64,000 nt of DNA. Source: Aureimonas phyllosphaerae. GTDB taxonomy: Bacteria; Pseudomonadota; Alphaproteobacteria; Rhizobiales; Rhizobiaceae. Shown here in pieces: positions 1-64,000 of this stretch; position 1 is the stretch's first letter, and each line of letters begins with the position of its first letter. Under the pieces are notes generated by a model that saw only the letters and a list, made by a program, of their open reading frames with translations, was not told the DNA's origin and searched no databases. Both the position numbers and the translations under genes were made by a program. The stretch is from contig NZ_FOOA01000020.1 in NCBI RefSeq assembly GCF_900113065.1, positions 1-64,000 on the forward strand, in the 5' to 3' direction.

Positions 1-353
1 CCCGACGAGGTGAAGAAGGCGCGCGTCAGCGGCCCCGGCGTGATCTCGGCGAGCTTCTCGGCGAGGCGGATCGAGGGCTCGTTCGATTTGTGGGTGAACG
101 TGTGGTAGTAGGGCAGCTTCAGCATCTGCTGGTAGGCCACGTCCGCCAGCCGCTTCTGCGAGAAGCCGGCGCCGACCGACCAGAGGCCGGCCAGCCCCTC
201 GATGTACTCCTTGCCCTTGTCGTCGAAGACGCGGATGCCCTCGCCGCGCTGTATCACCATCGGCCCCTGCGCCTCGTGCGCGCGAAGGTTCGTGTTCGGA
301 TGCAAAGTGTGCGCCATGTCGGCCGCAGCCAGCGAGTTCGAAAGCGTGTCCAT
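1..353 (-). CDS. Class III (omega) aminotransferase, 3' part beyond the window
   Basis: The first 117 residues of a PLP-dependent class III aminotransferase read leftwards from the ATG at 353; the rest, including the PLP lysine, lies outside the window. The visible N-terminus has the family pattern: a leader ending in HPNTNLRAHEAQGP, then GIRVFDDKGKEYIEGLAGLWS (shortened here to its core GKEYIEGLAGLWS), and FFTSSG just at the edge, which in relatives begins the PLP-phosphate-binding region. Such enzymes move the amino group of omega-amino acids or amines to pyruvate or 2-oxoglutarate. It is the last visible gene of the minus-strand catabolic cluster, 54 bases after the PxpA-like gene, and fits deamination of the amino acid released by ring opening. 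The substrate cannot be told. Confidence 0.85.
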   Translation of the reverse strand, partial: MDTLSNSLAAADMAHTLHPNTNLRAHEAQGPMVIQRGEGIRVFDDKGKEYIEGLAGLWSVGAGFSQKRLADVAYQQMLKLPYYHTFTHKSNEPSIRLAEKLAEITPGPLTRAFFTSS

Positions 354-407
354 GGGGGTCACCGGGTTTCGGGTCGGAGGGGAAGGGCTAAGCGCTGCCG
401 GGGCGCT

Positions 408-1127
408 TCAGCCGTGTTCGTCGATCACGCGCCGCAGCACGGCGGCGACGTCGCGGGCGTTGGGCGGGTCGGAATGCATGCACACGGTCTCGAAGCGGAC
501 CGGCCGCCGCGATCCGTCCGTCGTCTCGATCTGCCCCTCCAACAGGGCGCGGCGCATGCGCGCCTCGACGAGCGCAAGGTCGATCTCGCTCTGCACCCGC
601 GGGATGAGGAGGCCGCCGTCCGGCCCGTAGGCAAGGTCGGGAAAGAACTCGCCCTGGAAGGGCACGCCGAACTCGGCCGCGGCCGTCTCGTGATGGGTCC
701 CGGCGAGGCCGAAGAGCGGCACGCCGAAGGGCTGCACGGCGCGCGCGATGGCGCGTGCGGTCTCGATGTCGCGCGCTGCCATGCCGTAGACGATGCCATG
801 CGGCTTGACGTGCGTGAGCGTGCCGCCCTCGGCGCGAAGGATGCCGGCGAGAGCCCCGATCTGGTAGAGGAAGGCGGCGGTGAGCTCGTCCGGTTGCAGC
901 TTCATCTCGCGCCGGCCGAATCCCTCGCGGTCGGGCAGGGAGGGATGGGCGCCGACGCGCTTGCCGAGCCGGAGCGCGAGGCGCACCGTCCGCAGCATGG
1001 TTATCGGGTCCGAGGCGTGGAAGCCGCAGGCGATGTTGGCGCAGTCGATCCGGGGCATGATCCCCTCGTCGTCGCCGAAGCGCCAGTTGCCGTAGCTTTC
1101 GCCCATGTCGCAGTTCAGGGTAACCAT
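408..1127 (-). CDS. pxpA: 5-oxoprolinase subunit A / LamB-YcsF family protein
   Basis: A 239-residue protein of full family length. It opens with NCDMGESYGNW, followed by ANIACGFHASDP, GAHPSLPDREGFGRR and THVKPHG, which are the hallmark blocks of the LamB/YcsF fold. In the PxpABC 5-oxoprolinase this subunit works with a biotin-independent carboxylase-like pair to open pyroglutamate. No pxpB or pxpC is visible here, but an unrelated ATP-dependent lactamase pair (HyuA/HyuB) lies upstream in the same cluster. The gene starts 9 bases after the molybdenum subunit stop, so it is probably co-transcribed with it. The role is likely cyclic amide (lactam) hydrolysis. Family is certain; the exact substrate and whether it acts alone are unknown. 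Confidence 0.88.
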   Translation of the reverse strand: MVTLNCDMGESYGNWRFGDDEGIMPRIDCANIACGFHASDPITMLRTVRLALRLGKRVGAHPSLPDREGFGRREMKLQPDELTAAFLYQIGALAGILRAEGGTLTHVKPHGIVYGMAARDIETARAIARAVQPFGVPLFGLAGTHHETAAAEFGVPFQGEFFPDLAYGPDGGLLIPRVQSEIDLALVEARMRRALLEGQIETTDGSRRPVRFETVCMHSDPPNARDVAAVLRRVIDEHG

Positions 1128-1136
1128 ACGAGGCTC

Positions 1137-3482
1137 TCAGGCGAGAATGTTGTCGTGGAAGTCGCGGGCAATGTGATCGAGTGCCGGTGCGGGCTCGCGG
1201 CCGTGCAGGAGCTTGAGGACACGCGGCGGCGTCAACGGCAGGCGCTGCACGGGCTTGCCCGTCGCGCGCGCGACCGCGCAGGCGATCGCCGCGCCGACGC
1301 CGAGGATCGGCACCTCGCCCGCGCCCTTGGTGCCGAGCGGCCCGATCGAGAACGCGCCCTCGAAGAGATCGACGGCGACCGGCACCGCGTCGCCCGCGAG
1401 CGGCACCCGGTAGGTCTCGAAACCGTCCTGCGCGATCCGCCCGTCCGCGGTGATCGTGACCTCCTCGTGGAGCGCATAGCCGAGCCCCTGCACGACGCCG
1501 CCCTGGACCTGCCCGAGGATGGCGCGCGGGTTGAGCGCCCGGCCGACGTCCTGCACCACGCGATAGGCCAGAACCTCGACATGGCCGGTGTCGGGGTCCA
1601 CCGCGACCTCGGCCTCGTGCACCACGAAGACCGGAATATCGAGCGCGTCGATGAAGTGCCCCATCGCGCAGCCGGACATGGCCGGCGTTCCCGCCGCGGT
1701 GAAGGCGCCCGAGCCGCTGATCGGGCCGGTGGTCCAGTGCGCGTGGGCGACCACGGCCGCGATCGTGGTGCCCGAACCCGGCCGGCCGCGGATGGCGACG
1801 CGTCCCTGTTCGAGCACGAGGTCCTCGGGGCGCGACTGAAGCATCTCCGCGGCTGTTTTCAGGAGCTTCTCGCGCACCTCGGCACAGGCCGAGACGCTGG
1901 CCGCCCCGATCGAGACCGTGGTGCGCCCGCCGCCGACGCCGACATCGAGGCCCGCGGCGTCCGTGTCGGCCTCGCGCACCACGACCGAGGCCGGATCGAG
2001 CCCGAGCTCGCCCGCCACGATCTGCGGCAGCGCCTGCACCATGGTGCCGGACCCGATCTCGACGCCGGAGGTGACGAGCACCGCGCCGCCGTCCGTGTTG
2101 AGGTGGACCGTGGCGGCCGAGGGGCCGGTGAAGACGAACCAGGTGCCGACGACGGTCGCCATGCCGTAGAGACGGTCACCGGCCCGCGCCTCCGCCGTGC
2201 CGGTCCTGGCGCGCAGCGCCTCCATCCGGTCGATCATCGGGGTCAGCACGTCGCCCTCGAAGCGCTGGCCGGTGGCGCCGAGATCGCCGTCGCCGACGAC
2301 GTTCTGCCGGCGGAATGCCAGCGGATCGAACCCGAGCGCCTCGCAGATCTCGTCGGTGTGCCGCTCCAGCGCGAACGTGTTGTAGACGCCGTTGCAGGCC
2401 CGGAAGGCGCCGTTCGGCGGCGTGTTGGTGTAGACCGCGCGGCTCGCGAGCCGCATCGCGCCGACGCGGTAGTTGCCGCCGAGCGTGTGGGCCGTCATCG
2501 TGGTCAGGAACACCTGCTCGCCGCCATAGGCCCCGCAGTCCATCAGGACCACGGCCTCGCGCCCGGCGATCTCGCCCTCTCGCGTCACTGCCGAGCGGAT
2601 CACGATCTCGGCGTTCTCGCGGCAGAGGCAGGTCGCCATCTCCTCCTGGCGCGAGTTCTCAAGGACCACGCTGCGCCCGCTCATCCGGGCGAGAAGCGCG
2701 GTGATCGGCTCGATCGTCGCGTCGAACTTCAGACCGAAGCCGCCGCCGACGGGGGGAACGGTGACGCGCACCTGGCCCGGCCCGAGGCCGAGCGCCCGGC
2801 CGGTGACGCCGCGCACCGTCCAGGGCACCTGCGTCGAGGTCTGGATATGGGCGCGCCCATCCTCCCAGGCGCCGATGGCGACGCGCGGCTCGAAGGGCAC
2901 ATGGCTCTGCCGCCCGACGGTGAAGCGGCTCTCGATCACGCTCACGTCGTCCCGCGCGAAGGCGGCCTCAACGTCGCCACGGCTGGTGCGGGCCTCCCAG
3001 GCGACGTTGCCGGCGCGCGCGGCGCCCTCCGCAAGGACGTCGTAGTCGCGCCAGCCCTCGTGCACGAGCCGCGCGCCGGGCTCGAGCGCCTCGGCCATGG
3101 TGAGGACCGGGGGGAGCGGCTCGACCTCGAGGACGATCGCCGCGACGGCGGCACGCGCCTGCGCCGCCGTTTCGGCGGCGACGGCCGCGATCGGCTCGCC
3201 GTGGTAGCGGATCGCGTCGACGGCAAGGAGCGGGTGATCGGCGATGCCGATGCCGTAGAGGCCGGGCGCATCGCGACCCGTGGCAACGGCGCGCACCCCG
3301 GGCATGGCGAGCGCCGCGGAGACGTCGAGCCGCAGGATGCGGCCGGCCGGCACCTCGGCGCGCAGGAGCGCGGCATGGAGCGTGTCGGGGCTCACCCGGT
3401 CGATCGTGTATTTCGTGCGTCCGCGCAGCTTGTCGCCCGCGTCGCGCCGCGGCAGGTCCATGACGGCGGCCGGATCAGACAT
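1137..3482 (-). CDS. Xanthine dehydrogenase-family hydroxylase, molybdopterin-binding large subunit
   Basis: Large catalytic subunit of a three-gene molybdenum hydroxylase (CoxL/XdhB type), about 781 residues from the ATG at 3482, which has GGAGG just upstream. The N-terminal aldehyde-oxidase hammerhead region (about residues 20-130) contains GKATYT-like KLRGRTKYTIDRV. The Moco-binding half has PPVGGGFGLKFD, and KGAGEVP near the C-terminus, where the conserved Glu of this family sits. Such enzymes hydroxylate carbon next to a ring nitrogen, or aldehydes, using water. The start overlaps the 2Fe-2S subunit gene by 8 bases, showing translational coupling. A longer frame to 3536 exists but lacks a better ribosome site. 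Substrate is unknown; context favours an N-heterocycle. Confidence 0.9.
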   Translation of the reverse strand: MSDPAAVMDLPRRDAGDKLRGRTKYTIDRVSPDTLHAALLRAEVPAGRILRLDVSAALAMPGVRAVATGRDAPGLYGIGIADHPLLAVDAIRYHGEPIAAVAAETAAQARAAVAAIVLEVEPLPPVLTMAEALEPGARLVHEGWRDYDVLAEGAARAGNVAWEARTSRGDVEAAFARDDVSVIESRFTVGRQSHVPFEPRVAIGAWEDGRAHIQTSTQVPWTVRGVTGRALGLGPGQVRVTVPPVGGGFGLKFDATIEPITALLARMSGRSVVLENSRQEEMATCLCRENAEIVIRSAVTREGEIAGREAVVLMDCGAYGGEQVFLTTMTAHTLGGNYRVGAMRLASRAVYTNTPPNGAFRACNGVYNTFALERHTDEICEALGFDPLAFRRQNVVGDGDLGATGQRFEGDVLTPMIDRMEALRARTGTAEARAGDRLYGMATVVGTWFVFTGPSAATVHLNTDGGAVLVTSGVEIGSGTMVQALPQIVAGELGLDPASVVVREADTDAAGLDVGVGGGRTTVSIGAASVSACAEVREKLLKTAAEMLQSRPEDLVLEQGRVAIRGRPGSGTTIAAVVAHAHWTTGPISGSGAFTAAGTPAMSGCAMGHFIDALDIPVFVVHEAEVAVDPDTGHVEVLAYRVVQDVGRALNPRAILGQVQGGVVQGLGYALHEEVTITADGRIAQDGFETYRVPLAGDAVPVAVDLFEGAFSIGPLGTKGAGEVPILGVGAAIACAVARATGKPVQRLPLTPPRVLKLLHGREPAPALDHIARDFHDNILA

Positions 3483-3963
3483 CGGAGCCTCCTGCGCCTG
3501 AGGCATTCGTCGGGGCGAGGCCCGCCAGCACCGCATCGACGATGCGCTCGTAGCCGGTGCAGCGGCAGATGTTGCCGGTCATCGCCGCTTTCACCTCGTC
3601 GCGGCTCGCGGGCGGCCGGTCGCGGAAGGCGGCCGACAGGCTCATGACCATGCCGGGAAAGCACATGCCGCACTGGACGACGTCGGCGGCCTCGAAGGCG
3701 GCCTGAAGCGGATGGGCGGCACCCGGCGGGACGAGCCCCTCGATCGTGGTGACGCGCCGGCCGGCCAGTCCGGCCATCGGAACGAGGCAGGACATGCGCG
3801 CCTCGCCGTCGACATGGACGGTGCAGGCGCCGCAGAAGCCCTCGCGGCAGACGGCCTTGGTGCCGGTCAGGAAGCGCTCGCCGCGCAGGACGTCGACGAG
3901 CGGGGTGAGCGGATCGCCGGCAAAGCCGCAGGGCTCGCCGTTCAGCTCGAAACGAACGCTCAT
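3475..3963 (-). CDS. (2Fe-2S)-binding small subunit of molybdenum hydroxylase
   Basis: A 162-residue CoxS-type subunit carrying both clusters: a plant-ferredoxin set C39, C44, C47 and C59 (CREGFCGAC, then MSC) and the C-terminal alpha-helical set C98, C101, C133 and C135 (QCGMC, NICRC). It relays electrons from the molybdenum centre to the FAD subunit. It overlaps the FAD subunit gene upstream by 4 bases (ATGA) and the molybdenum subunit downstream by 8 bases, so the three are made together. All eight ligands are present. The last 12 residues are a short low-complexity tail. Confidence 0.93.
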   Translation of the reverse strand: MSVRFELNGEPCGFAGDPLTPLVDVLRGERFLTGTKAVCREGFCGACTVHVDGEARMSCLVPMAGLAGRRVTTIEGLVPPGAAHPLQAAFEAADVVQCGMCFPGMVMSLSAAFRDRPPASRDEVKAAMTGNICRCTGYERIVDAVLAGLAPTNASGAGGSDV

Positions 3964-4793
3964 GGCCGGGCCTCCAACGCGTCCAGCGCTCGCTTCACCA
4001 GCGCGGGCAGGACGGTGACGCGATACCAGCCCTCGGCCTCGACGCCGTCGCGGCCCTCGAAATCCATATGCGCGGCGGCAAGACGCGCGCCCTCGTCGGG
4101 CGAGACCGGCCGAGCGCCGATCGCCGCCTCCAGCGCCGTCCAGCGACGCGCGACGGGTTCGACCGAGCCGACCGCGATGCGCAGCGTACAGTCGGCCCGG
4201 CGCGCGATGGAGACGATCGCCACCGGATAGTCGCCGGCCTTTCTGAGGGGCAGGCGGGCATGGGCGCTCATGACGGCCTCGCGCGGCAGGTGGACGCGGG
4301 TGAGGATGGCGTCGGCAAGATGCGCCGGTCGATCGACGAGGAACGCGTCGAGGGGCAGGCGCCGCGGGCCGCCGCTCGCGGCCAGTTCGACCTCGGCGCC
4401 CTGCGCCAGCAGCGCCGGGGCGAGGTCGGCGGCAGGGAAATCGGCGGTCGCCAGATTGCCGCCGAGCGTCGCGGCATGGCGGATCGCCGGGTTGGCGGAA
4501 CCCGACGCCGCGGCGACGACGCCCTCGAGGCCCGAAAGTCCTCTCAGCGCGCTCGCGACCGCCGCATGGCTGAGGCCGGCGCCGAGCGTGACGGCGCTGT
4601 CGGTGACCATCACTTCGGTGAGCGCGGGGATGCGGTCGAGAAGGACGACGGAGGCGGGCAGGGGATCGCCCCGCCGCTCGGCGCGCATCATCCAGGTTCC
4701 GCCCCCCATGACGCTCGCGCCCCGAGCCAGCGCCTCGATCGCACCGTCGAGACTGTCGGCGAAGACGACATGCCGCTGCGGCGTGTTCAACAT
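3960..4793 (-). CDS. FAD-binding middle subunit of molybdenum hydroxylase
   Basis: CoxM/XdhA-type FAD subunit of 277 residues from the ATG at 4793 (AAAGGGG upstream). VMGGGTWMM at about residues 28-36 matches the FAD-pyrophosphate loop, and the second flavin block reads PAIRHAATLGGNLATADFP (about 100-120). The C-terminal part fits the CO dehydrogenase flavoprotein C-terminal domain. It should pass electrons from the iron-sulfur subunit to an acceptor such as NAD or quinone. It is the first of the three subunit genes. The reading frame stays open further upstream, but that stretch overlaps the permease gene and does not look like protein of this family. Confidence 0.9.
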   Translation of the reverse strand: MLNTPQRHVVFADSLDGAIEALARGASVMGGGTWMMRAERRGDPLPASVVLLDRIPALTEVMVTDSAVTLGAGLSHAAVASALRGLSGLEGVVAAASGSANPAIRHAATLGGNLATADFPAADLAPALLAQGAEVELAASGGPRRLPLDAFLVDRPAHLADAILTRVHLPREAVMSAHARLPLRKAGDYPVAIVSIARRADCTLRIAVGSVEPVARRWTALEAAIGARPVSPDEGARLAAAHMDFEGRDGVEAEGWYRVTVLPALVKRALDALEARP

Positions 4794-4909
4794 GGCGGGG
4801 CCCCTTTCGTCCGCTTCCGTCCTAGGCGTCGCCTTCGACTGTGCGCCGGGGGCATTGCCCTTGTGAAATACGACTTCCTTGATTGGCTTATCGAAAAAAC
4901 CGAAAACGC
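4794..4909 (-). promoter_or_regulatory. AT-rich spacer upstream of the molybdenum hydroxylase genes
   Basis: This 116-base gap is the widest break between the ABC importer genes and the hydroxylase genes. Its right half (about 4860-4909) is clearly richer in A and T than its surroundings, with runs of T on the minus strand. It could hold a secondary promoter for the hydroxylase genes or a weak terminator of the ABC genes. I see no convincing -35/-10 pair or hairpin. Confidence 0.3.
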
Positions 4910-5923
4910 TTAGCGTCCGGACAGGCGCGCCCGGTCCAGGACCACGCCAAGGATCACGATGACCCCGAGCACGATCATCTGTACGTAGCCGTCGATGCGC
5001 GTCAGGTTCATGCCGTTCGACAGGATGGTGACGAAGAGCGCGCCGAGCACCGCCGTGCCGACACCGCCGCGCCCGCCGGCAAGGCTCGTGCCGCCGACCA
5101 CGGCCGCCGCGATCGCCTGGAGCGAGAGCGAGCCGCCGAGGTTCGGCTCGCCCGATCCGGTGCGCGCCGTCATCATCAGGGCGCCGAGGGCGGCAAGGCC
5201 TGAGCACAGGAGATAGGCGAGGGCGAGGATGCGCTTCACCGGCAGGCCCGCGACGGCGGCCGCGCGCGGATTGGTGCCGACGAGATAGAGCGAGCGACCG
5301 AACACGGTGCCGGTCAGCACGAGATGGAGAAGAAGCGCGACGAGGATCGCGATCGCGATCGCCGCCGGCACGCCGAAGACGCTGCCGCGGTAGAGGACGT
5401 CGGAGAAGAGGTCCGGCACGCCCTGGACCGGCCGCCCGCCGGAGATCGTCGTCGCGACGCCGATCGCGATGTTGTAGGAGCCCAGCGTCGCGACGAAGGG
5501 GCTGACGCCGAGGAACGCGACGACGATGCCGTTGAAGGCGCCGGCGGCCAGGCCGATGCCGAGGCCCGCCGCGAGGCCGAGGGCGAGCACCGCGACCGGC
5601 GACAGGCCGGCCGCCGCCGCGGCCGCCAGCGCCATGGCGGAGGCGACGGAGACCATCGAGACCGTCGGACCGAGCGACAGGTCGAAACCGCGCGTCAGGA
5701 TCACCACGGTCTGCGCCATCGCGAAGAGCGCGAGGTAGCTCGTCTGCTGCGCGACGTTGAGAAGATTGGCGAGGCCGAGCACCCGCGCATCGACCGCCGA
5801 GAAGCCGAGGAGGAGGACGACGAGGGCGATCGGCAAAGCCGCCTGCCAGAGCCGCTGCCGCAGCGTCGGGGCGTTGGACGGGGCGGCCATCGCGAGGGCC
5901 GGCGGGCTTGATGCGTCAGACAC
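4910..5923 (-). CDS. Sugar-type ABC transporter permease (RbsC family), second of two
   Basis: About 337 residues of the BPD_transp_2 (RbsC/XylH) family: mostly hydrophobic with roughly eight to ten membrane segments and the family blocks QTVVILTRGFDLSLGPTVS, SPFVATLGSYNI and AAAVVGGTSLAGGRGGVGTA. I chose the GTG at 5923, which overlaps the upstream permease stop by 8 bases and has GGAGA a little upstream. An ATG at 5890 would cost 11 residues, while a longer frame runs to 6013 inside the neighbouring permease. It pairs with the other permease to form the membrane channel of the importer that serves the lactam-type cluster. Confidence 0.88.
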   Translation of the reverse strand: MSDASSPPALAMAAPSNAPTLRQRLWQAALPIALVVLLLGFSAVDARVLGLANLLNVAQQTSYLALFAMAQTVVILTRGFDLSLGPTVSMVSVASAMALAAAAAAGLSPVAVLALGLAAGLGIGLAAGAFNGIVVAFLGVSPFVATLGSYNIAIGVATTISGGRPVQGVPDLFSDVLYRGSVFGVPAAIAIAILVALLLHLVLTGTVFGRSLYLVGTNPRAAAVAGLPVKRILALAYLLCSGLAALGALMMTARTGSGEPNLGGSLSLQAIAAAVVGGTSLAGGRGGVGTAVLGALFVTILSNGMNLTRIDGYVQMIVLGVIVILGVVLDRARLSGR

Positions 5924-6911
5924 GCGGCTTTCTCCGTCGTCCGAGTTCCTCGACCGCCACCGCCGCCACCATGATGAGCCCAAGGAACACCGGCTGCAGG
6001 CGGGCGTCGACATGAAGGAGGTTGAGCGCGTTGCCGAGCGTCGTCAGGAACAGCGCCGACAGGGCGACGATCTCGACCCGGCCGACGCCGCCGCGCAGCG
6101 ACACGCCGCCGATCACGGCCGCCGCGATCGACTGCAGCATCATCCGGTCGCCGCCGAAGCTCGCCTGGCCGGAGCCGACGAGCGCCGTGTAGAGGATGCC
6201 GGCACCCGCCGCGAAGACGCCCGACAGCGCATAGGTGCCGACGACATGGCGTCCGATCGAGACGCCCGACACGACGGCGGCGTCCGGATTGCCGCCGATC
6301 GCATGGACATAGCGCCCGAACAGCGTGCGCCGCTGCACGAAGACCATGACGAGGAGGACCGCGAGCGCGATGAAGACGGCGTAGGGCAGGCCGAAGGCCT
6401 GTCCGCGGCCGAAGCCTTTCACGAAGCCGTCTGGCATGCCGTAGACGGGGATGCCGCTCGTGATCATCAGCCCGACGCCGGCCGTGGCCGACATGGTGCC
6501 GAGCGTGACCACGAAGCCGGACACCTTGAGGCGCGAGACGCACAGGCCGTTGACGAGGCCCACAACGAGCCCCGAGCCGAGGCCGGCCGCCACGCCGATC
6601 GCGATGATCGCCGCATCGTTTCCGGGAAGGATGCCGGCCGCCCATCCCATGACCTTGGCGGTGACGACGCTTGCCAGCGCCACCACGGCGCCGACCGACA
6701 GGTCGAAGCCACCGGCGATGATGACGATCGCCTGGCCGAGCGCCACGATCGTCAGGAAGGAGGCGTTGCGCAGGATGTTGAGGACGTTGGCGGGCCCGTA
6801 GAACTGCGGCGAGACCAGCGACATGGCGACGACGAGGAGAAGGAGCGCGATCGGCAGCATGCCGATGCGAAGGGTGAGGCCGCCGGGGCGGCGGGCGGCG
6901 ATCGCGCTCAT
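5916..6911 (-). CDS. Sugar-type ABC transporter permease (RbsC family), first of two
   Basis: A 331-residue inner-membrane permease of the BPD_transp_2 family. Hallmarks are QAIVIIAGGFDLSVGAVVA, SGFVVTLGTMSA, HAIGGNPDAAVVSG and AAAVIGGVSLRGGVGRVE. It overlaps the ATPase gene upstream by 4 bases and the second permease downstream by 8, so the importer has two different permeases translated in a coupled way. Although the family is named for ribose and xylose, relatives also import nucleosides and other small molecules, so a non-sugar substrate is possible here. Confidence 0.9.
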   Translation of the reverse strand: MSAIAARRPGGLTLRIGMLPIALLLLVVAMSLVSPQFYGPANVLNILRNASFLTIVALGQAIVIIAGGFDLSVGAVVALASVVTAKVMGWAAGILPGNDAAIIAIGVAAGLGSGLVVGLVNGLCVSRLKVSGFVVTLGTMSATAGVGLMITSGIPVYGMPDGFVKGFGRGQAFGLPYAVFIALAVLLVMVFVQRRTLFGRYVHAIGGNPDAAVVSGVSIGRHVVGTYALSGVFAAGAGILYTALVGSGQASFGGDRMMLQSIAAAVIGGVSLRGGVGRVEIVALSALFLTTLGNALNLLHVDARLQPVFLGLIMVAAVAVEELGRRRKPRV

Positions 6912-8461
6912 GCGGCCGCTCCCGCGCGCTGCTCGCGGAAGAAGCTCGCAAGGACGTTGGTCTCGGTCTTGTCGGGGCCCTCGAGTTCGGCGGCGATCCG
7001 GCCGTGGTGCATGACGTAGAGCCGGTTCGACAGGGCCAGCACCTCCGGCAGTTCGGACGACACGACCACCACCGCAGCCCCGGCTTCCACGAGACGCTTC
7101 ATGAAGTCGTAGACCTCGAGCTTGGCGCCGACGTCGATGCCGACGCTCGGCTCGTCGAAGAGGAAGACCGTCAGCTCGCGCGTCAGGGCGCGGCCGAGCA
7201 TCACCTTCTGCCGGTTGCCGCCGGACAGGTTGCCGACCGCCCGCTCGATGCCCGCCGGACGCAGCTTCAGCCGCTCCATGATCGGGCCGACCAGCGCCCG
7301 CTCGGCCCGGCGCTTCAGGATGCCGGCGCGCGCGAAGCGCGGCAGGTCGAGCGCCGTCATAGAGGCGTTCTCGCGGATCGGCCGCGACAGGGCGAGGCCC
7401 TCGGCGACGCGATTGGCGGGAAAGTAGGCGGCGCCGCGGCGCAGGCTCGCGCGCGGGGAGGGGGGATCATAGGGCTTGCCATGCAGGCGGATGCGACCGC
7501 CCGCGATCGGCTCGAGCCCGTAGACCGCACGCACCAACTCCGACTTGCCGCAGCCGACGAGCCCGGCGATCCCGGTGATCTCGCCGGCCCGCGCGTGGAA
7601 GTTGACGCCGGCCACCGTGCCGTCCGCGGTGGACAGGTTCTCCACATCGAGCGCCATCGCGCCGGGCGCGTGGGTGATGGCGGGAAACAGGACGTCGATG
7701 CGACGCCCGGTCATCAGCTCGACGAGTTCGCCGTCGGTCACGGTTGCGGCATCCAGCGTCTTGATGTGCCGGCCGTCGCGCAGCACCGTGACGCGGTCCG
7801 CGAGCGCGCGGATCTCGCGCATGCGGTGCGATACGTAGATGATCCCGACGCCCTCGCGCTTCAGCCGCGCGATCAGCTCGAAGAGCCGTCCCGTCTCGCG
7901 CTCGGTGAGCGAGGCGGTGGGCTCGTCGAGGATGAGGAGCCTCACGTTGCCGAGGAGGGCTTTCGCGATCTCGGCCATCTGCTGGTGGGCGCGCGACAGG
8001 TCGTCGACCCGCGCGCCCGGATCGAGATCGAAGCCGAGCTCGTCGATCAGTTCGCGCGCGCGCCGGCGCATGGCGCCCGACTTCAGGACGCCGGCGCTCG
8101 ACGCCTCGCGGCCGAGGAAGAGGTTTTCCTCGACCGTGAGGCTCGGCACCAGCGAGAATTCCTGGAACACCGGGCTGATGCCGATCTGGCGCGCCCGCTG
8201 CGGAGAGAGACGGCCGATCTCCTCGCCGTTGAAGCGAAAGGAGCCGGCGTCGGGCGGGAAGGTGCCGGAGATGACGTTGATCAGCGTCGACTTGCCCGCA
8301 CCGTTCTCGCCGAAGAGGACATGGAGCTCGCCCGCGCGCACGTCGAGATCGACGCCATCGAGCGCGAGGACGCCCGTGAAGCGCTTGGTGATGCCGGACA
8401 GGCGGAGCAGGGGCTCCGCGTGTCCGGCGGGCGCGGGGGCTCGCTCCATGCCGTTCTCCAT
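6908..8461 (-). CDS. Sugar-type ABC transporter ATP-binding protein, two nucleotide-binding domains
   Basis: A 517-residue RbsA/XylG-type ATPase with tandem domains. Domain 1: Walker A GENGAGKST (about residue 52), signature LSRAHQQM in place of the usual LSxxQ form, Walker B LLILDEPTASLT. Domain 2: Walker A GLVGCGKSE, signature LSGGNRQK, Walker B LFDEPSVGID. Both sites look competent. It powers the importer formed with the two permeases downstream (4-base overlap) and the binding protein 12 bases upstream. Confidence 0.92.
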   Translation of the reverse strand: MENGMERAPAPAGHAEPLLRLSGITKRFTGVLALDGVDLDVRAGELHVLFGENGAGKSTLINVISGTFPPDAGSFRFNGEEIGRLSPQRARQIGISPVFQEFSLVPSLTVEENLFLGREASSAGVLKSGAMRRRARELIDELGFDLDPGARVDDLSRAHQQMAEIAKALLGNVRLLILDEPTASLTERETGRLFELIARLKREGVGIIYVSHRMREIRALADRVTVLRDGRHIKTLDAATVTDGELVELMTGRRIDVLFPAITHAPGAMALDVENLSTADGTVAGVNFHARAGEITGIAGLVGCGKSELVRAVYGLEPIAGGRIRLHGKPYDPPSPRASLRRGAAYFPANRVAEGLALSRPIRENASMTALDLPRFARAGILKRRAERALVGPIMERLKLRPAGIERAVGNLSGGNRQKVMLGRALTRELTVFLFDEPSVGIDVGAKLEVYDFMKRLVEAGAAVVVVSSELPEVLALSNRLYVMHHGRIAAELEGPDKTETNVLASFFREQRAGAAA

Positions 8462-8473
8462 GTTGCGCGGGTC

Positions 8474-9547
8474 CTACTTCGCCTTGACCGAATAGACCGG
8501 GGTCCAGTCGGCGGGGGCGAGGACGAGGTCCATCTTGACGTTCGGCACCGTGGTCTTGTCGATGACGGCGGCTTCCGGCTGGACGAGCTTGACCACCGGC
8601 TTCTTCTCGATGAGGCGGATCGCCTGGTCGATGCCGATCGCGCCCTCGCCGACGGGATACTGGGTGGCGAAGGCCAGGATGTCGCCGCGGTTCAGCGCGT
8701 CGAGCATCGCCTGGTTCTCGTAGGAGGAGATGATCTTCATGTCGGTGCGGCCAGCCTCGGCGACGGCGCCGATCGCGGCCTCCGCCGTCGGCGCGGTGCC
8801 CCAGATGACGTTCATGTCGGGATAGGTCTGGAGCGCGTCCTGGATCAGCTGGAGCTGGACAGCGACGCCGGAGTCGCCGAACTTCTCGTCGAGGATCTTG
8901 ACGTTGGGGTTGCCGGCGACCTCCTTCTTGAAGCCCTCGTTGAAGCTTTCCGCCCACCCTGAGCCCGCAGGGCCGGGGAAGGTGACGACGTTCGCCGTCT
9001 CGTCGGCCCCGAGGCTCGCCAGAAGCCCCTTGGCGGTCACCCCGCCCATCGCCGCGAAGTCGACGAAGTTGGCGGCCGGCAGCTTCTCGATCGGCACCGG
9101 ATTGACGACACCGACCACCGGCACGCCCTTGGCCTTCGCCTCGTCGAACTTCTGCGCAAGGCCCGCGCCGGAGATCGCGCCGACGATGATGGCGTCCGCA
9201 CCGCTCGCGAGGCAGTCGTCGAACTGCGAGAGCTGGCGCGGCAGGTTCTCGTAGCCGCCCGCCTCGTAGAGCGTCATGTTCACGTTGGCGGCCTCGGCCT
9301 GTTTCACGACGCCGTAGGCGACCGCGACCCAGAAGCTGTCCTTCATGTGCGGGAAGAGGACGCAGAGATTGTAGGGCTTCTCGGCCTTGCCCACCGGCGT
9401 GTACTCGGCCGGGGTCGGCGTGCCGGAGGAGGAATCGAAGATCTTCATCGGGAACCAGTTCTCCTGCGCCGAGGCGGGGGAGAGCGCGGCGAGCGACAGG
9501 CCGGTCGCAAGCCCGAGTGCGCGGGTCATGGCTTGAAAAGGCGTCAT
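8474..9547 (-). CDS. TorT-like periplasmic substrate-binding protein
   Basis: A 357-residue periplasmic-binding-protein type 1 (Peripla_BP_4) protein. The N-terminus is a Sec signal peptide (hydrophobic stretch to about residue 27, cleavage near ASAQE). The mature part starts ENWFPMKIF and has SFWVAVAYGVVKQAEAANV and SGADAIIVGAISGAG, resembling the TMAO-sensor partner TorT and related ABC binding proteins. AAGGA lies 8 bases before the ATG. No TorS-like sensor is present, whereas an ATPase and two permeases follow directly, so this is a transport receptor. Ligand unknown; the cluster suggests a small nitrogen-containing ring compound. Confidence 0.86.
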   Translation of the reverse strand: MTPFQAMTRALGLATGLSLAALSPASAQENWFPMKIFDSSSGTPTPAEYTPVGKAEKPYNLCVLFPHMKDSFWVAVAYGVVKQAEAANVNMTLYEAGGYENLPRQLSQFDDCLASGADAIIVGAISGAGLAQKFDEAKAKGVPVVGVVNPVPIEKLPAANFVDFAAMGGVTAKGLLASLGADETANVVTFPGPAGSGWAESFNEGFKKEVAGNPNVKILDEKFGDSGVAVQLQLIQDALQTYPDMNVIWGTAPTAEAAIGAVAEAGRTDMKIISSYENQAMLDALNRGDILAFATQYPVGEGAIGIDQAIRLIEKKPVVKLVQPEAAVIDKTTVPNVKMDLVLAPADWTPVYSVKAK

Positions 9548-9624
9548 GGCATCGATCCTTCAGGCTTCGGGAGGAGAGAGGGAGGAACGGGGTCGTCCGG
9601 CCGCGTCCGTTCGGGCATGTCTCG

Positions 9625-11586
9625 TCAGGCGGCGGCCCACTTGGCGACGGAGCGGCGCTCGAAGCTCTCGCGGAACTGCCGGGTGGATTCGGGCAGGAGC
9701 TCGCCCGTGCCCCAGTGGAGGATCACGGCGTGGCGGCGGATCACGTCCATCATGTCGATCTCGCCGGCCTGGAACCTGCCGGCGACCGCTTCGGGGTCCT
9801 CCCGGGCCCATTCGACGCGGCTCTTGGCGATCTCGGCGCGGAGGGCTTGCGTGCCGGCTTCGTCGATCTCGTACTCGCAGAGTTCGGCGTCGATCGTCCG
9901 GATCACGACGCCGTAATCCTTGGCGGCGCGCTCCACCGACACGTAGTCGTCGACGACGTCCTCGAGGACATGGGCGGGATCGCGCTTCAAGGGGTCGCCG
10001 AAGCCGCCCCCGCCCCCGGTGGGCCGCCAGAAGTGGTCGCCCTCCTTGAGCGATACGTCGGAGAAGATCGTGCCGAGGCGGACGGTCTCGTCTGTGCCGA
10101 CCCGCTTCAGCGTCAGTCCGTGCGGGATCGAAGGCAGGCCCCCTTCGATGCCCCAGACGATCGCCCGCTCGCGGTCGCAGATGTAGGAGATCACCGTGTC
10201 CTCGGACTGCAGCATCTTGGAGCCCTTGAGGACGCCGACGCCGCCGCGCCATTCGCCGGGACCGGCGGAATCGGTCTGGATCTGGCACTCGGTCATCAGG
10301 ATCGGCGTCGTGCGCTCCTGGCCCTCGATCGGCTGCGCCATCATGCCGGTGCCGAAGCACGAGGTGGTGACGTTGGCGCCGTCCTTGCCGTTGCGCCCGC
10401 CCCAGCCGCCCGGCAGCCAGTCGTAGAACATGAAGATCGGCTTGTCGGGGGAGCGGGCGTCGCGCCCGCCGGTCAGGAGATATTCGAGGTTGAAGGTGCA
10501 GGCGAGCGCGCGCTCGGGCATCAGTTCCGACCACATCTCGTAGATCGAGTTCATGATCTTCTCGAAGGGCATCAGGAAGCCGGTGACCGCCACCGGCCAC
10601 TTGGCGTCGACGATCGAGCCTTCGGGCACCGTCAGCTCAAAGGCGCGGTAGAAGCCGGAATTGAGCGGGAGGTCGGGGAAGAAGGTCTTCATGCCGGCCG
10701 CGACCGCCGAGAAGGTCGCGCCGAAGGCCGAGTTGTAGATCGAGGCGATGGTCGGGTGGCTGCCCGAGAAGTCGTAATAGGCCTTATCCCCACGGATCGT
10801 CATCTTGATGCGGATCGGGATCATGCCCTCGCCGCCGGCCGGGTCGCGGTCGATGTAGTCGACCGTCTCCCAGGTGCCGTCGGGAAGCGCGGCGATGCGC
10901 TGGCGCACGGCGCGCTCGACATAGTCCTGCACTTCGGCAAGGCCCGTCTTCACGGTCTCGCGCCCGTACTTCTCGACGAGGCGCAGGATCTCGCGCGCGC
11001 AGACGGCGGTCCCTTGAGCCTGCGCCTGGATGTCGCCGATGATCGAGGCCGGATCGCGCGTGTTCGACGCGATCATGTTGGCGACGTCGCGCCGGAACAC
11101 GCCCTTGTCGTAGAGCCGGACCGGCGTGATGCGCAGGCCCTCGCGGAACATGTCGCGCGCCGTGACGTCGAAGGAGCCCGGCACCGAGCCGCCCATGTCC
11201 GACCAGTGGCCGTTGGACTGGGCATAGGCGATGATCTCGCCGCCCGAGAAGATCGGCCGGATGAGGCGCACGTCCGAGAAATGCGTGCCGCCGGCATAGG
11301 GGTCGTTGATGGCGAAGACGTCGCCGTCGTGCATGTCGCCCTCGAAGGCGCGCATGACGTCCTTGCAGGTGAAGTGCAGGGTGCCGACGTGGACGGCGAT
11401 GTCCTGGTTGCCCTGCGCCGCGCATTCGCCGTCGGCATCGTGCAGCGCCGAGGAGAAGTCGTGGTTGTAGATCACGAAGGAGTAGCAGGTCCGCAGCACC
11501 TGCTCGCCCATCTGGTCGACGCTGGTGATGAAGGAGTTCTTGAGGACCTCGAAGGTCACGGGGTCGAGCGTCTGTTCGCTGGCCAT
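9625..11586 (-). CDS. hyuB: Hydantoinase/5-oxoprolinase subunit B
   Basis: About 653 residues from the ATG at 11586 (MASEQTLDPVTFEVLKNS), of normal HyuB length. Family blocks seen are HDFSSALHDADGE, FAINDPYAGGTHFSDV, RPTGGGGGFGDPLKRDP near the C-terminus and GGWGGRNGKDGANV. With HyuA it forms an ATP-dependent enzyme that opens hydantoins, 5-oxoproline or, in characterised relatives, lactams such as caprolactam. It begins 5 bases after hyuA and has GAAGGG inside the hyuA end. A stop-free frame continues across hyuA to 13707, but this is an out-of-frame artefact of high GC. It ends 77 bases before the binding-protein gene. Confidence 0.92.
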   Translation of the reverse strand: MASEQTLDPVTFEVLKNSFITSVDQMGEQVLRTCYSFVIYNHDFSSALHDADGECAAQGNQDIAVHVGTLHFTCKDVMRAFEGDMHDGDVFAINDPYAGGTHFSDVRLIRPIFSGGEIIAYAQSNGHWSDMGGSVPGSFDVTARDMFREGLRITPVRLYDKGVFRRDVANMIASNTRDPASIIGDIQAQAQGTAVCAREILRLVEKYGRETVKTGLAEVQDYVERAVRQRIAALPDGTWETVDYIDRDPAGGEGMIPIRIKMTIRGDKAYYDFSGSHPTIASIYNSAFGATFSAVAAGMKTFFPDLPLNSGFYRAFELTVPEGSIVDAKWPVAVTGFLMPFEKIMNSIYEMWSELMPERALACTFNLEYLLTGGRDARSPDKPIFMFYDWLPGGWGGRNGKDGANVTTSCFGTGMMAQPIEGQERTTPILMTECQIQTDSAGPGEWRGGVGVLKGSKMLQSEDTVISYICDRERAIVWGIEGGLPSIPHGLTLKRVGTDETVRLGTIFSDVSLKEGDHFWRPTGGGGGFGDPLKRDPAHVLEDVVDDYVSVERAAKDYGVVIRTIDAELCEYEIDEAGTQALRAEIAKSRVEWAREDPEAVAGRFQAGEIDMMDVIRRHAVILHWGTGELLPESTRQFRESFERRSVAKWAAA

Positions 11587-11591
11587 CTCGT

Positions 11592-13616
11592 TCAGCCCTT
11601 CACGTGGATGATGATGTTCAGATACTTGTCGACCTCGGCGAGCGAGCCCGGCGGCACAACGACGGTCGAGTCCACCTGCTCGACGATCGCCGGACCCCGG
11701 AACGAGAAGCCGCAGGGCAGGTCGTCGCGCTGGAAGACCGGCGTGTCGTGCGGTGCGTTGTCGAACCAGACGGTGCGGCGCGACACGGGATCGGGGGTCT
11801 CGCCCGTCGGCTCGTGGACGGCGAGTTCGGCCTTCGGCACGACGCCGATCGCCTTGACGTTGACGCGGAAGAAGGAGACCGGCGCGTCGTCGCGGCGGAA
11901 GTTGTATTCGCGCTGGTGTTCGCGGTGGAAGTCGGCGACCAGCGCCTCGATCGAGGTGATCGGGCTCGGCACGGAGACGGCGAGCGAGCGCCACTGTCCG
12001 CGATACATCATGTCGATCGAGCGCTGGAGGACGATGTCCGTCTCCGCGACGCCCTCGTGCGTCAGCCGGTCGAGGGCCTCGCGCTCGATCCGGGCAAAGC
12101 GCGCCTCGATATCGGTGGGCTCGGCCTCGGTGCCCTCCACCATGCAGTTTTCCGAAAAATCGTGCTGCATGTCGACGAGGAGGCAGCCGAGCGCCGAGGT
12201 GACGCCGGGGTTCGGCGGGACGATCACGGCGGGGATCGCGAGCTCGCGCGCGACGTCCACCCCGTGCAGCGCGCCGGCCCCGCCGAAGGCGACGAGGGCG
12301 AAGTCTCGCGGGTCGTAGCCGCGGCTGATCGAGATCAGGCGCACGGCGTCCGACATGTTGGCGTTGGCGACGCGCAGGATCGCATCCGACGCTTCCTCGG
12401 CCGACAGGCCGAAGGGCTTGGCGACGCCGTCCTCGACGGCTTCGCGGGCGAGGGCGGGATCGAGTTGCACCTTGCCGCCGGCAAGACTTGTGCCGAGGCG
12501 CCCGAGCGTGACGTTGGCATCGGTGTTGGTCGGCTGGCGGTTGCCGTTGCCGTAGCAGGCGGGACCGGGGAAGGCGCCGGCCGACTGCGGGCCGTTGCGA
12601 AGCGATCCCGCCTCGTCGGTCCAGGCAAGCGAGCCGCCGCCGGCCCCGATCGTCAGCACCTCGATCGAGGAGAAGCGGATGGGGTAGCCGAACTCGATGT
12701 ACCAGTCTTTGGTGACACGCGACTGGCCCTCGTAGGCGAGCGAGACGTCGGTGGACGTGCCGCCCATGTCGAGGCCGATCGAGTTCGGGAAGCCGCAGAG
12801 CGAGGCGATGTGGCGGGACGCGATGGCGCCCGCCGCGATGCCTGAGCCCGCAAGCCGCGCGGCATAGTCCTTGACGGAGGCCGGCGTCATCACGCCGCCG
12901 CCGGTGTGGAGAAGGAGGAGGTCGCGGGTGTAGCCGCCCGACGCCAGTTCCTCGCCGAGCCGCGTCGTGTAGCTGACGACGACCGGCGAGACGGCGGCGT
13001 TGGCGACCGTGGTCGAGAAGCGCTCGTGCTCGAAGATCTCCGGCAGCACCTGCGAGGAGATCGAGACCGGCACGTCGGGCATGGCCTCGAGCAGGATCTC
13101 GCGCATGCGGCGCTCGTGGTCGCCGTTCAGGTAGGCGTTCATGAAGCAGACCGCGATCGCCTCGACGCCGCGCTTCTTGAGAATGCGCGCGACCTCGCGG
13201 GCGGCCGCCTCGTCCAGCGGCTCGACGACCTTGCCGGCGCTGTCGACGCGCTCGGGCACCGTGAGCCGGTCGCGGCGCGGGATGTAGGGCTTCACGACGT
13301 CCTTGTAGACGTCCCAGAGGTCTTCCTTGTTGGCGCGGCGGATCTCGAGGACGTCGCGGAAGCCAGCGCTGCAGACCATCGCGGTGCGTGGCAGGCGGCG
13401 GGTGATCAGCGCGTTGGTCGCGACGGTGGTGCCGTGGCTGAAGAGCGCCACCTTGGACAGATCGATGCCGGCCTTGCCGACGCCGCCAAGGATCCCCTCG
13501 ATCGGGTCCTTGGTGGACGACGTCTTCTCGATGCGGATGAGGCCGGTGTCCTCGTCCATGATGCAGATGTCGGTGAAGGTGCCGCCGACATCGACGGCGA
13601 CGCGAAGATTCTGCAA
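11592..13616 (-). CDS. hyuA: Hydantoinase/5-oxoprolinase subunit A
   Basis: A 674-residue ATP-binding subunit. The Hydant_A_N domain opens with VAVDVGGTFTDICI (about residues 6-19) and has FSHGTTVATNALITRR. The second domain carries GLDMGGTSTDVSLAYEG and VAFGGAGALHGVDVARELAIP, the actin/hexokinase-like phosphate loops. The start is a TTG at 13616, placed as in relatives only a few residues before VDVGGTFTD; no ATG is available close by. It is the first structural gene of the cluster, 237 bases from the AraC-type regulator gene, which is likely to control it. Confidence 0.92.
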   Translation of the reverse strand: MQNLRVAVDVGGTFTDICIMDEDTGLIRIEKTSSTKDPIEGILGGVGKAGIDLSKVALFSHGTTVATNALITRRLPRTAMVCSAGFRDVLEIRRANKEDLWDVYKDVVKPYIPRRDRLTVPERVDSAGKVVEPLDEAAAREVARILKKRGVEAIAVCFMNAYLNGDHERRMREILLEAMPDVPVSISSQVLPEIFEHERFSTTVANAAVSPVVVSYTTRLGEELASGGYTRDLLLLHTGGGVMTPASVKDYAARLAGSGIAAGAIASRHIASLCGFPNSIGLDMGGTSTDVSLAYEGQSRVTKDWYIEFGYPIRFSSIEVLTIGAGGGSLAWTDEAGSLRNGPQSAGAFPGPACYGNGNRQPTNTDANVTLGRLGTSLAGGKVQLDPALAREAVEDGVAKPFGLSAEEASDAILRVANANMSDAVRLISISRGYDPRDFALVAFGGAGALHGVDVARELAIPAVIVPPNPGVTSALGCLLVDMQHDFSENCMVEGTEAEPTDIEARFARIEREALDRLTHEGVAETDIVLQRSIDMMYRGQWRSLAVSVPSPITSIEALVADFHREHQREYNFRRDDAPVSFFRVNVKAIGVVPKAELAVHEPTGETPDPVSRRTVWFDNAPHDTPVFQRDDLPCGFSFRGPAIVEQVDSTVVVPPGSLAEVDKYLNIIIHVKG

Positions 13617-13853
13617 GGCGGCCCATCCCCAAGGCTTCGACCGTTCGTGTCGGCACAGGCGTGCCCGATGGCGCGGCGGATCGGTGCGATCCGCGCCCGT
13701 TCGACAAGGGCGGTCGGTGGTTTTTCGAAAGGTTGCCGGGGGATTAAAGGGGCTTTCGCCCGACCGCTCTTGTCGGAGAGCGCATCAGTCCTTGTGCCTG
13801 AGAGCATCGGCCGCACAAAGCTTGGGCGTCTTTGTGCGTTGCACTATCGCCGA
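13617..13853 (-). promoter_or_regulatory. Intergenic region upstream of hyuA with repeat elements
   Basis: This 237-base gap separates the AraC-type gene from hyuA and should hold the cluster promoter. It has a 12-base imperfect direct repeat (13788-13799 and 13828-13839, 10 of 12 identical, 40 bases apart start to start). It also has a 9-base perfect inverted repeat (13812-13820 and 13830-13838) with a 9-base spacer. The inverted repeat sits 16 bases past the regulator stop, so it may be that gene's terminator, while the direct repeat suits an AraC-type operator. No strong -35/-10 pair is evident. Confidence 0.45.
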
Positions 13854-14825
13854 TCAGCCCTTCAGCGCGGTCGCCCTTGCCTGGCTCGGACTGCAGCCGA
13901 ACTGGGCGCGGTAGTTGCGGCTGAACTGCGCCTGATCGCCGAAGCCCCATTCGTAGGCGATCTCGGAAATCGCGCGGCGCCCGTTCTGCGGGTCCCGCAG
14001 GAGCGCGTCGCACATCAGGAGGCGCTGGGTACGGATATGGGCGCAGACCGTCGTGCCCTCCGCCTCGAAGAGATGGTGAAGGTAGCGCAGCGAGATGCCG
14101 CAGCCGTCCGCGATGCGCTGCGGTGACAGATCGGTCTCGCGCAGGTGCGAACGGATGAAGTGCTCGGCGCGATGAAGGTGAGCGTTGCGCACTGAAGAGG
14201 ACGAGCCCGACAGGACGCGCTGGTCGGCCTCCACCGCCATGGCGAGGAGATCGACGAGATGGGCGCCCATCAGGCCGCGCGCCGCCTCGTCCATCTCGTC
14301 GAGGCGCGGCGCGGTCATCCGCAGCATGTCGACGAAGAGGGCGCCGACCGAGCGGCTCGCGTCGAACTGGAGCGTCGCCAGCCGCTCGGGCCGGGGGATG
14401 CGCGAGCGAAGGAGCGCGCTCGGCACCTTCATCACCCAGAGCGCGGCCCGCTCGCGATGGCTGAACTCGTAGGGCAGGTGGCTGCGCTCGATCAGGAACT
14501 GGCCGGGCCGGCAGGTGACGTCCTGGTTGTCCTGCGCGAAGCGGATCTCGGCGATGTCGGGCACCGTGATCAGGTAGCTTTCCTCGCGCTCCGAGACGAG
14601 GTGACGCTCCTGCCGCCGGTAGAGCAGCCCGTCGCAGTGGTTGCGCGAGATCGAGACCTGGCCGAGCGACCAGAAGTCGAGGTCGCCGGAAAACTCCTGC
14701 GCGTTGCGGAACTGGATATCGAGCGGGAAGTAGGTGCGCGAGACCGCGTCCTGCCAGAACTGCTTGCGCTGGCCGCCCGGGGCCTGATCGGTGGAATAGG
14801 TCAATCGCATCGCACGCATCCCCAT
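13854..14825 (-). CDS. AraC-family transcriptional regulator (FeaR-like sensor domain)
   Basis: AraC/XylS regulator, about 323 residues from the ATG at 14825; a longer frame reaches 14897, and ATGs at 14819 and 14810 are also possible. The N-terminal half (STDQAPGGQRKQFWQDAV onward) resembles the AraC_binding_2 sensor of FeaR. The C-terminal 100 residues hold the double helix-turn-helix: LSPQRIADGCGISLRYLHHL, and EIAYEWGFGDQAQFSRNYR followed by FGCSPSQAR. It lies just upstream of hyuA in the same direction and is the natural activator of the lactam-type cluster, probably in response to its substrate. Confidence 0.87.
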   Translation of the reverse strand: MGMRAMRLTYSTDQAPGGQRKQFWQDAVSRTYFPLDIQFRNAQEFSGDLDFWSLGQVSISRNHCDGLLYRRQERHLVSEREESYLITVPDIAEIRFAQDNQDVTCRPGQFLIERSHLPYEFSHRERAALWVMKVPSALLRSRIPRPERLATLQFDASRSVGALFVDMLRMTAPRLDEMDEAARGLMGAHLVDLLAMAVEADQRVLSGSSSSVRNAHLHRAEHFIRSHLRETDLSPQRIADGCGISLRYLHHLFEAEGTTVCAHIRTQRLLMCDALLRDPQNGRRAISEIAYEWGFGDQAQFSRNYRAQFGCSPSQARATALKG

Positions 14826-15251
14826 CCGGTTCCAGCCGGCCCCGCGGTCCGGAGGCGGCCAGTTCATCACCATTCGCGCGGCGTTTGAAGACCCCACGCG
14901 GCAAATGCCCGTTCAGGATCGCAAAGCAGGAAGCGTGCCAAATCAAGGTGATGGCGGGCGAGACGAGCGAAAAGCCCGGCGATGCAGGCGATATATCATA
15001 TGACGGCGTGGCATCGGGGCGCTGGCGCCTCCGCCTCTGCGCACCGTCCGCCGGGGCGCGTTGCCCACGATCGCATCAAGGGGCGTGATTCGAGGGCAGG
15101 GGTTCGCGGGACGGTCATGCACCCGGCGGCAGGGCGCGGGGTTCTCGCACGGCAAGGGATGACGAAACCCCGATCCCGATGGCGCCGGGACCACGCGGCG
15201 GGCCCACCGGCTCCGGCCCGCCGCGCTCGTCGTGGAGGGGGCTCGCGCCCC
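14826..15251. other. Intergenic region between the aldolase gene and the AraC-type gene
   Basis: No gene is visible in these 426 bases. It contains a strong hairpin at 15194-15225 (listed separately) and a short AT-rich patch at about 14990-15003. On the minus strand that patch reads TATGAT at 15000-14995, a plausible -10 element for the AraC-type gene, although no good -35 sits at the right distance. Confidence 0.5.
15194..15225 (-). terminator. Hairpin, probable terminator of the aldolase/IclR/RidA/ABC operon
   Basis: A perfect 11-base-pair GC stem (15194-15204 with 15215-15225) and a 10-base loop, about 26 bases beyond the aldolase stop on the transcribed strand. No T-tract follows, so it may act with Rho or simply protect the mRNA end. 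It is the last element before the next regulator gene. Confidence 0.6.
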
Positions 15252-15971
15252 TCAGGCCTTCGCTGCCGGGCGATCGTCGCCGGCCGTTGCGCTCGGCGTG
15301 TCGTTCACCCCGTCGAGATCTGGGGCCTGGCCGTAGCTCATGTTCTTCATCTGCTGGATGACGCGCGCCATCTCGTCGTCGGGGAGGACCGGCGGCTCGC
15401 CGAGGATGCGCGCCTGGACATAGAGGCGCGACAGCGTCTCGACCTCGATCGCCAGCGCCAGCGCGCCCGCCATGGTGCGCCCGAGCGCGATCTGCCCGTG
15501 CTGGCCGAGAAGGCAGGCCATCCGGTCCTCCAAGGCTTCCAGCGCGGCGTCCGACAGCGCCTGCGTCCCGAAGGTCGCATAGCGCGAGCAGCGGATCGTC
15601 GAGCCGCCGGCGACCGCGGTCATGTAGTGGAAGCTCGGGATCTCCTTGTGGTGGACGGCGAGCGTCGTGGCGTAGACGGAATGGCAGTGGAGGACGCAGT
15701 CGACGTCGGGGCGGGCGGCGAGGATGTCGCGGTGGAAGCGCCATTCCGACGACGGGCGCCGGGGGCCTTCGTAGCGGCCGTCGAAGTGCATCTGTACGAG
15801 GTCGCCCGGCTGCATGAGATCGTAGGGCAGCGAGGTCGGGGTGACGAGGAAGCCCGCCGCGTTGCGCACCGACAGGTTGCCCGCGGTGCCCTGGTTGATG
15901 CCGCTCTCGTTCATGCGGCGGCAGATTGCGACCATCTCCTCGCGAAGGGCGTCGTCGGTTCGAAGGGTCAT
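15252..15971 (-). CDS. Class II aldolase/adducin family protein
   Basis: About 239 residues from the ATG at 15971 (GGGAGA upstream). The fold is shown by NQGTAGNLSVRN, the zinc-ligand pair in VLHCHSVYATTLA, the third histidine in LGQHGQIALG, and an acidic residue in the EWRFHRDIL segment. Members cleave sugar phosphates (fuculose-1-P, ribulose-5-P epimerase) or act on other hydroxy-keto compounds. It is the last gene of a minus-strand operon after an amino-acid importer, RidA and an IclR regulator. No dedicated sugar kinase lies beside it, so a substrate without phosphate is possible. The 30-residue C-terminal tail is polar and probably disordered. Confidence 0.88.
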   Translation of the reverse strand: MTLRTDDALREEMVAICRRMNESGINQGTAGNLSVRNAAGFLVTPTSLPYDLMQPGDLVQMHFDGRYEGPRRPSSEWRFHRDILAARPDVDCVLHCHSVYATTLAVHHKEIPSFHYMTAVAGGSTIRCSRYATFGTQALSDAALEALEDRMACLLGQHGQIALGRTMAGALALAIEVETLSRLYVQARILGEPPVLPDDEMARVIQQMKNMSYGQAPDLDGVNDTPSATAGDDRPAAKA

Positions 15972-16058
15972 GAGGCGTCTCCCGGGGCTTGGCGAAGGTT
16001 GCATCAGGGCCTACACCGCCCGAGCGTCCGTCGCCAGCGGCGCGCGCCGCCCGGCAGA

Positions 16059-16829
16059 TCAGGCGAAGAAGGGTTCGAGCGACACCGCGGCCGCGCCGAG
16101 CCGAGCCAGATAGTCGGCATGGTTGCGCAGGGCATCGGCCTTCGGCGCGACGAGGCAGAGCGTCGCCGCCGCCGTGCCGTCCGGCCGGCGGATCGGCACG
16201 GCGAAGCAGTGGGTGTAGCTGTCGACGATGGAATCGAAGGTGAAATAGCCGTCCGCGACGGCCTTGTGGGCCTGCCGCGCGAACTCGGCCGGTGCGAGCC
16301 AGTCGCCCGAGGGGAGCCGGAAGTCCGCCGGCGGCACGAAGGCGCGGATCTCGTCCTCGCCGAGATGGCCAAGGAGCAGGCGGCCGGACGCCGTCCAGGG
16401 AATGGGCGTGCGCTCGCCGACGCTCGACGAGATGCGGAAGGGCCGCGAGCCCTCGCGCATCATGGCGACCGTGTACTTGTTGCCGTCGAGGAGGCAGAAC
16501 TGGGCGGTCTCCTGCGTCTCCGCCGCGAGACGGTCGAGCACCATCGTCACGCGGCTCGGCATGTCGGAGTGGTGGCCGTAGGCCTGCCCGTAGAGGAACA
16601 GGCGACGGCCGAGGAAGACGCGCCCCTCGGCGTCGGCGGCTTCCAGGACATCGAGCTTCACGAGCGCCGCGACGATCTCGTAGATCGTCGACCGCGGCGC
16701 GCCCATCGCGGCCGCGATCTCGTTGGGGCGGAGCGGACGGCCCGCCTCGCGCAGGGCGTCGAGGATGTCGAAGGCCCGGTCGAGCCCGCGCGCCCGGCGG
16801 TTGACGGTCTCCTCCACGCGCGTGTCCAT
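16059..16829 (-). CDS. IclR-family transcriptional regulator
   Basis: A 256-residue regulator: an N-terminal winged helix (about residues 14-75, LRPNEIAAAMGAPRSTIYEI) and a C-terminal IclR effector domain (TASGRLLLGHLGEDEIRAFV, GYFTFDSIVDSYTHCFAVPI). It sits inside the operon between RidA and the class II aldolase, so it is probably autoregulated. The likely target is the operon promoter in the divergent region at 20279-20390. The effector should be the imported compound or a breakdown product. Confidence 0.9.
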   Translation of the reverse strand: MDTRVEETVNRRARGLDRAFDILDALREAGRPLRPNEIAAAMGAPRSTIYEIVAALVKLDVLEAADAEGRVFLGRRLFLYGQAYGHHSDMPSRVTMVLDRLAAETQETAQFCLLDGNKYTVAMMREGSRPFRISSSVGERTPIPWTASGRLLLGHLGEDEIRAFVPPADFRLPSGDWLAPAEFARQAHKAVADGYFTFDSIVDSYTHCFAVPIRRPDGTAAATLCLVAPKADALRNHADYLARLGAAAVSLEPFFA

Positions 16830-16858
16830 GTCGTCTCCGATGCTCGGGCCCTCGCGGC

Positions 16859-17242
16859 TTATTTCCGCTTGAAGGCGACGCAGTCAATCTCGACCTTGCA
16901 GTCGACCATCATCGACGACTGCACGCAGGCCCGCGCCGGCGGGGTCGCGCCGAAATATTCGGCATAGACGCCGTTGAAGCTCCAGAAGTCCCGAGGGTCG
17001 TCGAGCCAGACGCCGACGCGCACGACGTCCTCCAGGCCGTAGCCCGCCTCGGTGAGGATGGCGATGACGTTCTCCATGGTCTTCTTCGTCTGCTGGACGA
17101 TGCCGCCCGGCACGATCTCGCCGTTCTCCATGGCCACCTGGCCGGACACGTAAAGCCAGCCGTCGGCTTCTACCGCGCGGGCAAAGGGCAGCGGCTTGCC
17201 GCCGGCGCCGGTCTCGCCGGCACCATAGCGCTTGAGGGTCAT
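16859..17242 (-). CDS. RidA-family reactive enamine/imine deaminase
   Basis: A 127-residue YjgF/YER057c/UK114 protein. The core has PFARAVEADGWLYVSGQVA, and near the C-terminus PPARACVQSSM (the family arginine) and DCKVEIDCVAF (the family glutamate). RidA proteins hydrolyse reactive 2-aminoacrylate and other enamines/imines made by PLP dehydratases or amino-acid oxidases. Its place directly after an amino-acid ABC ATPase (19 bases) suggests that the imported amino acid passes through an imine or enamine stage. Confidence 0.9.
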   Translation of the reverse strand: MTLKRYGAGETGAGGKPLPFARAVEADGWLYVSGQVAMENGEIVPGGIVQQTKKTMENVIAILTEAGYGLEDVVRVGVWLDDPRDFWSFNGVYAEYFGATPPARACVQSSMMVDCKVEIDCVAFKRK

Positions 17243-17261
17243 GCGTGCGTGTCCTGTTCTG

Positions 17262-18032
17262 TCAGTTGAAGCGGGAAGACTGGAGGAAGGCGGCGAGGCG
17301 CTCGGTCCTGGGGGACGCGAACATCTCGCGCGGGTCCCCCTCCTCGCCGATGCGCCCGCCGTTCATGAAGATGACGCGGCTCGACACCTCGTAGGCGAAG
17401 CGCATCTCGTGGGTGACGAGGAGCATGGTCATCCCGTCCTCGGCGAGCGAGCGCACGACGGCAAGCACCTCGGCCACGAGCTCGGGGTCGAGCGCGGAGG
17501 TCACCTCGTCGAACAGCATCAGGCGCGGGCTCATGGCGATGGCGCGCGCGATCGCCACGCGTTGCTGCTGGCCGCCGGAAAGCTTCGCCGGATACTGGTC
17601 CTTGCGCGCCAGGAGGCCGACGCGGTCGAGCCAGGTCTCGCCGAGCGCGCGTGCCTCGTCCCGCCCCATCCGGCGCACCAGCGTCAGACCGAGCGTGACG
17701 TTCTCGAGCGCGGTCATGTGCGGGAAGAGGTTGAACTGCTGGAAGGCCATGCCGGTCAGCGCGCGCTGGCGGGCGATCTCCCGCTCGCTCTTGCGCCGAC
17801 GCTGGCCGCCCTCGGTGGAGAAGCCGATCTCCTCGCCGTCGATGCGGATCGAGCCGCCCTCGAACTCCTCCAGCATGTTGACGCAGCGCAGCATGGTCGT
17901 CTTGCCGGAACCCGACGAGCCGATGATCGAGATCACCTCGCCCGAGCGCACGTCGCAGTCGACCCCTTTCAGGACCTCGAGCGGGCCGTAGCTCTTGCGA
18001 AGGTCCCGGATTTCCAGAAGGTTCGCGGTCAT
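17262..18032 (-). CDS. Polar amino-acid ABC transporter ATP-binding protein
   Basis: About 256 residues with Walker [10 protein letters not shown], signature [15 protein letters not shown], and Walker [15 protein letters not shown], where Val replaces the common Pro; the H-loop is in LLVTHEMRF. This is the GlnQ/HisP/OccP subfamily. I chose the ATG at 18032 with AAAGG just upstream; a GTG at 18047 overlapping the permease stop (GTGA) is the alternative. It works with two different permeases and a binding protein encoded just upstream. Confidence 0.92.
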
Positions 18033-18043
18033 CGGGGCGCCTT

Positions 18044-18706
18044 TCACGCGACGCTCACGCGGCGCTCGACATATCGGCCGAGACGCTCAATGGCGAAATT
18101 GACGAGGAAGTAGAGAAGGCCGGCGAGGAGATAGAACTCGAGGCTGTGGAAGGCGCGGCTGATGACCTCCTGCGTGCGCAGGAGAAGCTCGGCGACGCCG
18201 ATCACCGAGAGGAGCGTCGAGGCCTTCACCATCTCGGCCGCCGTGTTGATCAGCGGCGGCAGGGCGAGGCGCAGCGCCTGCGGCCCCAGCACGTAGCGGA
18301 AGGTCTGGCCGAAGGTGAGGCCGATCGCCTTGGCCGCCTCGGTCTGGCCCTTGTGCACCGTCTGCAGGGCGCCGCGCGTGATCTCGCCGACATGCGAGGC
18401 GCAGAACAGCGTCAGCGCGAGGACGCCGGCCTGGAAGGCCGAGAGGTCGAGCCCGACGGTGCCGAGGATGTAGAAGCTCGCGAGGACCAGGACGAGGACG
18501 GGCGTGCCGCGGATCACGTCGGTATAGATGCGCGCGAGGAGGCGCACGGCGCGGTTGCCGTAGGTCAGCGTGAGGCCGAGAAGGGTTCCGATGACGGTGC
18601 CGCCCAGAATGGCGAGCGCCGAGATGGCGACCGTGGTGCCGAGGCCGTAGAGGAGCGGCCAGCGCGCCAGCCAGACGATCTCGAGGAAGGTGGGAGGAGC
18701 GGTCAC
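18044..18706 (-). CDS. Amino-acid ABC transporter permease (HisM/ArtM type), second
   Basis: A 220-residue permease of the His/Glu/Gln/Arg/opine family with about five membrane segments. Family markers are [13 protein letters not shown], the EAA loop [20 protein letters not shown], and [15 protein letters not shown]. It starts 6 bases after the first permease, so the two form a heterodimer in the inner membrane. Confidence 0.92.
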
Positions 18707-18712
18707 GGGGGC

Positions 18713-19375
18713 TTACCTCGACACGGCGAGCCGCGCCTCGACGCGGCGCAGGAGGGCGGCGAGGATCGAGCAGGTCGCGATGTAGAGCCCGCTCGCCACG
18801 ATCCACGTCTCGATGACGCGGAAGGTCTCGACGTTGATCTTGCGCGCTTCGAAGGTGAGTTCGGGCACGGCGATCGCGGCGGCGAGCGAGGTGTCCTTGA
18901 AGAGGCCGATGAAGGTCGAGCCCAGCGCCGGCAGGACGGCGCGCAGCATCACCGGCAGGACGATGCGGCGACGGATCTGCCCCTCGGTCAGGCCGATCGC
19001 GAGCCCCGCCTCGCGCAGGCCCTTGGGCACGCCGAGGAGGCCGCCGCGGAACACCTCGGCAAGGTAGGCCGCGGAGTAGAGGGCGAGCGCGAGGACGAAC
19101 GAGCTCTGCTTCGACAGGCGAAGACCGAGCTGGGGCAGCGCGAAGAACGAGAACAGGACGATCACGAGAAGCGGCAGGTTGCGGAACAGCGTCACGTAGG
19201 CGCCCGCCGGCATCCGCAGCGCCCGCGACCGGCTGACCCGGCCGAAGGCGAGCACGAGCCCGAGGGCGCAGCCGATGCCGATCGCGACGACCGCGAGACC
19301 GAGGCTGAGGCCGAGCCCCCACAGGAGGTCGTCGAAGTTCCGCCAGACGGCGTCGAAGTTGAGGGTGTATCCCAT
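18713..19375 (-). CDS. Amino-acid ABC transporter permease (HisQ/ArtQ type), first
   Basis: A 220-residue partner permease with TLFRNLPLLVIVLFSFF, AAYLAEVFRGGLLGVPKG and the EAA loop REAGLAIGLTEGQIRRRIVL, and about five membrane segments. It lies downstream of the binding-protein gene, separated by a strong hairpin that may hold permease levels below receptor levels. Confidence 0.92.
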   Translation of the reverse strand: MGYTLNFDAVWRNFDDLLWGLGLSLGLAVVAIGIGCALGLVLAFGRVSRSRALRMPAGAYVTLFRNLPLLVIVLFSFFALPQLGLRLSKQSSFVLALALYSAAYLAEVFRGGLLGVPKGLREAGLAIGLTEGQIRRRIVLPVMLRAVLPALGSTFIGLFKDTSLAAAIAVPELTFEARKINVETFRVIETWIVASGLYIATCSILAALLRRVEARLAVSR

Positions 19376-19407
19376 CGGGATCGCTCGTTTGGGGCGTGGG
19401 GCGCGAG

Positions 19408-19437
19408 GCGGTCCGGGCGCAGTGGCCCGGACCGCCG
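19408..19437 (-). repeat. 12-bp perfect hairpin between binding-protein and permease genes
   Basis: Arms 19408-19419 and 19426-19437 are perfect complements of 12 bases around a 6-base loop. It starts 4 bases past the binding-protein stop codon on the transcribed strand. In other binding-protein operons such intercistronic stems shield the 5' message from 3' exonucleases or stop part of the transcripts, giving more receptor than permease; that role here is inferred. Confidence 0.7.
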
Positions 19438-19441
19438 GATA

Positions 19442-20278
19442 TCACTTGAACTCGACCGGGAAGCCGATCGCCGGGGGCGGCAGATCCTTGCCGAACCACT
19501 TCTTGAACGAGGCGGCATAGGTGTCGAACTCGACGCCGGTCATCGCCTCGTGCAGCGCGGTATTGACGAAGTTCAACCAGTCCTGGTCACCCTTGGCGAC
19601 GGCACAGGCATAGGTCTGCGGGCTCCAGCCGTAGCCGGCGTCCTTGTACTGGCCGGGGTTCTGCGTGACGTACCAGGCGATCGAGGACTGGTCGGTGGCC
19701 GCGGCATCCGCGCGGCCGGACTGGAGCGCCTGATAGAGGAGGTCCTGCGCCTCGTACTGGTCGACGGTCGCCTCCGGCAGCGCCTTGTGGACGAGCTCCT
19801 CGGCGTAGACGTTCTGGAGGACCGCGATGGTGACCGACGAGCCGGCGGCCTTCAGCGCGTTGTAGTCGGCATACTGGCCGCCCTCCTTCAGCATCAGGCC
19901 GACGCCCTCGCGGTAGTAGGGGATGGTGAAGTTGACCTGCTGGGCGCGTTCGCCGGTCACGGTCATGAACTGGCAGGTCATGTCGACCTTGCCCGTGGTG
20001 ATGTTGGGGATGCGGGCGTCCGACGACTGGTTGACGAACTCGACCTTCTCCGCGTCGCCGAAGAGCGCCTTGGCGACGATCTTGGCCACGTCGACGTCGA
20101 AGCCCTGCAGCGTGTCGGACGCGTCCTTGAAATGCCAGGGCGCGTTGGTCGAGCCGGTGCCGACCACGAGCGTGCCGCGCGCCAGAACGTCGTCGAGCTT
20201 GGCGGCCTCGGCGCCCGCGGGGAGGAGTGCGGCGCACGCCGTCGCCGTGAGCCCCAGAACTACAGCCTTCACACCCAT
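19442..20278 (-). CDS. Amino-acid ABC transporter periplasmic substrate-binding protein
   Basis: A 278-residue type 2 binding protein (SBP_bac_3). The signal peptide runs to about residue 23 (AGAEAAKLDD). The mature part shows LVVGTGSTNAPWHF, GFDVDVAKIVAKALFG, the ligand-binding loop NITTGKVDMTCQFMTVT, and SGRADAAATDQSSIAWYV. I took the second ATG (20278), which has GGAGGG 7 bases upstream; the first ATG at 20284 sits against that site. It is the first gene of the minus-strand operon and should capture a polar amino acid. Confidence 0.91.
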   Translation of the reverse strand: MGVKAVVLGLTATACAALLPAGAEAAKLDDVLARGTLVVGTGSTNAPWHFKDASDTLQGFDVDVAKIVAKALFGDAEKVEFVNQSSDARIPNITTGKVDMTCQFMTVTGERAQQVNFTIPYYREGVGLMLKEGGQYADYNALKAAGSSVTIAVLQNVYAEELVHKALPEATVDQYEAQDLLYQALQSGRADAAATDQSSIAWYVTQNPGQYKDAGYGWSPQTYACAVAKGDQDWLNFVNTALHEAMTGVEFDTYAASFKKWFGKDLPPPAIGFPVEFK

Positions 20279-20390
20279 TGCCATTCCCTCCAGAGCTGAT
20301 GTCCGTTGTAATGAACATTTGACCGCAACAGCGGATTGCCTTATCAGTGGACATGCCTCGATATTTGTCAACAGGCTTGCGGGAGGGATC
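20279..20390. promoter_or_regulatory. Divergent promoter region, amino-acid ABC operon / D-threonine aldolase-like gene
   Basis: These 112 bases are AT-richer than their surroundings and lie between two outward-facing transcription units. An imperfect inverted repeat (20302-20309 and 20328-20335, 7 of 8 matching) and the short dyad AATGAACATT (20310-20319) are candidates for IclR-type binding. Control of both sides by the IclR regulator encoded in the operon is an inference. Confidence 0.5.
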
Positions 20391-21449
20391 GTGACAGGCG
20401 AACCGGAGACACCGGCGGTGGTGATCGATCTCGACATCGCGCTGCGAAACATCGCCCGGGCGCAGGCCCATCTGGCGGCGCGTGGGCTGGCCATCCGGCC
20501 CCATATCAAGACCCACAAGCTCGCCCGGCTGGCGCGCGCGCAGCTCGACGCCGGGGCGGTCGGCATCACCTGCCAGAAGATCGGCGAGGTGGAGGCCCTC
20601 CTCGACGAGGACCCCGCGATCCCCGACGTCCTCCTCACCTATCCGGTCCTCGGCCCGGCCAAGCTCGATCGGCTGCGGGCGCTGGCGCGGCGCGTGCGCC
20701 TGTCGACCGTCGCCGACAGCGAGGCGGTGGTGGACGGCCTCGCCGCCGCCTTTGCGCACGAGCCGCAGCCGCTCGTCGTCCTTGTCGAGTGCGACACCGG
20801 CGGGCGACGCTGCGGCGTCCAGACGCCGGCGGAGGCGGCACGCCTCGCGCAGCGCATCGCCGGTGCGCCCGGCCTCGCCTTCGGCGGGCTGATGACCTAT
20901 CCCGCGGCCGGCGGCCATGCGGCGGCCACCGCCTTCCTGGCTGCGGCCAAGGCGGCGATCGAGGCCGACGGTCTGCGGGTGCCGGTGGTCACGTCCGGCG
21001 GCACGCCCGACCTCTGGCAGGTCGAGAACGACGGTGTCGTCACCGAGTATCGGCCGGGAACCTATGTCTACAACGACCGTTCGCTGGTCTCGCGCGGGGC
21101 CGCCGAGCTTGCCGACTGCGCGCTACGCGTCGTCGCCACCGTCGTCTCGAAGCCGACGCCCGATCGCGCGATCATCGACGCCGGGTCGAAGGTCCTCACC
21201 TCCGACCTCCTCGGCCTCGACGGCTACGGGATGGTGGTCGGGCTGCCGGACGTCGCGATCGACCAGTTGTCGGAAGAGCACGGCCGCCTTACCGGCAAGG
21301 GAGCTCTCGCGCTCGCGGTCGGCGACCGGGTGGAGATCGTCCCGAACCATGCCTGCGTCGTCACCAACATGATGGACGCCGTCCATGTCCGCCTGCCGGA
21401 CGGCACGCTGGAGCCGTGGCCCGTCACCGCCCGAGGGCGGGTGACCTGA
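20391..21449 (+). CDS. D-threonine aldolase / D-serine dehydratase-like PLP enzyme
   Basis: A 352-residue fold-type III PLP enzyme. The alanine-racemase-like barrel has RPHIKTHKLARLA, with the PLP lysine most likely K40, then CQKIGEVEAL and SGGTPDLWQ. The C-terminal D-ser_dehydrat domain ends with PNHACVVTNMMD, where H320 and C322 match the metal ligands of the family. Relatives cleave D-threonine or D-3-hydroxyaspartate to glycine and an aldehyde, or dehydrate D-serine. The GTG at 20391 has GGGAGGG just upstream. It is transcribed away from an amino-acid importer with RidA, which suggests use of a D-hydroxyamino acid. A role like the beta-hydroxyaspartate aldolase BhcC cannot be excluded, but the other Bhc genes are absent here. 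Confidence 0.88.
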   Translation: MTGEPETPAVVIDLDIALRNIARAQAHLAARGLAIRPHIKTHKLARLARAQLDAGAVGITCQKIGEVEALLDEDPAIPDVLLTYPVLGPAKLDRLRALARRVRLSTVADSEAVVDGLAAAFAHEPQPLVVLVECDTGGRRCGVQTPAEAARLAQRIAGAPGLAFGGLMTYPAAGGHAAATAFLAAAKAAIEADGLRVPVVTSGGTPDLWQVENDGVVTEYRPGTYVYNDRSLVSRGAAELADCALRVVATVVSKPTPDRAIIDAGSKVLTSDLLGLDGYGMVVGLPDVAIDQLSEEHGRLTGKGALALAVGDRVEIVPNHACVVTNMMDAVHVRLPDGTLEPWPVTARGRVT

Positions 21450-21467
21450 CGCGGCCTGCGCCTTGCG

Positions 21468-21501
21468 GGCGTCCCGTCGGGCCGCGGCCGGACGGGACGC
21501 C
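21468..21501. terminator. Bidirectional hairpin between convergent genes
   Basis: Perfect 11-base arms (21468-21478 and 21491-21501) around a 12-base GC loop that is itself palindromic. It lies between the stops of the D-threonine aldolase-like gene and the SDR gene, so it can end transcripts from both sides. No T-tract is present. Confidence 0.65.
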
Positions 21502-21514
21502 GATCGCGCTTCGG

Positions 21515-22264
21515 TCAGATCTGCGCGGCGCCACCGTCGGCAAACAGCTCGCTCCCCGTGACGAAGCTGCTCTCGTCGGACGCCAGGAACAGCGCGGCGT
21601 TGGCGATCTCCTCCGGCCGCCCCATGCGGCCGAGCGGCGAGGCCGCTTCGGATGCGGCGGCAAAGGCCTTGTTCGCCTCCTCGCCCGGGGCAAGCGCGTG
21701 CCAGCCGGGGGTCGAGGTCGCGCCGGGAACGAGGACGTTCACGCGTATGCCGCGCGGCGCGAGGTCGACGATCCAGCCGCGCGCGAAACTGCGGATCGCG
21801 GCCTTGGTGGCGCCGTAGACGCTGAAGGCCGGAATGCCGGTGGTCGCGGCGGTGGAGCCGGTCAGGATCACCGACGCGCCGTCGGCAAGGAGCGGAAGGG
21901 CCTTCTGGACCGTGAAGAAGGTGCCCTTCACGTTGACCGCGAAGGTGCGATCGAAATGCGCCTCCGTCGCGTCGGGCAGTGCGGCGAACTCGCCGCCGCC
22001 CGCATTGGCGAACAGGACGTCGATCCGGCCGGCGTCCGCCCGGACCGTCTCGAAGAGGCGGTCGAGGTCGCCCATGTCGGCGATGTCGCCCCGGATGCCG
22101 CGCGCGCCATGCCCGACGTCGGCCACCGCCCGGTCGAGTTCCTCCTGCCGCCGGCCCGTCATGAAGACGCGGGCGCCCCCCTCGGCAAAACGCCTGGCGC
22201 TCGCCAGTCCGATGCCGCTGTTGGCCCCCGTGATGACCGCGATCTTGCCGTCCAGCCTGCCCAT
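21515..22264 (-). CDS. Short-chain dehydrogenase/reductase (SDR), classical
   Basis: A 249-residue Rossmann enzyme from the ATG at 22264 (AGGAGAACGAG upstream). TGANSGIGLASARRF is the cofactor loop, NAGGGEF the NAG region, LTGSTAA the catalytic Ser, and YGATKAAIRSF the YxxxK pair; the C-terminus ends with an enoyl-reductase-like ADGGAAQI. It should oxidise or reduce a small alcohol/carbonyl with NAD(P). It is divergent from an HxlR regulator, a very common pairing in which redox or electrophile stress induces the SDR. An upstream extension to 22330 runs into the shared promoter. Confidence 0.9.
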   Translation of the reverse strand: MGRLDGKIAVITGANSGIGLASARRFAEGGARVFMTGRRQEELDRAVADVGHGARGIRGDIADMGDLDRLFETVRADAGRIDVLFANAGGGEFAALPDATEAHFDRTFAVNVKGTFFTVQKALPLLADGASVILTGSTAATTGIPAFSVYGATKAAIRSFARGWIVDLAPRGIRVNVLVPGATSTPGWHALAPGEEANKAFAAASEAASPLGRMGRPEEIANAALFLASDESSFVTGSELFADGGAAQI

Positions 22265-22352
22265 CTCGTTCTCCTGTCGTTGGACGGATGCGATATGGAC
22301 GGGCGCGGATGTTTTGTTTAGTACTGACATAAAGGTAAGTGGTAGGGAAGCG
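22265..22352. promoter_or_regulatory. Divergent SDR/hxlR promoter
   Basis: This 88-base region has an AT-rich core (about 22310-22340) containing the palindromic hexamer AGTACT and, further on, GGTAAGTGGTA. HxlR proteins bind short TACT...AGTA-type dyads, so the core is the likely shared operator. I cannot define exact -35/-10 elements. Confidence 0.4.
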
Positions 22353-22706
22353 ATGGCGGCGGGAAGTTCCGAGTGTGGTCTCGACGTCGCCCTGGCCGTC
22401 GTCGGCGGGAAGTGGAAGCCGCTGGTGCTCTACCATCTCCAGAACGGGCCCCGGCGGTTCGGTGACCTCAAGCGGCTGGTGGAGGGGATCAGCGAGAAGG
22501 TGCTGATCCAGCAGCTACGCGACCTCGAGGGTGCGGGCGTCCTGGTGCGGCGCGACTACCGGGAGGTGCCGCCCCGGGTCGACTACACGATCACCCCCTT
22601 CGGCCTGACGCTCGTCGCGGCGCTGATGCCGCTCTGCGACTGGGGAACGCGCCATCGCGCCGCGGTGGAAAGCCGCCTTGCGGCGGCATCCGCGCCGGCC
22701 GCCTGA
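22353..22706 (+). CDS. HxlR-family transcriptional regulator
   Basis: A 117-residue winged-helix protein: CGLDVALAVVGGKWKPLVLYHL, RFGDLKRLVEGISEKVLIQQL, and the wing RRDYREVPPRVDYTITPFG. Cys8 sits at the conserved position used for thiol sensing in this family. The ATG at 22353 has AGGGAAG upstream. It probably represses the divergent SDR gene and itself until an electrophile or oxidant reacts with Cys8; this follows from the family and was not shown here. Confidence 0.9.
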   Translation: MAAGSSECGLDVALAVVGGKWKPLVLYHLQNGPRRFGDLKRLVEGISEKVLIQQLRDLEGAGVLVRRDYREVPPRVDYTITPFGLTLVAALMPLCDWGTRHRAAVESRLAAASAPAA

Positions 22707-22947
22707 GGCTCGCTCGCCGGGGCCGTGGCAGCCGCCCATCGACCGCGGTCAGGCGAAAAGGGCAGGGACGGACCGCATCCGGTCGCGGGCGGGGATCCCC
22801 ATCGCGACCTCGTCGACGTTCGGCCAGCGCGCCCGGCGCCGCGCCTTCAGCCGTGGATTGTCCGGCTCCCGCCGCCTGTCCACTGGCGATCTCCGCGGCT
22901 TTGCAGCAAGGATGCCGCGAGTTGTTCCTCGACCGCGCGGGATTTCG
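22707..22947. other. Intergenic region before the antiporter gene
   Basis: A 241-base gap between the hxlR stop and the antiporter ATG. No coding signal, hairpin or repeat stands out. The antiporter reading frame stays open through it to 22678, but the sequence has no antiporter-like character. Confidence 0.4.
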
Positions 22948-24531
22948 ATGCACCCCGTAGAACTCTTCGAACTCATCGTCGCGATGTTCGTGGCGGTCCT
23001 GGTGCTGCACTACGTTGCGCAACGCCTGTCGCTGCCGCCGGCGGTGGCGCTGATGGTGGGTGGGGGCACCCTGGCCTTCCTGCCCGGACTGCCGCAGGTC
23101 GAGCTCGACCCGGAGCTCGTGCTCGTCGTCTTCCTGCCGCCGCTCCTGATGGACGGAGCCTGGTTCACGGCACTGGCCCCCTTCCGTCGGCACCTGGCGG
23201 GCATCGCCTCGCTGGCGGTCGGCGCGGTCTTGTTCACGGCGGCAGCCGTGGCGCTGGCGGCCAAAATCGTCGTGCCGGACCTGCCCTGGGCGGCCTGCGT
23301 CGCGCTCGGCGCCATCGTCTCGCCGCCGGACGCCGTGTCGGCGCGCGCGGTTCTCCAGCGCGTCAAGCTGCCGCGACGGCTCGGCACGCTTCTGGAGGGC
23401 GAGAGCCTTCTCAACGACGCGACCGGTCTCGTTCTCTTCCGCTTCGCCGTCGCCGCCACGCTGACGGGCACGTTCAGCCTTGGCGAGGCCCTCGGCAGCT
23501 TCGCGTTCCTGGTCGGGGGCGGCCTTCTCGTCGGCGGTGCGATCGGCGCCATCTGGGTGCTCCTGCTGCGACGCCTCGGCGACGACTACCTGATGATCGC
23601 CGCCTCCGTCCTCGTCTGCTGGGTCAGCTACATCGCGGGCGAGGTGCTGCATGTCTCGGGTGTCATCGCCACGGTGACGGCCGGCCTCGTCTGCGGCTGG
23701 TACCAGCACACGATCTTCACCGCGAGCGTGCGGCTGCGCGGGGTGGCCTTCTGGCAGACGCTGATCTTCCTGATGGAGGCGGCCGTCTTCATCCTGATCG
23801 GCCTGTCGCTGCGCGGGGTGCTCGAGCGGGTGGGCGGCATCGGCGTCGTCTGGCAGGACATGGCGGTGCCGGCCGCGGCGGTGATCGCCGCCATGACGCT
23901 CGCGCGCTTCGCCTATGTGTTCGCGGGCGACGCCGTCCTCAAGCAGCTGAAGCGCTCGGGCCGGCGCGCCGCCGAACCGCTCGGCGCACGGGCCGCGACC
24001 GTCGCGAGCTGGGCCGGCATGCGCGGGGTGGTCACGCTCGCGGTCGCGCTCAGCCTGCCCGAGACCATGCCCGAGCGCGACCTGATGCTGGTGATCGCCT
24101 TTGCCGCGATCATCGCGACCGTGCTCGTGCAGGGCACGACGCTCGGTCTGGTGATCCGCTGGGCGGGCCTGCGGGAGGACGAGCGGGCCCATCCGCCGCT
24201 CGATCTCTTCGCGGCCGAGGCCGCGATGCTGCGGGCGCAGCTGGTGGCGGTCGAGCGCCGCGCCTACTCCGACGACGGCACGCTCCTTCACCCGCGCCTT
24301 CTCGACAGCTACCGGCGCCGGGCGACGATCTCGACCGAGTTCCAGGGATCGATGGACGAGCGCCAGGAGAGCATCGGCGCGCATTTCGACGTCATCCTCG
24401 CAGCCGTCGCGGCGGGGCGCGCCGAGCTCATCCGGCTGCACCGGACGCAGCAGATCGACGACGAGACGATGCACGACCTCGAGCGCGACCTCGACCTCGA
24501 GGAACTCGGCGCCATCGCCGCGAGGGGATGA
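22948..24531 (+). CDS. Na+/H+ antiporter, CPA1 family (NhaP/YjcE type)
   Basis: A 527-residue inner-membrane antiporter with about twelve segments. Key blocks are LPPLLMDGAWF, GAIVSPPDAVSARAVL, EGESLLNDATGLVLFR (the ion-binding ND pair), and ASWAGMRGVVTLAVALSLPE. The cytoplasmic tail after about residue 420 is hydrophilic and rich in charged residues (RQESIGAHFDVILAAV). It exchanges sodium (or potassium) for protons in pH and salt balance. I started at the ATG at 22948, directly before the first membrane segment, with only a weak GCGGGA upstream. No regulator is obviously linked. Confidence 0.9.
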   Translation: MHPVELFELIVAMFVAVLVLHYVAQRLSLPPAVALMVGGGTLAFLPGLPQVELDPELVLVVFLPPLLMDGAWFTALAPFRRHLAGIASLAVGAVLFTAAAVALAAKIVVPDLPWAACVALGAIVSPPDAVSARAVLQRVKLPRRLGTLLEGESLLNDATGLVLFRFAVAATLTGTFSLGEALGSFAFLVGGGLLVGGAIGAIWVLLLRRLGDDYLMIAASVLVCWVSYIAGEVLHVSGVIATVTAGLVCGWYQHTIFTASVRLRGVAFWQTLIFLMEAAVFILIGLSLRGVLERVGGIGVVWQDMAVPAAAVIAAMTLARFAYVFAGDAVLKQLKRSGRRAAEPLGARAATVASWAGMRGVVTLAVALSLPETMPERDLMLVIAFAAIIATVLVQGTTLGLVIRWAGLREDERAHPPLDLFAAEAAMLRAQLVAVERRAYSDDGTLLHPRLLDSYRRRATISTEFQGSMDERQESIGAHFDVILAAVAAGRAELIRLHRTQQIDDETMHDLERDLDLEELGAIAARG

Positions 24532-24597
24532 GGTATGTCCGGGGTCCCGGGCGTGAAGAGCGTCGGCGTGGTGACCCTCCGTCGCCGCCTTGCCCTC

Positions 24598-25557
24598 TCA
24601 GGCCGGTCCGTCGGCGTCCCGGCGCGGTGTCTCGTTCATGAAGGCGAGCGTATCTTCGAACGAGCGGATGCCGGCATCCGAGCCGAGGCCGGTCGCGACG
24701 AGGGCGGCGGAGGCCTGTGCGAAGGCGAGGGCGGTCGCGACGTCCATCCGGTGGTGGAGCGCGGTGATGAAGCCGGCGTCGAACGCGTCGCCGCAACCCG
24801 TCGTGTCGACGACCTCGATCGCAAAGGCGGGCTGGCGGACGCTTTCGCCGCCGGCCGAAACGAAGCAGGCACCGTCGCCACCGAGCGTGAAGACGCATTG
24901 CCCGACGCCCCGATCGAGAAAGAACGCGGCGGCGCCCCGCACGTCGGCGGTGCCCGAAATGTCGCGCGCTTCCTCGATCGAGGGCATGAAATAGTCGATG
25001 TGGGGCAGGAGCGGCTCGATGAGCGAGAGGGTCTGTGGTCCCGCACCCAGGAGATCGAAGGTGACGGTCCGGCCGCGCCGCTTCGCCTCCGCGAGGAGCC
25101 GCGCGCTCGGCTCGCCGTCGAGCCTTGCGAGGAGGCCGGTGCCGCCGAGATGGACGATCGGCGGCGCGAGCACGGCGTCGAGGGCCGCGTCGGCCACCTC
25201 GAAATGATCGGAGGCGCCGCGCGCATGAAGGGCCGGGCGGCTGCCGTCGCGCCGGATGTTGAGGATGGTCGCCGAGGTCGGCACGCCCGAAAGCTGCTGC
25301 ATCGCGGACGTGTCGACGCCGAAGCGCCGGAGCGTCGAGAGGACGAAATCCGCCTTCTCGTCGTCGCCGACCGCGCCGACGGCGAGGCAGTTCAGGCCCA
25401 GCTTGGCGAGGTCCACCACCGTGCCGCCCGCCGTGCCCGCCACCGTCAGCCGGATCTCGTCGATGAAATCGACCTGCCCGCCGGGCGGAATGGCGTCCAC
25501 CGGGCGCCCGAGGACGTCGAGGATGTAGAGACCGATGACGGAAACGTCGTGCGACAT
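24598..25557 (-). CDS. PfkB-family carbohydrate kinase
   Basis: A 319-residue ribokinase-fold kinase. GGTVVDLAKLGLNCLAVGAVGDD is the first PfkB signature region (shorter core: AVGAVGDDEKADF), and VVDTTGCGDAFDAGFITAL is the second signature, with Cys in the GxGD anion hole and the catalytic Asp intact. It is the last gene of a sugar ABC operon (41 bases after the permease) and should phosphorylate the imported sugar or nucleoside inside the cell. AAGGGA precedes the ATG at 25557. The reading frame continues out of context to 26568. Confidence 0.9.
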   Translation of the reverse strand: MSHDVSVIGLYILDVLGRPVDAIPPGGQVDFIDEIRLTVAGTAGGTVVDLAKLGLNCLAVGAVGDDEKADFVLSTLRRFGVDTSAMQQLSGVPTSATILNIRRDGSRPALHARGASDHFEVADAALDAVLAPPIVHLGGTGLLARLDGEPSARLLAEAKRRGRTVTFDLLGAGPQTLSLIEPLLPHIDYFMPSIEEARDISGTADVRGAAAFFLDRGVGQCVFTLGGDGACFVSAGGESVRQPAFAIEVVDTTGCGDAFDAGFITALHHRMDVATALAFAQASAALVATGLGSDAGIRSFEDTLAFMNETPRRDADGPA

Positions 25558-25598
25558 GGGGGTCCCTTCGAGGGCGGGAGGACGAGGATGCGGCGCGT

Positions 25599-26624
25599 TC
25601 AGCCGCGCTGACCGAGCGCGAAGATCGTGCCGGCGAGGAGGATGAAGCCGCCGACGATGGCGAGCTGCAGCGTGCTCGGAATACCGACGAAGATCAGGAC
25701 GTTGCTGACCAGCGTGATCAGGAAGACCCCGAGCAGCGTGCCGGCGACGCTGCCGGAGCCGCCGGTAATGCGCGCACCGCCCAGCACCACGGCGGCGATG
25801 ACGTCGATCTCCATGCCGGCCAGATCGAACGGATTGGCGAGGCGGTTGGAGGCGACGTGGACGACGCCCGCGATCCCCGCCAGGAGCCCGGCATAGGCGA
25901 AGACGAACACGCGCACCCGGAACAGGCTGATGCCGAGCCGCTCCGCGATGCCCGGATTGCCGCCGACAGCGAACACCGCGCGACCCATCAGCGTGCGCTC
26001 CAGGATGAACCAGGTCACGACCGAGGCCACCAGCAGGACGAGAACCGTCGCCGGCAGAAGCGAAATGCCGCCGCCCGGTGCCGTGTGGGTGTAGAGGGAG
26101 GCCCGGCCGAAGGCGTCCATGGCGGTCGGGATGTTCATGAACAGCGCGGTCCCGACAAAGGTCAGGAGGAAGCTGCGGATGATGTACTGCGTGCCGATCG
26201 TGACGATCAGCGAGGGCGCGCGAAGCGTGTGGACGAGAAGGCCGTTGGCCGCACCCAGAAGCGCGCCACCGCCCGCGGCCAGCAGGAAGAACACCGCAAG
26301 CGGCATGTCGGGCACATGGTTCGTCGCCAGCATCGTCAGCGCGTACATCATGAGCGCGGCGATCGCGGTGAACGACACGTCGATGCCGCCGGCCGCCAGC
26401 ACCACCAGCACCCCGAGGGCGAAGAGCCCGCGAACGACCGAGGCGCGCAGGACGTCGAACAGGTTGTTGACCTGCAGGAAGTCCGGATTGGCGATCGTCA
26501 CCGCGATGCAGGTGAGGATCACGAGGACCAGCGTGAAGAGTTCCGGGCGGCGCACCATCCGCTCCCACAGGCGCGAATGGAGGGGAGGCACCGTGGCGGT
26601 CGGGGTCGAGGCGATGTCGGTCAT
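25599..26624 (-). CDS. Sugar ABC transporter permease (RbsC/LsrD type)
   Basis: A 341-residue BPD_transp_2 permease from the ATG at 26624, which overlaps the ATPase stop by 4 bases. Markers are VLVVLAAGGIDVSFTAIA, SLIVTIGTQYIIRSF, FAVGGNPGIAERLGIS and AAVVLGGARITGGSGSVAGT. It is the second, promoter-distal permease of this importer; the other is encoded first in the operon. Confidence 0.91.
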   Translation of the reverse strand: MTDIASTPTATVPPLHSRLWERMVRRPELFTLVLVILTCIAVTIANPDFLQVNNLFDVLRASVVRGLFALGVLVVLAAGGIDVSFTAIAALMMYALTMLATNHVPDMPLAVFFLLAAGGGALLGAANGLLVHTLRAPSLIVTIGTQYIIRSFLLTFVGTALFMNIPTAMDAFGRASLYTHTAPGGGISLLPATVLVLLVASVVTWFILERTLMGRAVFAVGGNPGIAERLGISLFRVRVFVFAYAGLLAGIAGVVHVASNRLANPFDLAGMEIDVIAAVVLGGARITGGSGSVAGTLLGVFLITLVSNVLIFVGIPSTLQLAIVGGFILLAGTIFALGQRG

Positions 26625-28192
26625 GGTTGGCTGCCCTCTCCCGCCGAGGCGAGCGCGCGGTAGATCGTCTCCTCGCTCCATGCCTCGGCCGGTCGCTCGG
26701 CCACGATCGCCCCCTGCCGCATGACCGCGATCCGGTCGCAGTTCTGCAGAAGCTCGGGCAGGTCGTCGCTGATGATGATGACGGCCATGCCGCGATCGGC
26801 GAGCCGCTGGATGATGCGGAAGATCGTGTCCTTCGACCCGACGTCGACGCCGACGGTGGGACCGTGGAGGATCAAGAGGCGCGGCTCGATCGTCAGCCAG
26901 CGGCCGATCAGGACGCGCTGCTGGTTGCCGCCCGAGAGCGACTGGACCGGGAGATCGACGCTCGGTGTCGCCACCTGGAGGTCGGCCACCGTGGCCTCCG
27001 CGAGCCTGCGGGCGCGTCGGCCGCTGATGATGCCGAGCGCGCCGCGCAGGCGCTCCAGCACCGGCAGGGTGATGTTCTCCTCGATGGACTTTTCGAGAAA
27101 CAGCCCTTCGGTGAGGCGGTCCTCCGGCACGTAGCCGACGCCGGCCTCGATGGCCTCGCTCGGCGTGCCGATCTCGATCGCGGCGCCGTCGAGCCGGATG
27201 CGCCCGGTGCGGGCGGGGCGGACACCCGCCAGCGCCAGCGCGAGTTCGTTGCGCCCGGAATCGGCAAGGCCCGTGAAGCCGAGGATCTCGCCGCGCCGGA
27301 GCGAGAAGGACACGTCGTGGAACGCGTCCGACCCGAGCGCCTCGACCTCGAGACGTGTCACGCCGAGGGTCGGCTCGGAGCGGTAGCGCGCCTCGCTGAT
27401 CTCGCGCCCCGTCATCCAGTACATGAACTCGGCCTTGGAATGGTCCGCGACGTCGAGCTCGGCGACCTTGCGCCCGTCGCGCATGATGATGGCGCGCCCG
27501 CCGATCGCCTTGCACTCCTCGAGCTTGTGGGTGACGAACAGCACGGCGACGCCGCCCGCACGCAGCCGTTCGACGACCCGCAGGAGATTGTCGACCTCCT
27601 GGCGCGTCAGCGAGGTCGTCGGCTCGTCCATGATGACGAGCCGGGCATCGGCGGCGATCGCGCGGGCGATGGCGACGAGCTGGCGCACGGCGAGCGGCAG
27701 CGTGTCGGTTCGCCGGGTCAGGAACTCGCGGTCGGTCGGCAGCTGCACCTTGGCGAGCGCGGCACGCGCCGTGTCGAAGAGGGCTCTCGTATCGAGGCGG
27801 CGCGCAAGATGCCCGTCGGCGGCCACGAGCTGACCCGTGAAGGCGATGTTCTCGGCGACCGAAAGGTTCGGCAGGAGGGACAGGTCCTGGTAGACCGTCT
27901 CGATCCCGGCGCGCAGCGCGCCGATCGGTCCGATGTCTCCGGCCCGGTTGCCCGTCGCCTTGCCGTCGACCAGGATCTGGCCTTCGTCCGCGGCCTGCGC
28001 GCCCGAGATGATCTTGATCAGCGTGCTCTTGCCGCAGCCGTTCTCGCCCATGAGATGGTAGACGCGGCCCGCCTCGATCACGAGGTCGACCACCTTCAGC
28101 GCATGGACGCCGCCGAAGGATTTGCGCACGCCCCGGATCTCCAGGAGCGGAGGAGCGGCGTCGACCGTGAGCGGCGCTGGAACGACGGACAT
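26621..28192 (-). CDS. Sugar ABC transporter ATP-binding protein, C-terminal site degenerate
   Basis: A 523-residue tandem ATPase (RbsA/LsrA family). Domain 1 is complete: Walker A GENGCGKST, Walker B LVIMDEPTTSLT, with SLAVRQLVAIARA-like [15 protein letters not shown] as signature region. Domain 2 has Walker A GLADSGRNE, which lacks the GKS/T core, a good signature LSGGNQQRVLIGRWL, and Walker B LLILHGPTVGVD, in which the usual Asp-Glu is His-Gly. The second site is therefore unlikely to hydrolyse ATP. A weak second Walker A is usual in this family; loss of the Walker B Asp is less so. It is encoded between the binding protein and the distal permease. Confidence 0.9.
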   Translation of the reverse strand: MSVVPAPLTVDAAPPLLEIRGVRKSFGGVHALKVVDLVIEAGRVYHLMGENGCGKSTLIKIISGAQAADEGQILVDGKATGNRAGDIGPIGALRAGIETVYQDLSLLPNLSVAENIAFTGQLVAADGHLARRLDTRALFDTARAALAKVQLPTDREFLTRRTDTLPLAVRQLVAIARAIAADARLVIMDEPTTSLTRQEVDNLLRVVERLRAGGVAVLFVTHKLEECKAIGGRAIIMRDGRKVAELDVADHSKAEFMYWMTGREISEARYRSEPTLGVTRLEVEALGSDAFHDVSFSLRRGEILGFTGLADSGRNELALALAGVRPARTGRIRLDGAAIEIGTPSEAIEAGVGYVPEDRLTEGLFLEKSIEENITLPVLERLRGALGIISGRRARRLAEATVADLQVATPSVDLPVQSLSGGNQQRVLIGRWLTIEPRLLILHGPTVGVDVGSKDTIFRIIQRLADRGMAVIIISDDLPELLQNCDRIAVMRQGAIVAERPAEAWSEETIYRALASAGEGSQP

Positions 28193-28218
28193 GATGGGAT
28201 CCCGATGAAGGCGGTCGT

Positions 28219-28245
28219 GCTCCGGGGCCAGGACGGCCCCGGAGC
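28219..28245 (-). repeat. 11-bp perfect hairpin between binding-protein and ATPase genes
   Basis: Arms 28219-28229 and 28235-28245 pair perfectly over 11 bases around a 5-base loop, 27 bases after the binding-protein stop. It resembles in place and strength the stem after the amino-acid binding-protein gene at 19408-19437, and may likewise stabilise the receptor message or attenuate downstream genes. Confidence 0.65.
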
Positions 28246-28272
28246 GATCGGACGCGACGCTCGCGCCGCGGC

Positions 28273-29271
28273 TCAGAACGGATAGTTCTTGTAGGAGGCC
28301 TTATCGACGTCGACCCAGGCCTCGCCCTGGACGATAACGCCCTTGCCGGGCCCCTTCTTCACCGACACCTTGTTGTAGCCGGGCACGCCGAGGTCCATCC
28401 CGTCGGTCACTTCCTTGCCGTCGAGCACCATGTTGGCGACGACGTTCATGACGTAGCCGGCATCCTTCGGGTCCCAGAAGAAGATCTCGTCGACCGCGCC
28501 GGTGTCGAGATAGGGGCCGGTGTCCTTGGGCAGGCCGAGGCCGTAGACGCAGGTCTTGTCCTGGAGCCCGGCCTCCTCCACCGCGCGGCCGATGCCGATC
28601 ACGTCGATCGCGGACGAGCCCTGGAAGCCTTTGATGTCGGGATAGCGGCGCAGGATCTCCTTGGCCTTCTCGTAGGCCTTATTGGCGTCGTTGAAGGACT
28701 CGTTCTTGGCGGCCACCAGCTCCATGCCGGAATACTTCTTGGCGTTCTCGGCGCCCGCATCCACCCACTGGTTGTGCGTCAGGCTGCCGAGCGAGCCGAC
28801 GAAGCTCGTCCACTTGCCGGACTGGCCCATGCAGGCCGCGAGCTTCTCGTTGATGCGCGTGCCGAAGGCCTTGTTGTCGAAGGCCTCGATGTCGACCGCG
28901 GTGTTGACGAGGCTGTCGCCCTCGTGGGTAATCACCTTGATCCCGCGCTGCTCGGCGCGGCGCAGCACGCCTTCGAGCGCGGAGGGATCCATCGGTACGA
29001 CGGCGATGGCCGAGACGTTCTTGGCGACGAGATCCTCGATGATGCGGCCCTGCTGGGCGGCGTCGGCCTTGGCCGGACCGACCTGGCTCGTCGCGACGTT
29101 CGAGTGCTCGGCGCCGTAGGCGTCGACGCCCTGGTTCATGCGGGTGAACCAGTTCTCGCCGGTCACCTTCACGACGGTGACGATGGTCGGCTTGTCCTGG
29201 GCCGCGGCGGCACCCGCCCCGAGGGCGAGGCCGAGCGCCGTGCAGGCGGCGAGCTTGCGGAGTGTGGTCAT
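28273..29271 (-). CDS. LsrB/RhaS-like sugar ABC transporter substrate-binding protein
   Basis: A 332-residue type 1 periplasmic binding protein. The signal peptide ends near AAAAQDKP (residue 25). The mature protein has VTGENWFTRMNQGVDAYG, SAIAVVPMDPSALEGVL, VITHEGDSL and GLGLPKDTGPYLDTGAVDE, blocks typical of receptors for rhamnose and autoinducer-2. The sugar cannot be decided, because no lsrK, lsrF or rha genes accompany it; the only enzyme is a PfkB kinase. Confidence 0.88.
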   Translation of the reverse strand: MTTLRKLAACTALGLALGAGAAAAQDKPTIVTVVKVTGENWFTRMNQGVDAYGAEHSNVATSQVGPAKADAAQQGRIIEDLVAKNVSAIAVVPMDPSALEGVLRRAEQRGIKVITHEGDSLVNTAVDIEAFDNKAFGTRINEKLAACMGQSGKWTSFVGSLGSLTHNQWVDAGAENAKKYSGMELVAAKNESFNDANKAYEKAKEILRRYPDIKGFQGSSAIDVIGIGRAVEEAGLQDKTCVYGLGLPKDTGPYLDTGAVDEIFFWDPKDAGYVMNVVANMVLDGKEVTDGMDLGVPGYNKVSVKKGPGKGVIVQGEAWVDVDKASYKNYPF

Positions 29272-29302
29272 GCGGATCCTCCCGTTGGATGTGCTAATGC
29301 GA

Positions 29303-29340
29303 GCGCGGTTTCCTGGCCTTCTCCCGCCGAAAAACCGCGC
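29303..29340 (-). repeat. 9-bp hairpin between permease and binding-protein genes
   Basis: Arms 29303-29311 and 29332-29340 pair perfectly over 9 bases with a 20-base loop, 13 bases after the proximal permease stop and about 30 before the binding-protein ATG. It could be a partial terminator or an RNA-processing site; the long loop makes it weaker than the other two stems. Confidence 0.4.
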
Positions 29341-29353
29341 GGTCTGCGTGTCT

Positions 29354-30337
29354 TCAGCGGCTCGGCCGAAGCCAAGTGCCGAAATCGAACCTGGCGAAGG
29401 CCAGGAGCGCGAGGAGCAGGACGCCCCAGGCGAGGTCCCTGAAGAAGTTCGAGATGTCCATGAAGTTGAAGAGGCTCGACAGGATCTGGAGGGCCGTGGC
29501 GGCCAGAAGCACGCAGCCGACCTTCCCGTAGCCTCCCTCAGGCTTCACGCCGCCCATGACCGCGATCAGGATCGCGATCAGGACGTAGGAGCCGCCGTAG
29601 TCCCACTTCACCGATGCATTGCGGGCTGCGATGACGATACCGGCGATCGCCGACAGGAGGCCGCTCGCGGTGTAGGTCAGGACGATCATCCGGTGTTCCG
29701 CGATGCCGCCGTAGCGGGCGGCCTTCGGGTTGCTGCCGAGAAGCATCAGGCGAACGCCGAAGGGCGTGAAGCGCAGGACGAAGGCGATCACGGCAGCGAC
29801 GACGAGGAAGAGGGCGAAGCAGATCGGCATGCCGAGGATCGGGGAGTTGCCGAAGTCATCGAGCGGCGGGATGTAGCCGAGGCTCAAGGCCGAGCCGTTG
29901 GTGAGGAACACCGCGATGCCGGTGAAGAGGAGCTGCGTGCCGAGGGTCGCGATCAGCGGGGTCAGGCGGCCGTAGGCGATCACCAGCCCGTTGGCGAGGC
30001 CGCCGACGAGGCCGATCGCGAGCGCGAAACCGGCAAAACCCCACGAGAAGAGGTTCGGCGCCACGTCGGGCGCCACGAACAGCTTGGCCAGCATCAGGGC
30101 CGCGATGCCCGACAGGTTGGCAAGCGCGATACCGGACAGATCGATGCCGCCGTTGCCCGAGGTCATGGCGAGCATCACCCCGAAGGCGAGGAGGCCGAGT
30201 TCGGGGACTTGCGCCGCCATCGACTGGAGATTGTAGCTGTCGATGAAGTTGGCCCCGGCCAGCCACGCGCCCGCCGTCAGAAGGGCGACGTTGAGCAGGC
30301 CGAGAAAGACGCTCTGCCGGTCGAAACTGCGAAGCAA
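29354..30337 (-). CDS. Sugar ABC transporter permease (RbsC/LsrC type), promoter-proximal
   Basis: A 327-residue permease with family blocks GVMLAMTSGNGGIDLSGIA, LTPLIATLGTQLLFTG, LLGSNPKAARYGG and LIAVMGGVKPEGGYGKVG. It is the first gene of the five-gene minus-strand operon: permease, binding protein, ATPase, permease, PfkB kinase. The order is unusual because the binding protein is second. Confidence 0.9.
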   Translation of the reverse strand: MLRSFDRQSVFLGLLNVALLTAGAWLAGANFIDSYNLQSMAAQVPELGLLAFGVMLAMTSGNGGIDLSGIALANLSGIAALMLAKLFVAPDVAPNLFSWGFAGFALAIGLVGGLANGLVIAYGRLTPLIATLGTQLLFTGIAVFLTNGSALSLGYIPPLDDFGNSPILGMPICFALFLVVAAVIAFVLRFTPFGVRLMLLGSNPKAARYGGIAEHRMIVLTYTASGLLSAIAGIVIAARNASVKWDYGGSYVLIAILIAVMGGVKPEGGYGKVGCVLLAATALQILSSLFNFMDISNFFRDLAWGVLLLALLAFARFDFGTWLRPSR

Positions 30338-30727
30338 ACCGCACCTCCCGTACGATCCTGGCTCGAAACGTCACCGACTCGCTGAGCGAACCGGCCTCCC
30401 CACGTTTCGATTTTTGACATTTGTCGCGAAGGTTATGTCGAATGTCAATTCGACTCGGGTGTTGGCGACATGTTTTCGCCGAGCTGGCAGCGGGCGGTCG
30501 GTGTCAGCCGAACGACGTCCGGTGCAAGCCGTCGGGCGACCTGCGAAACGCACCGTGCCCTTCGATTGCAGCCGACGAGGCCCGTCCAAGGATGTCCGAT
30601 GGCGGAGGGCTTGGCACGGCGAAACAGGATTCTGCCGAGAAGCTCCGGACCGACGCCGCTTGCGGGCCGACCATCGGCCGCGCGCTCAAACGGCGGTGCT
30701 GTGCGCCAGGCGTTTTCCGGGCGTGCG
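30338..30727. other. Intergenic region upstream of the sugar ABC operon
   Basis: A 390-base gap. Its left part (about 30405-30455) is AT-rich and has the inverted repeat listed at 30414-30448. The remainder up to the metallophosphoesterase stop shows no convincing gene on either strand; a reading frame that is open across it lacks a start, a ribosome site and recognisable protein character. Confidence 0.5.
30414..30448 (-). promoter_or_regulatory. Inverted repeat, operator/promoter candidate for the sugar ABC operon
   Basis: Arms TTGACATTTGTC (30414-30425) and GTCGAATGTCAA (30437-30448) match in 10 of 12 positions, with an 11-base spacer, 77-111 bases before the first permease ATG. The outer arm also supplies a perfect TTGACA -35 hexamer on the minus strand (30448-30443), so a bound repressor would block the promoter. 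No LacI- or DeoR-type regulator gene is close by. Confidence 0.5.
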
Positions 30728-31690
30728 CTACACGCCTGCGGAGGGCGGGTGGTCGTCCCCGAGGTCGATCACCACGATCTCGGGCGGCACGCCGAACCGG
30801 ACCGGCGCGATGGAACATCCGAGCCCTCCCGACACGACGAGGTGAGCGTCGCGGCCGTCGGATCGCGGCTCGACCACATGGCCGTAGGCATAGCGATTGG
30901 CGTATCGCGAGGGCACCACGGGCGAGTGCCCGAGGAGCCGGATCTGGCCGCCATGCGTATGGCCGGACACGGTCAGGGCAACCGGACGCGTCGCTGCCCG
31001 TACGTCCGGAAACACGTCCGGCTCATGCGCCATCAGGATCACGGGCGCATCGTCCGTGACGGCGGCCAGCGTCGCCGGCAGGTCATCGACGCCCCGCCAG
31101 GCGCTGCGGCCGTACTGGCGTTTGGGCAGAAGAGCGAGCTGGTCGCCAAGGCCGGCGATCCAGAACGGATGGCCGTCCTTGGACCGGCGGACGGCCTGGT
31201 TCTCCAGGACAGGCAGGCCCGCCCGCTCCAGCGCGTCCTGCCCGAACGTGGGTCCGTGCCCTCGCTGCTGCGCCGCCTCGTCCTCCCACCAGTCGTGGTT
31301 GCCCATGACCGCGTAGCGCCCGAGCGGCGCCCGGAGCCCGGCCAGGATCGACGCCCAGACGGACGGGTGGACATCGGCCGTCTTGAACCGGCGCATGCCG
31401 ACGGAATAGTCGCCGAGAAGGAGCGTCACGTCGGGCGCGAGCGCGTTGGTCCGATCGACGATGTCCGAGATGCGGTCCGGCCGCATCCAGGGGTGGCAGG
31501 CATGGACGTCCGCCACGAGCGCCAGACGCAGGCGAAGCCCCCTCGGCCAGCCGGGCGGCGTGAACGCGTATCGTGCGACGCTCAACCGCCACATCGGCTC
31601 GAGCGCGAAGGCATAGGAGCCCAGCGCGCCCGTCGCGAGGGCGCCGAGGCCGAGCGTTCGAAGAAAGCGGCGACGGGTCAGAAACGGCAT
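30728..31690 (-). CDS. Tat-exported metallophosphoesterase
   Basis: A 320-residue calcineurin-like phosphoesterase. The N-terminus carries a twin-arginine signal (LTRRRFLRTLGLGALATG), so the folded protein is sent to the periplasm. All metal-binding motifs are present: ADVHACHP (DxH), LLGDYSVG (GD), VMGNHDWWED (GNHD), MAHEPDVF and SGHTHGGQIRL (GHTH). Relatives include YaeI-type phospholipid or nucleotide phosphodiesterases. I use the ATG at 31690; a TTG at 31705 would add five residues. It is divergent from the DapA-like gene and seems to be a single-gene unit. Confidence 0.9.
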   Translation of the reverse strand: MPFLTRRRFLRTLGLGALATGALGSYAFALEPMWRLSVARYAFTPPGWPRGLRLRLALVADVHACHPWMRPDRISDIVDRTNALAPDVTLLLGDYSVGMRRFKTADVHPSVWASILAGLRAPLGRYAVMGNHDWWEDEAAQQRGHGPTFGQDALERAGLPVLENQAVRRSKDGHPFWIAGLGDQLALLPKRQYGRSAWRGVDDLPATLAAVTDDAPVILMAHEPDVFPDVRAATRPVALTVSGHTHGGQIRLLGHSPVVPSRYANRYAYGHVVEPRSDGRDAHLVVSGGLGCSIAPVRFGVPPEIVVIDLGDDHPPSAGV

Positions 31691-32098
31691 GCGAACCCAC
31701 GCCAACCGGGAGAAACGATGCGGGCAGGACCATGCCCCGGCGACCTTCTAGAACGGCGGGGCGGCGTGTGGCCAGACGCGATGACGCGGTCGGACGAGAT
31801 GGGGCGCGGCGGCAGCTCGGGTCTGCCGACCTCAGCCGGCGCTCCGGGCCGGCCGCCGGGGTTGTCGACGCCGATTGCGCCAGCCGACGCCGCGATGGGC
31901 TATCGAAACGAACGGCCGGATCCGTCGCCTCGTCCCGGGGGGGGGCGGGGCCGGAGCGTCGGCGGACAGGCTTCTCGAGATGCCCATCCGTTCGGACGGG
32001 ATTGGAGACAGGTGCCGACCGGCCGAAAACTCGTATCGATCCTTTATGCGGTTGGGACGACATTCCGCCCATCGAAACAACGGGAGCGAGCTCCTTCG
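31691..32098. other. Intergenic region between the phosphoesterase and DapA-like genes
   Basis: About 400 bases between divergent genes. It includes a run of nine G residues (31937-31945), then C and four more G, with more G-pairs following, which could form a G-quadruplex. The last 90 bases before the DapA-like ATG are AT-richer and probably hold its promoter. No gene is visible. Confidence 0.5.
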
Positions 32099-33046
32099 AT
32101 GGGTTCCGCATTCTCCGGCGTGATGACCTCACTGATCACGCCCTTCAAGTCCGACTTCGATTCCGACGTCGGCCTGTTCACCGAAGTGGACATGTTCCGC
32201 GTCGCCGCGCTCACGCGCTGGCAGGCCCGCAGCGGCGTATCGGCCGTCGCGGTCGCCGGCTGGGCGGGCGAGGGCTCCAACCTCAGCCGCGCCGAGCGCA
32301 TCGAGGTGATCGAGGCGGCCGTATCGGCAAAGGGGCGGATGTCCATTCTCGCCCATGTCGGCACGCCGAGCACGGCCGCTTCGATCGCGCTCGCCTATGA
32401 TGCCGAGAGGACGGGCGCGGACGGCCTCGTCCTCGTCATGCCCTTCTACAACAAGCCCTCGTTCGCCGGGATCCAGGCGCACGTCCAGGCGGTCGCGTCC
32501 GCGACGGAGCTGCCGCTGTTCCTCGAGTTCGACGAGGCCGCCACCAAGGTTCACCTGTCGTCATGCCAGATGGCGGAACTGACCAAGATCGCCAACGTCG
32601 CGGCGATCATCGACCATTCCGCCAACCCCTTGCATGTCGAGTGCATGGCAAGGGCCCGCGACGGTGTCGCCTTCCTGGCAGGACACGAGCCGACGGCAGC
32701 GGCCAGCGGCCTTCTCGGAGCGGACGGCCTGTTCAGCGCGGTCGCGAACGTCGCGCCGACGCTGGTCGTCGGTCTGTGGGATGCGATCCGGGGCAACGAC
32801 GGCGCCCTGGCGCGCGAGTTCCAGTCCCGCCTTCGCCCGCTCGTCGATCTCGTCGAGGCCGAGGGCGTCGCGGCCTTGAAGGAACTGCTGCAAGAGAGCG
32901 TCGGGTGCGAGACGACCGTCCGGTTGCCGCTTCACACCCTGTGCCGGGACGCGCGCCGTCAGGCGGCGTGCGTCAGGGACACGATGGAGGCGATCCCGCC
33001 GCGCGTTCCCATGCTGCATGTGGCCGGCCTGGAGGCCGCCCGATGA
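32099..33046 (+). CDS. DapA-family (dihydrodipicolinate synthase-like) protein without Schiff-base lysine
   Basis: A 315-residue TIM-barrel protein that follows the DapA/N-acetylneuraminate lyase family along its length: VMTSLITPFKSD, AVAGWAGEGSNLSRAERIEV, GADGLVLVMPFYNKPS, and a late LAGHEPTAAASGLLGADG. The catalytic positions are changed. The family GTTGE loop is GWAGE (54-58), the proton-relay Tyr aligns with E143, and the Schiff-base Lys aligns with I171 in NVAAIIDHSAN. An aldolase working through a Schiff base is therefore unlikely; it could be a different lyase, a binding protein or a regulator. The start has GGGAGCG about 12 bases upstream. A 4-base overlap couples it to the next small gene. 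Confidence 0.8.
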   Translation: MGSAFSGVMTSLITPFKSDFDSDVGLFTEVDMFRVAALTRWQARSGVSAVAVAGWAGEGSNLSRAERIEVIEAAVSAKGRMSILAHVGTPSTAASIALAYDAERTGADGLVLVMPFYNKPSFAGIQAHVQAVASATELPLFLEFDEAATKVHLSSCQMAELTKIANVAAIIDHSANPLHVECMARARDGVAFLAGHEPTAAASGLLGADGLFSAVANVAPTLVVGLWDAIRGNDGALAREFQSRLRPLVDLVEAEGVAALKELLQESVGCETTVRLPLHTLCRDARRQAACVRDTMEAIPPRVPMLHVAGLEAAR

Positions 33047-33294
33047 GCGCGGTGTCGAAGATCGAACCCGACCCCCTGGCGTTCACGCTGCGTCCGGGCG
33101 GGCACGGAAGCTGGATCGTCGAGGGCCCCTGCAACTGCTGCGGCGGCATCTTCGTCTCGCGCGAGGCGGCGCTGGAGTTCGCGCGGCGCGAACGCCGCGC
33201 GCTGGAGGAGGTGGCGCGCCACATCTGCTACACGCCGCCCGGGGACGCCGCCGAGGTCGCAGCCGCACCTGCGATCCGGCTGTTGGCATCGTGA
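33043..33294 (+). CDS. Small hypothetical protein with CNCCG motif
   Basis: An 83-residue protein of unknown function, overlapping the DapA-like gene by 4 bases (ATGA), so translation is coupled. It has a short beta-rich start (GSWIVEGPCNCCGGIFVS), with cysteines in a CNCC cluster that could bind metal or be redox-active, followed by an amphipathic, Arg/Glu-rich helix (EAALEFARRERRALEEVA) and another Cys. No signal peptide or membrane segment is visible. I recognise only a loose likeness to small rhizobial proteins of the W-V-x-G-x-F-x-S-x-E-A-A-L type. Confidence 0.65.
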   Translation: MSAVSKIEPDPLAFTLRPGGHGSWIVEGPCNCCGGIFVSREAALEFARRERRALEEVARHICYTPPGDAAEVAAAPAIRLLAS

Positions 33295-33381
33295 CCGAGG
33301 CGGACGATCGGGCAGGAGGATGCTCGTTTCCAGCCTGAATGGTCTGCCCGCATCCTCGACCCGTCATCCCGAATGAACTGG

Positions 33382-33408
33382 CGGCCGGGTTTTTCCGGCT
33401 CCCGGCCG
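33382..33408 (+). terminator. Hairpin in the convergent gap after the small gene
   Basis: Arms of 8 GC bases (33382-33389 and 33401-33408) with an 11-base loop that begins with five T. It sits in the 178-base gap between two converging genes. A further loose inverted repeat (GAGGATGC with GCATCCTC) lies just upstream. Either could end the DapA-like transcript. Confidence 0.4.
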
Positions 33409-33472
33409 AGGGCCGACGTCCGGCCGATCGGCTTCGGACCGCTCTGGCGCAGGTTTCGAGGGAGTGTGATCG

Positions 33473-34363
33473 TCAGTCCGAGTAGGTCCGACGCTCGATG
33501 TCGGCAACGAGGCCAATCTCCCTCGGCTCCCAGCCGAGCGACTTTCTCGTCCGGGCCGAGGAGGCCGGTCCATGACCGGCGACCCAGACCGCGAGGCCGC
33601 CGAAGTGGTCCTCGGCCTCCCCTGGCGACAGGGACCGGGCCGGGACGCCGACCTGCCGGCCGATCGCCTCGGCGATCTGCCTGAAGGGGACGCCCTCCTC
33701 GGCAATGGCATGGAAGGCCTCTCCGCGGGCGCCGCGCTCCAGCGCAAGCCGGTAGACGCGCGCGGCGTCCAGGCGATGGACGGAGGGCCAGAGATTGCTT
33801 CCGTCCTCGACATAGGCGGAGACGCCCGTGCGTCGCGCCACGGCGGCCAGCATCGGCACGAAACCGTGGCGCTCGCCCTGCCCGTGCACGGAGCGCGGGT
33901 TGCGGACGACGGAGGCGTGGATGCCGCGCTCGGCGAGGGTGAAGGCCGTCTGCTCGGATGCGCGGGGGAAGGCCGGATCGACGGGCGGCCGGGCGCTTTC
34001 GTCGAAGACCTCTCCCCTCGGCGTCAGGAGAACGCCGCCGGTGACGATCACGGGGCGGCTGGAGCCCCGGACGACCTCGCCGAAGGTCTCGATCGCGCGG
34101 CGCTCTTCCTCGGCCAGTTCCGCGATCTTCGACAGGTCGAGGCCGAAGGCGGTGTGAATGATGCCGTCGCTCGCGGACGCTCCGGCCCGCAACACGTCAT
34201 GATCGGCCAGCCCTCCCACGAGGGGCTGGATCCCCTTTCGTGCCAGAGCCTCCGCCTTGTCGCGGGACCGGACCAGTCCGGTGACGGAATGCCCGGCCTC
34301 GATCAGGCCGTCGGCGATCGCCGAGCCGATCCAGCCGTTCGCTCCGGTGAGGAATACGTGCAT
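33473..34363 (-). CDS. NAD-dependent epimerase/dehydratase family protein (extended SDR)
   Basis: A 296-residue extended SDR from the ATG at 34363, with AAGGAGATCCTC upstream. The cofactor loop is FLTGANGWIGSAIADGLIEAG; GIIHTAFGLDLS follows, then VTGGVLLTPRGEVFDE. The usual YxxxK is not obvious: the region reads ASEQTAFTLAERG, so catalysis may differ. It is probably co-transcribed with the tautomerase upstream (144-base gap) and lies near a LysR regulator. Oxidation or reduction of a small carbonyl compound is likely. Confidence 0.85.
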   Translation of the reverse strand: MHVFLTGANGWIGSAIADGLIEAGHSVTGLVRSRDKAEALARKGIQPLVGGLADHDVLRAGASASDGIIHTAFGLDLSKIAELAEEERRAIETFGEVVRGSSRPVIVTGGVLLTPRGEVFDESARPPVDPAFPRASEQTAFTLAERGIHASVVRNPRSVHGQGERHGFVPMLAAVARRTGVSAYVEDGSNLWPSVHRLDAARVYRLALERGARGEAFHAIAEEGVPFRQIAEAIGRQVGVPARSLSPGEAEDHFGGLAVWVAGHGPASSARTRKSLGWEPREIGLVADIERRTYSD

Positions 34364-34507
34364 GAGGATCTCCTTCGTGCCGCTGGCCGCAAGGCGGTCG
34401 CAGGAATGCGAGGGCGTCGAACGACGGCGTGGGAGAGAGGCGCCCGGCCGAGGCACGCGGTCGTCACTGTCGGAACGACGCGCGCGTCGGTTCCCGCCCG
34501 GTGACGG

Positions 34508-34906
34508 TCAGCTGTCCGCCGAGACGGTGACATAGGGCGCGAGGCCGTTGCCGAAGGACCAGTCGGGCTTGTCGTTCGGGCTGATGACGATCTGGACGTC
34601 TTCGCGGCGGACGCCGGGATCGGCGGCGAGCCTGTCGACGACGGCCTGGTAGAAGGCCGTCTTCTGCGCGGTGTCGCGCCAGTTGCTGGCCACCACATGG
34701 ACGATGACGATCCCGTCCGTGCGCTGGATGCCGAGATAGCTCGGGCTGTAGATGATCTCGCCCGGCGCGCGTTGCTCGATGATCTGGAAGCGGTCGTCCT
34801 CGGGGACGCCGTAGGCCTCGACGAGGGCCGCGTGAACGCCGTCGGCGATGCTGCGGACCGCTTCGGGCGAGCGGCCGTGGAAAAGGCTGATGCGAACGAG
34901 AGGCAT
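34508..34906 (-). CDS. Tautomerase family protein (4-oxalocrotonate tautomerase-like)
   Basis: A 132-residue protein that begins Met-Pro (MPLVRISLFHGRS), so the processed protein has the N-terminal catalytic proline of the tautomerase superfamily. The long double beta-alpha-beta form (REDVQIVISPNDKPDWSFGNG in the second half) resembles cis-CaaD/MSAD-like subfamilies. I chose the ATG at 34906, which puts Pro at position 2 and has GGAG 6 bases before; an upstream ATG at 34918 would bury the proline. It is divergent from a LysR regulator gene, a frequent pairing. Confidence 0.88.
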   Translation of the reverse strand: MPLVRISLFHGRSPEAVRSIADGVHAALVEAYGVPEDDRFQIIEQRAPGEIIYSPSYLGIQRTDGIVIVHVVASNWRDTAQKTAFYQAVVDRLAADPGVRREDVQIVISPNDKPDWSFGNGLAPYVTVSADS

Positions 34907-35010
34907 GCCGGGCTCCAAAGGGCGATTTATCGGTTTCCACGTCTATTCCTGCCGTGATCGATCGACTATTTGGAAGTTTCGCACCAACCGTTCGGAATGA
35001 GTGAAGCGAC
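34907..35010. promoter_or_regulatory. Divergent tautomerase / LysR promoter
   Basis: This 104-base AT-richer gap sits between divergent genes. It includes the palindromic core TCGATCGA at about 34957-34964 and AT-rich patches (TTTATCGG, ACTATTTGG). A LysR-type binding site is expected here, but I cannot single out a T-N11-A box. Confidence 0.4.
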
Positions 35011-35898
35011 GTGGTCCGTCCCCATCTCGACATCGACGCGCTCCGCACCTTCGTCCTTGGCTTCGAGCTCGGCAGCTTCGCGCGCGCGGCCGATCGCGTG
35101 GGGCGGTCGCAATCGGCCGTCAGCGCCCAGCTTCGCAAGCTCGAGGAACAGGTGGGGCAGCCACTGGTGACGAGAGCCGGCAGGGGCCTGGCGCTGACCG
35201 ACGCCGGGGAGCGGCTCCTCAGCTATGCACGCCGCATCCTCGACCTCAACGACGAGGCGATCGACAGCCTGCGTCGTTCGGAACTTGCCGGGCGTGTCCG
35301 TCTCGGACTGCCGCAGGACTTTGCCGAGGCTTGGCTGCCCGAGGTCCTCGGCCGGTTCTCCCGCGTCCATTCGAACGTCCTGGTGGAGATCGTGGTCGAG
35401 AAGGTCCACGCCCTCGTGGACAAGACGCGGCAGGGGGAACTGGACCTGTCGCTGGCCTGGGGCGCCTCGATCGACGCACCGCATCTCACGCCGATTGCGG
35501 AGATCCCCACCGTCTGGATCGGGCGCCGCGACTGGCGGCTCGGCCGCATCGCTCGGGGCGAGCCCGTCCCGCTCGTTGCGTTCGAATCCCCGTGCTCGTT
35601 TCGCGATCCCGCCATCGGGGCTCTCGATCAAGCCGGCCTGCCCTGGCGGATCGCCGTATCCAGTCCCAGTCTGTCGGGTCTCTGGGCCGCCGCGTCCGCG
35701 GGCCTCGGCATCACGATGCGCACCCGCATCGGCCTGCCGGACGAGCTCGTCGCGCTCGACCCCACCGAATCCGGTCTCCCGGCGCTTCCAGCCGTCTCCC
35801 TGACGCTGGTGCGCGCGGAGAGCGAAGAGGATCCGACCGTGAGCGCGCTGGCCGAGATCGTCCTCGGGGTGATCGCGGAACGGCTGAAGACCGTCTGA
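35011..35898 (+). CDS. LysR-family transcriptional regulator
   Basis: A 295-residue LysR regulator with a GTG start. The N-terminal HTH is LDIDALRTFVLGFELGSFAR (residues 6-25), then RVGRSQSAVSAQLRKLEEQV; the C-terminal two-lobed effector domain starts near VRLGLPQDFAEAWLP. It is divergent from the tautomerase/epimerase genes and is their likely activator. Relatives of this type regulate efflux and small-aldehyde detoxification; the downstream DHA2 exporter gene could also be a target. Confidence 0.9.
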   Translation: MVRPHLDIDALRTFVLGFELGSFARAADRVGRSQSAVSAQLRKLEEQVGQPLVTRAGRGLALTDAGERLLSYARRILDLNDEAIDSLRRSELAGRVRLGLPQDFAEAWLPEVLGRFSRVHSNVLVEIVVEKVHALVDKTRQGELDLSLAWGASIDAPHLTPIAEIPTVWIGRRDWRLGRIARGEPVPLVAFESPCSFRDPAIGALDQAGLPWRIAVSSPSLSGLWAAASAGLGITMRTRIGLPDELVALDPTESGLPALPAVSLTLVRAESEEDPTVSALAEIVLGVIAERLKTV

Positions 35899-36212
35899 TC
35901 GTCGTCGCCGTCGTTTCGTCGGAACGCGGGGATGGAAGGGCCGACATCCGCAGGTCGAAGGCGCGCGAAGCCCCCTTTGCGAAGGGACGGCGCCGGGGCC
36001 GAAAGGGACGGGCCGGAAACCGCGCCTTTCCTGCGAGAGCGTTCCAGGCGGGTTCCCACCGTTCAGGCCCCGCAGCGCGACCATTGTGAACGGGGAAGGG
36101 GTGGCCAACGGTCGATCGACACCGTATGTCTCCCTTGCGATTCCCATCGAAGGTATCACGCCGCCCGGCGGCCCGGCTCGTCGCCGCCCGTGAAGCGTTC
36201 GTTTCGATTTCC
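35899..36212. other. Intergenic region before the DHA2 exporter gene
   Basis: Some 314 bases without a recognisable gene. The exporter frame is open upstream to an ATG at 36126, but that extension (SRRPAARLVAAREAF) is basic and unlike the family. No clear hairpin or promoter is visible; GATCGATCG-like and TATC patches near 36110-36170 are the most promoter-like part. Confidence 0.4.
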
Positions 36213-37703
36213 ATGTCCGTCCCGTCTTCCGCCATCGGCCTTGCCAATGCCGTGCCCGCCCGGCGCAATTTCCGCACCATCGCCCTCATCGTCGCCAGCG
36301 CCATGTTCATGGAGCAGCTCGACGCCACCATCCTCGCCACGGCGCTGCCGACGATGGCGCGGGACTTCGGCGTCGGTGCGCCGTCAATGAGCATCGCGCT
36401 CACCTCCTACCTCATCAGCCTCGCGGTCTTCATTCCTGTCAGCGGGGCGGTGGCCGATCGCTGGGGCTCGCGCACCGTGTTCCGGGCCGCCATCGGCGTC
36501 TTCGTCGCGGGATCGGTCCTCTGCGCACTGGCGCCCTCGCTCGGGTTCCTCGTCGCCGCGCGTCTCCTCCAGGGGCTCGGCGGTGCGATGATGATGCCGG
36601 TCGGACGCCTCGTGCTCCTGCGCTCGGTGGAGCGGCGCGATCTCGTCTCGGCCATGTCGTGGCTGCTTGTGCCCGCCCTCATCGGCCCGATCCTCGGGCC
36701 GCCGGTGGGCGGCTTCATCGTCACCTATGCGGACTGGCGCTGGATCTTCTATATCAACGTGCCGGTCGGCCTCGTCGGAATGGTGCTCGTCAGTCTCTTC
36801 ATCGACGAGACCCGGGACGAGCGCACCGGCCCGTTCGACAGCGTCGGCATGATCCTCTCGGGCATCTCGCTCGGCTCGCTCCTGTTCGGCTTCGAGACGG
36901 CGAGCCGCGACGGCGAGGGGATGCTGGCGCTCGCGCTCGTTGCGGTCGGCCTCGTGGCGGGCGCGGCGTATCTCCACCATGCCCGGCGCCATGCCGCGCC
37001 GATCCTCGATCCCGCGCTGATGCGCGTGCCGTCCTTCGGCACCTCGGTGATCGCGGGATCGCTGACCCGCATCACGCAAGGGGCGCAGCCGTTCCTCCTG
37101 CCGCTGATGATGCAGCTCGGCTTCGGGCTCTCGGCGGCGACGAGCGGCCTCGTCACGATCGCGACCGCGATCGGCTCGCTGATGATGAAGGCGCTGGCGC
37201 CTCGGATCCTGCGGCGCTTCGGCTTCCGCCAGGCGCTCGTGGTCAACGGGATCCTCGCCGCGCTTCTCTACGGCACCTGCGCCTTCTTTCGGCCGGACTG
37301 GCCGCTGCCCGCGATCTTCGGGGTGCTGGTCTGCTGCGGCTTCTCCATGTCGTTCCAGTTCACCGCCTACAATACGGTGGCCTACGACCGGATCTCGCCG
37401 GCGCAGATGAGCTCGGCGACGAGCTTCTACACGACCTTCCAGCAGCTGATGCTGTCGCTCGGCATCTGCGTCGCGGCGCTTGCCCTGCACGGCTCGATGG
37501 GTGTGCAGGGCCATGCCGCACCGGAACTGTCCGACTTCTCGGTGGCCTTCGCGGTCGTGGTGGCGATCTCGCTTCTGGCGACGGTCTGGAACCTGCGCTT
37601 CTCCGCCGATGCCGGTCGCGAAATCAGCGGCCACGGTCGCGTCGCCGAGACGGTGAAGCGTCCGGCCGCCGAGACGAGCGAGGCGCTCGAGCACGGTCGC
37701 TAG
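36213..37703 (+). CDS. MFS transporter, DHA2 (EmrB/QacA) family
   Basis: About 496 residues with around 14 membrane segments. EQLDATILATALPTMARDFG is the DHA2 first-helix signature, VSGAVADRWGSRTVFRAAIG is MFS motif A, and LIGPILGPPVGGFIV is the antiporter motif C. Such proteins export drugs, dyes or metabolites in exchange for protons. I chose the ATG at 36213; neither it nor the ATG at 36126 has a strong ribosome site. No EmrA-type adaptor is encoded beside it, so it probably works alone in the inner membrane. Confidence 0.88.
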   Translation: MSVPSSAIGLANAVPARRNFRTIALIVASAMFMEQLDATILATALPTMARDFGVGAPSMSIALTSYLISLAVFIPVSGAVADRWGSRTVFRAAIGVFVAGSVLCALAPSLGFLVAARLLQGLGGAMMMPVGRLVLLRSVERRDLVSAMSWLLVPALIGPILGPPVGGFIVTYADWRWIFYINVPVGLVGMVLVSLFIDETRDERTGPFDSVGMILSGISLGSLLFGFETASRDGEGMLALALVAVGLVAGAAYLHHARRHAAPILDPALMRVPSFGTSVIAGSLTRITQGAQPFLLPLMMQLGFGLSAATSGLVTIATAIGSLMMKALAPRILRRFGFRQALVVNGILAALLYGTCAFFRPDWPLPAIFGVLVCCGFSMSFQFTAYNTVAYDRISPAQMSSATSFYTTFQQLMLSLGICVAALALHGSMGVQGHAAPELSDFSVAFAVVVAISLLATVWNLRFSADAGREISGHGRVAETVKRPAAETSEALEHGR

Positions 37704-37762
37704 CGGCCGCATGACGGAGGTGCGCTCGGTCGGACTGCGCCGGGCGAAAGTGCGTCGCAGCC

Positions 37763-38674
37763 TCAAGGCGCGAGCATCAGCAGCCGCTGGCGAACCAGGG
37801 CCGCCGTCGGCGACAGCGTTCGTCCTCGCCGCTGCACGAGACAGATCGCGCGGTGGACCACCGGTGCGGTCAGCGGGCGCGTGACGATCCCTTCCGTGTC
37901 GAACGCCTTGAGCGCGAGTTCCGGCAGGGCCGTGACGCCGAGCCCCGCCGCGACGAGCGCGCCGGCCGAGGCGAGATGCGAGACCTCGAACGCCGGCACC
38001 ACCGCGCAGCCCGCGGATGCGAACCCTTCGTCCGTCAGCTGGCGCACCGAGGTCAGGCTTCTCATGGCGACGACGGGATGCGTCGCCAGATCGGCCCATG
38101 AGAGATCCGGCAGGCTGGCTAGCGCATGGCGAGCGGACAGGACGGCCACGAAGCGATCCGTCGTCAGGGGTTCGAAGACGAGGTCGGGCAATCGCCGCGA
38201 CGGTTCGACGGCGATGCCGAAATCAACTTCGCCCTGAGCCACCGCGCCTGTGACCCCGTCGAGCAGCGTATCGATGATCGACAGCCGGATCTCGGGGTCG
38301 TCGCGGTGAAGCCGTGCGAAGAGCGGCGGCAGGATGGCCGAGGCGATCGAGGGCAGGGCGGCGATCGCGACATGGCCGCCGATCGCCGACAGCGACTGCG
38401 TGATCTCGTCCAGCGAGGTCGTGAGGTCGTGGATCACGCGCCGGGCGATCGGCAGCAGCGCCTCGCCCTGCGGCGTCAGGGCCACCGACCGGCTCGTCCG
38501 GTCGAAAAGCCTCGCTCCAATCCGCTGTTCGATGCGCGCGACCGCCCGGCTGACCGCTGGCTGCGACAGAGCGAAGTGATGGGCGACCGCCCGGAAACTG
38601 CCGGTCTCGACGAGAACCAGGAAGACCTGAAGCTCGAAGGGCGAGAGATCGATGCGCTTCATGCATCGATGCAT
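37763..38674 (-). CDS. LysR-family transcriptional regulator of the CitMHS/AtuA genes
   Basis: A LysR regulator of 303 residues (or 299 from the ATG at 38662). The HTH region reads FELQVFLVLVETGSFRAVAH, then FALSQPAVSRAVARIEQRIG; the effector domain follows with VAIAALPSIASAILPPLF. Both candidate starts lie inside a 20-base perfect palindrome. It is divergent from the CitMHS carrier and most likely controls it and the AtuA genes in response to the transported organic acid, together with autoregulation. Confidence 0.9.
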   Translation of the reverse strand: MHRCMKRIDLSPFELQVFLVLVETGSFRAVAHHFALSQPAVSRAVARIEQRIGARLFDRTSRSVALTPQGEALLPIARRVIHDLTTSLDEITQSLSAIGGHVAIAALPSIASAILPPLFARLHRDDPEIRLSIIDTLLDGVTGAVAQGEVDFGIAVEPSRRLPDLVFEPLTTDRFVAVLSARHALASLPDLSWADLATHPVVAMRSLTSVRQLTDEGFASAGCAVVPAFEVSHLASAGALVAAGLGVTALPELALKAFDTEGIVTRPLTAPVVHRAICLVQRRGRTLSPTAALVRQRLLMLAP

Positions 38675-38677
38675 GAA
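38658..38677. promoter_or_regulatory. 20-bp perfect palindrome over the LysR start codon
   Basis: TTCATGCATCGATGCATGAA is identical to its reverse complement. It covers codons 1-5 of the LysR gene, including both possible ATGs, and lies 76 bases from the CitMHS ATG. It may be a binding site through which the regulator blocks its own expression and tunes the divergent promoter; a hairpin in the mRNA that hides the start is another possibility. Confidence 0.55.
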
Positions 38678-38753
38678 CCGAATTCAATTTACGCACAAGT
38701 CGGCGGGTGCGAACTTGCCGCCCGGCCTCGGGAGAAGGCCTTGGGAGGAATTC
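38675..38753. promoter_or_regulatory. Divergent LysR / CitMHS promoter
   Basis: A 79-base spacer whose left part (CGAATTCAATTTACG at about 38679-38693) is AT-rich. It ends with GGGAGGA directly before the carrier ATG at 38754. It should hold the promoters of both genes next to the palindrome at 38658-38677. Confidence 0.5.
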
Positions 38754-40043
38754 ATGCTTGCCGTGCTCGGCTTTGGCACGATCGCCGTTTTCCTGGCGAT
38801 CACCTTGAGCGGACGCCTGTCCGTGCTCGTCGGCCTCGTTCTCGTGCCGCTCGCGGCGGGGCTTCTCGGCGGCTTCGGCGCCGACCTCGGCAAGATGATG
38901 ATGGACGGGATCGTGCGGGTCGCGCCGACCGGCATCATGATCATGTTCGCGGTCCTGTATTTCGGCCTGATGATGGGCACCGGGATCTTCAAGCCGATGA
39001 TCCTCGGCCTCGTGTCGCTGGTGCGCGGCGATCCGGTGCGGCTCTGCCTCGTCTCGGCGGCGCTGCCGATGCTGGTCGCTCTCGACGGCGACGGCGCGAC
39101 GACCTTCCTGATCTCGATCACGGCACTCCTGCCGATCCACCGGCACATGCGCATGAACCCGCTGGTGCTGCCGGGCATCGTCGCGCTGGCGGCCGGCACG
39201 ATGAACATCCTGCCCTGGGGCGGACCGACCGCCCGCGCGATGAGCGTCCTCGGCACGAGTTCGCAGGACATCTTCCAGCCCGTGATCCCCGCGATGCTGG
39301 TCGGCCTCGCCTGGGTCTTCCTGGTGGCGGCCTATCTCGGGCTGAAGGAGCGCCGCCGCCTCGGCGTCGCCGACAGCTTCGACGCGGGCGCCCACGTCAC
39401 CGAGACGGCGGAGGACGCGGCGGCACTGCGGCCCCACCTCTTCTGGTTCAACGTCGCGCTGACGCTCGTGCTTCTCGTCATGCTCTTCACGCATGTCCTG
39501 CCGCTCGCCGTGATCTTCATCATCGGTTTCGCGGTGGCGCTTCTCGTGAACTATCCGAGCTGGGAGGCCCAGCGTGAACGGCTGGTGGCGCATGCCGACA
39601 GCGTCGTGACCGTCACCACCATGATCTTCGCCGCCGGCATCTTCACCGGGATCCTCCAGGGGACCGGCATGATCGAGGCGATGGCGACCTCGCTCGTCGC
39701 CGTGGTGCCGAACGGCATGGCGCCCTACCTGCCGCAGGTCGTCGCCGTCGCGAGCATGCCGCTCAGCCTCGCCTTCACGCCGGACGCCTTCTACTTCGGA
39801 ATGCTGCCGGTCTTCGCCCAGACCGCCGAGGCGCTCGGCCACGAGGGCATCGAGGTCGGACGCGCCGCCATCCTCGGGCAGATGACGACGGGCTTCCCGC
39901 TCAGCCCGCTCACCGCCTCGACCTTCATCCTCATCGGCCTGTCGGGCGTCACGCTTGGCGCGCACCAGCGCTTCATCTTCAAATGGGCCTTCGCGACGAC
40001 GCTGATCATGGCCGCCGTCGCCTGGATCACCGGAGCCATCTGA
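38754..40043 (+). CDS. CitMHS-family citrate/organic-acid carrier
   Basis: A 429-residue inner-membrane carrier of the citrate-Mg2+:H+ / citrate-Ca2+:H+ symporter family with about twelve segments. Conserved blocks are LYFGLMMGTGIFKPMI, MLVALDGDGATTFLIS, NILPWGGPTARAMSVL and SLAFTPDAFYFGMLP. The ATG at 38754 has GGGAGGA 5 bases upstream. It takes up a di- or tricarboxylate, probably as a metal complex. The AtuA-type genes that follow (1-base overlap) suggest a substrate other than plain citrate. Confidence 0.92.
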   Translation: MLAVLGFGTIAVFLAITLSGRLSVLVGLVLVPLAAGLLGGFGADLGKMMMDGIVRVAPTGIMIMFAVLYFGLMMGTGIFKPMILGLVSLVRGDPVRLCLVSAALPMLVALDGDGATTFLISITALLPIHRHMRMNPLVLPGIVALAAGTMNILPWGGPTARAMSVLGTSSQDIFQPVIPAMLVGLAWVFLVAAYLGLKERRRLGVADSFDAGAHVTETAEDAAALRPHLFWFNVALTLVLLVMLFTHVLPLAVIFIIGFAVALLVNYPSWEAQRERLVAHADSVVTVTTMIFAAGIFTGILQGTGMIEAMATSLVAVVPNGMAPYLPQVVAVASMPLSLAFTPDAFYFGMLPVFAQTAEALGHEGIEVGRAAILGQMTTGFPLSPLTASTFILIGLSGVTLGAHQRFIFKWAFATTLIMAAVAWITGAI

Positions 40044-41437
40044 TGTCGGACGCAGACCTTCCTTCCCTCGTGCGGATCGGCTGCGCATCCGGCTTTGCCG
40101 ACGATCGCTCGGATGCCGGCCTCCCCGTCGTGCGCGAACTGGCACGCCACGAAGGGCCCCGCTTCCTGATCTACGAGACGCTGGCCGAGCGCACGCTGGC
40201 GCTGGCGCAGCTCCGGCGCCGGCAGGACCCGGAGGCCGGCGCGAGCGAGGCGATCGAGCGCTTCCTTCGGCCCGTGCTGGCCGAATGCCTGGCGTCGGGC
40301 ATCCGTATCGTCGGCAATTTCGGGGCCGCCAACCCCCGGGGCGGGGCGCGGATCATCCGCCGCCTCGCGGCCGAACTCGGCCACCCCGACATCCGGATCG
40401 CCGTGGTCGAGGGCGACGACATCTCCGATGCCTTCTCGCACGCGGAACTGAGGGCGCGCGAGATGGACAGCGACCTCCTCGCCGATGCCGCCGGGATCGT
40501 CTCGGCCAACGCCTATATCGGCGCCGAAGCGATCGGCGAGGGCCTCGACGCCGGTGCCGACGTCGTCGTCGCAGGACGCGTCGCCGATCCGTCGCTGGCG
40601 CTCGGGCCGCTGATCCATGCGTTCGGCTGGCGGCTCGACGACTGGGATCGCCTGGCTGCCGGAACGCTCGCCGGCCACCTCCTCGAATGCGGCTCGCAGG
40701 TCACCGGCGGATACTTCGCCGACCCCGGGATGGCGGACGTCCCGAACCTTGCCGAGGTCGGCTATCCCATCGCGGAAATTCTCTCCGACGGCGCGATCAC
40801 GCTGACCAAGCCGCCGGGCACGGGTGGGCGCGTCGACCGCGAGACCGTCGCCGAACAGCTTCTCTACGAGATCCACGATCCCGCGGCCTATCTCACCCCC
40901 GACGTCGTCCTCGACCTCACCGAGGTCGGGATCGAGGTCGTCGGCAAGGACCGGGTGAGGGTGGTCGGCGCGCGCGGGCGGCCGAGGCCCGAGCGGCTGA
41001 AGGCGACGGTGTGCGTCGATGGCGGGCATCTGGCGGAAGGCGAGATTTCCTATGCCGGCGCGAACGCCGCGCGCCGGGCAGCTCTGGCGATCGCCGTCGT
41101 GCAGGCGCGGATGGCGCGGCGCTGGCCGGGTCTTCTCGTGCGCGCCGATGCGATCGGTGTCGCCAGCCTCTTTCACCCGGCCGGTCCCGCGGCGCTCGGA
41201 CCGGCCCTTGCGGTTTCGCCTTGCGAGGACGTCCGCGTCCGCCTCGCCGCCGCCTCGACCGATCGAGCCGGACCGGAGGAACTCCTGCACGAGGTTCGGG
41301 CGCTCTACTGCGCGGGTCCGGGGGGCGGCGCGGGCATCCGCACGCGCCTCACCCACCGTGTCGCCAGCGCGTCTTGCCTCGTGGAGCGCGAGCGCGTCGA
41401 GCCCCGCATGGAGATCCTGGAGCCGCACCATGGCTGA
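40043..41437 (+). CDS. AtuA family protein (acyclic terpene utilisation, DUF1446)
   Basis: A 464-residue cytoplasmic protein of the AtuA/DUF1446 family: RIGCASGFADDRSDAG at the N-terminus, IRIVGNFGAANPRGGARII, DVVVAGRVADPSLALGPLIH, GHLLECGSQVTGGYFADPG and PIAEILSDGAITLTKPPGTGG. AtuA was named for citronellol/geranyl-CoA breakdown in Pseudomonas, yet most homologues are found without terpene genes, often with organic-acid carriers as here. Biochemical function is not established. It overlaps the carrier gene by 1 base and the next gene by 8. Confidence 0.88.
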   Translation: MSDADLPSLVRIGCASGFADDRSDAGLPVVRELARHEGPRFLIYETLAERTLALAQLRRRQDPEAGASEAIERFLRPVLAECLASGIRIVGNFGAANPRGGARIIRRLAAELGHPDIRIAVVEGDDISDAFSHAELRAREMDSDLLADAAGIVSANAYIGAEAIGEGLDAGADVVVAGRVADPSLALGPLIHAFGWRLDDWDRLAAGTLAGHLLECGSQVTGGYFADPGMADVPNLAEVGYPIAEILSDGAITLTKPPGTGGRVDRETVAEQLLYEIHDPAAYLTPDVVLDLTEVGIEVVGKDRVRVVGARGRPRPERLKATVCVDGGHLAEGEISYAGANAARRAALAIAVVQARMARRWPGLLVRADAIGVASLFHPAGPAALGPALAVSPCEDVRVRLAAASTDRAGPEELLHEVRALYCAGPGGGAGIRTRLTHRVASASCLVERERVEPRMEILEPHHG

Positions 41438-41783
41438 GACGACGCTGCGATCCCTTGCCCACGCCCGGTCGGGCGACAAGGGAAACCGCGCCAACATCGC
41501 GGTGATCTGCCGCGATCCCGCGGACTACGAGCGCCTGCGGCAAGTGTTGACGGAAGCCTTCGTCGCCGGGGTCTTCGCCGCGCGGCAGCCGACGCGTGTC
41601 GTGCGCTACGAACTACCGCGGCTGGCTGCCTTCAACTTCGTCCTCGACGGCGTGCTGGAGGGCGGCGTCAATGCGAGCCTCGGGCTCGACGGCCACGGCA
41701 AGTCCCTGTCGTTCCAGCTCCTGTCCGCGCCCTTGCCGCTGGCAGAGCCCACGGTCGAGCCGATCCGTTCGTCGCCTGAGTGA
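41430..41783 (+). CDS. AtuA-like C-terminal (ferredoxin-fold) domain protein
   Basis: A 117-residue protein matching the domain that is fused to the C-terminus of long AtuA proteins. It begins LRSLAHARSGDKGNRANIAV, the domain hallmark, and has PRLAAFNFVLDGVLEGGVNAS. Here it is a separate gene, coupled to AtuA by an 8-base overlap (ATGGCTGA). The two products very probably work as a complex, the split counterpart of full-length AtuA. The role of the domain is unknown. Confidence 0.88.
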   Translation: MAETTLRSLAHARSGDKGNRANIAVICRDPADYERLRQVLTEAFVAGVFAARQPTRVVRYELPRLAAFNFVLDGVLEGGVNASLGLDGHGKSLSFQLLSAPLPLAEPTVEPIRSSPE

Positions 41784-41825
41784 CCGACGGCCATTCGGCC
41801 ATTCCGACAGGACCCTCGCGTGGCA

Positions 41826-43148
41826 TCATGGCTGTGTCGTGCTGGACGGCGCCTCGCACCAGGCCTCGATGATCGACGCCGTCACATCGATCGCGCGGGA
41901 GAGATCCGCGAGGTCGACCCATTCGCCGACCCCCTTCGCCATGGTGAGATCGCCGCATCTCGGACCGTAGCCGACCGTCGGGATGGAGCGCTGGACGAGC
42001 GGGTTGCGGATGTCGCTCGATGTATGGAGCGGGTTCACCCTCGGATTCGCGCCGGCCTCCAGCAACATCGCCCGGACCAGTTGGTAGAGGGGGCCGTCGA
42101 CGTCGGTTTCGGCGGCCGAAACCCCGGAGAGCCATGTCACGTCGGGCCGCGTGGCCTCGGGCCATCGAAGGCCCTGCCAAGCGCCCGATACGGCATCCTC
42201 CACCACCGCCTTCGCCTCCGCCAGGGTCTCACCCGGCACCAGCGACAGAACCGCTGCGATCCGGCACGAGGCGGGGATGCGCGCGGAGGCGCCGGTCGAC
42301 CCGGCCTCGATCCGCGTCACCAGGAGGTTGGTGGAGCGGCCGACCGCCGCCTGCAGGAGCGGGTGCTGGACGCTTTTCCCTCGCGCGCGGTCGAGCGAGG
42401 CGAGGGCGTCGAGGACGGCCCGCATCGCATCGAGCGGGTGATGGGCCAGATGGGCGAAAGCCGCATGCGAAGGCTCGTCCGTCTGCGGGAGACGCCCCGC
42501 GATCTCCACCGCGAACTCGATCTGCCCCGGTGCGAAGGCCTTGATCTCGTCGAGGCCGGCGCCCGATTCCGCCGGGTGCAGGTAGATCGCCGCATCCGCC
42601 GAAAGGCCGGCGGCGAGCGCTGCCGCGATCCCGCGACGATGCCGCTTCGAGGGCGATGAAACGAGGGTGACCGGCGCGGGCGGGGTCCAGCCGCGGGCGT
42701 GCAATCGAGCGAGCGAGGCCACCATGATCATGATTCCGGCGATGTCGTCGGCAACGCCCCATCCGATCAGCCGGCCGTTCTCGACGCGTGGCTCGCGGGG
42801 ATCATGCGACCAGCCGTGATCCGCCTGGAAGGCTTCCACGTCGGGATGGGCGAAAAGGAGAAGGCTTCTGGCACCGTCCGCGGCCGTCGACGGGGCGATC
42901 CGCCCGATCAGGCATGTCTGTTCGCCGGCGGCGGTATCCACCCCGGAGGCGAACTCCTCGATCAGCGGAACGGCCTGCGGATCGTAGACGAGAGGTTCGA
43001 CCGCGCAGCCCACGGCTTCCATCCGCTCGGCGACGAGACCGGTGAAGGCCGACTGGTCGCCCGCCGCCGCGACAAGCCGCATCAGGAGGTCGAGTTCCGC
43101 CGGGGAAAGGGGGATGTCGCGGGAGGCCGCGGCTTCAAGGGTCGTCAT
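41826..43148 (-). CDS. M20-family metallopeptidase-like protein with non-canonical active site
   Basis: A 440-residue protein with M20/ArgE/DapE architecture: LLLFAHPDVEAF (H101, D103) and RLIGWGVADDIAGIMIM (D135) match the first two metal-ligand motifs, and a dimerisation-domain-like middle part follows. The usual Glu-Glu motif is replaced by TLVSSPSKRHRRGIAAAL (about 161-178), and the last-metal histidine region reads GDLTMAKGVGEW. It may belong to a separate M20 clade with other ligands, such as H170 or H191 in IYLHPAESG, or may not be a peptidase. As last gene of the opine-type operon, amide hydrolysis of an N-acyl amino acid is possible. Confidence 0.82.
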   Translation of the reverse strand: MTTLEAAASRDIPLSPAELDLLMRLVAAAGDQSAFTGLVAERMEAVGCAVEPLVYDPQAVPLIEEFASGVDTAAGEQTCLIGRIAPSTAADGARSLLLFAHPDVEAFQADHGWSHDPREPRVENGRLIGWGVADDIAGIMIMVASLARLHARGWTPPAPVTLVSSPSKRHRRGIAAALAAGLSADAAIYLHPAESGAGLDEIKAFAPGQIEFAVEIAGRLPQTDEPSHAAFAHLAHHPLDAMRAVLDALASLDRARGKSVQHPLLQAAVGRSTNLLVTRIEAGSTGASARIPASCRIAAVLSLVPGETLAEAKAVVEDAVSGAWQGLRWPEATRPDVTWLSGVSAAETDVDGPLYQLVRAMLLEAGANPRVNPLHTSSDIRNPLVQRSIPTVGYGPRCGDLTMAKGVGEWVDLADLSRAIDVTASIIEAWCEAPSSTTQP

Positions 43149-43232
43149 CGATTGCGGCTCCCTGTCGGACGATGAATGGGGCGGCGGCCAGCCCGTTCGG
43201 GCGCTCCCGGCTGCCGCTCCATCCTCTGTCGC

Positions 43233-43646
43233 TCACGTCAGATGGAAACGGATCGGCTTTGCGCCGGTCCACAAGGTGCCGCGGCCGAGTTCGGCCAGCG
43301 CGTCCAGCTTGTCGATGATCGTCAGGAAATGGTTGCCGGCCAGCGGCCCCGCCTTGGATGCGAAGGCGACCGGGCCGTAGGCGAGAAGGATCTCGGTCTC
43401 CGACACGCCGCCGGGATAAAGGATCATCTGGCCGGGATGGGGATGGCTGGTCGCGTTCTCGTACGGCAGGCCGAAGTCCTTGTCGCCGAGCGGGATCCAG
43501 CAGGCTTCGCCCGACCAGCGCACGTGGATGACGCGTTCGGAATAGGGAAGGAGGTCGCGAAAGGCCGCCACGGTCCGGGGGGCGGCCTCGGTCTCGAAGC
43601 GCGCGGGAAAGGCGTGGCGGTCGATTTCGACGATAAGCTCGCTCAT
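43233..43646 (-). CDS. DUF3830 family protein
   Basis: A 137-residue protein of the DUF3830 family, starting at the ATG at 43646 with AGGACAC upstream. It has a cyclophilin-like feel: FPARFETEAAPRTVAAFRDL, VIHVRWSGEACWIPLGDK, HPGQMILYPGGVSETEILLAYGP (shown here by its core GQMILYPGGVSETEILLAYG) and FASKAGPLAGNHFLTI. Function is unknown. Such genes often accompany amino-acid or dipeptide importers and M20 proteins, as here, so a role in handling the same imported compound is likely. Confidence 0.8.
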   Translation of the reverse strand: MSELIVEIDRHAFPARFETEAAPRTVAAFRDLLPYSERVIHVRWSGEACWIPLGDKDFGLPYENATSHPHPGQMILYPGGVSETEILLAYGPVAFASKAGPLAGNHFLTIIDKLDALAELGRGTLWTGAKPIRFHLT

Positions 43647-43690
43647 GGATGTGTCCTGATTGAGGGTGGGCCGCGGCGCGGACGGGTCGC

Positions 43691-44419
43691 TCAGTGCCGC
43701 AGGATCTTGCCGAGGAAGGTCTGCGTCCTCGGGTTGGTGATCTCCGAAAAGAAGGCTTCGGTCGGCCGGTCCTCGACGATCTCGCCCTGGTCGATGAAGA
43801 CAACCCGCGTCGCGACGTTTCGGGCAAAGCCCATCTCGTGGGTCACGCACATCATGGTCATGCCTTCGCGGGCGAGGCCGACCATGACGTCGAGCACTTC
43901 GGCGATCATCTCGGGGTCGAGCGCGGAGGTCGGCTCGTCGAAGAGCATGGCCATCGGGTCCATCGCCAAGGCACGCGCGATCGCCACGCGCTGCTGCTGG
44001 CCGCCCGACAACTGGCCGGGATACTTGGCCGCATGGTCGGCGAGCCCCACCCGGTCGAGCAGCGCCATTCCCTTGGCCTTTGCGACGTCGGGCGTGCGCT
44101 GGAGGACCATCTCCTGCGCGATCGTCAGGTTCTCGATGATCGACAGATGCGGGAACAGCTCGAAGTTCTGGAACACCATGCCGATCCGCGTGCGAAGGTT
44201 CGGCAGGTCGGTCTTCGGGTCGCCGACCTCGATGCCCTGGACCCGGATCGAGCCCTCGTCGAAGCCCTCGAGCCCGTTGACGCACTTGATGAGGGTCGAC
44301 TTGCCCGACCCCGACGGGCCGCAGACGACGACCACCTCCCCCTTGGCGACATGGGTGCTGCAGTTCTTGAGGACCTGGAACTTCCCGTAGAACTTGTTGA
44401 CGCCTTGGATCTCGATCAT
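43691..44419 (-). CDS. Amino-acid ABC transporter ATP-binding protein (GlnQ type)
   Basis: A 242-residue ATPase: Walker A GPSGSGKST, signature [15 protein letters not shown], Walker B AMLFDEPTSALDPE, H-loop CVTHEMGF. All sites are intact. It overlaps the stop of the large fusion gene upstream by 4 bases (ATGA), so the transport ATPase is translationally linked to the dehydrogenase. It serves the binding protein and the single permease at the head of the same operon. Confidence 0.93.
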   Translation of the reverse strand: MIEIQGVNKFYGKFQVLKNCSTHVAKGEVVVVCGPSGSGKSTLIKCVNGLEGFDEGSIRVQGIEVGDPKTDLPNLRTRIGMVFQNFELFPHLSIIENLTIAQEMVLQRTPDVAKAKGMALLDRVGLADHAAKYPGQLSGGQQQRVAIARALAMDPMAMLFDEPTSALDPEMIAEVLDVMVGLAREGMTMMCVTHEMGFARNVATRVVFIDQGEIVEDRPTEAFFSEITNPRTQTFLGKILRH

Positions 44420-47325
44420 GGGCGGCCTTTCGCGAAGCGCGTGACGGAGAAGGGGCCGATGTCGTGCGTCGCGGGCCTTCCGGCCACGAGATCGGCGGTG
44501 ATGCGGCCGACGAGCGGCCCGAGCGTGTAGCCGTTGGATGTGACGGCGTTGAAGAAGCCGGGGGCGTCGGGGTGCTCGCCGAGGATCGGCGCGCCGTCGA
44601 TGTTGATGTTCATCGCCGCCCAGCTCCGGATGACATGCGCCTTACGAAGCGCGGGCACGACGTGCTGCGCCACCCAGAGGTTGCCCTCCAGGCTGTCGAA
44701 AAGCGGGCGCGGATGCTGGTGCACCGGATCGAGCCCGGCGGTCCAGCCACCCCCGATGATGATGTTGCCGTTCGCCGCCTGCTTCAGCGTCAGGTGGCGG
44801 CCGGCATGTGCGACGAGGTAGGACACGAGCGGGGCGACGGCTTCGGTCACGACCATCTGCAGCGGGGCGCCGAAGACCGGCACGTCCAGCCCGAGCATGG
44901 CGCCGATGCGCGAGGCGAAGGCGCCCGCCGCGTTGACCACCCGGCGCGCCCGGATCGGGCCGCGCGAGGTGTCGACGGCATAGCCGTCGCCCTCGCGCCG
45001 GATCGCCCGGATCTCGGCGTTCGTGTAGAGGCGCGCGCCGGCTGCAAGGGCCGCCGACAGGACGCCTTCGGTGGCCACGAGCGGATTGATCTTGCCCTCC
45101 TGCGGGCAGAACGCGGCGCCGAGGAAGCGCTCCGACAAGGCGGGCTCGCGGCGGCGGAGTTCCGCTGCGTCGATTAGGTCGCAGCGAACCCCTCGCGAGC
45201 GCTCGACCGCGGTCTTGGCTTCCAGGAAACGCAGATGCTCCTCGGTCTCGGCGACCATCAGGCCGCCGGTGATCTTGATTTCGAAGTCCGCCGCCAGCTC
45301 TCGTTCCAGCTGGCGCCACAGGTCGATCGAGTCCCGCTGCAGCGGGAGGGTTCGCGCAGCCGGCCCGCCGCCGGCTTCCGCGCGTGCGCCGTAGTCGAAG
45401 GAGAGGAGCTGCGCATGCAGGCTTCCCGCATTGCCGCCCGAGGCGCCGGAATTGGGAACGCCGCGCTCGACCACGACGACGTCCTCGCCCGCGCGGGCGA
45501 GGAACAGCGCGGTGGACAGTCCGGCGATCCCGGCGCCGATCACCAGCGTTCCGACGGAAAGCGGCGGCAGCGGTTCGGCGTCGGGAGCCGCCCGGTCGGG
45601 CAGGAGCGCGCGGCGATGGCCGCCCCATTCCGGCTTCTCCAGCGCGAGCGCGGCGAGGGGGATCGGCCGGAGCGGCATCTGCGCGGCGAGCTTCGGCACG
45701 ACCTCGCGGGCCTCGGGATCGCGCGCGGCGGCCCGCGCGAGGACCGGGCCGCAATAGCGGCCCTGGCAGCGGCCCATGCCGGCGCGGGTCATGCGCTTGA
45801 GGCTGGCGGTGTCGCCATGGGGCCCCTTGGCCAGCGCCTGCGAGACGGCCGCAAAGCTCACCGCTTCGCATCGGCAGGCCAGCGTGTCCGCGGATGGCGG
45901 CGGAGCGTCCGACGCGTCGAAAAGGGTCCAGAGCGCAGCCTGGAAGGTCTCGTGCCGGGCGAGGCGCCGGCGGTCGGCCCGCTCCTCGTCCGCCTCGATC
46001 GCCGTGTCTGAGCCGAGCTCGCGCGACGCGGCGCGGCCCGCGAGGCGACCCTGCGCCAGCGCCACGTGGGCGCCGGCGAAGCGGCCGGCCTCGCCGATCA
46101 CGAAGACGTCGGGCTGGGACGTCCGGCCGGTCTCGTCGCGCTCGACCTCCAGCCGGCCGCCGCGATCGCGATGGGCGCAGCCGAGGAGCCGCGAGAGTTC
46201 GTTCGCGGAGGCAAAGCCGTTGCCGACGACCACGGCGTCGACCGCGACGCACCGCTCGCCCTCGGGGGTCGCGTAGACGGCAGCCTCGACCCGCCCGTCG
46301 CCCTCGACCCGCACGAGTTGCGAGGACCAGGAAAGGGGGATGCTCGACGCGCGCAGCCGGGCCATCTGCCGCATGCCGGCAAGCGCGAGCGCCGGGTGGC
46401 TGATGACGAGGCGACCCGCCTCGCGCGGTCGCGTGTGCGGGGCCGGGGCCCGGTCGAGAACCGCGGCGACCGTCGATCCTGCAGCGGCAAGCTCCAGGGC
46501 CACCTGAAGGTTGAGAGGACCGTTGCCCACGACGAGGACGCGCTGCCCGGCGGACACGCCGTAGGAGCGGATCAGCGTCTGCGCCCCGCCGGTGGTCATC
46601 ACGCCCGGCAGGGTCCAGCCGGGAAGCGCCAGCGGCGTTTCGAAGGCGCCGGTGGCGACCACGAGCACGCGTGGGCGCCACCGGGCCGCCTCGCTCCGGC
46701 ATAGGGTTCCGAGAACGAGGTGGCCGTCCTTGTCCCGCTCGGCGCCCCAGACGAGCGTCTCGCCATGGATGGCGACGCCGAGGCCGCGCACCCGCTCGAT
46801 CAGCGTCGCGCCCTCGCGCATCTGCGGGTCGCGCGCCGCCATGCCCTGGCGCTGCTTGTAGAACTGCCCGCCGGGGCCGGGACGCTCGTCGAGCACCGTC
46901 ACGCTCGCCCCGTGCCGTGCCGCGGCCTCCGCGGCCGCAAGGCCCGCCGGCCCGGCGCCCACGACCAGAACGTCGACGCTCCGTTCGAGGATCTGCGTCG
47001 GCAGTCCGGCGAGATCGGCAAGGTGAGGATCGAGGAGGTCGATCCGCACGGGATGGCTCCGGACGTCTTGGCCGTCCTCCGACCTGGTGAGACAGGCGCG
47101 CTGCCCCGCACGTCCGTTCACCACCACGAGGCACTCGTGGCAGACGCCCATGCCGCAGTAGTGGCCGCGCGGGCGTCCGTCCTTGCCGATGGACTGCGCC
47201 TTGAGGCCCGCCGCGATCAGCGTCGCCGCAAGGCTCTCGCCCGGCACGGCCGGGAGAGCGCGGCCATCGAACCGGATGGTCGCCGTCGCGCCGACGCGGG
47301 AGCTGGGGGCGGGCGCCATCGGCAT
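44416..47325 (-). CDS. Single-chain HcnA-HcnB-HcnC-type (opine/D-amino acid) dehydrogenase fusion
   Basis: A 969-residue flavo-iron-sulfur protein that joins what are normally three subunits. Residues about 10-95: Fer2_4 2Fe-2S domain (C57, C62, C65, C78; HYCGMGVCHEC). About 110-460: FAD/NAD(P) oxidoreductase with DVLVVGAGPAGLAAAEAAA. About 480-560: BFD-like 2Fe-2S domain (LACRCEA near 484 and GRCQGRYCGP near 518-525). About 590-969: D-amino-acid-oxidase (DAO) domain with GTLVIGAGIAGLSTALFLAR and SNGYTLGPLVG. The separate homologues are HcnABC (glycine to cyanide), octopine/nopaline dehydrogenases and heterotrimeric D-hydroxyproline dehydrogenase. It should oxidise a D-amino or imino acid or opine. 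The gene lies 1 base after the DapA-family gene and overlaps the ATPase gene. Confidence 0.88.
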   Translation of the reverse strand: MPMAPAPSSRVGATATIRFDGRALPAVPGESLAATLIAAGLKAQSIGKDGRPRGHYCGMGVCHECLVVVNGRAGQRACLTRSEDGQDVRSHPVRIDLLDPHLADLAGLPTQILERSVDVLVVGAGPAGLAAAEAAARHGASVTVLDERPGPGGQFYKQRQGMAARDPQMREGATLIERVRGLGVAIHGETLVWGAERDKDGHLVLGTLCRSEAARWRPRVLVVATGAFETPLALPGWTLPGVMTTGGAQTLIRSYGVSAGQRVLVVGNGPLNLQVALELAAAGSTVAAVLDRAPAPHTRPREAGRLVISHPALALAGMRQMARLRASSIPLSWSSQLVRVEGDGRVEAAVYATPEGERCVAVDAVVVGNGFASANELSRLLGCAHRDRGGRLEVERDETGRTSQPDVFVIGEAGRFAGAHVALAQGRLAGRAASRELGSDTAIEADEERADRRRLARHETFQAALWTLFDASDAPPPSADTLACRCEAVSFAAVSQALAKGPHGDTASLKRMTRAGMGRCQGRYCGPVLARAAARDPEAREVVPKLAAQMPLRPIPLAALALEKPEWGGHRRALLPDRAAPDAEPLPPLSVGTLVIGAGIAGLSTALFLARAGEDVVVVERGVPNSGASGGNAGSLHAQLLSFDYGARAEAGGGPAARTLPLQRDSIDLWRQLERELAADFEIKITGGLMVAETEEHLRFLEAKTAVERSRGVRCDLIDAAELRRREPALSERFLGAAFCPQEGKINPLVATEGVLSAALAAGARLYTNAEIRAIRREGDGYAVDTSRGPIRARRVVNAAGAFASRIGAMLGLDVPVFGAPLQMVVTEAVAPLVSYLVAHAGRHLTLKQAANGNIIIGGGWTAGLDPVHQHPRPLFDSLEGNLWVAQHVVPALRKAHVIRSWAAMNINIDGAPILGEHPDAPGFFNAVTSNGYTLGPLVGRITADLVAGRPATHDIGPFSVTRFAKGRP

Positions 47326-47326
47326 G

Positions 47327-48223
47327 TCAGGCGGCGAGCGCCCGGGCGAGGCCGAAGTGGTCGACCAGCGCCTTCATGCGGGCGTCGTCGGCCGCCGGCA
47401 GCGGCAGGCGGGGCGGGCGCGGTTCGCCGACCGCAAAGCCCATGTGGCCGAGGAGCGCCTTGGTCCCGCCGACATAGAGATGCCCGCCGACCGCCTCGAT
47501 CAGCGGCAGCCATTCGAGATAGAGCCTGTGCGCCTCGGGAACGCGGTTCTCGTCCTTCACCAGCTCGAAGATGCGCGCCATCTGCCGCGGGGCGACGTTG
47601 GACGCCACGGCGACCCAGCCTTCCGCCCCTTCCACGAAGGACTCAAAGCCCAGGATGCCGCCGAAGACCGTCATGTTGCGGCCGGCCTTGCGGATGATGT
47701 CACGCACGCGCGTCACCTCCAGCGTCGACTCCTTGATGTAGTCGCAGCCCTCGATCTCGGCGATCCGCGCGACGAGATCGGGCTTGAGGTCCACGTTGGC
47801 CGTCGCCGGATTGTTGTAGACCATGATCGGCAGCTTGGTCGCCGCGGCGATCGTGCGGTAGTGATGGACGAGCTCGTCGTCGGTCGGCGTCGAGTAGAAG
47901 GGCGGAATGATCATCACCCCGTCGGCCCCGAGTTCCTCGGCCTGTCGCGTAAGGCGGACGGCCTCGCGCGTGTCCTCGGCGCCCGTGCCGATCAGGACGG
48001 GGACCCGGCCGGCGGCCGTCTCGATCACGGTCCTCGCGACCTCGACGCGCTCCTCCTCGGACAGGGACAGGAACTCGCCGGTGGAGCCGAGCGGGATCAG
48101 GCCGTGGATGCCTTCCCGGACCTGCCAGTCGGTGAAGGCTTTGAGCGTTTCGACGTCGAGCCGTCCGGCCTTGTCGAACGGCGTGATCATGACGGTGTAG
48201 ACACCGCGAAAGGTCTTCTGCAT
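47327..48223 (-). CDS. DapA-family lyase/deaminase (dihydrodipicolinate synthase-like)
   Basis: A 298-residue TIM-barrel enzyme with an intact active site: GSTGE (46-50), the proton-relay Tyr136 in MVYNNPA, and the Schiff-base Lys164 in CDYIKEST. The family includes dihydrodipicolinate synthase, N-acetylneuraminate lyase and pyrroline-4-hydroxy-2-carboxylate deaminase. As it sits directly before a D-imino-acid-type dehydrogenase in an importer operon, it is probably catabolic. The deaminase of the hydroxyproline pathway is the closest known precedent, but no hydroxyproline epimerase gene is present. Confidence 0.88.
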   Translation of the reverse strand: MQKTFRGVYTVMITPFDKAGRLDVETLKAFTDWQVREGIHGLIPLGSTGEFLSLSEEERVEVARTVIETAAGRVPVLIGTGAEDTREAVRLTRQAEELGADGVMIIPPFYSTPTDDELVHHYRTIAAATKLPIMVYNNPATANVDLKPDLVARIAEIEGCDYIKESTLEVTRVRDIIRKAGRNMTVFGGILGFESFVEGAEGWVAVASNVAPRQMARIFELVKDENRVPEAHRLYLEWLPLIEAVGGHLYVGGTKALLGHMGFAVGEPRPPRLPLPAADDARMKALVDHFGLARALAA

Positions 48224-48249
48224 GGCGATGGATCCGTTGAAAGGCGGGG

Positions 48250-48942
48250 TCAGCGCTGCTCGCTCGCGGCAAGCGGCTGGTCGGAGCGTCCGAAGCGCCG
48301 CTCGATCCGGCGCTGGACGAGGTCCCAGAGCGTGGTCAGGAGGAGGTAGTAGATCGCCGCGACGGTGAAGAGTTCGAGCACCTCGAAGCGCTCCTGGATG
48401 AGGACCTGCGTGCGGCGCAGGAGTTCCTCCATCGAGATCACCGAAGTGACCGAGGTCGTCTTGAGGAGGCCGTTCACCGAGTTGCCGAGCGGCGGCACGA
48501 TGATCTTCAACGCCTGCGGAAGGACGATCGAACGCATGATCTGCGGCTCGCGCATGCCGAGCGCGCGCGCGGCCCGCACCTGGCCCTTCGGCACCGCCTC
48601 GATGCCGGCGCGGATGATCTCGGCGAGATAGGCCGCCTCGTTGAGCGACAGGCCGATCAGCGCGGCTTGCCAGACGTTGAAGCGGATGCCGAGTTCGGGC
48701 AGGGCGGTGTAGATGACGATGAGCTGGACGAGCAGCGGCGTTCCGCGGAACAGCCAGATATAGGCGCCCGCCAAGCCCGAGAGGATGCGCGACGACGAGC
48801 GCCGCATCAGGGCGAGGCCGAAGCCGAGCACGAGGCCGGCGAGGATGGCCACGACCGTCAGCCAGAGCGTCGTGAAGACGCCCTGGAGGATGAACGGGTT
48901 CACGAGGTAGCCGAAGAAGCCCGACCAGTTCCAGTTCAGCAT
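48250..48942 (-). CDS. Amino-acid ABC transporter permease (HisM/GlnP type)
   Basis: A 230-residue permease with about five membrane segments: LFRGTPLLVQLIVIYTALPE, EAAYLAEIIRAGIEAVPKG, EAA loop RAARALGMREPQIMRSIVLP, and KTTSVTSVISMEELL. It is the only permease gene in this operon, so the channel is probably a homodimer. Confidence 0.91.
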   Translation of the reverse strand: MLNWNWSGFFGYLVNPFILQGVFTTLWLTVVAILAGLVLGFGLALMRRSSSRILSGLAGAYIWLFRGTPLLVQLIVIYTALPELGIRFNVWQAALIGLSLNEAAYLAEIIRAGIEAVPKGQVRAARALGMREPQIMRSIVLPQALKIIVPPLGNSVNGLLKTTSVTSVISMEELLRRTQVLIQERFEVLELFTVAAIYYLLLTTLWDLVQRRIERRFGRSDQPLAASEQR

Positions 48943-48994
48943 GCGTGCGGTCCTTCGCCGGATCGTCGCCGAGGCGGGGTGGAAAGACTGGCGG

Positions 48995-49822
48995 TCAGCC
49001 CGCCGGACCCTTCACGGCGAGCGCGCCGGACACCGGCTCGACACCGTACTCGGCAAAGAGCTTGTCGAAGGAGCCGTCGGCCTTCATGTCCGCGAGCACC
49101 TTCGCCACCGCGTCGGCCAGCGGGCGGCTCTTCATGGCGAGGGCCACCGGCGTCGGGCCGATCCCGTGCAGCGCGCGGTGGAACTGGCCGCGCTTGGCGT
49201 ATTCCTCGGCCACGCCGTCGATCGAGACCATCGCGTCGACCTGGCCGGCGCGCAGCGCCTGATAGGCGAGGGCGAAATTGTCGAAGGTCCGCACTGTCGC
49301 GCCCTCGAGGCCCTTCTCGCGCAGCTGCGCGTCGATCGCCTTGGCCTGCTTCTCCTCGAAGCCGCCGATCTCGACGCCGATCGAGCGGCCGGCGAGGTCG
49401 TCGAGCGACTTGACCTCGACGCCGGAATTGTTGGCCGTCGAGATGCTGATCGCCTGGTTCTCGTAGGGGATCATCTGCATCATCGCCGCGCGCTCGGGCG
49501 TGTAGAAGATGCCGGTGTTGATGAGGTCCCAGCGGCCCGACTGGAGCCCGGGCACCATCGCCGAGAACTCGATGCGGATGTATGCGGGCTCAAGGCACAG
49601 CCGCTTGGCGATCTCCTTGCCGAGTTCGACGCGCATGCCCTTCAGCTCGCCCGACGCATCCACGAACTGCAGCGGCGGCAGGGTCGGGTTCGTCGACATC
49701 ACCAGCTTGCCCGGCTGAATGAGTTCGCTGTCGGCGACGGCGGGCTTGCAGTCCTGCGCCTGTGCCGTCGTGGCGAGGAGGAGGGCGCCGAGCGCGATCG
49801 TCAAGGGAAACCGGGTGGGCAT
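48995..49822 (-). CDS. Amino-acid ABC transporter substrate-binding protein
   Basis: A 275-residue SBP_bac_3 protein from the ATG at 49822 (AGAGG upstream). The signal peptide ends near TTAQAQDCKP (residue 23). The mature part has MRVELGKEIAKRLCLEP, MVPGLQSGRWDLINTGIFYT, DDLAGRSIGVEIGGFEE and AGQVDAMVSIDGVAEEYA. It is the first gene of the operon. A GntR-type operator candidate lies 42-55 bases before its start. Confidence 0.91.
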   Translation of the reverse strand: MPTRFPLTIALGALLLATTAQAQDCKPAVADSELIQPGKLVMSTNPTLPPLQFVDASGELKGMRVELGKEIAKRLCLEPAYIRIEFSAMVPGLQSGRWDLINTGIFYTPERAAMMQMIPYENQAISISTANNSGVEVKSLDDLAGRSIGVEIGGFEEKQAKAIDAQLREKGLEGATVRTFDNFALAYQALRAGQVDAMVSIDGVAEEYAKRGQFHRALHGIGPTPVALAMKSRPLADAVAKVLADMKADGSFDKLFAEYGVEPVSGALAVKGPAG

Positions 49823-49863
49823 GGTGAAACCTCTTGGCAAGATCGGGAGCAAAATCGCATGCT

Positions 49864-49877
49864 AGTGGTATACCAGT
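49864..49877 (-). promoter_or_regulatory. GntR-type operator candidate upstream of the opine-type operon
   Basis: AGTGGTATACCAGT contains the perfect dyad TGGTATACCA (49866-49875), the typical shape of FCD-type GntR operators. It lies between the GntR stop and the binding-protein start. Thirteen of its 14 bases recur at 50612-50625, upstream of the GntR gene. Confidence 0.7.
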
Positions 49878-49925
49878 ATTATGCGACGGATGCCGGAGGC
49901 GTGCAAGATGGATTCTCGAAGATCG

Positions 49926-50576
49926 TCAGAAGCGTTCGAGAACGCGTCGGCGGATGCCGGACAAATGACGCCGCATCGCCCCCGCGGCCTGGTCGGGCGC
50001 GCGAAGCGACAGCGCGGTCAGGATCTCCCGGTGCTCGCCGTTGTCGACATGCAGCGTCGCCCGCCATTTGGTCTGGCGTTCGTAGAGTGTGGTGTAGCGG
50101 CGCATGTCCTGGAGGTACCGCGTCATGAACGGGTTGCCGCAATGGGTCGCGATCAGCGCGTGGAGATCGTCGTCGAACCGGAGGAGATCGGTCTCCTGGA
50201 GATCGTCCGTCGTCTCCAGCCTCGCCATCTCGGCCTCCAGCCGGGCGACGTCCGCGGCTGCAACGGCCGTGGCCGCGAGCGACGCGGCGGCGGGCTCGAC
50301 GAGCGCGCGCATCTCGAGGGTCTGCAGGTAGTCCTGGAGGCTGAGGGCGCGTACCGCCAGGATGCCGGTGTTGCCGCGCACCAGGAGGCCCTCGCCGGCC
50401 AGCCGGCCGAGGGCGTCGCGCAGGGGCGAGCGCGAGACGCCGATCTCCTCGGCGATACGGCGCTCCTGGATGGGCGTGCCCGCCGCCAGGCGCGCGTCGA
50501 GAATGTCCGACAGAATCTGCCGATAGGCTTTCTCGGAGAGGTTGGTGGGTTCCGCCGGGGCCGGGGGCTTCGCCAT
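49926..50576 (-). CDS. GntR-family (FCD domain) transcriptional regulator, proximal
   Basis: About 216 residues from the ATG at 50576; a GTG at 50603 would add nine. The winged helix has RRIAEEIGVSRSPLRDALGR, followed by LAGEGLLVRGN. The all-helical FCD domain shows DDDLHALIATHCGNPFM, with the Asp/His metal-ligand pattern, and a later HREILTAL. It is encoded head-on to a paralogue and just upstream of the importer operon, transcribed in the same direction. It is the likely repressor of both promoters that carry the TGG-ATACCA dyad. Confidence 0.91.
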   Translation of the reverse strand: MAKPPAPAEPTNLSEKAYRQILSDILDARLAAGTPIQERRIAEEIGVSRSPLRDALGRLAGEGLLVRGNTGILAVRALSLQDYLQTLEMRALVEPAAASLAATAVAAADVARLEAEMARLETTDDLQETDLLRFDDDLHALIATHCGNPFMTRYLQDMRRYTTLYERQTKWRATLHVDNGEHREILTALSLRAPDQAAGAMRRHLSGIRRRVLERF

Positions 50577-50611
50577 CTGGAGCTCGACTGTTTGCTTCCG
50601 CACGGCGGAGG

Positions 50612-50625
50612 AGTGGCATACCAGT
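50612..50625. promoter_or_regulatory. GntR-type operator candidate between the two GntR genes
   Basis: AGTGGCATACCAGT differs by one base from the site at 49864-49877. It lies in the 92-base divergent region between the two GntR genes, about 36 bases before the ATG of the left gene and 43 before the ATG of the right one, so it may control both. Confidence 0.65.
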
Positions 50626-50668
50626 CGTGTAGTGGCGAGGGGCGAGTGCGGGCGGGGGTGAGGCAGTC

Positions 50669-51343
50669 ATGAGTTCAAACGAAGGAGCCGCACCGACCGC
50701 GGCCGCCGATCGCAGCCCGAACCTTGCCAATCTCGCCTACCGCTCGGTCGCCGATATGATCCGCAGCCGCCGCCTTCGCGGCGGCGACGTGATCGTCGAG
50801 GCGAAGCTCGCCGCGACGCTCGGCGTATCGCGAACGCCTATGCGCGAGGCGCTCCAGAGACTGGAGGGCGAGGGACTCGTCCACAAGGGCGAGGGGCGCA
50901 ACTACGTCGTGCGCCGCGTCGATCTCGGCGAATATCTCCAGAGCCTGCGGCTGCGGCTCCTGATCGAGCCCGAGGCGGCGGTGCTGGCGCTCGACAACAT
51001 CCCCCGCCGCACGCTGCTCGCCGTGCGCCTCGAGATCCTGGAACTCCTCGACGCCAAGACCTACCACACCGATCAGCACTGGTTCTCGGACGACCACCTG
51101 CACGGGATGATCATCGACCATTGCGGCAACGCGGTCATGGCGCGCGTCCTGCGCGACCTGCGGGCCGCCACGCGGCTCTTCGAGATCGACCAGCTCAAGG
51201 AGCGGCTGATCCCGGACTCCTCGGAGCACCTCCAGATCATCGAGGCGATCCAGGCCTCGGACGCCGAGGCCACGCGGGAGAGCGTCGCCCAGCACATCCG
51301 CAGCCTCATCGGGTTCGCCATGACGGCCTTCCAGCTGAAATAA
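50669..51343 (+). CDS. GntR-family (FCD domain) transcriptional regulator, distal
   Basis: A 224-residue paralogue of the divergent neighbour: HTH region EAKLAATLGVSRTPMREALQ, wing GEGLVHKGEGRNYVV, and FCD motif SDDHLHGMIIDHCGNAVMAR that matches DDDLHALIATHCGN of the left gene almost position by position. GAGGCAGTC precedes the ATG. It may regulate the same operon with a different effector, or the genes to its right, where an amidase remnant and an SDR are found. Confidence 0.9.
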   Translation: MSSNEGAAPTAAADRSPNLANLAYRSVADMIRSRRLRGGDVIVEAKLAATLGVSRTPMREALQRLEGEGLVHKGEGRNYVVRRVDLGEYLQSLRLRLLIEPEAAVLALDNIPRRTLLAVRLEILELLDAKTYHTDQHWFSDDHLHGMIIDHCGNAVMARVLRDLRAATRLFEIDQLKERLIPDSSEHLQIIEAIQASDAEATRESVAQHIRSLIGFAMTAFQLK

Positions 51344-51585
51344 GGAAGCGATGGCTCCGACCGGCTCGTCGATGAGCCGCCGGCCCTTCGGTTCTGTCCT
51401 TCCCGGCAGAGCGGAGAAACCTGAGCATCCGGTCTTGAATTGACGGGGGCACGCTGCCCCGTTCAGGCGTGCTGGCGCCGACGAAAAGGTCGGGATGCGG
51501 TGATGTCGCCGAAGGTCCTTTCGGGCGGGGGCAACCCGGCGAAGCTGTGTCATGCCTGGACGACCGCTGGGCTCGCTTCGTTTGA
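51344..51585. other. Gap before the amidase remnant, with a hairpin
   Basis: No gene is seen in these 242 bases. An imperfect GC hairpin at about 51442-51461 (ACGGGGGCA / TGCCCCGT, one bulged G, 3-base loop) could end the GntR transcript. The deleted 5' part of the amidase gene would be expected here, but I found no matching reading frame. Confidence 0.4.
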
Positions 51586-51789
51586 GAGGCGACTTATTTC
51601 CAGGGCGCGACCGTGCCGCTCCACGTCACCGGGCTGCCCGGGCTCGCGATGCGGTTCGGCACGAGCCGGGAGGGCCTGCCGATCAGCGTTCAGGTCGTCG
51701 GCGCCTGGCAAACGGAATCCACCATCCTGCATGTCGCCTCGCTTCTGGAGAGCGTGAGCCCCGTCCGGGACCTCTTCCCCGACCTTTGA
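51586..51789 (+). pseudogene. Amidase (GatA-type), C-terminal remnant
   Basis: A stop-to-stop frame of 67 codons that ends at 51789 reads as the extreme C-terminus of an amidase-signature protein: VPLHVTGLPGLAMRFGTSRE, then GLPISVQVVGAWQTESTILH and a final LLESVSPVR helix. The upstream in-frame stop at 51583 and lack of any start mean that the Ser-Ser-Lys catalytic core is gone. A full gene would need some 400 more codons, and the sequence to the left belongs to a GntR gene. I take it as the leftover of a deletion; the intact amidase may have acted on an amide related to the neighbouring operon. Confidence 0.75.
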
Positions 51790-51907
51790 AGCCGACGACG
51801 GGGGCAGGGGCCGGATGAGCGCTGCCCCCTCTCCCACACGACAGTTGAGCCGGATCGAGGCCCTGGCGCGTTCCCGGGACGATCGACGGGTGGAAAGGAA
51901 CCAAGCG

Positions 51908-52621
51908 ATGACGGAACTCAATGGACGCCGTGTCCTGGTGGTGGGCGGTAGCTCGGGCATCGGGCTCGCCGTCGCCGGGCAGGCCGACGGGGCGGGGGCT
52001 CGGGTGACGATCGCCTCGCGCTCGCAGGCCAAACTCGAGGCGGCGCGCTCCGCTCTCGGCCCGCATGCCGAGGCAGCGGTTCTCGATACAGGCGACATGA
52101 CCGGGATCGAGGCCTTCTTCGCCGAGCGCGACGCCTTCGACCATGTGGTCGTGTCGGCCGCGCAGACGGCGACCGGCCCGGTTCGCACCCTGCCGCTCGA
52201 GGACGCGCGGCAGGCGATGGAAAGCAAGTTCTGGGGCGCCTACCGGATCGCCCGGGCCGCCCGGATCAACGAGCGCGGCTCGCTGACCCTCATCACCGGC
52301 TACCTCGCGGATCGCCCCTCGGCCACCTCCGTGACGCAAGGCGCGATCAACGCCGCGCTCGATGGCTTGGCGCGCGGTCTTGCCCTGGAACTGTCGCCGA
52401 TCCGGGTCAACACGGTCTCGCCCGGCATGATCGACACGCCGCTGTGGTCGAAACTCTCGGACGAGGCGCGCGAGGCCGCGTTCGAGCGGGCGAGGGCGAA
52501 CCTGCCGGCAAAGGCCGTCGGGCAGCCCGACGACATCGCCAACGCGGTCCTGTTCCTGATGCGGACGCCGTTCGCCACGGGCTCGACCGTGCGGGTGGAC
52601 GGCGGCGGCGTCATCGCCTGA
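51908..52621 (+). CDS. Atypical SDR family protein lacking the catalytic triad
   Basis: A 237-residue Rossmann protein from the ATG at 51908 (AAAGGAA upstream). The cofactor loop VVGGSSGIGLAVA is normal, and the end STVRVDGGGVIA fits classical SDRs. The usual Ser-Tyr-Lys catalytic set is changed: the Ser position reads LTLITGYL, and YxxxK aligns with QGAIN (144-148) in VTQGAINAALDGLARGLALE. It may bind NAD(P) without normal oxidoreductase activity, or use other residues. It stands alone, downstream of the amidase remnant. Confidence 0.85.
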   Translation: MTELNGRRVLVVGGSSGIGLAVAGQADGAGARVTIASRSQAKLEAARSALGPHAEAAVLDTGDMTGIEAFFAERDAFDHVVVSAAQTATGPVRTLPLEDARQAMESKFWGAYRIARAARINERGSLTLITGYLADRPSATSVTQGAINAALDGLARGLALELSPIRVNTVSPGMIDTPLWSKLSDEAREAAFERARANLPAKAVGQPDDIANAVLFLMRTPFATGSTVRVDGGGVIA

Positions 52622-52650
52622 ACGGCTGGCGGCTGGGGGGATCCCGGCCT

Positions 52651-53559
52651 TCAGCCAGCCCTTCGATCGCCGAGAAGCCCCGCGAAGGTTCCACCCACGA
52701 TCAGGACCGCACCGATCGAGGCCGGGCCGGTGACGGGCTCGTGCAGGAGGATATGCGCGAGGGCGAAGCCGAACAGCGGCTCGGTTCCCATCAGGAAGCC
52801 GACCCGCGTCGGGCTCGTGCGGCGGACCGCGGCATTCTGGACGTAGAACGCGGCGACCGTGCAGAACAGCGAGAGGAATGCGATGCTGCCCCAGAAGCCC
52901 GCGCCGGCCCGGACCGCCAGCGCCCCGACGTCCTGCGTCAGCGCGAGGGCGAGAAGCGCCACGGCGGCGACTGTGGCGGCCTGGACCGCGGTCAGCGCGA
53001 CCGACGAGAACCGCCGTCCCGACATCAGCCGCTTGGTCGACACGACCATGACGGCGCGTAACAAGGCGGCGAGAAGGATGAGCCCGTCGCCCGGCGTCCA
53101 GGCAGTCAGACCTCCGACCAGAAGGGCGACGCCGAGGCAGGCGACCACGGCGCCGCCGACGACGGGTCCCGGCGGCAGGCGGCGCGAGAGCCCATGCTCG
53201 AGAAACGGGGTGAACAGCGTGCAGAGCGAGATGATCAGCGCGGCATTCGTCGCGCTGGTGAGGGCGAGGCCCGCGATCTCGAAGATGAAGATCGCCGCGA
53301 GGATCGCTCCCAGCACCGCGCCGCGCAGGATGTCGCCGCGTCCCGCAGAGGCGAGCTCCCGGCGCGCCGCCAGGGCCATGACGCAGGCCGTGGCGACGAA
53401 CCGGTAGAAGATCAGGACGAGCACGGGGGCGAAGGCGAGCGCGCCCTTCGTCACCGGATAGCTCGCGCCCCAGACGACCGCGACGGCAAGGACGGCGGCG
53501 TCCGCCGCCAGCGTCGATCGCGGCATGAGCGGCGCCGCGATGCTGGATGAACAGGACAT
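52651..53559 (-). CDS. DMT-superfamily (EamA) transporter
   Basis: About 302 residues with ten membrane segments and two EamA repeats: VWGASYPVTKGALAF and LIFYRFVATACVMAL in the first, GFWGSIAFLSLFCTVAAFYV and VGFLMGTEPLFGFALAHILL in the second. Members export amino acids or other metabolites. I use the ATG at 53559; a start at 53526 is also possible. It follows an AraC-family regulator gene by 68 bases in the same direction, probably its controller. Confidence 0.9.
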   Translation of the reverse strand: MSCSSSIAAPLMPRSTLAADAAVLAVAVVWGASYPVTKGALAFAPVLVLIFYRFVATACVMALAARRELASAGRGDILRGAVLGAILAAIFIFEIAGLALTSATNAALIISLCTLFTPFLEHGLSRRLPPGPVVGGAVVACLGVALLVGGLTAWTPGDGLILLAALLRAVMVVSTKRLMSGRRFSSVALTAVQAATVAAVALLALALTQDVGALAVRAGAGFWGSIAFLSLFCTVAAFYVQNAAVRRTSPTRVGFLMGTEPLFGFALAHILLHEPVTGPASIGAVLIVGGTFAGLLGDRRAG

Positions 53560-53627
53560 GATGAAGGCCCCCGTCGCTCGCCGAACCCCGTGTCGGCATC
53601 GGCTGATTAGGGGCGCGCGGCGCGGCA

Positions 53628-54494
53628 CTATAGAACGAAAGTGCGGTCCCGACCCGCTTGCGAATAGGCTGCCGGCGTCATCCCGACGATGGCCGTGAAG
53701 TGGCGGCTCATGTGGCTCTGGTCGGCAAAGCCCGCTTCGGTCGCGGCGGCGGCCGGCGCATCTCCCGCACGCAGGCGATCCTGCACGAGGCGCACCTTCA
53801 GGCCGATGTGGTAGGCATGCGGCGGCAGGCCCGTCTGGCGCCGGAAGAGGTCGATCGTCTGCCGCCGGCGGAGCCCGGCGAGCGAGGCAAGCTCGTCGAG
53901 GCTGACATCCGCTTCGACATGGGCATGAAGATAGTCGACGAGCCGACGGGCACGGGCGTCGGGTGTGGCGCTTGCCGGCGCGTCATTCGGCCCGCCCTCC
54001 GAGATCTGCGCGACGAGACCCGCCAGGGCGACCAGCGCCGCGTCGCGAGACAGGGTCAGCCTCGACGCATGCACCCTGTCGTGGATGCGCGCGAGGTTCG
54101 CCGCCAGCGCGTCGTCGCGCCGGGCGCAGGCGTCGAAGTTCGGAAGCGGGGCGCGGTGGCTGTCGCGGAGGTCCCCCATGATCTCCACCATCGTGTCCTC
54201 GTCAATGTAGAGCATCCGCTGGACCCAGCCGGCCTCGACGGCGGCATTTCCGTGGTGGACGTCGCCCGGCCGCATCGACATCACCGTTCCCGGCAGGACC
54301 GTATGCTGCTCGCCGCGGCACCAGACCGCGTGCACGCCGCCGGTGATGACGCCGATCAGATATTCCGGGTGGGCGTGGGGCTTGAAGGTCTGGCGCACAT
54401 AGTGGGCCGCCATCGTCTCGAGCCCGCCGTGACCGAGCGGCCGGTTGAACGAGACGCGCTCCATTCGCTGCCCCCGCGGGGAACCGTGGTCCAT
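53628..54494 (-). CDS. AraC-family transcriptional regulator
   Basis: About 288 residues from the ATG at 54494; 54464 and 54593 are other possible starts. The N-terminal cupin (AraC_binding) has FKPHAHPEYLIGVITGGVHA and LPGTVMSMRPGDVHHGN. The C-terminal HTH pair reads VSLDELASLAGLRRRQTIDL and ATEAGFADQSHMSRHFTAIVG with MTPAAY. The type resembles regulators linked to LysE/EamA exporters, and it is followed by an EamA gene. Confidence 0.89.
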   Translation of the reverse strand: MDHGSPRGQRMERVSFNRPLGHGGLETMAAHYVRQTFKPHAHPEYLIGVITGGVHAVWCRGEQHTVLPGTVMSMRPGDVHHGNAAVEAGWVQRMLYIDEDTMVEIMGDLRDSHRAPLPNFDACARRDDALAANLARIHDRVHASRLTLSRDAALVALAGLVAQISEGGPNDAPASATPDARARRLVDYLHAHVEADVSLDELASLAGLRRRQTIDLFRRQTGLPPHAYHIGLKVRLVQDRLRAGDAPAAAATEAGFADQSHMSRHFTAIVGMTPAAYSQAGRDRTFVL

Positions 54495-54660
54495 CGCTGC
54501 TGCCTGCCTGTCCGCCGGGTGCTCGCCGTGCCGCTCACTTATCGCCGACGGCAGCCTCCCGCACCAGCCGTCCGACTGGAGGATCGCCGGCATCCTGCTG
54601 CCGCGTTAGGTTCGCGGCACGCCATCGACGGTCGGAAGGCCGCAACCGTGAGGACCTCCA

Positions 54661-55077
54661 TTGCCTGTCGATCCCCCGATGCCTGATCTCTACAAGGGTT
54701 ACATCGCCTGTCTCAACGCGCGCGATTGGCCGTCGCTCGGCGATTTCGTGGCCGACGACATCGAACACAACGGCCGCGCTCTCGGTCTCGCCGGCTACCG
54801 GGAGATGCTGGTCAAGGACCATGCGGACATCCCCGACCTCGCGTTCCGCATCGAGACGCTGGTCTGCGAGCCGCCCCGCGTTGCCGCACGGCTCCGGTTC
54901 GACTGCCACCCTCGCGGCGCGTTCCTCGGCCTGAAGGTGGAGGGGCGAAGGGTGTCCTTCGCCGAGAACGTCTTCTACGAGTTCCGGGGCAGCAAGATCC
55001 ACCGGGTCTGGTCCGTCGTCGACAAGGCGGCCATCGAAGCGCAGGTCGATGCGGCGAGCGAGGACGCGCGACGATGA
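54661..55077 (+). CDS. SnoaL-like / ester cyclase family protein
   Basis: A 138-residue NTF2-fold protein: LYKGYIACLNARDWPSLGDF, VADDIEHNGRALGLAGYREM, RLRFDCHPRGAFLGLKV, and VFYEFRGSKIHRVWSVVDKA. SnoaL-type proteins are cyclases in polyketide pathways, but many stand-alone members have no known activity. A TTG at 54661 with GAGGA 6-7 bases before it is the best start; an ATG at 54679 has no ribosome site. It is divergent from the AraC gene and convergent with the glycosidase operon. Confidence 0.8.
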   Translation: MPVDPPMPDLYKGYIACLNARDWPSLGDFVADDIEHNGRALGLAGYREMLVKDHADIPDLAFRIETLVCEPPRVAARLRFDCHPRGAFLGLKVEGRRVSFAENVFYEFRGSKIHRVWSVVDKAAIEAQVDAASEDARR

Positions 55078-55119
55078 TCGACCCGACGCGTCGGCGTGCG
55101 CCCGCCGCGGACCGCCGGG

Positions 55120-57783
55120 TCAAGGCTCCCGCGTCGCCCTCAGCCGCGGGGGAGATGTCAGCCCCGAGGGCGGTAGGTCCTCGGCGGAGAAGGACATGGC
55201 CTCGTGATACCGGTTGGCGGCGGTGTTGCGGACGCGGATCTCGAGCGAAAGCGTGTCGCCGGATCTTCCCGGCAGCAGCAAGCGCGCAGGGCCCTGCAGC
55301 AGCCGGCCGAGACAGACCCCGTCGACCCAGATCTCGCCCGATACCTCCACGCCGGCGAGTTCGAGGAACCAGCGGGTTCCCTCCGGCCCGCCCGGGACGA
55401 CGATCGACCGTCGATAGCGGCCTGTTCCCGAGACGAACGGGAAGCCCTGAGCCTCCCAGCCTCGGTCGACGGCGATGGGGACCGGCGCGAGACCCGGAAG
55501 TTCGAGCGTCCATCCGTCCGCGAGGTCGATGACGTCGCCGGAGGATGACGGGACCCGGGAGGGACGGCTTCCGGCTTCCCGCTCGCCGGCCGTCTTCCCC
55601 GCGGAAACGACGAGGCAGGCGACGCCGAAGGCCGGAACCAAGAGAGACGCCGTGCCGTCGCCTCGCCCGGCGATCTCGACGCGATCGGCACCGATGGTCG
55701 AGGAGTGGAGAATCACGATCTGGGGCCTCGGGGGAAGGCCCGTCAGCTCCAGCCGCCTCGGATGATCGGCGTCGTTGAGGGCTGCCAGCCGCCAGTCTGG
55801 CCCGACGCGTGCGATCGAGGACCAGGTCGGTCCCTCGTCCCCGAAGCGCATGTCAAGGTCGGAGCGCGGCAGCGCGGCGACTCGCGCCCGGATGCTCGCA
55901 GCCTCGCAGCCCGCGAGGTGGTAGGGCTCTGCGCGCGACGCGGGCATGGCCGCGAGGGGCGGGCCGATGCTGGCCACGTCCTCCAGCCCCTTCGGCAGCC
56001 CGCCGGAGCAGACGACCTGCCGTCCCCGGCGCGCGAAATCGCGGATGTGGCCGGCGCCGGGACCCTCCGCCAGGACGCTGACGGCCGGCAGCACCAGCAC
56101 CTCGTAGCCCGCATCCGGCGAAAGCGCAGACGGGAGCTGGCGCTCGTCGATGATATCGTAGCCGATGCCGGCTTGCGACAGCGCCTCGGCCCACAGGCCG
56201 AAATGCCGGCCGCAAGCATGCGCCGGCCCTTCGGCCCGGATCGTCTCCAGCGGGTAGAGGAGCGCGACGGACCGCACGGGCTCGCCGTCTTCCAGAAAGG
56301 CTGACAGCCGCGACAGTTCGTCGAAGATCGGGCCGCAATCGTCCCACCACGGCAGGAAGTTGTAGGCCGGAGGAAAGTCCCAGCGCGGGTTGGCAAGGAG
56401 TCGCTCGTCGCGATCGAAGCCGTCGGTCACGTTGACGGCATGGAGAAGGATGCGGCGGGCCCCGAGAAGGAGGTGCCGGATCGCCTGCACGCGGAACCGC
56501 TGCGGGGTCAGGTCCCACTGGCCCGCCAGCGTCGGTCTACCGGCTTCCCGCCCGGTGGCATACTGCTCGATCGTGCAGCGCCGACGCCCGTTGGCGCGCG
56601 CGACGCTGTCGCCGAACTTCGCCGCGATCTGCGGCGCGAAGTCGGCGGCGTCCACGGCCGTCTCGGTTCGGAAGGCGTCGACGCCGAAATGATCGACGCC
56701 GGGCATGACGCGCGGGTCGATGCCCCTCGGCCCGCCGTGCACCGCCCAGCCGCCGACATGGGTGAGGAGTTCGTGCCCGGTGAAGCCGACGCCGCGCTCG
56801 CGCGTCCAGCGTGCGAGGGTGCCGAAGAAGGCCTCGTGCAGGCGCTCGGCATAGGCGCGGAGGAAACCCGCCCGCAACGTACCCGTCCGCGCCCCGACGT
56901 CATGAACGAGCGACAGGAGCGCGGCGATCTCGTCGGCGGTTGCCGGGCGGCCGTCGCACAGGAGGCTGTTGCCGATGGCGCCCTCGTGCTCCTTCCAGGT
57001 GTGGAAACCGGCATAGGGATGGTCGAAGAAGAAGCCGTCCGCAGCGCCCGCGGCCGCTTCCAGGAGGGGCGCGTAGACGACCTCGGCGAAGCGCTCGGCC
57101 GTTTCGGGTAGGAGATAGTTGACGAGCCTCGACGTCAGGCATCGGGCCGACACGAAGACCGTCACCTGCCAGTCGGCCGGAAGGTCGGCATGGGCGGGCC
57201 ATTCGATGCGGCACCCGTCGTTTCCGTCCGGCCGGACCTCGAACGCGTGCCCGAGGAAGCAGAGGTCCGCCTCGTCGCGAATGACGGGCGGGTGGGCGAC
57301 GGCGGCGATCGCCCGCCAGTCGCCCCAGACCGCGGAGGCGCCTTCGTAGATCCAGGTGCGGCCGACATCGCCGAGGAAGTCGAGGAACGGCGACCCGATC
57401 GCGCTGATGGCGAGCGCCGATCCGACCGGCGCCGTCGCCCAGAACATGTGGCGCTCGCGCAGATGGTCCGCGCCGTCCACGGTCCGACCGCCGCCGTGGC
57501 CGGACATCCAGCCGTATTCATCGTAGATCGTGACCGCGATCCCAAGATCCTTTGCCGTCGCGCATGCCCTGCGGAAGGCCGCGAGATAGGCGGGCGACAG
57601 GTAGGCGGAGAGATCGAGCGCCGGCCGGGCCTGGATCATCACGCAGCCGATGCCCTTGTCCCGCATGTCGCGGAGCTGTGCCGCGATCTCGTCGTCGGTC
57701 GGGATGCGGTGCCAGAACCAGAAGGCGGCCGTCCGAAAACGCGTCGCCGGGTTCTCGAACCAGTCCGGCTGCGGTCCCGTCAC
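55120..57783 (-). CDS. Large glycoside hydrolase (GH106-like, alpha-L-rhamnosidase type)
   Basis: An 887-residue protein. The N-terminal barrel begins FRTAAFWFWHRIPTDDEIAA, with GIGCVMIQARPALDLSAYLS and AVTIYDEYGWMSGHG, then FFFDHPYAGFHTWKEHEGA. The C-terminal 130 residues form a galactose-binding-like beta sandwich (GRYRRSIVVPGGPEGTRWFL, EIWVDGVCLGRLLQGPARL). This resembles GH106 and related families that remove rhamnose from plant or bacterial polysaccharides. No signal peptide is seen, so it probably acts on imported oligosaccharides in the cytoplasm. The GTG at 57783 overlaps the upstream stop by 4 bases. Subfamily assignment is tentative. Confidence 0.75.
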   Translation of the reverse strand: MTGPQPDWFENPATRFRTAAFWFWHRIPTDDEIAAQLRDMRDKGIGCVMIQARPALDLSAYLSPAYLAAFRRACATAKDLGIAVTIYDEYGWMSGHGGGRTVDGADHLRERHMFWATAPVGSALAISAIGSPFLDFLGDVGRTWIYEGASAVWGDWRAIAAVAHPPVIRDEADLCFLGHAFEVRPDGNDGCRIEWPAHADLPADWQVTVFVSARCLTSRLVNYLLPETAERFAEVVYAPLLEAAAGAADGFFFDHPYAGFHTWKEHEGAIGNSLLCDGRPATADEIAALLSLVHDVGARTGTLRAGFLRAYAERLHEAFFGTLARWTRERGVGFTGHELLTHVGGWAVHGGPRGIDPRVMPGVDHFGVDAFRTETAVDAADFAPQIAAKFGDSVARANGRRRCTIEQYATGREAGRPTLAGQWDLTPQRFRVQAIRHLLLGARRILLHAVNVTDGFDRDERLLANPRWDFPPAYNFLPWWDDCGPIFDELSRLSAFLEDGEPVRSVALLYPLETIRAEGPAHACGRHFGLWAEALSQAGIGYDIIDERQLPSALSPDAGYEVLVLPAVSVLAEGPGAGHIRDFARRGRQVVCSGGLPKGLEDVASIGPPLAAMPASRAEPYHLAGCEAASIRARVAALPRSDLDMRFGDEGPTWSSIARVGPDWRLAALNDADHPRRLELTGLPPRPQIVILHSSTIGADRVEIAGRGDGTASLLVPAFGVACLVVSAGKTAGEREAGSRPSRVPSSSGDVIDLADGWTLELPGLAPVPIAVDRGWEAQGFPFVSGTGRYRRSIVVPGGPEGTRWFLELAGVEVSGEIWVDGVCLGRLLQGPARLLLPGRSGDTLSLEIRVRNTAANRYHEAMSFSAEDLPPSGLTSPPRLRATREP

Positions 57784-60011
57784 GCGGGATCCGCCGGGGC
57801 CAGATGCCAGTCGAGCCGGGCGCCGGCCTCGACCCCCCCGAGATCGGCGACGTGGTGGCCATCCTCGAGCCGCGTCGTCGTCGCCACTCCGTGAAGGCGC
57901 ACGGCGACCAGCCGGCGGGACGCCTCGGGGCCCAACCGGAACGCGAACGCATCGCCCCCCTCGGCGAAGGTCACCGAGACGAGGAACGGGTCCACCCTGA
58001 TCCTGCGCAGGCGTCCGCGATAGGAGGTCTCGAAGATCGCTCGGCCATCGGCCCCCAGAAGCCGCATCTGCCCGTCCTCGACCGCGACGCTCACGGGGCC
58101 CGCCGGGCTCATGATCGGACCGAGGCGCACGGGCTGCCCGTCGTTGACGAGCTCCCACCCGCCCCACGGACCGATGTCCATGATGTCGCCGACGGCCATC
58201 AGCGGCAGCATGGCGCCCCAGGTGTAGAAAGGGTCGTTGCCGGGGCGTTCGTCGATCCGGCCCGTATCGCCGTCGTAGTTCTCGCCGCACCAGCGGTGCG
58301 ACGCCCAGGATTCCTCGAACATCGCGAAACTGCGCGCGACGAGGCTCGAGGCCTGCGCGTCGAGCCGGTAGCGCCGCAGGCCCTGCCAGACGAGCCAGTT
58401 GACGTTGGGCCAGATGCGGCCGCGCCAGTAGATCTGCTCGGCATAGGCGGGGTCGTCGCGCGAGACGTTGGGCAGCGGGTAGCGGCCGCCGAACATGGCG
58501 GGATCGTCGAGATGGGTCAGAAGCCGCCGGACCTGCGCGTCGTCGGCGGCTCCGCACAGGAGCGGGAAGAAGCTCGTCGGCGAGACGCTGCGCACGAAGC
58601 CGCCGTCGCGCTGGCGGTTGGCGAAGAGGCCGCGCGCCTCGTCCCAGAGCTCCCGGCGAATCAACTCGCGCGTCTCGTCGGCGAGCGATGCGAATTGTTC
58701 GGCCTCATCTCGCCGGCCGATCTCGGCGGCGATCAGCGCCAGCATCTCGGCGTCGAGCGCCAGCGCCGAGTTGAGGCCGACGTCGAGCGTCGAGAGGGTG
58801 CGGGTCGCCGGATCGTAGCGCGCCTCGTCGTGCGTCGGCGAATTGTCCATGCCGGTTTCGTTGCGCGCACCGAAGGCCGTGCCGCGATACATCGCGTCGC
58901 CGACGTCCGACGTGCCGCAGGACACGAGGCCGCGACCATCCGGATCGCGGTTCGCACGCCACCAGAGCTGGTTGCGCGCCAGCGCGTCGAAGACATCGGA
59001 CAGGAACGCGCGGTCGCCCGTGCGCTGGAAGATCATCCAGGCGACGAAGGCGCCGTGGGGCGCCTGCGTGCGATCGACCCAGGCGTCCTTCGGGTTGACG
59101 AGGCAGGCGATGTTGCCCTGCGGCGTCGCGCTTCCCATCGCCACGTCGAAGTTGCGCCGCGCGAGCGCCGGATCGAGCAGTCCGGCCATCAGCGCGGCGA
59201 AGCACTGGTCGTTGTACCAGACCGCATCGCCCAGCCCCCAGATCCGGCTGGCGGTCGTGGTGGGACGCCGGTTCAGCCGATCGTAGACGGTGTTCCAGCC
59301 GATCACGTCGCGCACGGCGTCGAGCGCACCGGCATGGCGGCCGGCGTGGAGTGTCGGGGCATTCGGGATGTCGCCGGCGAGCGCCGCACATGCCTTGGCG
59401 ACGGCCAGATCGCGCGTGTCGGCGACCGCGGCAGCGAACGCCAGGCGCGGGGTCATCTCGAGATTGAAGCGGAGCGCCATCAGCGGGGCGGCGTCGGCGC
59501 GCGTCGATTTGTCGAAGTAGCCGTTCTGGTCGAAATCCTCGACCAGCGCCGCGAAGGACTCGTGGCCGGTTGCGAGCGCCGGGATGTCGTCGGCGGCGAA
59601 GGCGACGAAGCGGAAATCCACCTCCACAACCGCGACGCCCGTGCGCGGGTCGTAGTGCACCGTGCTGCCATCCTCGGCCGAGATGCCGAACGTGACCCAG
59701 TAGCGCAGGCCCCATTCGCCGGCCTCTAGCGTCTCGAAGCGGCCGCGCAGGACGAACGGATCGGGCTTGTGGGTGCAGAAGGCGACGCGGGTGTCGGCAA
59801 AGTGCGTCTCGTAGGCGACCGTCTCGCCGCGCAGACCGTGCGCTCCGAATTGGATCTCGTCGGGCGCGCGGATCGCAGTCGCATGGCCCGCCTTGGCGGA
59901 ATAGAGGACGGGCGCGATGCGCACGCCGAGCGGCAGGAAGGTGAACTCGCCGGGGCGCTCGGACCATGTGTTCCAGGCGCTGTCGAGGGGGACGGACTTG
60001 TCGAGAAACAT
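57780..60011 (-). CDS. MGH1/GH63-like glycoside hydrolase ((alpha/alpha)6 barrel)
   Basis: A 743-residue protein: an N-terminal beta domain (about 1-220, FTFLPLGVRIAPVLYSAKAG), a helical-toroid catalytic domain (about 240-620) with RIWGLGDAVWYNDQCFAALM, AWVDRTQAPHGAFVAWMIF, GTSDVGDAMYRG, NETGMDNSPTHDEARYD and YWRGRIWPNVNWLVWQGLRR, and a C-terminal beta domain. This pattern fits MGH1-like and GH63 enzymes (mannosylglycerate hydrolase, alpha-glucosidase). The acidic residues in WVDRTQAPHG and in the late EENYDGDTG-like CGENYDGDTGRIDE are likely catalytic. No signal peptide is visible. It lies 25 bases after the NicB-like gene. Confidence 0.8.
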   Translation of the reverse strand: MFLDKSVPLDSAWNTWSERPGEFTFLPLGVRIAPVLYSAKAGHATAIRAPDEIQFGAHGLRGETVAYETHFADTRVAFCTHKPDPFVLRGRFETLEAGEWGLRYWVTFGISAEDGSTVHYDPRTGVAVVEVDFRFVAFAADDIPALATGHESFAALVEDFDQNGYFDKSTRADAAPLMALRFNLEMTPRLAFAAAVADTRDLAVAKACAALAGDIPNAPTLHAGRHAGALDAVRDVIGWNTVYDRLNRRPTTTASRIWGLGDAVWYNDQCFAALMAGLLDPALARRNFDVAMGSATPQGNIACLVNPKDAWVDRTQAPHGAFVAWMIFQRTGDRAFLSDVFDALARNQLWWRANRDPDGRGLVSCGTSDVGDAMYRGTAFGARNETGMDNSPTHDEARYDPATRTLSTLDVGLNSALALDAEMLALIAAEIGRRDEAEQFASLADETRELIRRELWDEARGLFANRQRDGGFVRSVSPTSFFPLLCGAADDAQVRRLLTHLDDPAMFGGRYPLPNVSRDDPAYAEQIYWRGRIWPNVNWLVWQGLRRYRLDAQASSLVARSFAMFEESWASHRWCGENYDGDTGRIDERPGNDPFYTWGAMLPLMAVGDIMDIGPWGGWELVNDGQPVRLGPIMSPAGPVSVAVEDGQMRLLGADGRAIFETSYRGRLRRIRVDPFLVSVTFAEGGDAFAFRLGPEASRRLVAVRLHGVATTTRLEDGHHVADLGGVEAGARLDWHLAPADPA

Positions 60012-60036
60012 GTGGGGGCGATCCGAACGCGTTCGA

Positions 60037-63000
60037 TCAGGAATGGGGCGCAGCGCGCGCCGCGCCTACCGCGCCGGACACATCCATCCAGGCCGGCTTG
60101 TCGGGCGCGAAGCGTGCGCGAAGATAGGCCATCAGGTCGGCGATCGCACGGTCGTCGAGCGCCGCGCCGAAGCCCGGCATCGGTTCGCCCGCCAGCCCCC
60201 GATGGGCGGGCACGCCCGACAGGACCGCCCGGATGGCGTTTCCGGGTCCGGCCGAATGCAGATTGACGTTGAGGGCGAGCGGCGCGGCGGGCTCGCCCGG
60301 CGCATGGCAGGTGGCGCACGCGCCCTCGAAGATGCGCGCGCCGGCGGGTGCCGCGACCGCGGCCGTGACGGCGGCGGCCTCGCTCGCCGCGATCGTTTGC
60401 TTCACCTGCGCCTGGGCCTCGCTTGAACGCGTCGGCGGTCCGCCCAGCGACGCGAGATAGGTCGCCATCGACTGGATGTCGGCGTCGGGCAGGTCGGCCA
60501 GCGAGGCGACCACATGGGCCATCGGACCCGCGGCGCTGCCGTGCTCGGCCGATCGGCCGTCGCGCAGGTAATCGTAGAGCGCTTCGCGCGTCCAGGCGAC
60601 GGGCGCCTCGCCGCCGCGCAAGGAGGGCGCGTGCCAGCCGTCGGCCTCGCCGCCGGCCAGATGCGCCTTGCCGCCGACCTCGCCGCCCAGCGCGTTGCGC
60701 GGGCTGTGACAGGCGCTGCAATGGCCGAGCCCTTCCACGAGCTCGGCGCCGCGGTTCCATTCGGCACCCTGAGCCGCATCCGTCGGTGCACCCGCTGCGG
60801 AGTGGAACAGCGCGTTCCATCCGGCCATGAGAGGACGGATGTTGAAGGGCGCGCGCAACGCGGTCGGTGGAGCCGTCGAGGCGACCGGCTCCTGGACCAT
60901 GAGATAGGCGTAGAGCGCCTGAAGGTCCGCTTCGCTCGCCTTGGCGAAGGACGTATAGGGGTGGGCGGGATAAAGGTGATGGCCGTCGCGCGAGACGCCC
61001 TGCCGCATCGCCCGCTCGAAGGCCGGATAGCTCCAGCCGCCGATGCCGGTCGTCTCGTCCGGGGTGATGTTGGTGGCATAGACCGTTCCGAACGGCGTCT
61101 CCAGCGCGCGTCCCCCCGCAAAGGCCTCGCCGCCGGTCCCCGCATGGCAGACGTTGCAGGCGCCGAGGGCGGCCGCCTGGCGCCCGCGCTCGATCGTCGC
61201 CGCCGAGAACACGTCGGGGCCGGGCTTCGGGACCGGGGCGATGGCGCCGGGGAAGGGAAGGATCGCCGCGCCGGCGGCGATCGAGCCAAAGAGCGCGCCC
61301 GCGATCGGCCAAGTCCAGCGCCGCCGTGCCCTGACCGGGGCCGTATCGGGCGGCGGCAGGGGATTGAGCGCGGTTCGCACGCGCTCTGGCGTCAGAGGCA
61401 ATTCGCGGAAGCGCACGCCCGTCGCATCGAACACGGCGTTGCAGATCGCCGCCGCGCTCGGCACGGAGGCGGATTCGCCGGCGCCGAGCGGCGGCTCGTC
61501 GGGGCGCGGCACCATCAGGACGTCGATGTCCGGCACGTCGGGAAACTGGAGGATGGGATAGGCGCCCCATTCGAGCGCGGCGACGCCCGTCTGCGAGAAG
61601 CGAACCTCCTCCTTGAGGACCCGGCTGGTCGACTGGATGACGTTGCCGTGGATCTGGTGGCGGACGCCGTCCGGATTGACCACCTGCCCAGTGTCTTGGC
61701 CGCAGACGACGCGGGTCACGGCGACCTCGCCGGTCGTGCGGTTGACCGCCACGTCCGCCACCCAGGCCGCCCAGGCCGCTGCGGTGCCGGGGAACTTGCC
61801 GTGGACATAGACGGCATAGGCGAAGCCCCGGCCGTAGAGGATGTCGCCCTCGCTCCCGTGCGTGAAGGGCTCGGTATGGGGCACCCAGTTCGCGCGCTCG
61901 GCCGTGGCGCGCACGAGGTCGATCGCGCGTGGATCGGTGAGGTAGCGTAAGCGGTACTCGACGGGATCCACCTTGGCGGCGGTCGCCAGTTCGTCGATGA
62001 AGGATTCGTGCGCGAAGGTGTTGGGCATCGCCGACACGCCCCGGAACCAGGACGCGCGCGCGATCGGCGGCATGTCGTGGACGGTCACGCGCAGGTTCGG
62101 GAAGGTGTAGGGTGGGATCGCGGTGCGATCGCCCATCTGCAGCGTGTCCGCCACCGGCGGGACCTTGCCGGTCAGGATGAGCGGCAGCGTCGGGGCGAGG
62201 TTCGAGGGGTAGCGCGTCTCGAAGTCGTAGAGGGCGGGGCCGCCTTCGAGGTCCAGCCCGCCGCGCACGTCCACGACCTGCGCGGCGCCCTTCGGCTCCC
62301 AGGCGTGCTCCTGCTCGCGCGTCAGCTGGACCCGGACGGGGCGCCCGACCGCGCGCGACAGGAGCGCGGCGTCCGCCGTCACGTCGTCGGCGCAGTTGCG
62401 GCCGTAGCAGCCGGCCGCCTCCAGTCGCTCCACGGTGATCCGGTCCTCGGCCATGTCGAGAAGGCGGGCGAGGTCGGCGCGCAGGGGAAAGGGGTTCTGC
62501 GTGCCGGACCAGACGGTCAGGCCATCGCCGCTCCAGTCGGCCACGGCGCAGGACGGGCCGATCGAGGCGTGCATCTGGTAGGGCCAGACATAGGTCCGCT
62601 CCAGAGTCGCTTCGGCCTCGAGGGCGCGCTCCACGTCGCCCCGGTCGGCAAGGCGCCGAGCCGTGGAGGGCTGGTCGCGCAGCGCCGCCTCGGGCCGGCC
62701 GAGATCGGCGATCTCGGGCGGCGTGCGCCAGCGCACCTTGAGCCGGCGCATCGCCTCGATCGCCTGCTCCTCGCGCTCGGCGACGACGCCGACGAAGTCG
62801 CCGACGACGACCAGCGCGACGAAGCCGGGAAGCGCGGAGACCGACGCCTCGTCGGCGTGGATGAGGCTGGCGCCGACGTGCGGGCCGCTGTCGAAGCCGA
62901 GATAGGGCGGGCGCACGACGCGGCCGTGCAGCATGTCGGGCACGCGCACGTCGTGGACATAAACGAAGGTGCCGGTCGCCTTGGCGGGAATGTCGGTGCG

Positions 63001-63531
63001 CGGCTGCGCGGTTCCGACGATGCGGTAGTCCTCGACCGACTTGAGCGGGGCGGCCGGGTCGATCGGAAGCCGCACGCCGTCCCCGGCGAGGAGGTCGGCA
63101 TAGGAGACGTAGGCGTTGCCGGGGTCGCGCGTGCCGACGATCCCATCCTCGACGGACAGGTCCTCGACGGGGTGGCCGAGGCGGATGGCGGCGCGCCCGA
63201 GGAGGTGGGCACGGGCAGTGGCCGCCGCGGCGCGCAGGGGCTCGGCCGTCACCTGGATCGTCTCGCTGGCGATCGTCGCGCCCTGATTCGGGCCGGTCGC
63301 GGTCGATCCCAGCACCATGGTGACGTCGGCAAAGGCCACATCGAGCTCGTCGGCGACGATCTGGGCCAGGGCGGTGCGGATGCCGGTGCCCAGATCCACA
63401 TGCCCGTTATAGGCCGTTACGCGCCCGTCCTCCCCGATCACGAGGAACAATTCGTCCGTGCCGTCTGCCCGTGCGCCCGGGCGCACCACCGAAAGGCCCT
63501 TCGGCACGTTCCTCTCCGTCGTCGACGTCAT
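60037..63531 (-). CDS. NicB-like molybdopterin dehydrogenase fused to three cytochrome c domains
   Basis: A 1164-residue fusion. Residues about 1-720 are the Moco-binding large subunit of the xanthine dehydrogenase family (YNGHVDLGTGIRTALAQIVA, GSTATGPNQGATIASETIQV, CYGRNCADDVTADAALLSRA, PPLGAGESASVPSAAAI). A membrane anchor follows (about 733-755, WTWPIAGALFGSIAAGAAIL), then three c-type haem motifs: CNVCH (near 791), CSACH (near 937) and CATCH (near 1071). The layout equals Pseudomonas NicB of nicotinate dehydrogenase, which sends electrons to the respiratory chain through its haems instead of an FAD subunit. The start overlaps the 2Fe-2S gene by 4 bases. Substrate is unknown; aldehydes and N-heterocycles are both used by relatives. 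Confidence 0.9.
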   Translation of the reverse strand: MTSTTERNVPKGLSVVRPGARADGTDELFLVIGEDGRVTAYNGHVDLGTGIRTALAQIVADELDVAFADVTMVLGSTATGPNQGATIASETIQVTAEPLRAAAATARAHLLGRAAIRLGHPVEDLSVEDGIVGTRDPGNAYVSYADLLAGDGVRLPIDPAAPLKSVEDYRIVGTAQPRTDIPAKATGTFVYVHDVRVPDMLHGRVVRPPYLGFDSGPHVGASLIHADEASVSALPGFVALVVVGDFVGVVAEREEQAIEAMRRLKVRWRTPPEIADLGRPEAALRDQPSTARRLADRGDVERALEAEATLERTYVWPYQMHASIGPSCAVADWSGDGLTVWSGTQNPFPLRADLARLLDMAEDRITVERLEAAGCYGRNCADDVTADAALLSRAVGRPVRVQLTREQEHAWEPKGAAQVVDVRGGLDLEGGPALYDFETRYPSNLAPTLPLILTGKVPPVADTLQMGDRTAIPPYTFPNLRVTVHDMPPIARASWFRGVSAMPNTFAHESFIDELATAAKVDPVEYRLRYLTDPRAIDLVRATAERANWVPHTEPFTHGSEGDILYGRGFAYAVYVHGKFPGTAAAWAAWVADVAVNRTTGEVAVTRVVCGQDTGQVVNPDGVRHQIHGNVIQSTSRVLKEEVRFSQTGVAALEWGAYPILQFPDVPDIDVLMVPRPDEPPLGAGESASVPSAAAICNAVFDATGVRFRELPLTPERVRTALNPLPPPDTAPVRARRRWTWPIAGALFGSIAAGAAILPFPGAIAPVPKPGPDVFSAATIERGRQAAALGACNVCHAGTGGEAFAGGRALETPFGTVYATNITPDETTGIGGWSYPAFERAMRQGVSRDGHHLYPAHPYTSFAKASEADLQALYAYLMVQEPVASTAPPTALRAPFNIRPLMAGWNALFHSAAGAPTDAAQGAEWNRGAELVEGLGHCSACHSPRNALGGEVGGKAHLAGGEADGWHAPSLRGGEAPVAWTREALYDYLRDGRSAEHGSAAGPMAHVVASLADLPDADIQSMATYLASLGGPPTRSSEAQAQVKQTIAASEAAAVTAAVAAPAGARIFEGACATCHAPGEPAAPLALNVNLHSAGPGNAIRAVLSGVPAHRGLAGEPMPGFGAALDDRAIADLMAYLRARFAPDKPAWMDVSGAVGAARAAPHS

Positions 63532-64000
63532 GATGCGGTCTCCGCGCTGGTCGATCGGGCCGCGGCGCGAACGGCCGCCAGGATCTCCATGTGCGTGCCG
63601 CAGCGGCACAGGTGATGGCGCAGCGCCTGGCGGATCGCCCCCTCGCTCGGGCTCGAGTCGCGCCGCAGGAGCGCGACGGTCGCGATGATCATGCCGTTCA
63701 GGCAGTAGCCGCACTGGGCGGCCTGGGCGGCGATGAAGGCGGCCTGGACCGGATGGGGCGCGGCCGCCGTCCCGAGACCCTCCAGCGTGGTGACGGCGCG
63801 CTCGTTGAGGTCGGCGAGGGGCAGGGTGCAGGACCGCACGGCACGGTCGCCGACCAGCACCGCGCAGGCGCCGCATTCGCCGAGGCCGCAGCCGTATTTC
63901 GGGCCATTGAGGGCGAGGTCGTTGCGCAGGATGTAGAGGAGGGGCGTGTCGGGCGCCGCGGTGACGCGGACGCTCTCGCCGTTAACGATCAGCTGGAAGG
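63528..64000 (-). CDS. (2Fe-2S)-binding small subunit (NicA-like), 5' part beyond the window
   Basis: The visible 157 codons lack only the first few residues. The frame enters the window as FQLIVNGESVRVTAAPDTPL and has all eight cluster ligands: KYGCGLGECGAC with a later SCTLP, and QCGYC with the C-terminal HLCRCGT. It is the electron-transfer partner of the cytochrome-fused molybdenum subunit, to which it is coupled by a 4-base overlap. Translation from the internal GTG near 63860 would destroy the first cluster, so that shorter reading is rejected. Confidence 0.92.
   Translation of the reverse strand, partial: FQLIVNGESVRVTAAPDTPLLYILRNDLALNGPKYGCGLGECGACAVLVGDRAVRSCTLPLADLNERAVTTLEGLGTAAAPHPVQAAFIAAQAAQCGYCLNGMIIATVALLRRDSSPSEGAIRQALRHHLCRCGTHMEILAAVRAAARSTSAETAS

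What the first reader, a model, noticed from the sequence alone, without database searches (positions are those of the whole stretch)
44416..47325. Three-subunit dehydrogenase (HcnA-HcnB-HcnC type) fused into one 969-residue chain
Seen: one uninterrupted frame carries, in order, a Fer2_4 domain (four Cys), an FAD/NAD(P) domain, a BFD-type 2Fe-2S domain and a complete DAO-type FAD domain. Known: HcnABC, opine (octopine/nopaline) dehydrogenases and heterotrimeric D-hydroxyproline dehydrogenases make these as two or three separate subunits. Inferred: a fixed 1:1:1 enzyme with an internal electron path, for which I know no characterised single-chain example.
Basis: partly seen in the sequence, partly recalled or inferred. 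Interest (0 to 1): 0.75.

Follow-up and report, generated by a model that had tools for sequence, protein, structure and literature searches.

The report
One-gene fused amino-acid dehydrogenase
A bacterial enzyme usually built from two or three separate proteins is here made as one continuous protein, and the same one-piece version, beside the same partner genes, turns up in many soil and plant bacteria.

Summary
One uninterrupted 969-residue frame (minus strand, 44416-47325) carries Fer2_4, an FAD/NAD(P) domain, a BFD-type Cys cluster and a complete DAO-type FAD domain. It is not an assembly error: 79 of the 80 named loci kept by one scan (175 confirmed) encode one uninterrupted chain. It is a patchy proteobacterial family. 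AlphaFold gives pTM 0.90; both chains of archaeal L-proline dehydrogenase 1y56 match the fold. The closest split relatives are two-gene systems (gamma-alpha fused, beta separate). EKxEWGGH lies at the joint in 80 of 80 scan loci; EWGGH occurs in 0 of 20 split loci. The operon is conserved: a DHDPS-family gene in 81 of 81 loci, an amino-acid-type ABC transporter, GntR regulators, often a dihydropyrimidinase, M20 hydrolase or DUF3830 gene. Most likely it is a dye-linked amino/imino-acid dehydrogenase in a catabolic pathway I could not match to a described one. D-hydroxyproline is an unlikely substrate: the genome has a separate hydroxyproline-type locus and the DHDPS-family partner lacks the signature seen there. 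The substrate is unknown.

The parts
44416..47325 (-). single-chain gamma-alpha-beta flavin/iron-sulfur dehydrogenase, 969 aa
47056..47283 (-). Fer2_4 domain (gamma part), residues 15-90, four Cys 57/62/65/78
46048..46974 (-). Pyr_redox_2 FAD/NAD(P) domain (alpha part), residues 118-426
45742..45876 (-). BFD-type Cys cluster (alpha part), residues 484-528, Cys 484/486/520/525
   Evidence: (0.4 bits below cut-off)
45616..45639 (-). EKPEWGGH, residues 563-570, motif at the joint of the single chains
   Evidence: 7 of 8 positions invariant in 48 aligned chains; 80 of 80 scan loci; EWGGH in 0 of 20 split loci
44488..45546 (-). DAO domain (beta part), residues 594-946
47327..48223 (-). DHDPS-family partner, 298 aa, one base upstream of the fusion's ATG
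48250..48942 (-). ABC transporter permease, amino-acid type
48995..49852 (-). ABC transporter solute-binding protein, family 3
43691..44419 (-). ABC transporter ATPase, start overlaps the fusion's stop by 4 bases
43236..43625 (-). DUF3830 protein
41826..43148 (-). M20 hydrolase, ArgE/DapE-like
49926..50603 (-). GntR/FCD regulator
50669..51343 (+). GntR/FCD regulator, divergent

Best explanation
The gene is a genuine, conserved single-chain version of the gamma-alpha-beta flavin/iron-sulfur dehydrogenases. Most likely the DAO domain oxidises an imported amino or imino acid; electrons pass from its FAD through an FMN held between the beta and alpha parts to the alpha FAD and the Cys clusters and leave to a membrane carrier. 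The product goes to the adjacent DHDPS-family Schiff-base lyase, which splits or deaminates it. The dihydropyrimidinase and M20 hydrolase found in many of these operons would release the substrate from cyclic or N-acylated precursors. Shown here: single chain, domain order, cofactor motifs, a confident fold, a conserved operon, a conserved joint motif. Inferred from characterised heteromers: cofactors, electron path, dehydrogenase activity. Inferred from gene order alone: the order of reactions. Unknown: substrate and acceptor.
For: Domains and motifs; 79 of 80 loci single-chain; pTM 0.90 and fold matches to 1y56 A (TM by target 0.85) and B (0.88); the motifs agree with those listed for flavin opine, D-hydroxyproline and L-proline dehydrogenases in PMC4575208 (passages and section 22); DHDPS-family gene in 81 of 81 loci, within 500 bases in 76; EKxEWGGH in 80 of 80; solute-binding protein and permease in 79 of 81.
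Against: No assay, substrate or bound cofactor is shown. Fer2_BFD is 0.4 bits below Pfam's cut-off and the second Cys spacing (X33) exceeds the X15-20 printed in PMC4575208. The window's operon lacks the dihydropyrimidinase; an orthologue (77%) lies elsewhere in the genome. The precursor genes vary: among 72 loci with 7 kb on both sides, 18 lack a dihydropyrimidinase and 33 an M20 gene. The model could not be superposed on the 1y56 A-B pair.
Confidence: 0.6

Rival explanations
1. [quoted passage not shown]
For: In the known pathway a gamma-alpha-beta dehydrogenase also works with a DHDPS-family deaminase (PMC6608401 passages). The partner exceeds NCBIfam's dapA cut-off (208.7 of 206.15 bits), and a 298-residue dapA-like deaminase is listed for Streptomyces coelicolor.
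Against: The genome has a separate locus with a proline-racemase/4-hydroxyproline-epimerase gene, a DAO gene and a DHDPS-family gene; that epimerase is 81-85% identical to proteins annotated 4-hydroxyproline epimerase (H45, H52). Against the Paraburkholderia locus L139, whose gene content is hydroxyproline-type (a label from its neighbours, not an assay), the beta part is only 24% and alpha 30% identical. The partner lacks the GSMGDW, NSPYAT and KEFAE motifs seen in three hydroxyproline-type loci (own contig C42, L139, L140). No proline-racemase gene was among the neighbour clusters scanned with Pfam or NCBIfam.
Confidence: 0.08
2. It is an opine-type dehydrogenase that cleaves N-carboxyalkyl amino acids, feeding the DHDPS-family lyase with the oxo acid.
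For: Flavin opine dehydrogenases share the architecture and lie with ABC transporters; type 2 in Burkholderia thailandensis has the C-A-B gene order, the order of this chain (PMC4575208 passages).
Against: A constant DHDPS-family partner and a frequent dihydropyrimidinase are not explained by opines; no characterised opine dehydrogenase sequence was compared here.
Confidence: 0.15
3. It oxidises glycine or a simple N-alkyl glycine (glycine, sarcosine or HCN-synthase-like chemistry).
For: The best PDB sequence match of the DAO part is a glycine oxidase (4ysh), with sarcosine oxidase beta chains next; soxB and ThiO lead in NCBIfam.
Against: All these NCBIfam matches are far below their cut-offs (soxB 120 of 529 bits, ThiO 116 of 251). 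The genome has a separate pair of frames like sarcosine oxidase beta and alpha on contig C28, read from length and similarity only. A DHDPS-family partner has no evident role for such a product.
Confidence: 0.12
4. Assembly or sequencing error joining separate genes.
For: Split relatives with overlapping genes exist.
Against: 79 of 80 named loci have one uninterrupted chain, complete replicons included; the joint carries a motif found in 0 of 20 split loci.
Confidence: 0.005

Closest known systems
Two-gene relatives of unknown function (e.g. Paracoccus aminophilus pAMI4, Roseicitreum pRA01, Antarctobacter pSMS3-1)
   Same: Same domains; alpha 40-43% and beta 35-46% identical; a DHDPS-family gene nearby in several.
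   Different: Beta is a separate gene, overlapping the gamma-alpha gene by 8-14 bases in three annotated cases; no EWGGH motif; no dihydropyrimidinase, DUF3830 or M20 match in 10 loci.
Archaeal dye-linked L-proline dehydrogenase (1y56, Pyrococcus horikoshii)
   Same: Best fold match: chain A TM by target 0.85, chain B 0.88; gamma and alpha in one chain; R-X-W present in its beta chain alignment.
   Different: Two chains instead of one; about 21% and 25% identity.
Heterotrimeric D-hydroxyproline dehydrogenase, flavin opine dehydrogenase and HCN synthase
   Same: Gamma, alpha and beta parts and the motifs listed in PMC4575208.
   Different: Three separate subunits there; a distant match to one hydroxyproline-type locus (alpha 30%, beta 24%). 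HcnABC and opine dehydrogenase sequences were not compared.
Heterotetrameric sarcosine oxidase
   Same: Fer2-FAD alpha part and DAO beta part; soxA and soxB are the leading NCBIfam matches.
   Different: Scores far below the cut-offs (126 of 1164 and 123 of 529 bits); no GCV_T match here; that sarcosine oxidase has four genes and a GCV_T domain is recalled.

Membership tests
Gamma-alpha-beta flavin dehydrogenases (opine / D-hydroxyproline / HCN synthase kind) | two ADP-binding GxGxxG motifs, one in alpha and one in beta | tested here: met
   positions 123 and 597
Gamma-alpha-beta flavin dehydrogenases (opine / D-hydroxyproline / HCN synthase kind) | gamma motif C-X4-C-X2-C-X11-12-C | tested here: met
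   C57, C62, C65, C78
Gamma-alpha-beta flavin dehydrogenases (opine / D-hydroxyproline / HCN synthase kind) | alpha motif C-X-C-X15-20-C-X4-C | tested here: inconclusive
   four Cys present but the spacing is X33; X32 or X33 in 84 of 85 single chains, and X31-X33 in split L131, L132, L136, L137
Gamma-alpha-beta flavin dehydrogenases (opine / D-hydroxyproline / HCN synthase kind) | R-X-W for FMN in beta | tested here: met
   R900-S-W902, both invariant in 48 chains
Gamma-alpha-beta flavin dehydrogenases (opine / D-hydroxyproline / HCN synthase kind) | three separate subunits | tested here: not met
   one chain
Gamma-alpha-beta flavin dehydrogenases (opine / D-hydroxyproline / HCN synthase kind) | 2 FAD + 1 FMN + [2Fe-2S], dye-linked dehydrogenase activity | not testable with these tools
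   needs purified protein
D-hydroxyproline dehydrogenase | hydroxyproline epimerase and Pyr4H2C deaminase in the same gene cluster | tested here: not met
   the genome's epimerase-family gene is on another contig with its own DAO and DHDPS-family genes; the partner lacks the motifs of that group
HCN synthase (HcnABC) | glycine to cyanide; hcnABC sequence similarity | not tested
   no Hcn sequence was compared and no Hcn model appears among the NCBIfam rows shown (best 25 of 119 for the alpha part and of 74 for the beta part shown)
Heterotetrameric sarcosine oxidase alpha | NCBIfam soxA above cut-off | tested here: not met
   125.7 bits of 1164
Partner: true dihydrodipicolinate synthase (DapA) | Schiff-base Lys and catalytic Tyr | tested here: met
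   YIKEST and VYNNP conserved
Partner: true dihydrodipicolinate synthase (DapA) | Arg for aspartate semialdehyde (R138 of E. coli DapA, recalled) | tested here: not met
   NPATANVD where the closest paralogue L106 has IPPRSVVD; yet NCBIfam dapA is exceeded, 208.7 of 206.15 bits

The most novel reading that the evidence does not exclude
A new class of one-chain Fe-S/multi-flavin amino-acid dehydrogenase in which the strictly conserved EKxEWGGH segment at the joint is a working part (interface lock, or element of the electron path or active site), serving an undescribed catabolic pathway (dihydropyrimidinase or M20 hydrolase, then the dehydrogenase, then a DHDPS-family lyase) for an amino or imino acid released from a cyclic ureide or amide; the fusion ended the exchange of beta subunits known in heteromeric kin.
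Probability: 0.3. Interest if true: 0.62.

Novelty: new variant of a known kind. Interest (0 to 1): 0.42.

Why it matters
Heteromeric flavin dehydrogenases of this kind are membrane-associated and hard to purify (PMC4575208 passages). A natural one-chain version fixes the stoichiometry and gives a single target for studying electron transfer between the DAO site and the FAD/Fe-S relay. Three-gene, two-gene and one-gene states coexist among relatives, so the steps by which such a complex was joined can be followed. The conserved operon points to a catabolic pathway in soil- and plant-associated bacteria that I could not match to a described one.

Tried and rejected
Assembly artefact: rejected (79 of 80 loci single). 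D-hydroxyproline dehydrogenase: unlikely.

Apparent alpha-beta joins in genomes G195 and G158: each match holds one stop codon, and a six-frame look found no single frame across both parts; treated as separate genes and left out of the trees. My first, composition-based gene caller found only 71 of 81 loci as single chains; reading the matched frame directly gave 79 of 80 scan loci, so the first figure was a fault of my caller. It also misread several neighbours (artefact frames), so gene counts come from tblastn.

Number of fusions: the alpha tree puts the two-gene rows between two groups of single chains (branches 98/94 and 99/93); the beta tree groups all 30 single chains (98/94). With two long rows (L139, L135) left out, one single-chain clade is not rejected (AU p 0.162). 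I favour one origin because of the shared joint motif; fusion followed by a split, or two fusions, is not excluded.

Substrate from neighbours and papers: tried; no paper holds DUF3830, none holds four of five operon terms, and no substrate could be named. Phages: 10 of 50,697 records with partial matches, none covering 80% of the query.
Full report
OBSERVATION. The frame at 44416-47325 is on the minus strand, ATG to stop, 969 residues. Pfam finds Fer2_4 at 15-90, Pyr_redox_2 at 118-426, Fer2_BFD at 484-528 (0.4 bits below its cut-off) and DAO at 594-946. The cofactor motifs are present: C57-X4-C62-X2-C65-X12-C78, GxGxxG at 123 and 597, C484-X-C486-X33-C520-X4-C525, R900-S-W902. They are the motifs given for flavin opine dehydrogenase, D-hydroxyproline dehydrogenase and archaeal L-proline dehydrogenase in PMC4575208 (abstract, passages and section 22 seen), except that the second Cys spacing is longer than the printed X15-20. 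Split relatives L131, L132, L136 and L137 have X31 to X33; in L135 and L139 the pattern caught an earlier Cys (X27, X22).

NOT AN ARTEFACT. One scan of the GTDB genome collection confirmed 175 stretches and kept the best 80. Of these 80 named loci, 79 encode one uninterrupted chain; L063, a metagenome bin, is broken near its start. Among plasmids 1,172 records match; of the 40 rows shown, 14 hold at least 98% of the query in one piece. The named carriers are mostly Rhizobiales, with Azospirillum, other Alphaproteobacteria and Burkholderiales. Records call the protein 'FAD-dependent oxidoreductase'.

STRUCTURE. AlphaFold2 on 48 aligned chains gave mean pLDDT 89.3 and pTM 0.90; blocks in residues 541-590 are at 68-95. 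Foldseek's first PDB match is 1y56_A (TM by target 0.85, 569 columns); 1y56_B (0.88) is rank 7; sarcosine oxidase chains and glycine oxidase also match.

THE JOINT. Split alpha chains end in segments like APRxPxKPV. The single chains keep this and go on with EKxEWGGH and a variable stretch before the DAO domain. EKxEWGGH is in 80 of 80 scan loci (EKPEWGGH in 76) and in four further single chains, L127-L130. EWGGH occurs in 0 of 20 split loci read in six frames (L015 and L121 overlap, so 19 places). Seven of the eight positions are invariant in 48 chains whose identity to P0001 goes down to 47%; the third is Pro in 44. So strict a conservation speaks against a passive tether; what the segment does is unknown.

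RELATIVES AND ORIGIN. The nearest split relatives have gamma and alpha in one gene and beta in another (alpha 40-43%, beta 35-46% identical). In three annotated cases the beta gene overlaps the end of the gamma-alpha gene by 8, 11 and 14 bases in another frame. Three-gene relatives are more distant (alpha 32-35%, beta 23-31%). Trees (50 alpha rows, 57 beta rows, 30 single chains of those at hand): beta groups all single chains (98/94); alpha places the two-gene rows between two groups of single chains, though one clade is not rejected (AU p 0.162, two long rows left out). With the shared motif I favour one fusion from a two-gene ancestor; a later split or a second fusion is not excluded. No characterised enzyme was in these trees. 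Several two-gene loci have a second beta gene near the DHDPS-family gene, which recalls the Bradyrhizobium opine dehydrogenase cluster where two beta subunits share one alpha-gamma pair. The fusion removes that freedom.

SURROUNDINGS. On the minus strand the window reads GntR, solute-binding protein, permease, DHDPS-family gene, fusion, ATPase, DUF3830, M20 hydrolase, with a divergent GntR gene. Over the window plus 80 loci, tblastn (E 1e-8) finds the DHDPS-family gene in 81 of 81 (within 500 bases in 76), solute-binding protein and permease in 79, GntR in 76, ATPase in 74, dihydropyrimidinase in 56, DUF3830 in 47; matches near 30% to the ATPase may be other transporters. Of 72 loci with at least 7 kb on both sides, 54 have the dihydropyrimidinase, 39 an M20 gene (at 38% identity or more) and one has none of dihydropyrimidinase, M20 and DUF3830. 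One such dihydropyrimidinase (L061) passes NCBIfam's D-hydantoinase model (526.8 of 393.25 bits). The window's genome keeps an orthologue (77%) on another contig, beside an ABC ATPase gene. Ten two-gene loci show no dihydropyrimidinase, DUF3830 or M20 match; in some, glycine dehydrogenase and old-yellow-enzyme genes lie nearby.

FUNCTION. The best reading is a dye-linked amino/imino-acid dehydrogenase in series with the DHDPS-family lyase. The lyase keeps the Schiff-base Lys and catalytic Tyr but not the DapA arginine, nor the motifs of three hydroxyproline-type loci. The genome's 4-hydroxyproline-epimerase-like gene (81-85% identical to annotated ones) lies elsewhere with its own DAO and DHDPS-family genes. 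Substrate, acceptor and reaction order remain inference.

NOVELTY. Paper searches (open-licence PMC full text) showed no description of a single-chain member. PMC4575208 and PMC6608401 were opened in part; all others were seen as listings only. The 2012 paper on D-hydroxyproline dehydrogenase is not held. I rate it a new variant of a known kind.

Noticed in passing
window 30470-33046 (+): 858-residue frame whose only Pfam match (E 1e-5 or better) is a DHDPS domain at 548-831; the first 540 residues are unassigned, so it may be a mis-called start or another fusion.
   Followed up: partly
window 38652-41437 (+): CitMHS-type citrate transporter followed by a large AtuA-family protein, a separate catabolic-looking cluster beside the dehydrogenase operon.
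   Followed up: no
window 43236-43625 (-): DUF3830 recurs in 47 of 81 fusion loci; no paper in the searched library names it.
   Followed up: partly
L127:13852-14715 and L129:3461-4255: Aspartate-dehydrogenase-like gene beside an M20 gene in two single-chain loci, a possible clue to the substrate.
   Followed up: no
L115 (genome contig C43, 518000-534000): The genome's dihydropyrimidinase orthologue sits with a cysteine-desulfurase-like gene and an ABC ATPase 53% identical to the operon's.
   Followed up: partly
L117, L131, L133: Two-gene loci carry two beta genes, one next to the gamma-alpha gene and one near a DHDPS-family gene, like the subunit exchange reported for opine dehydrogenase.
   Followed up: partly
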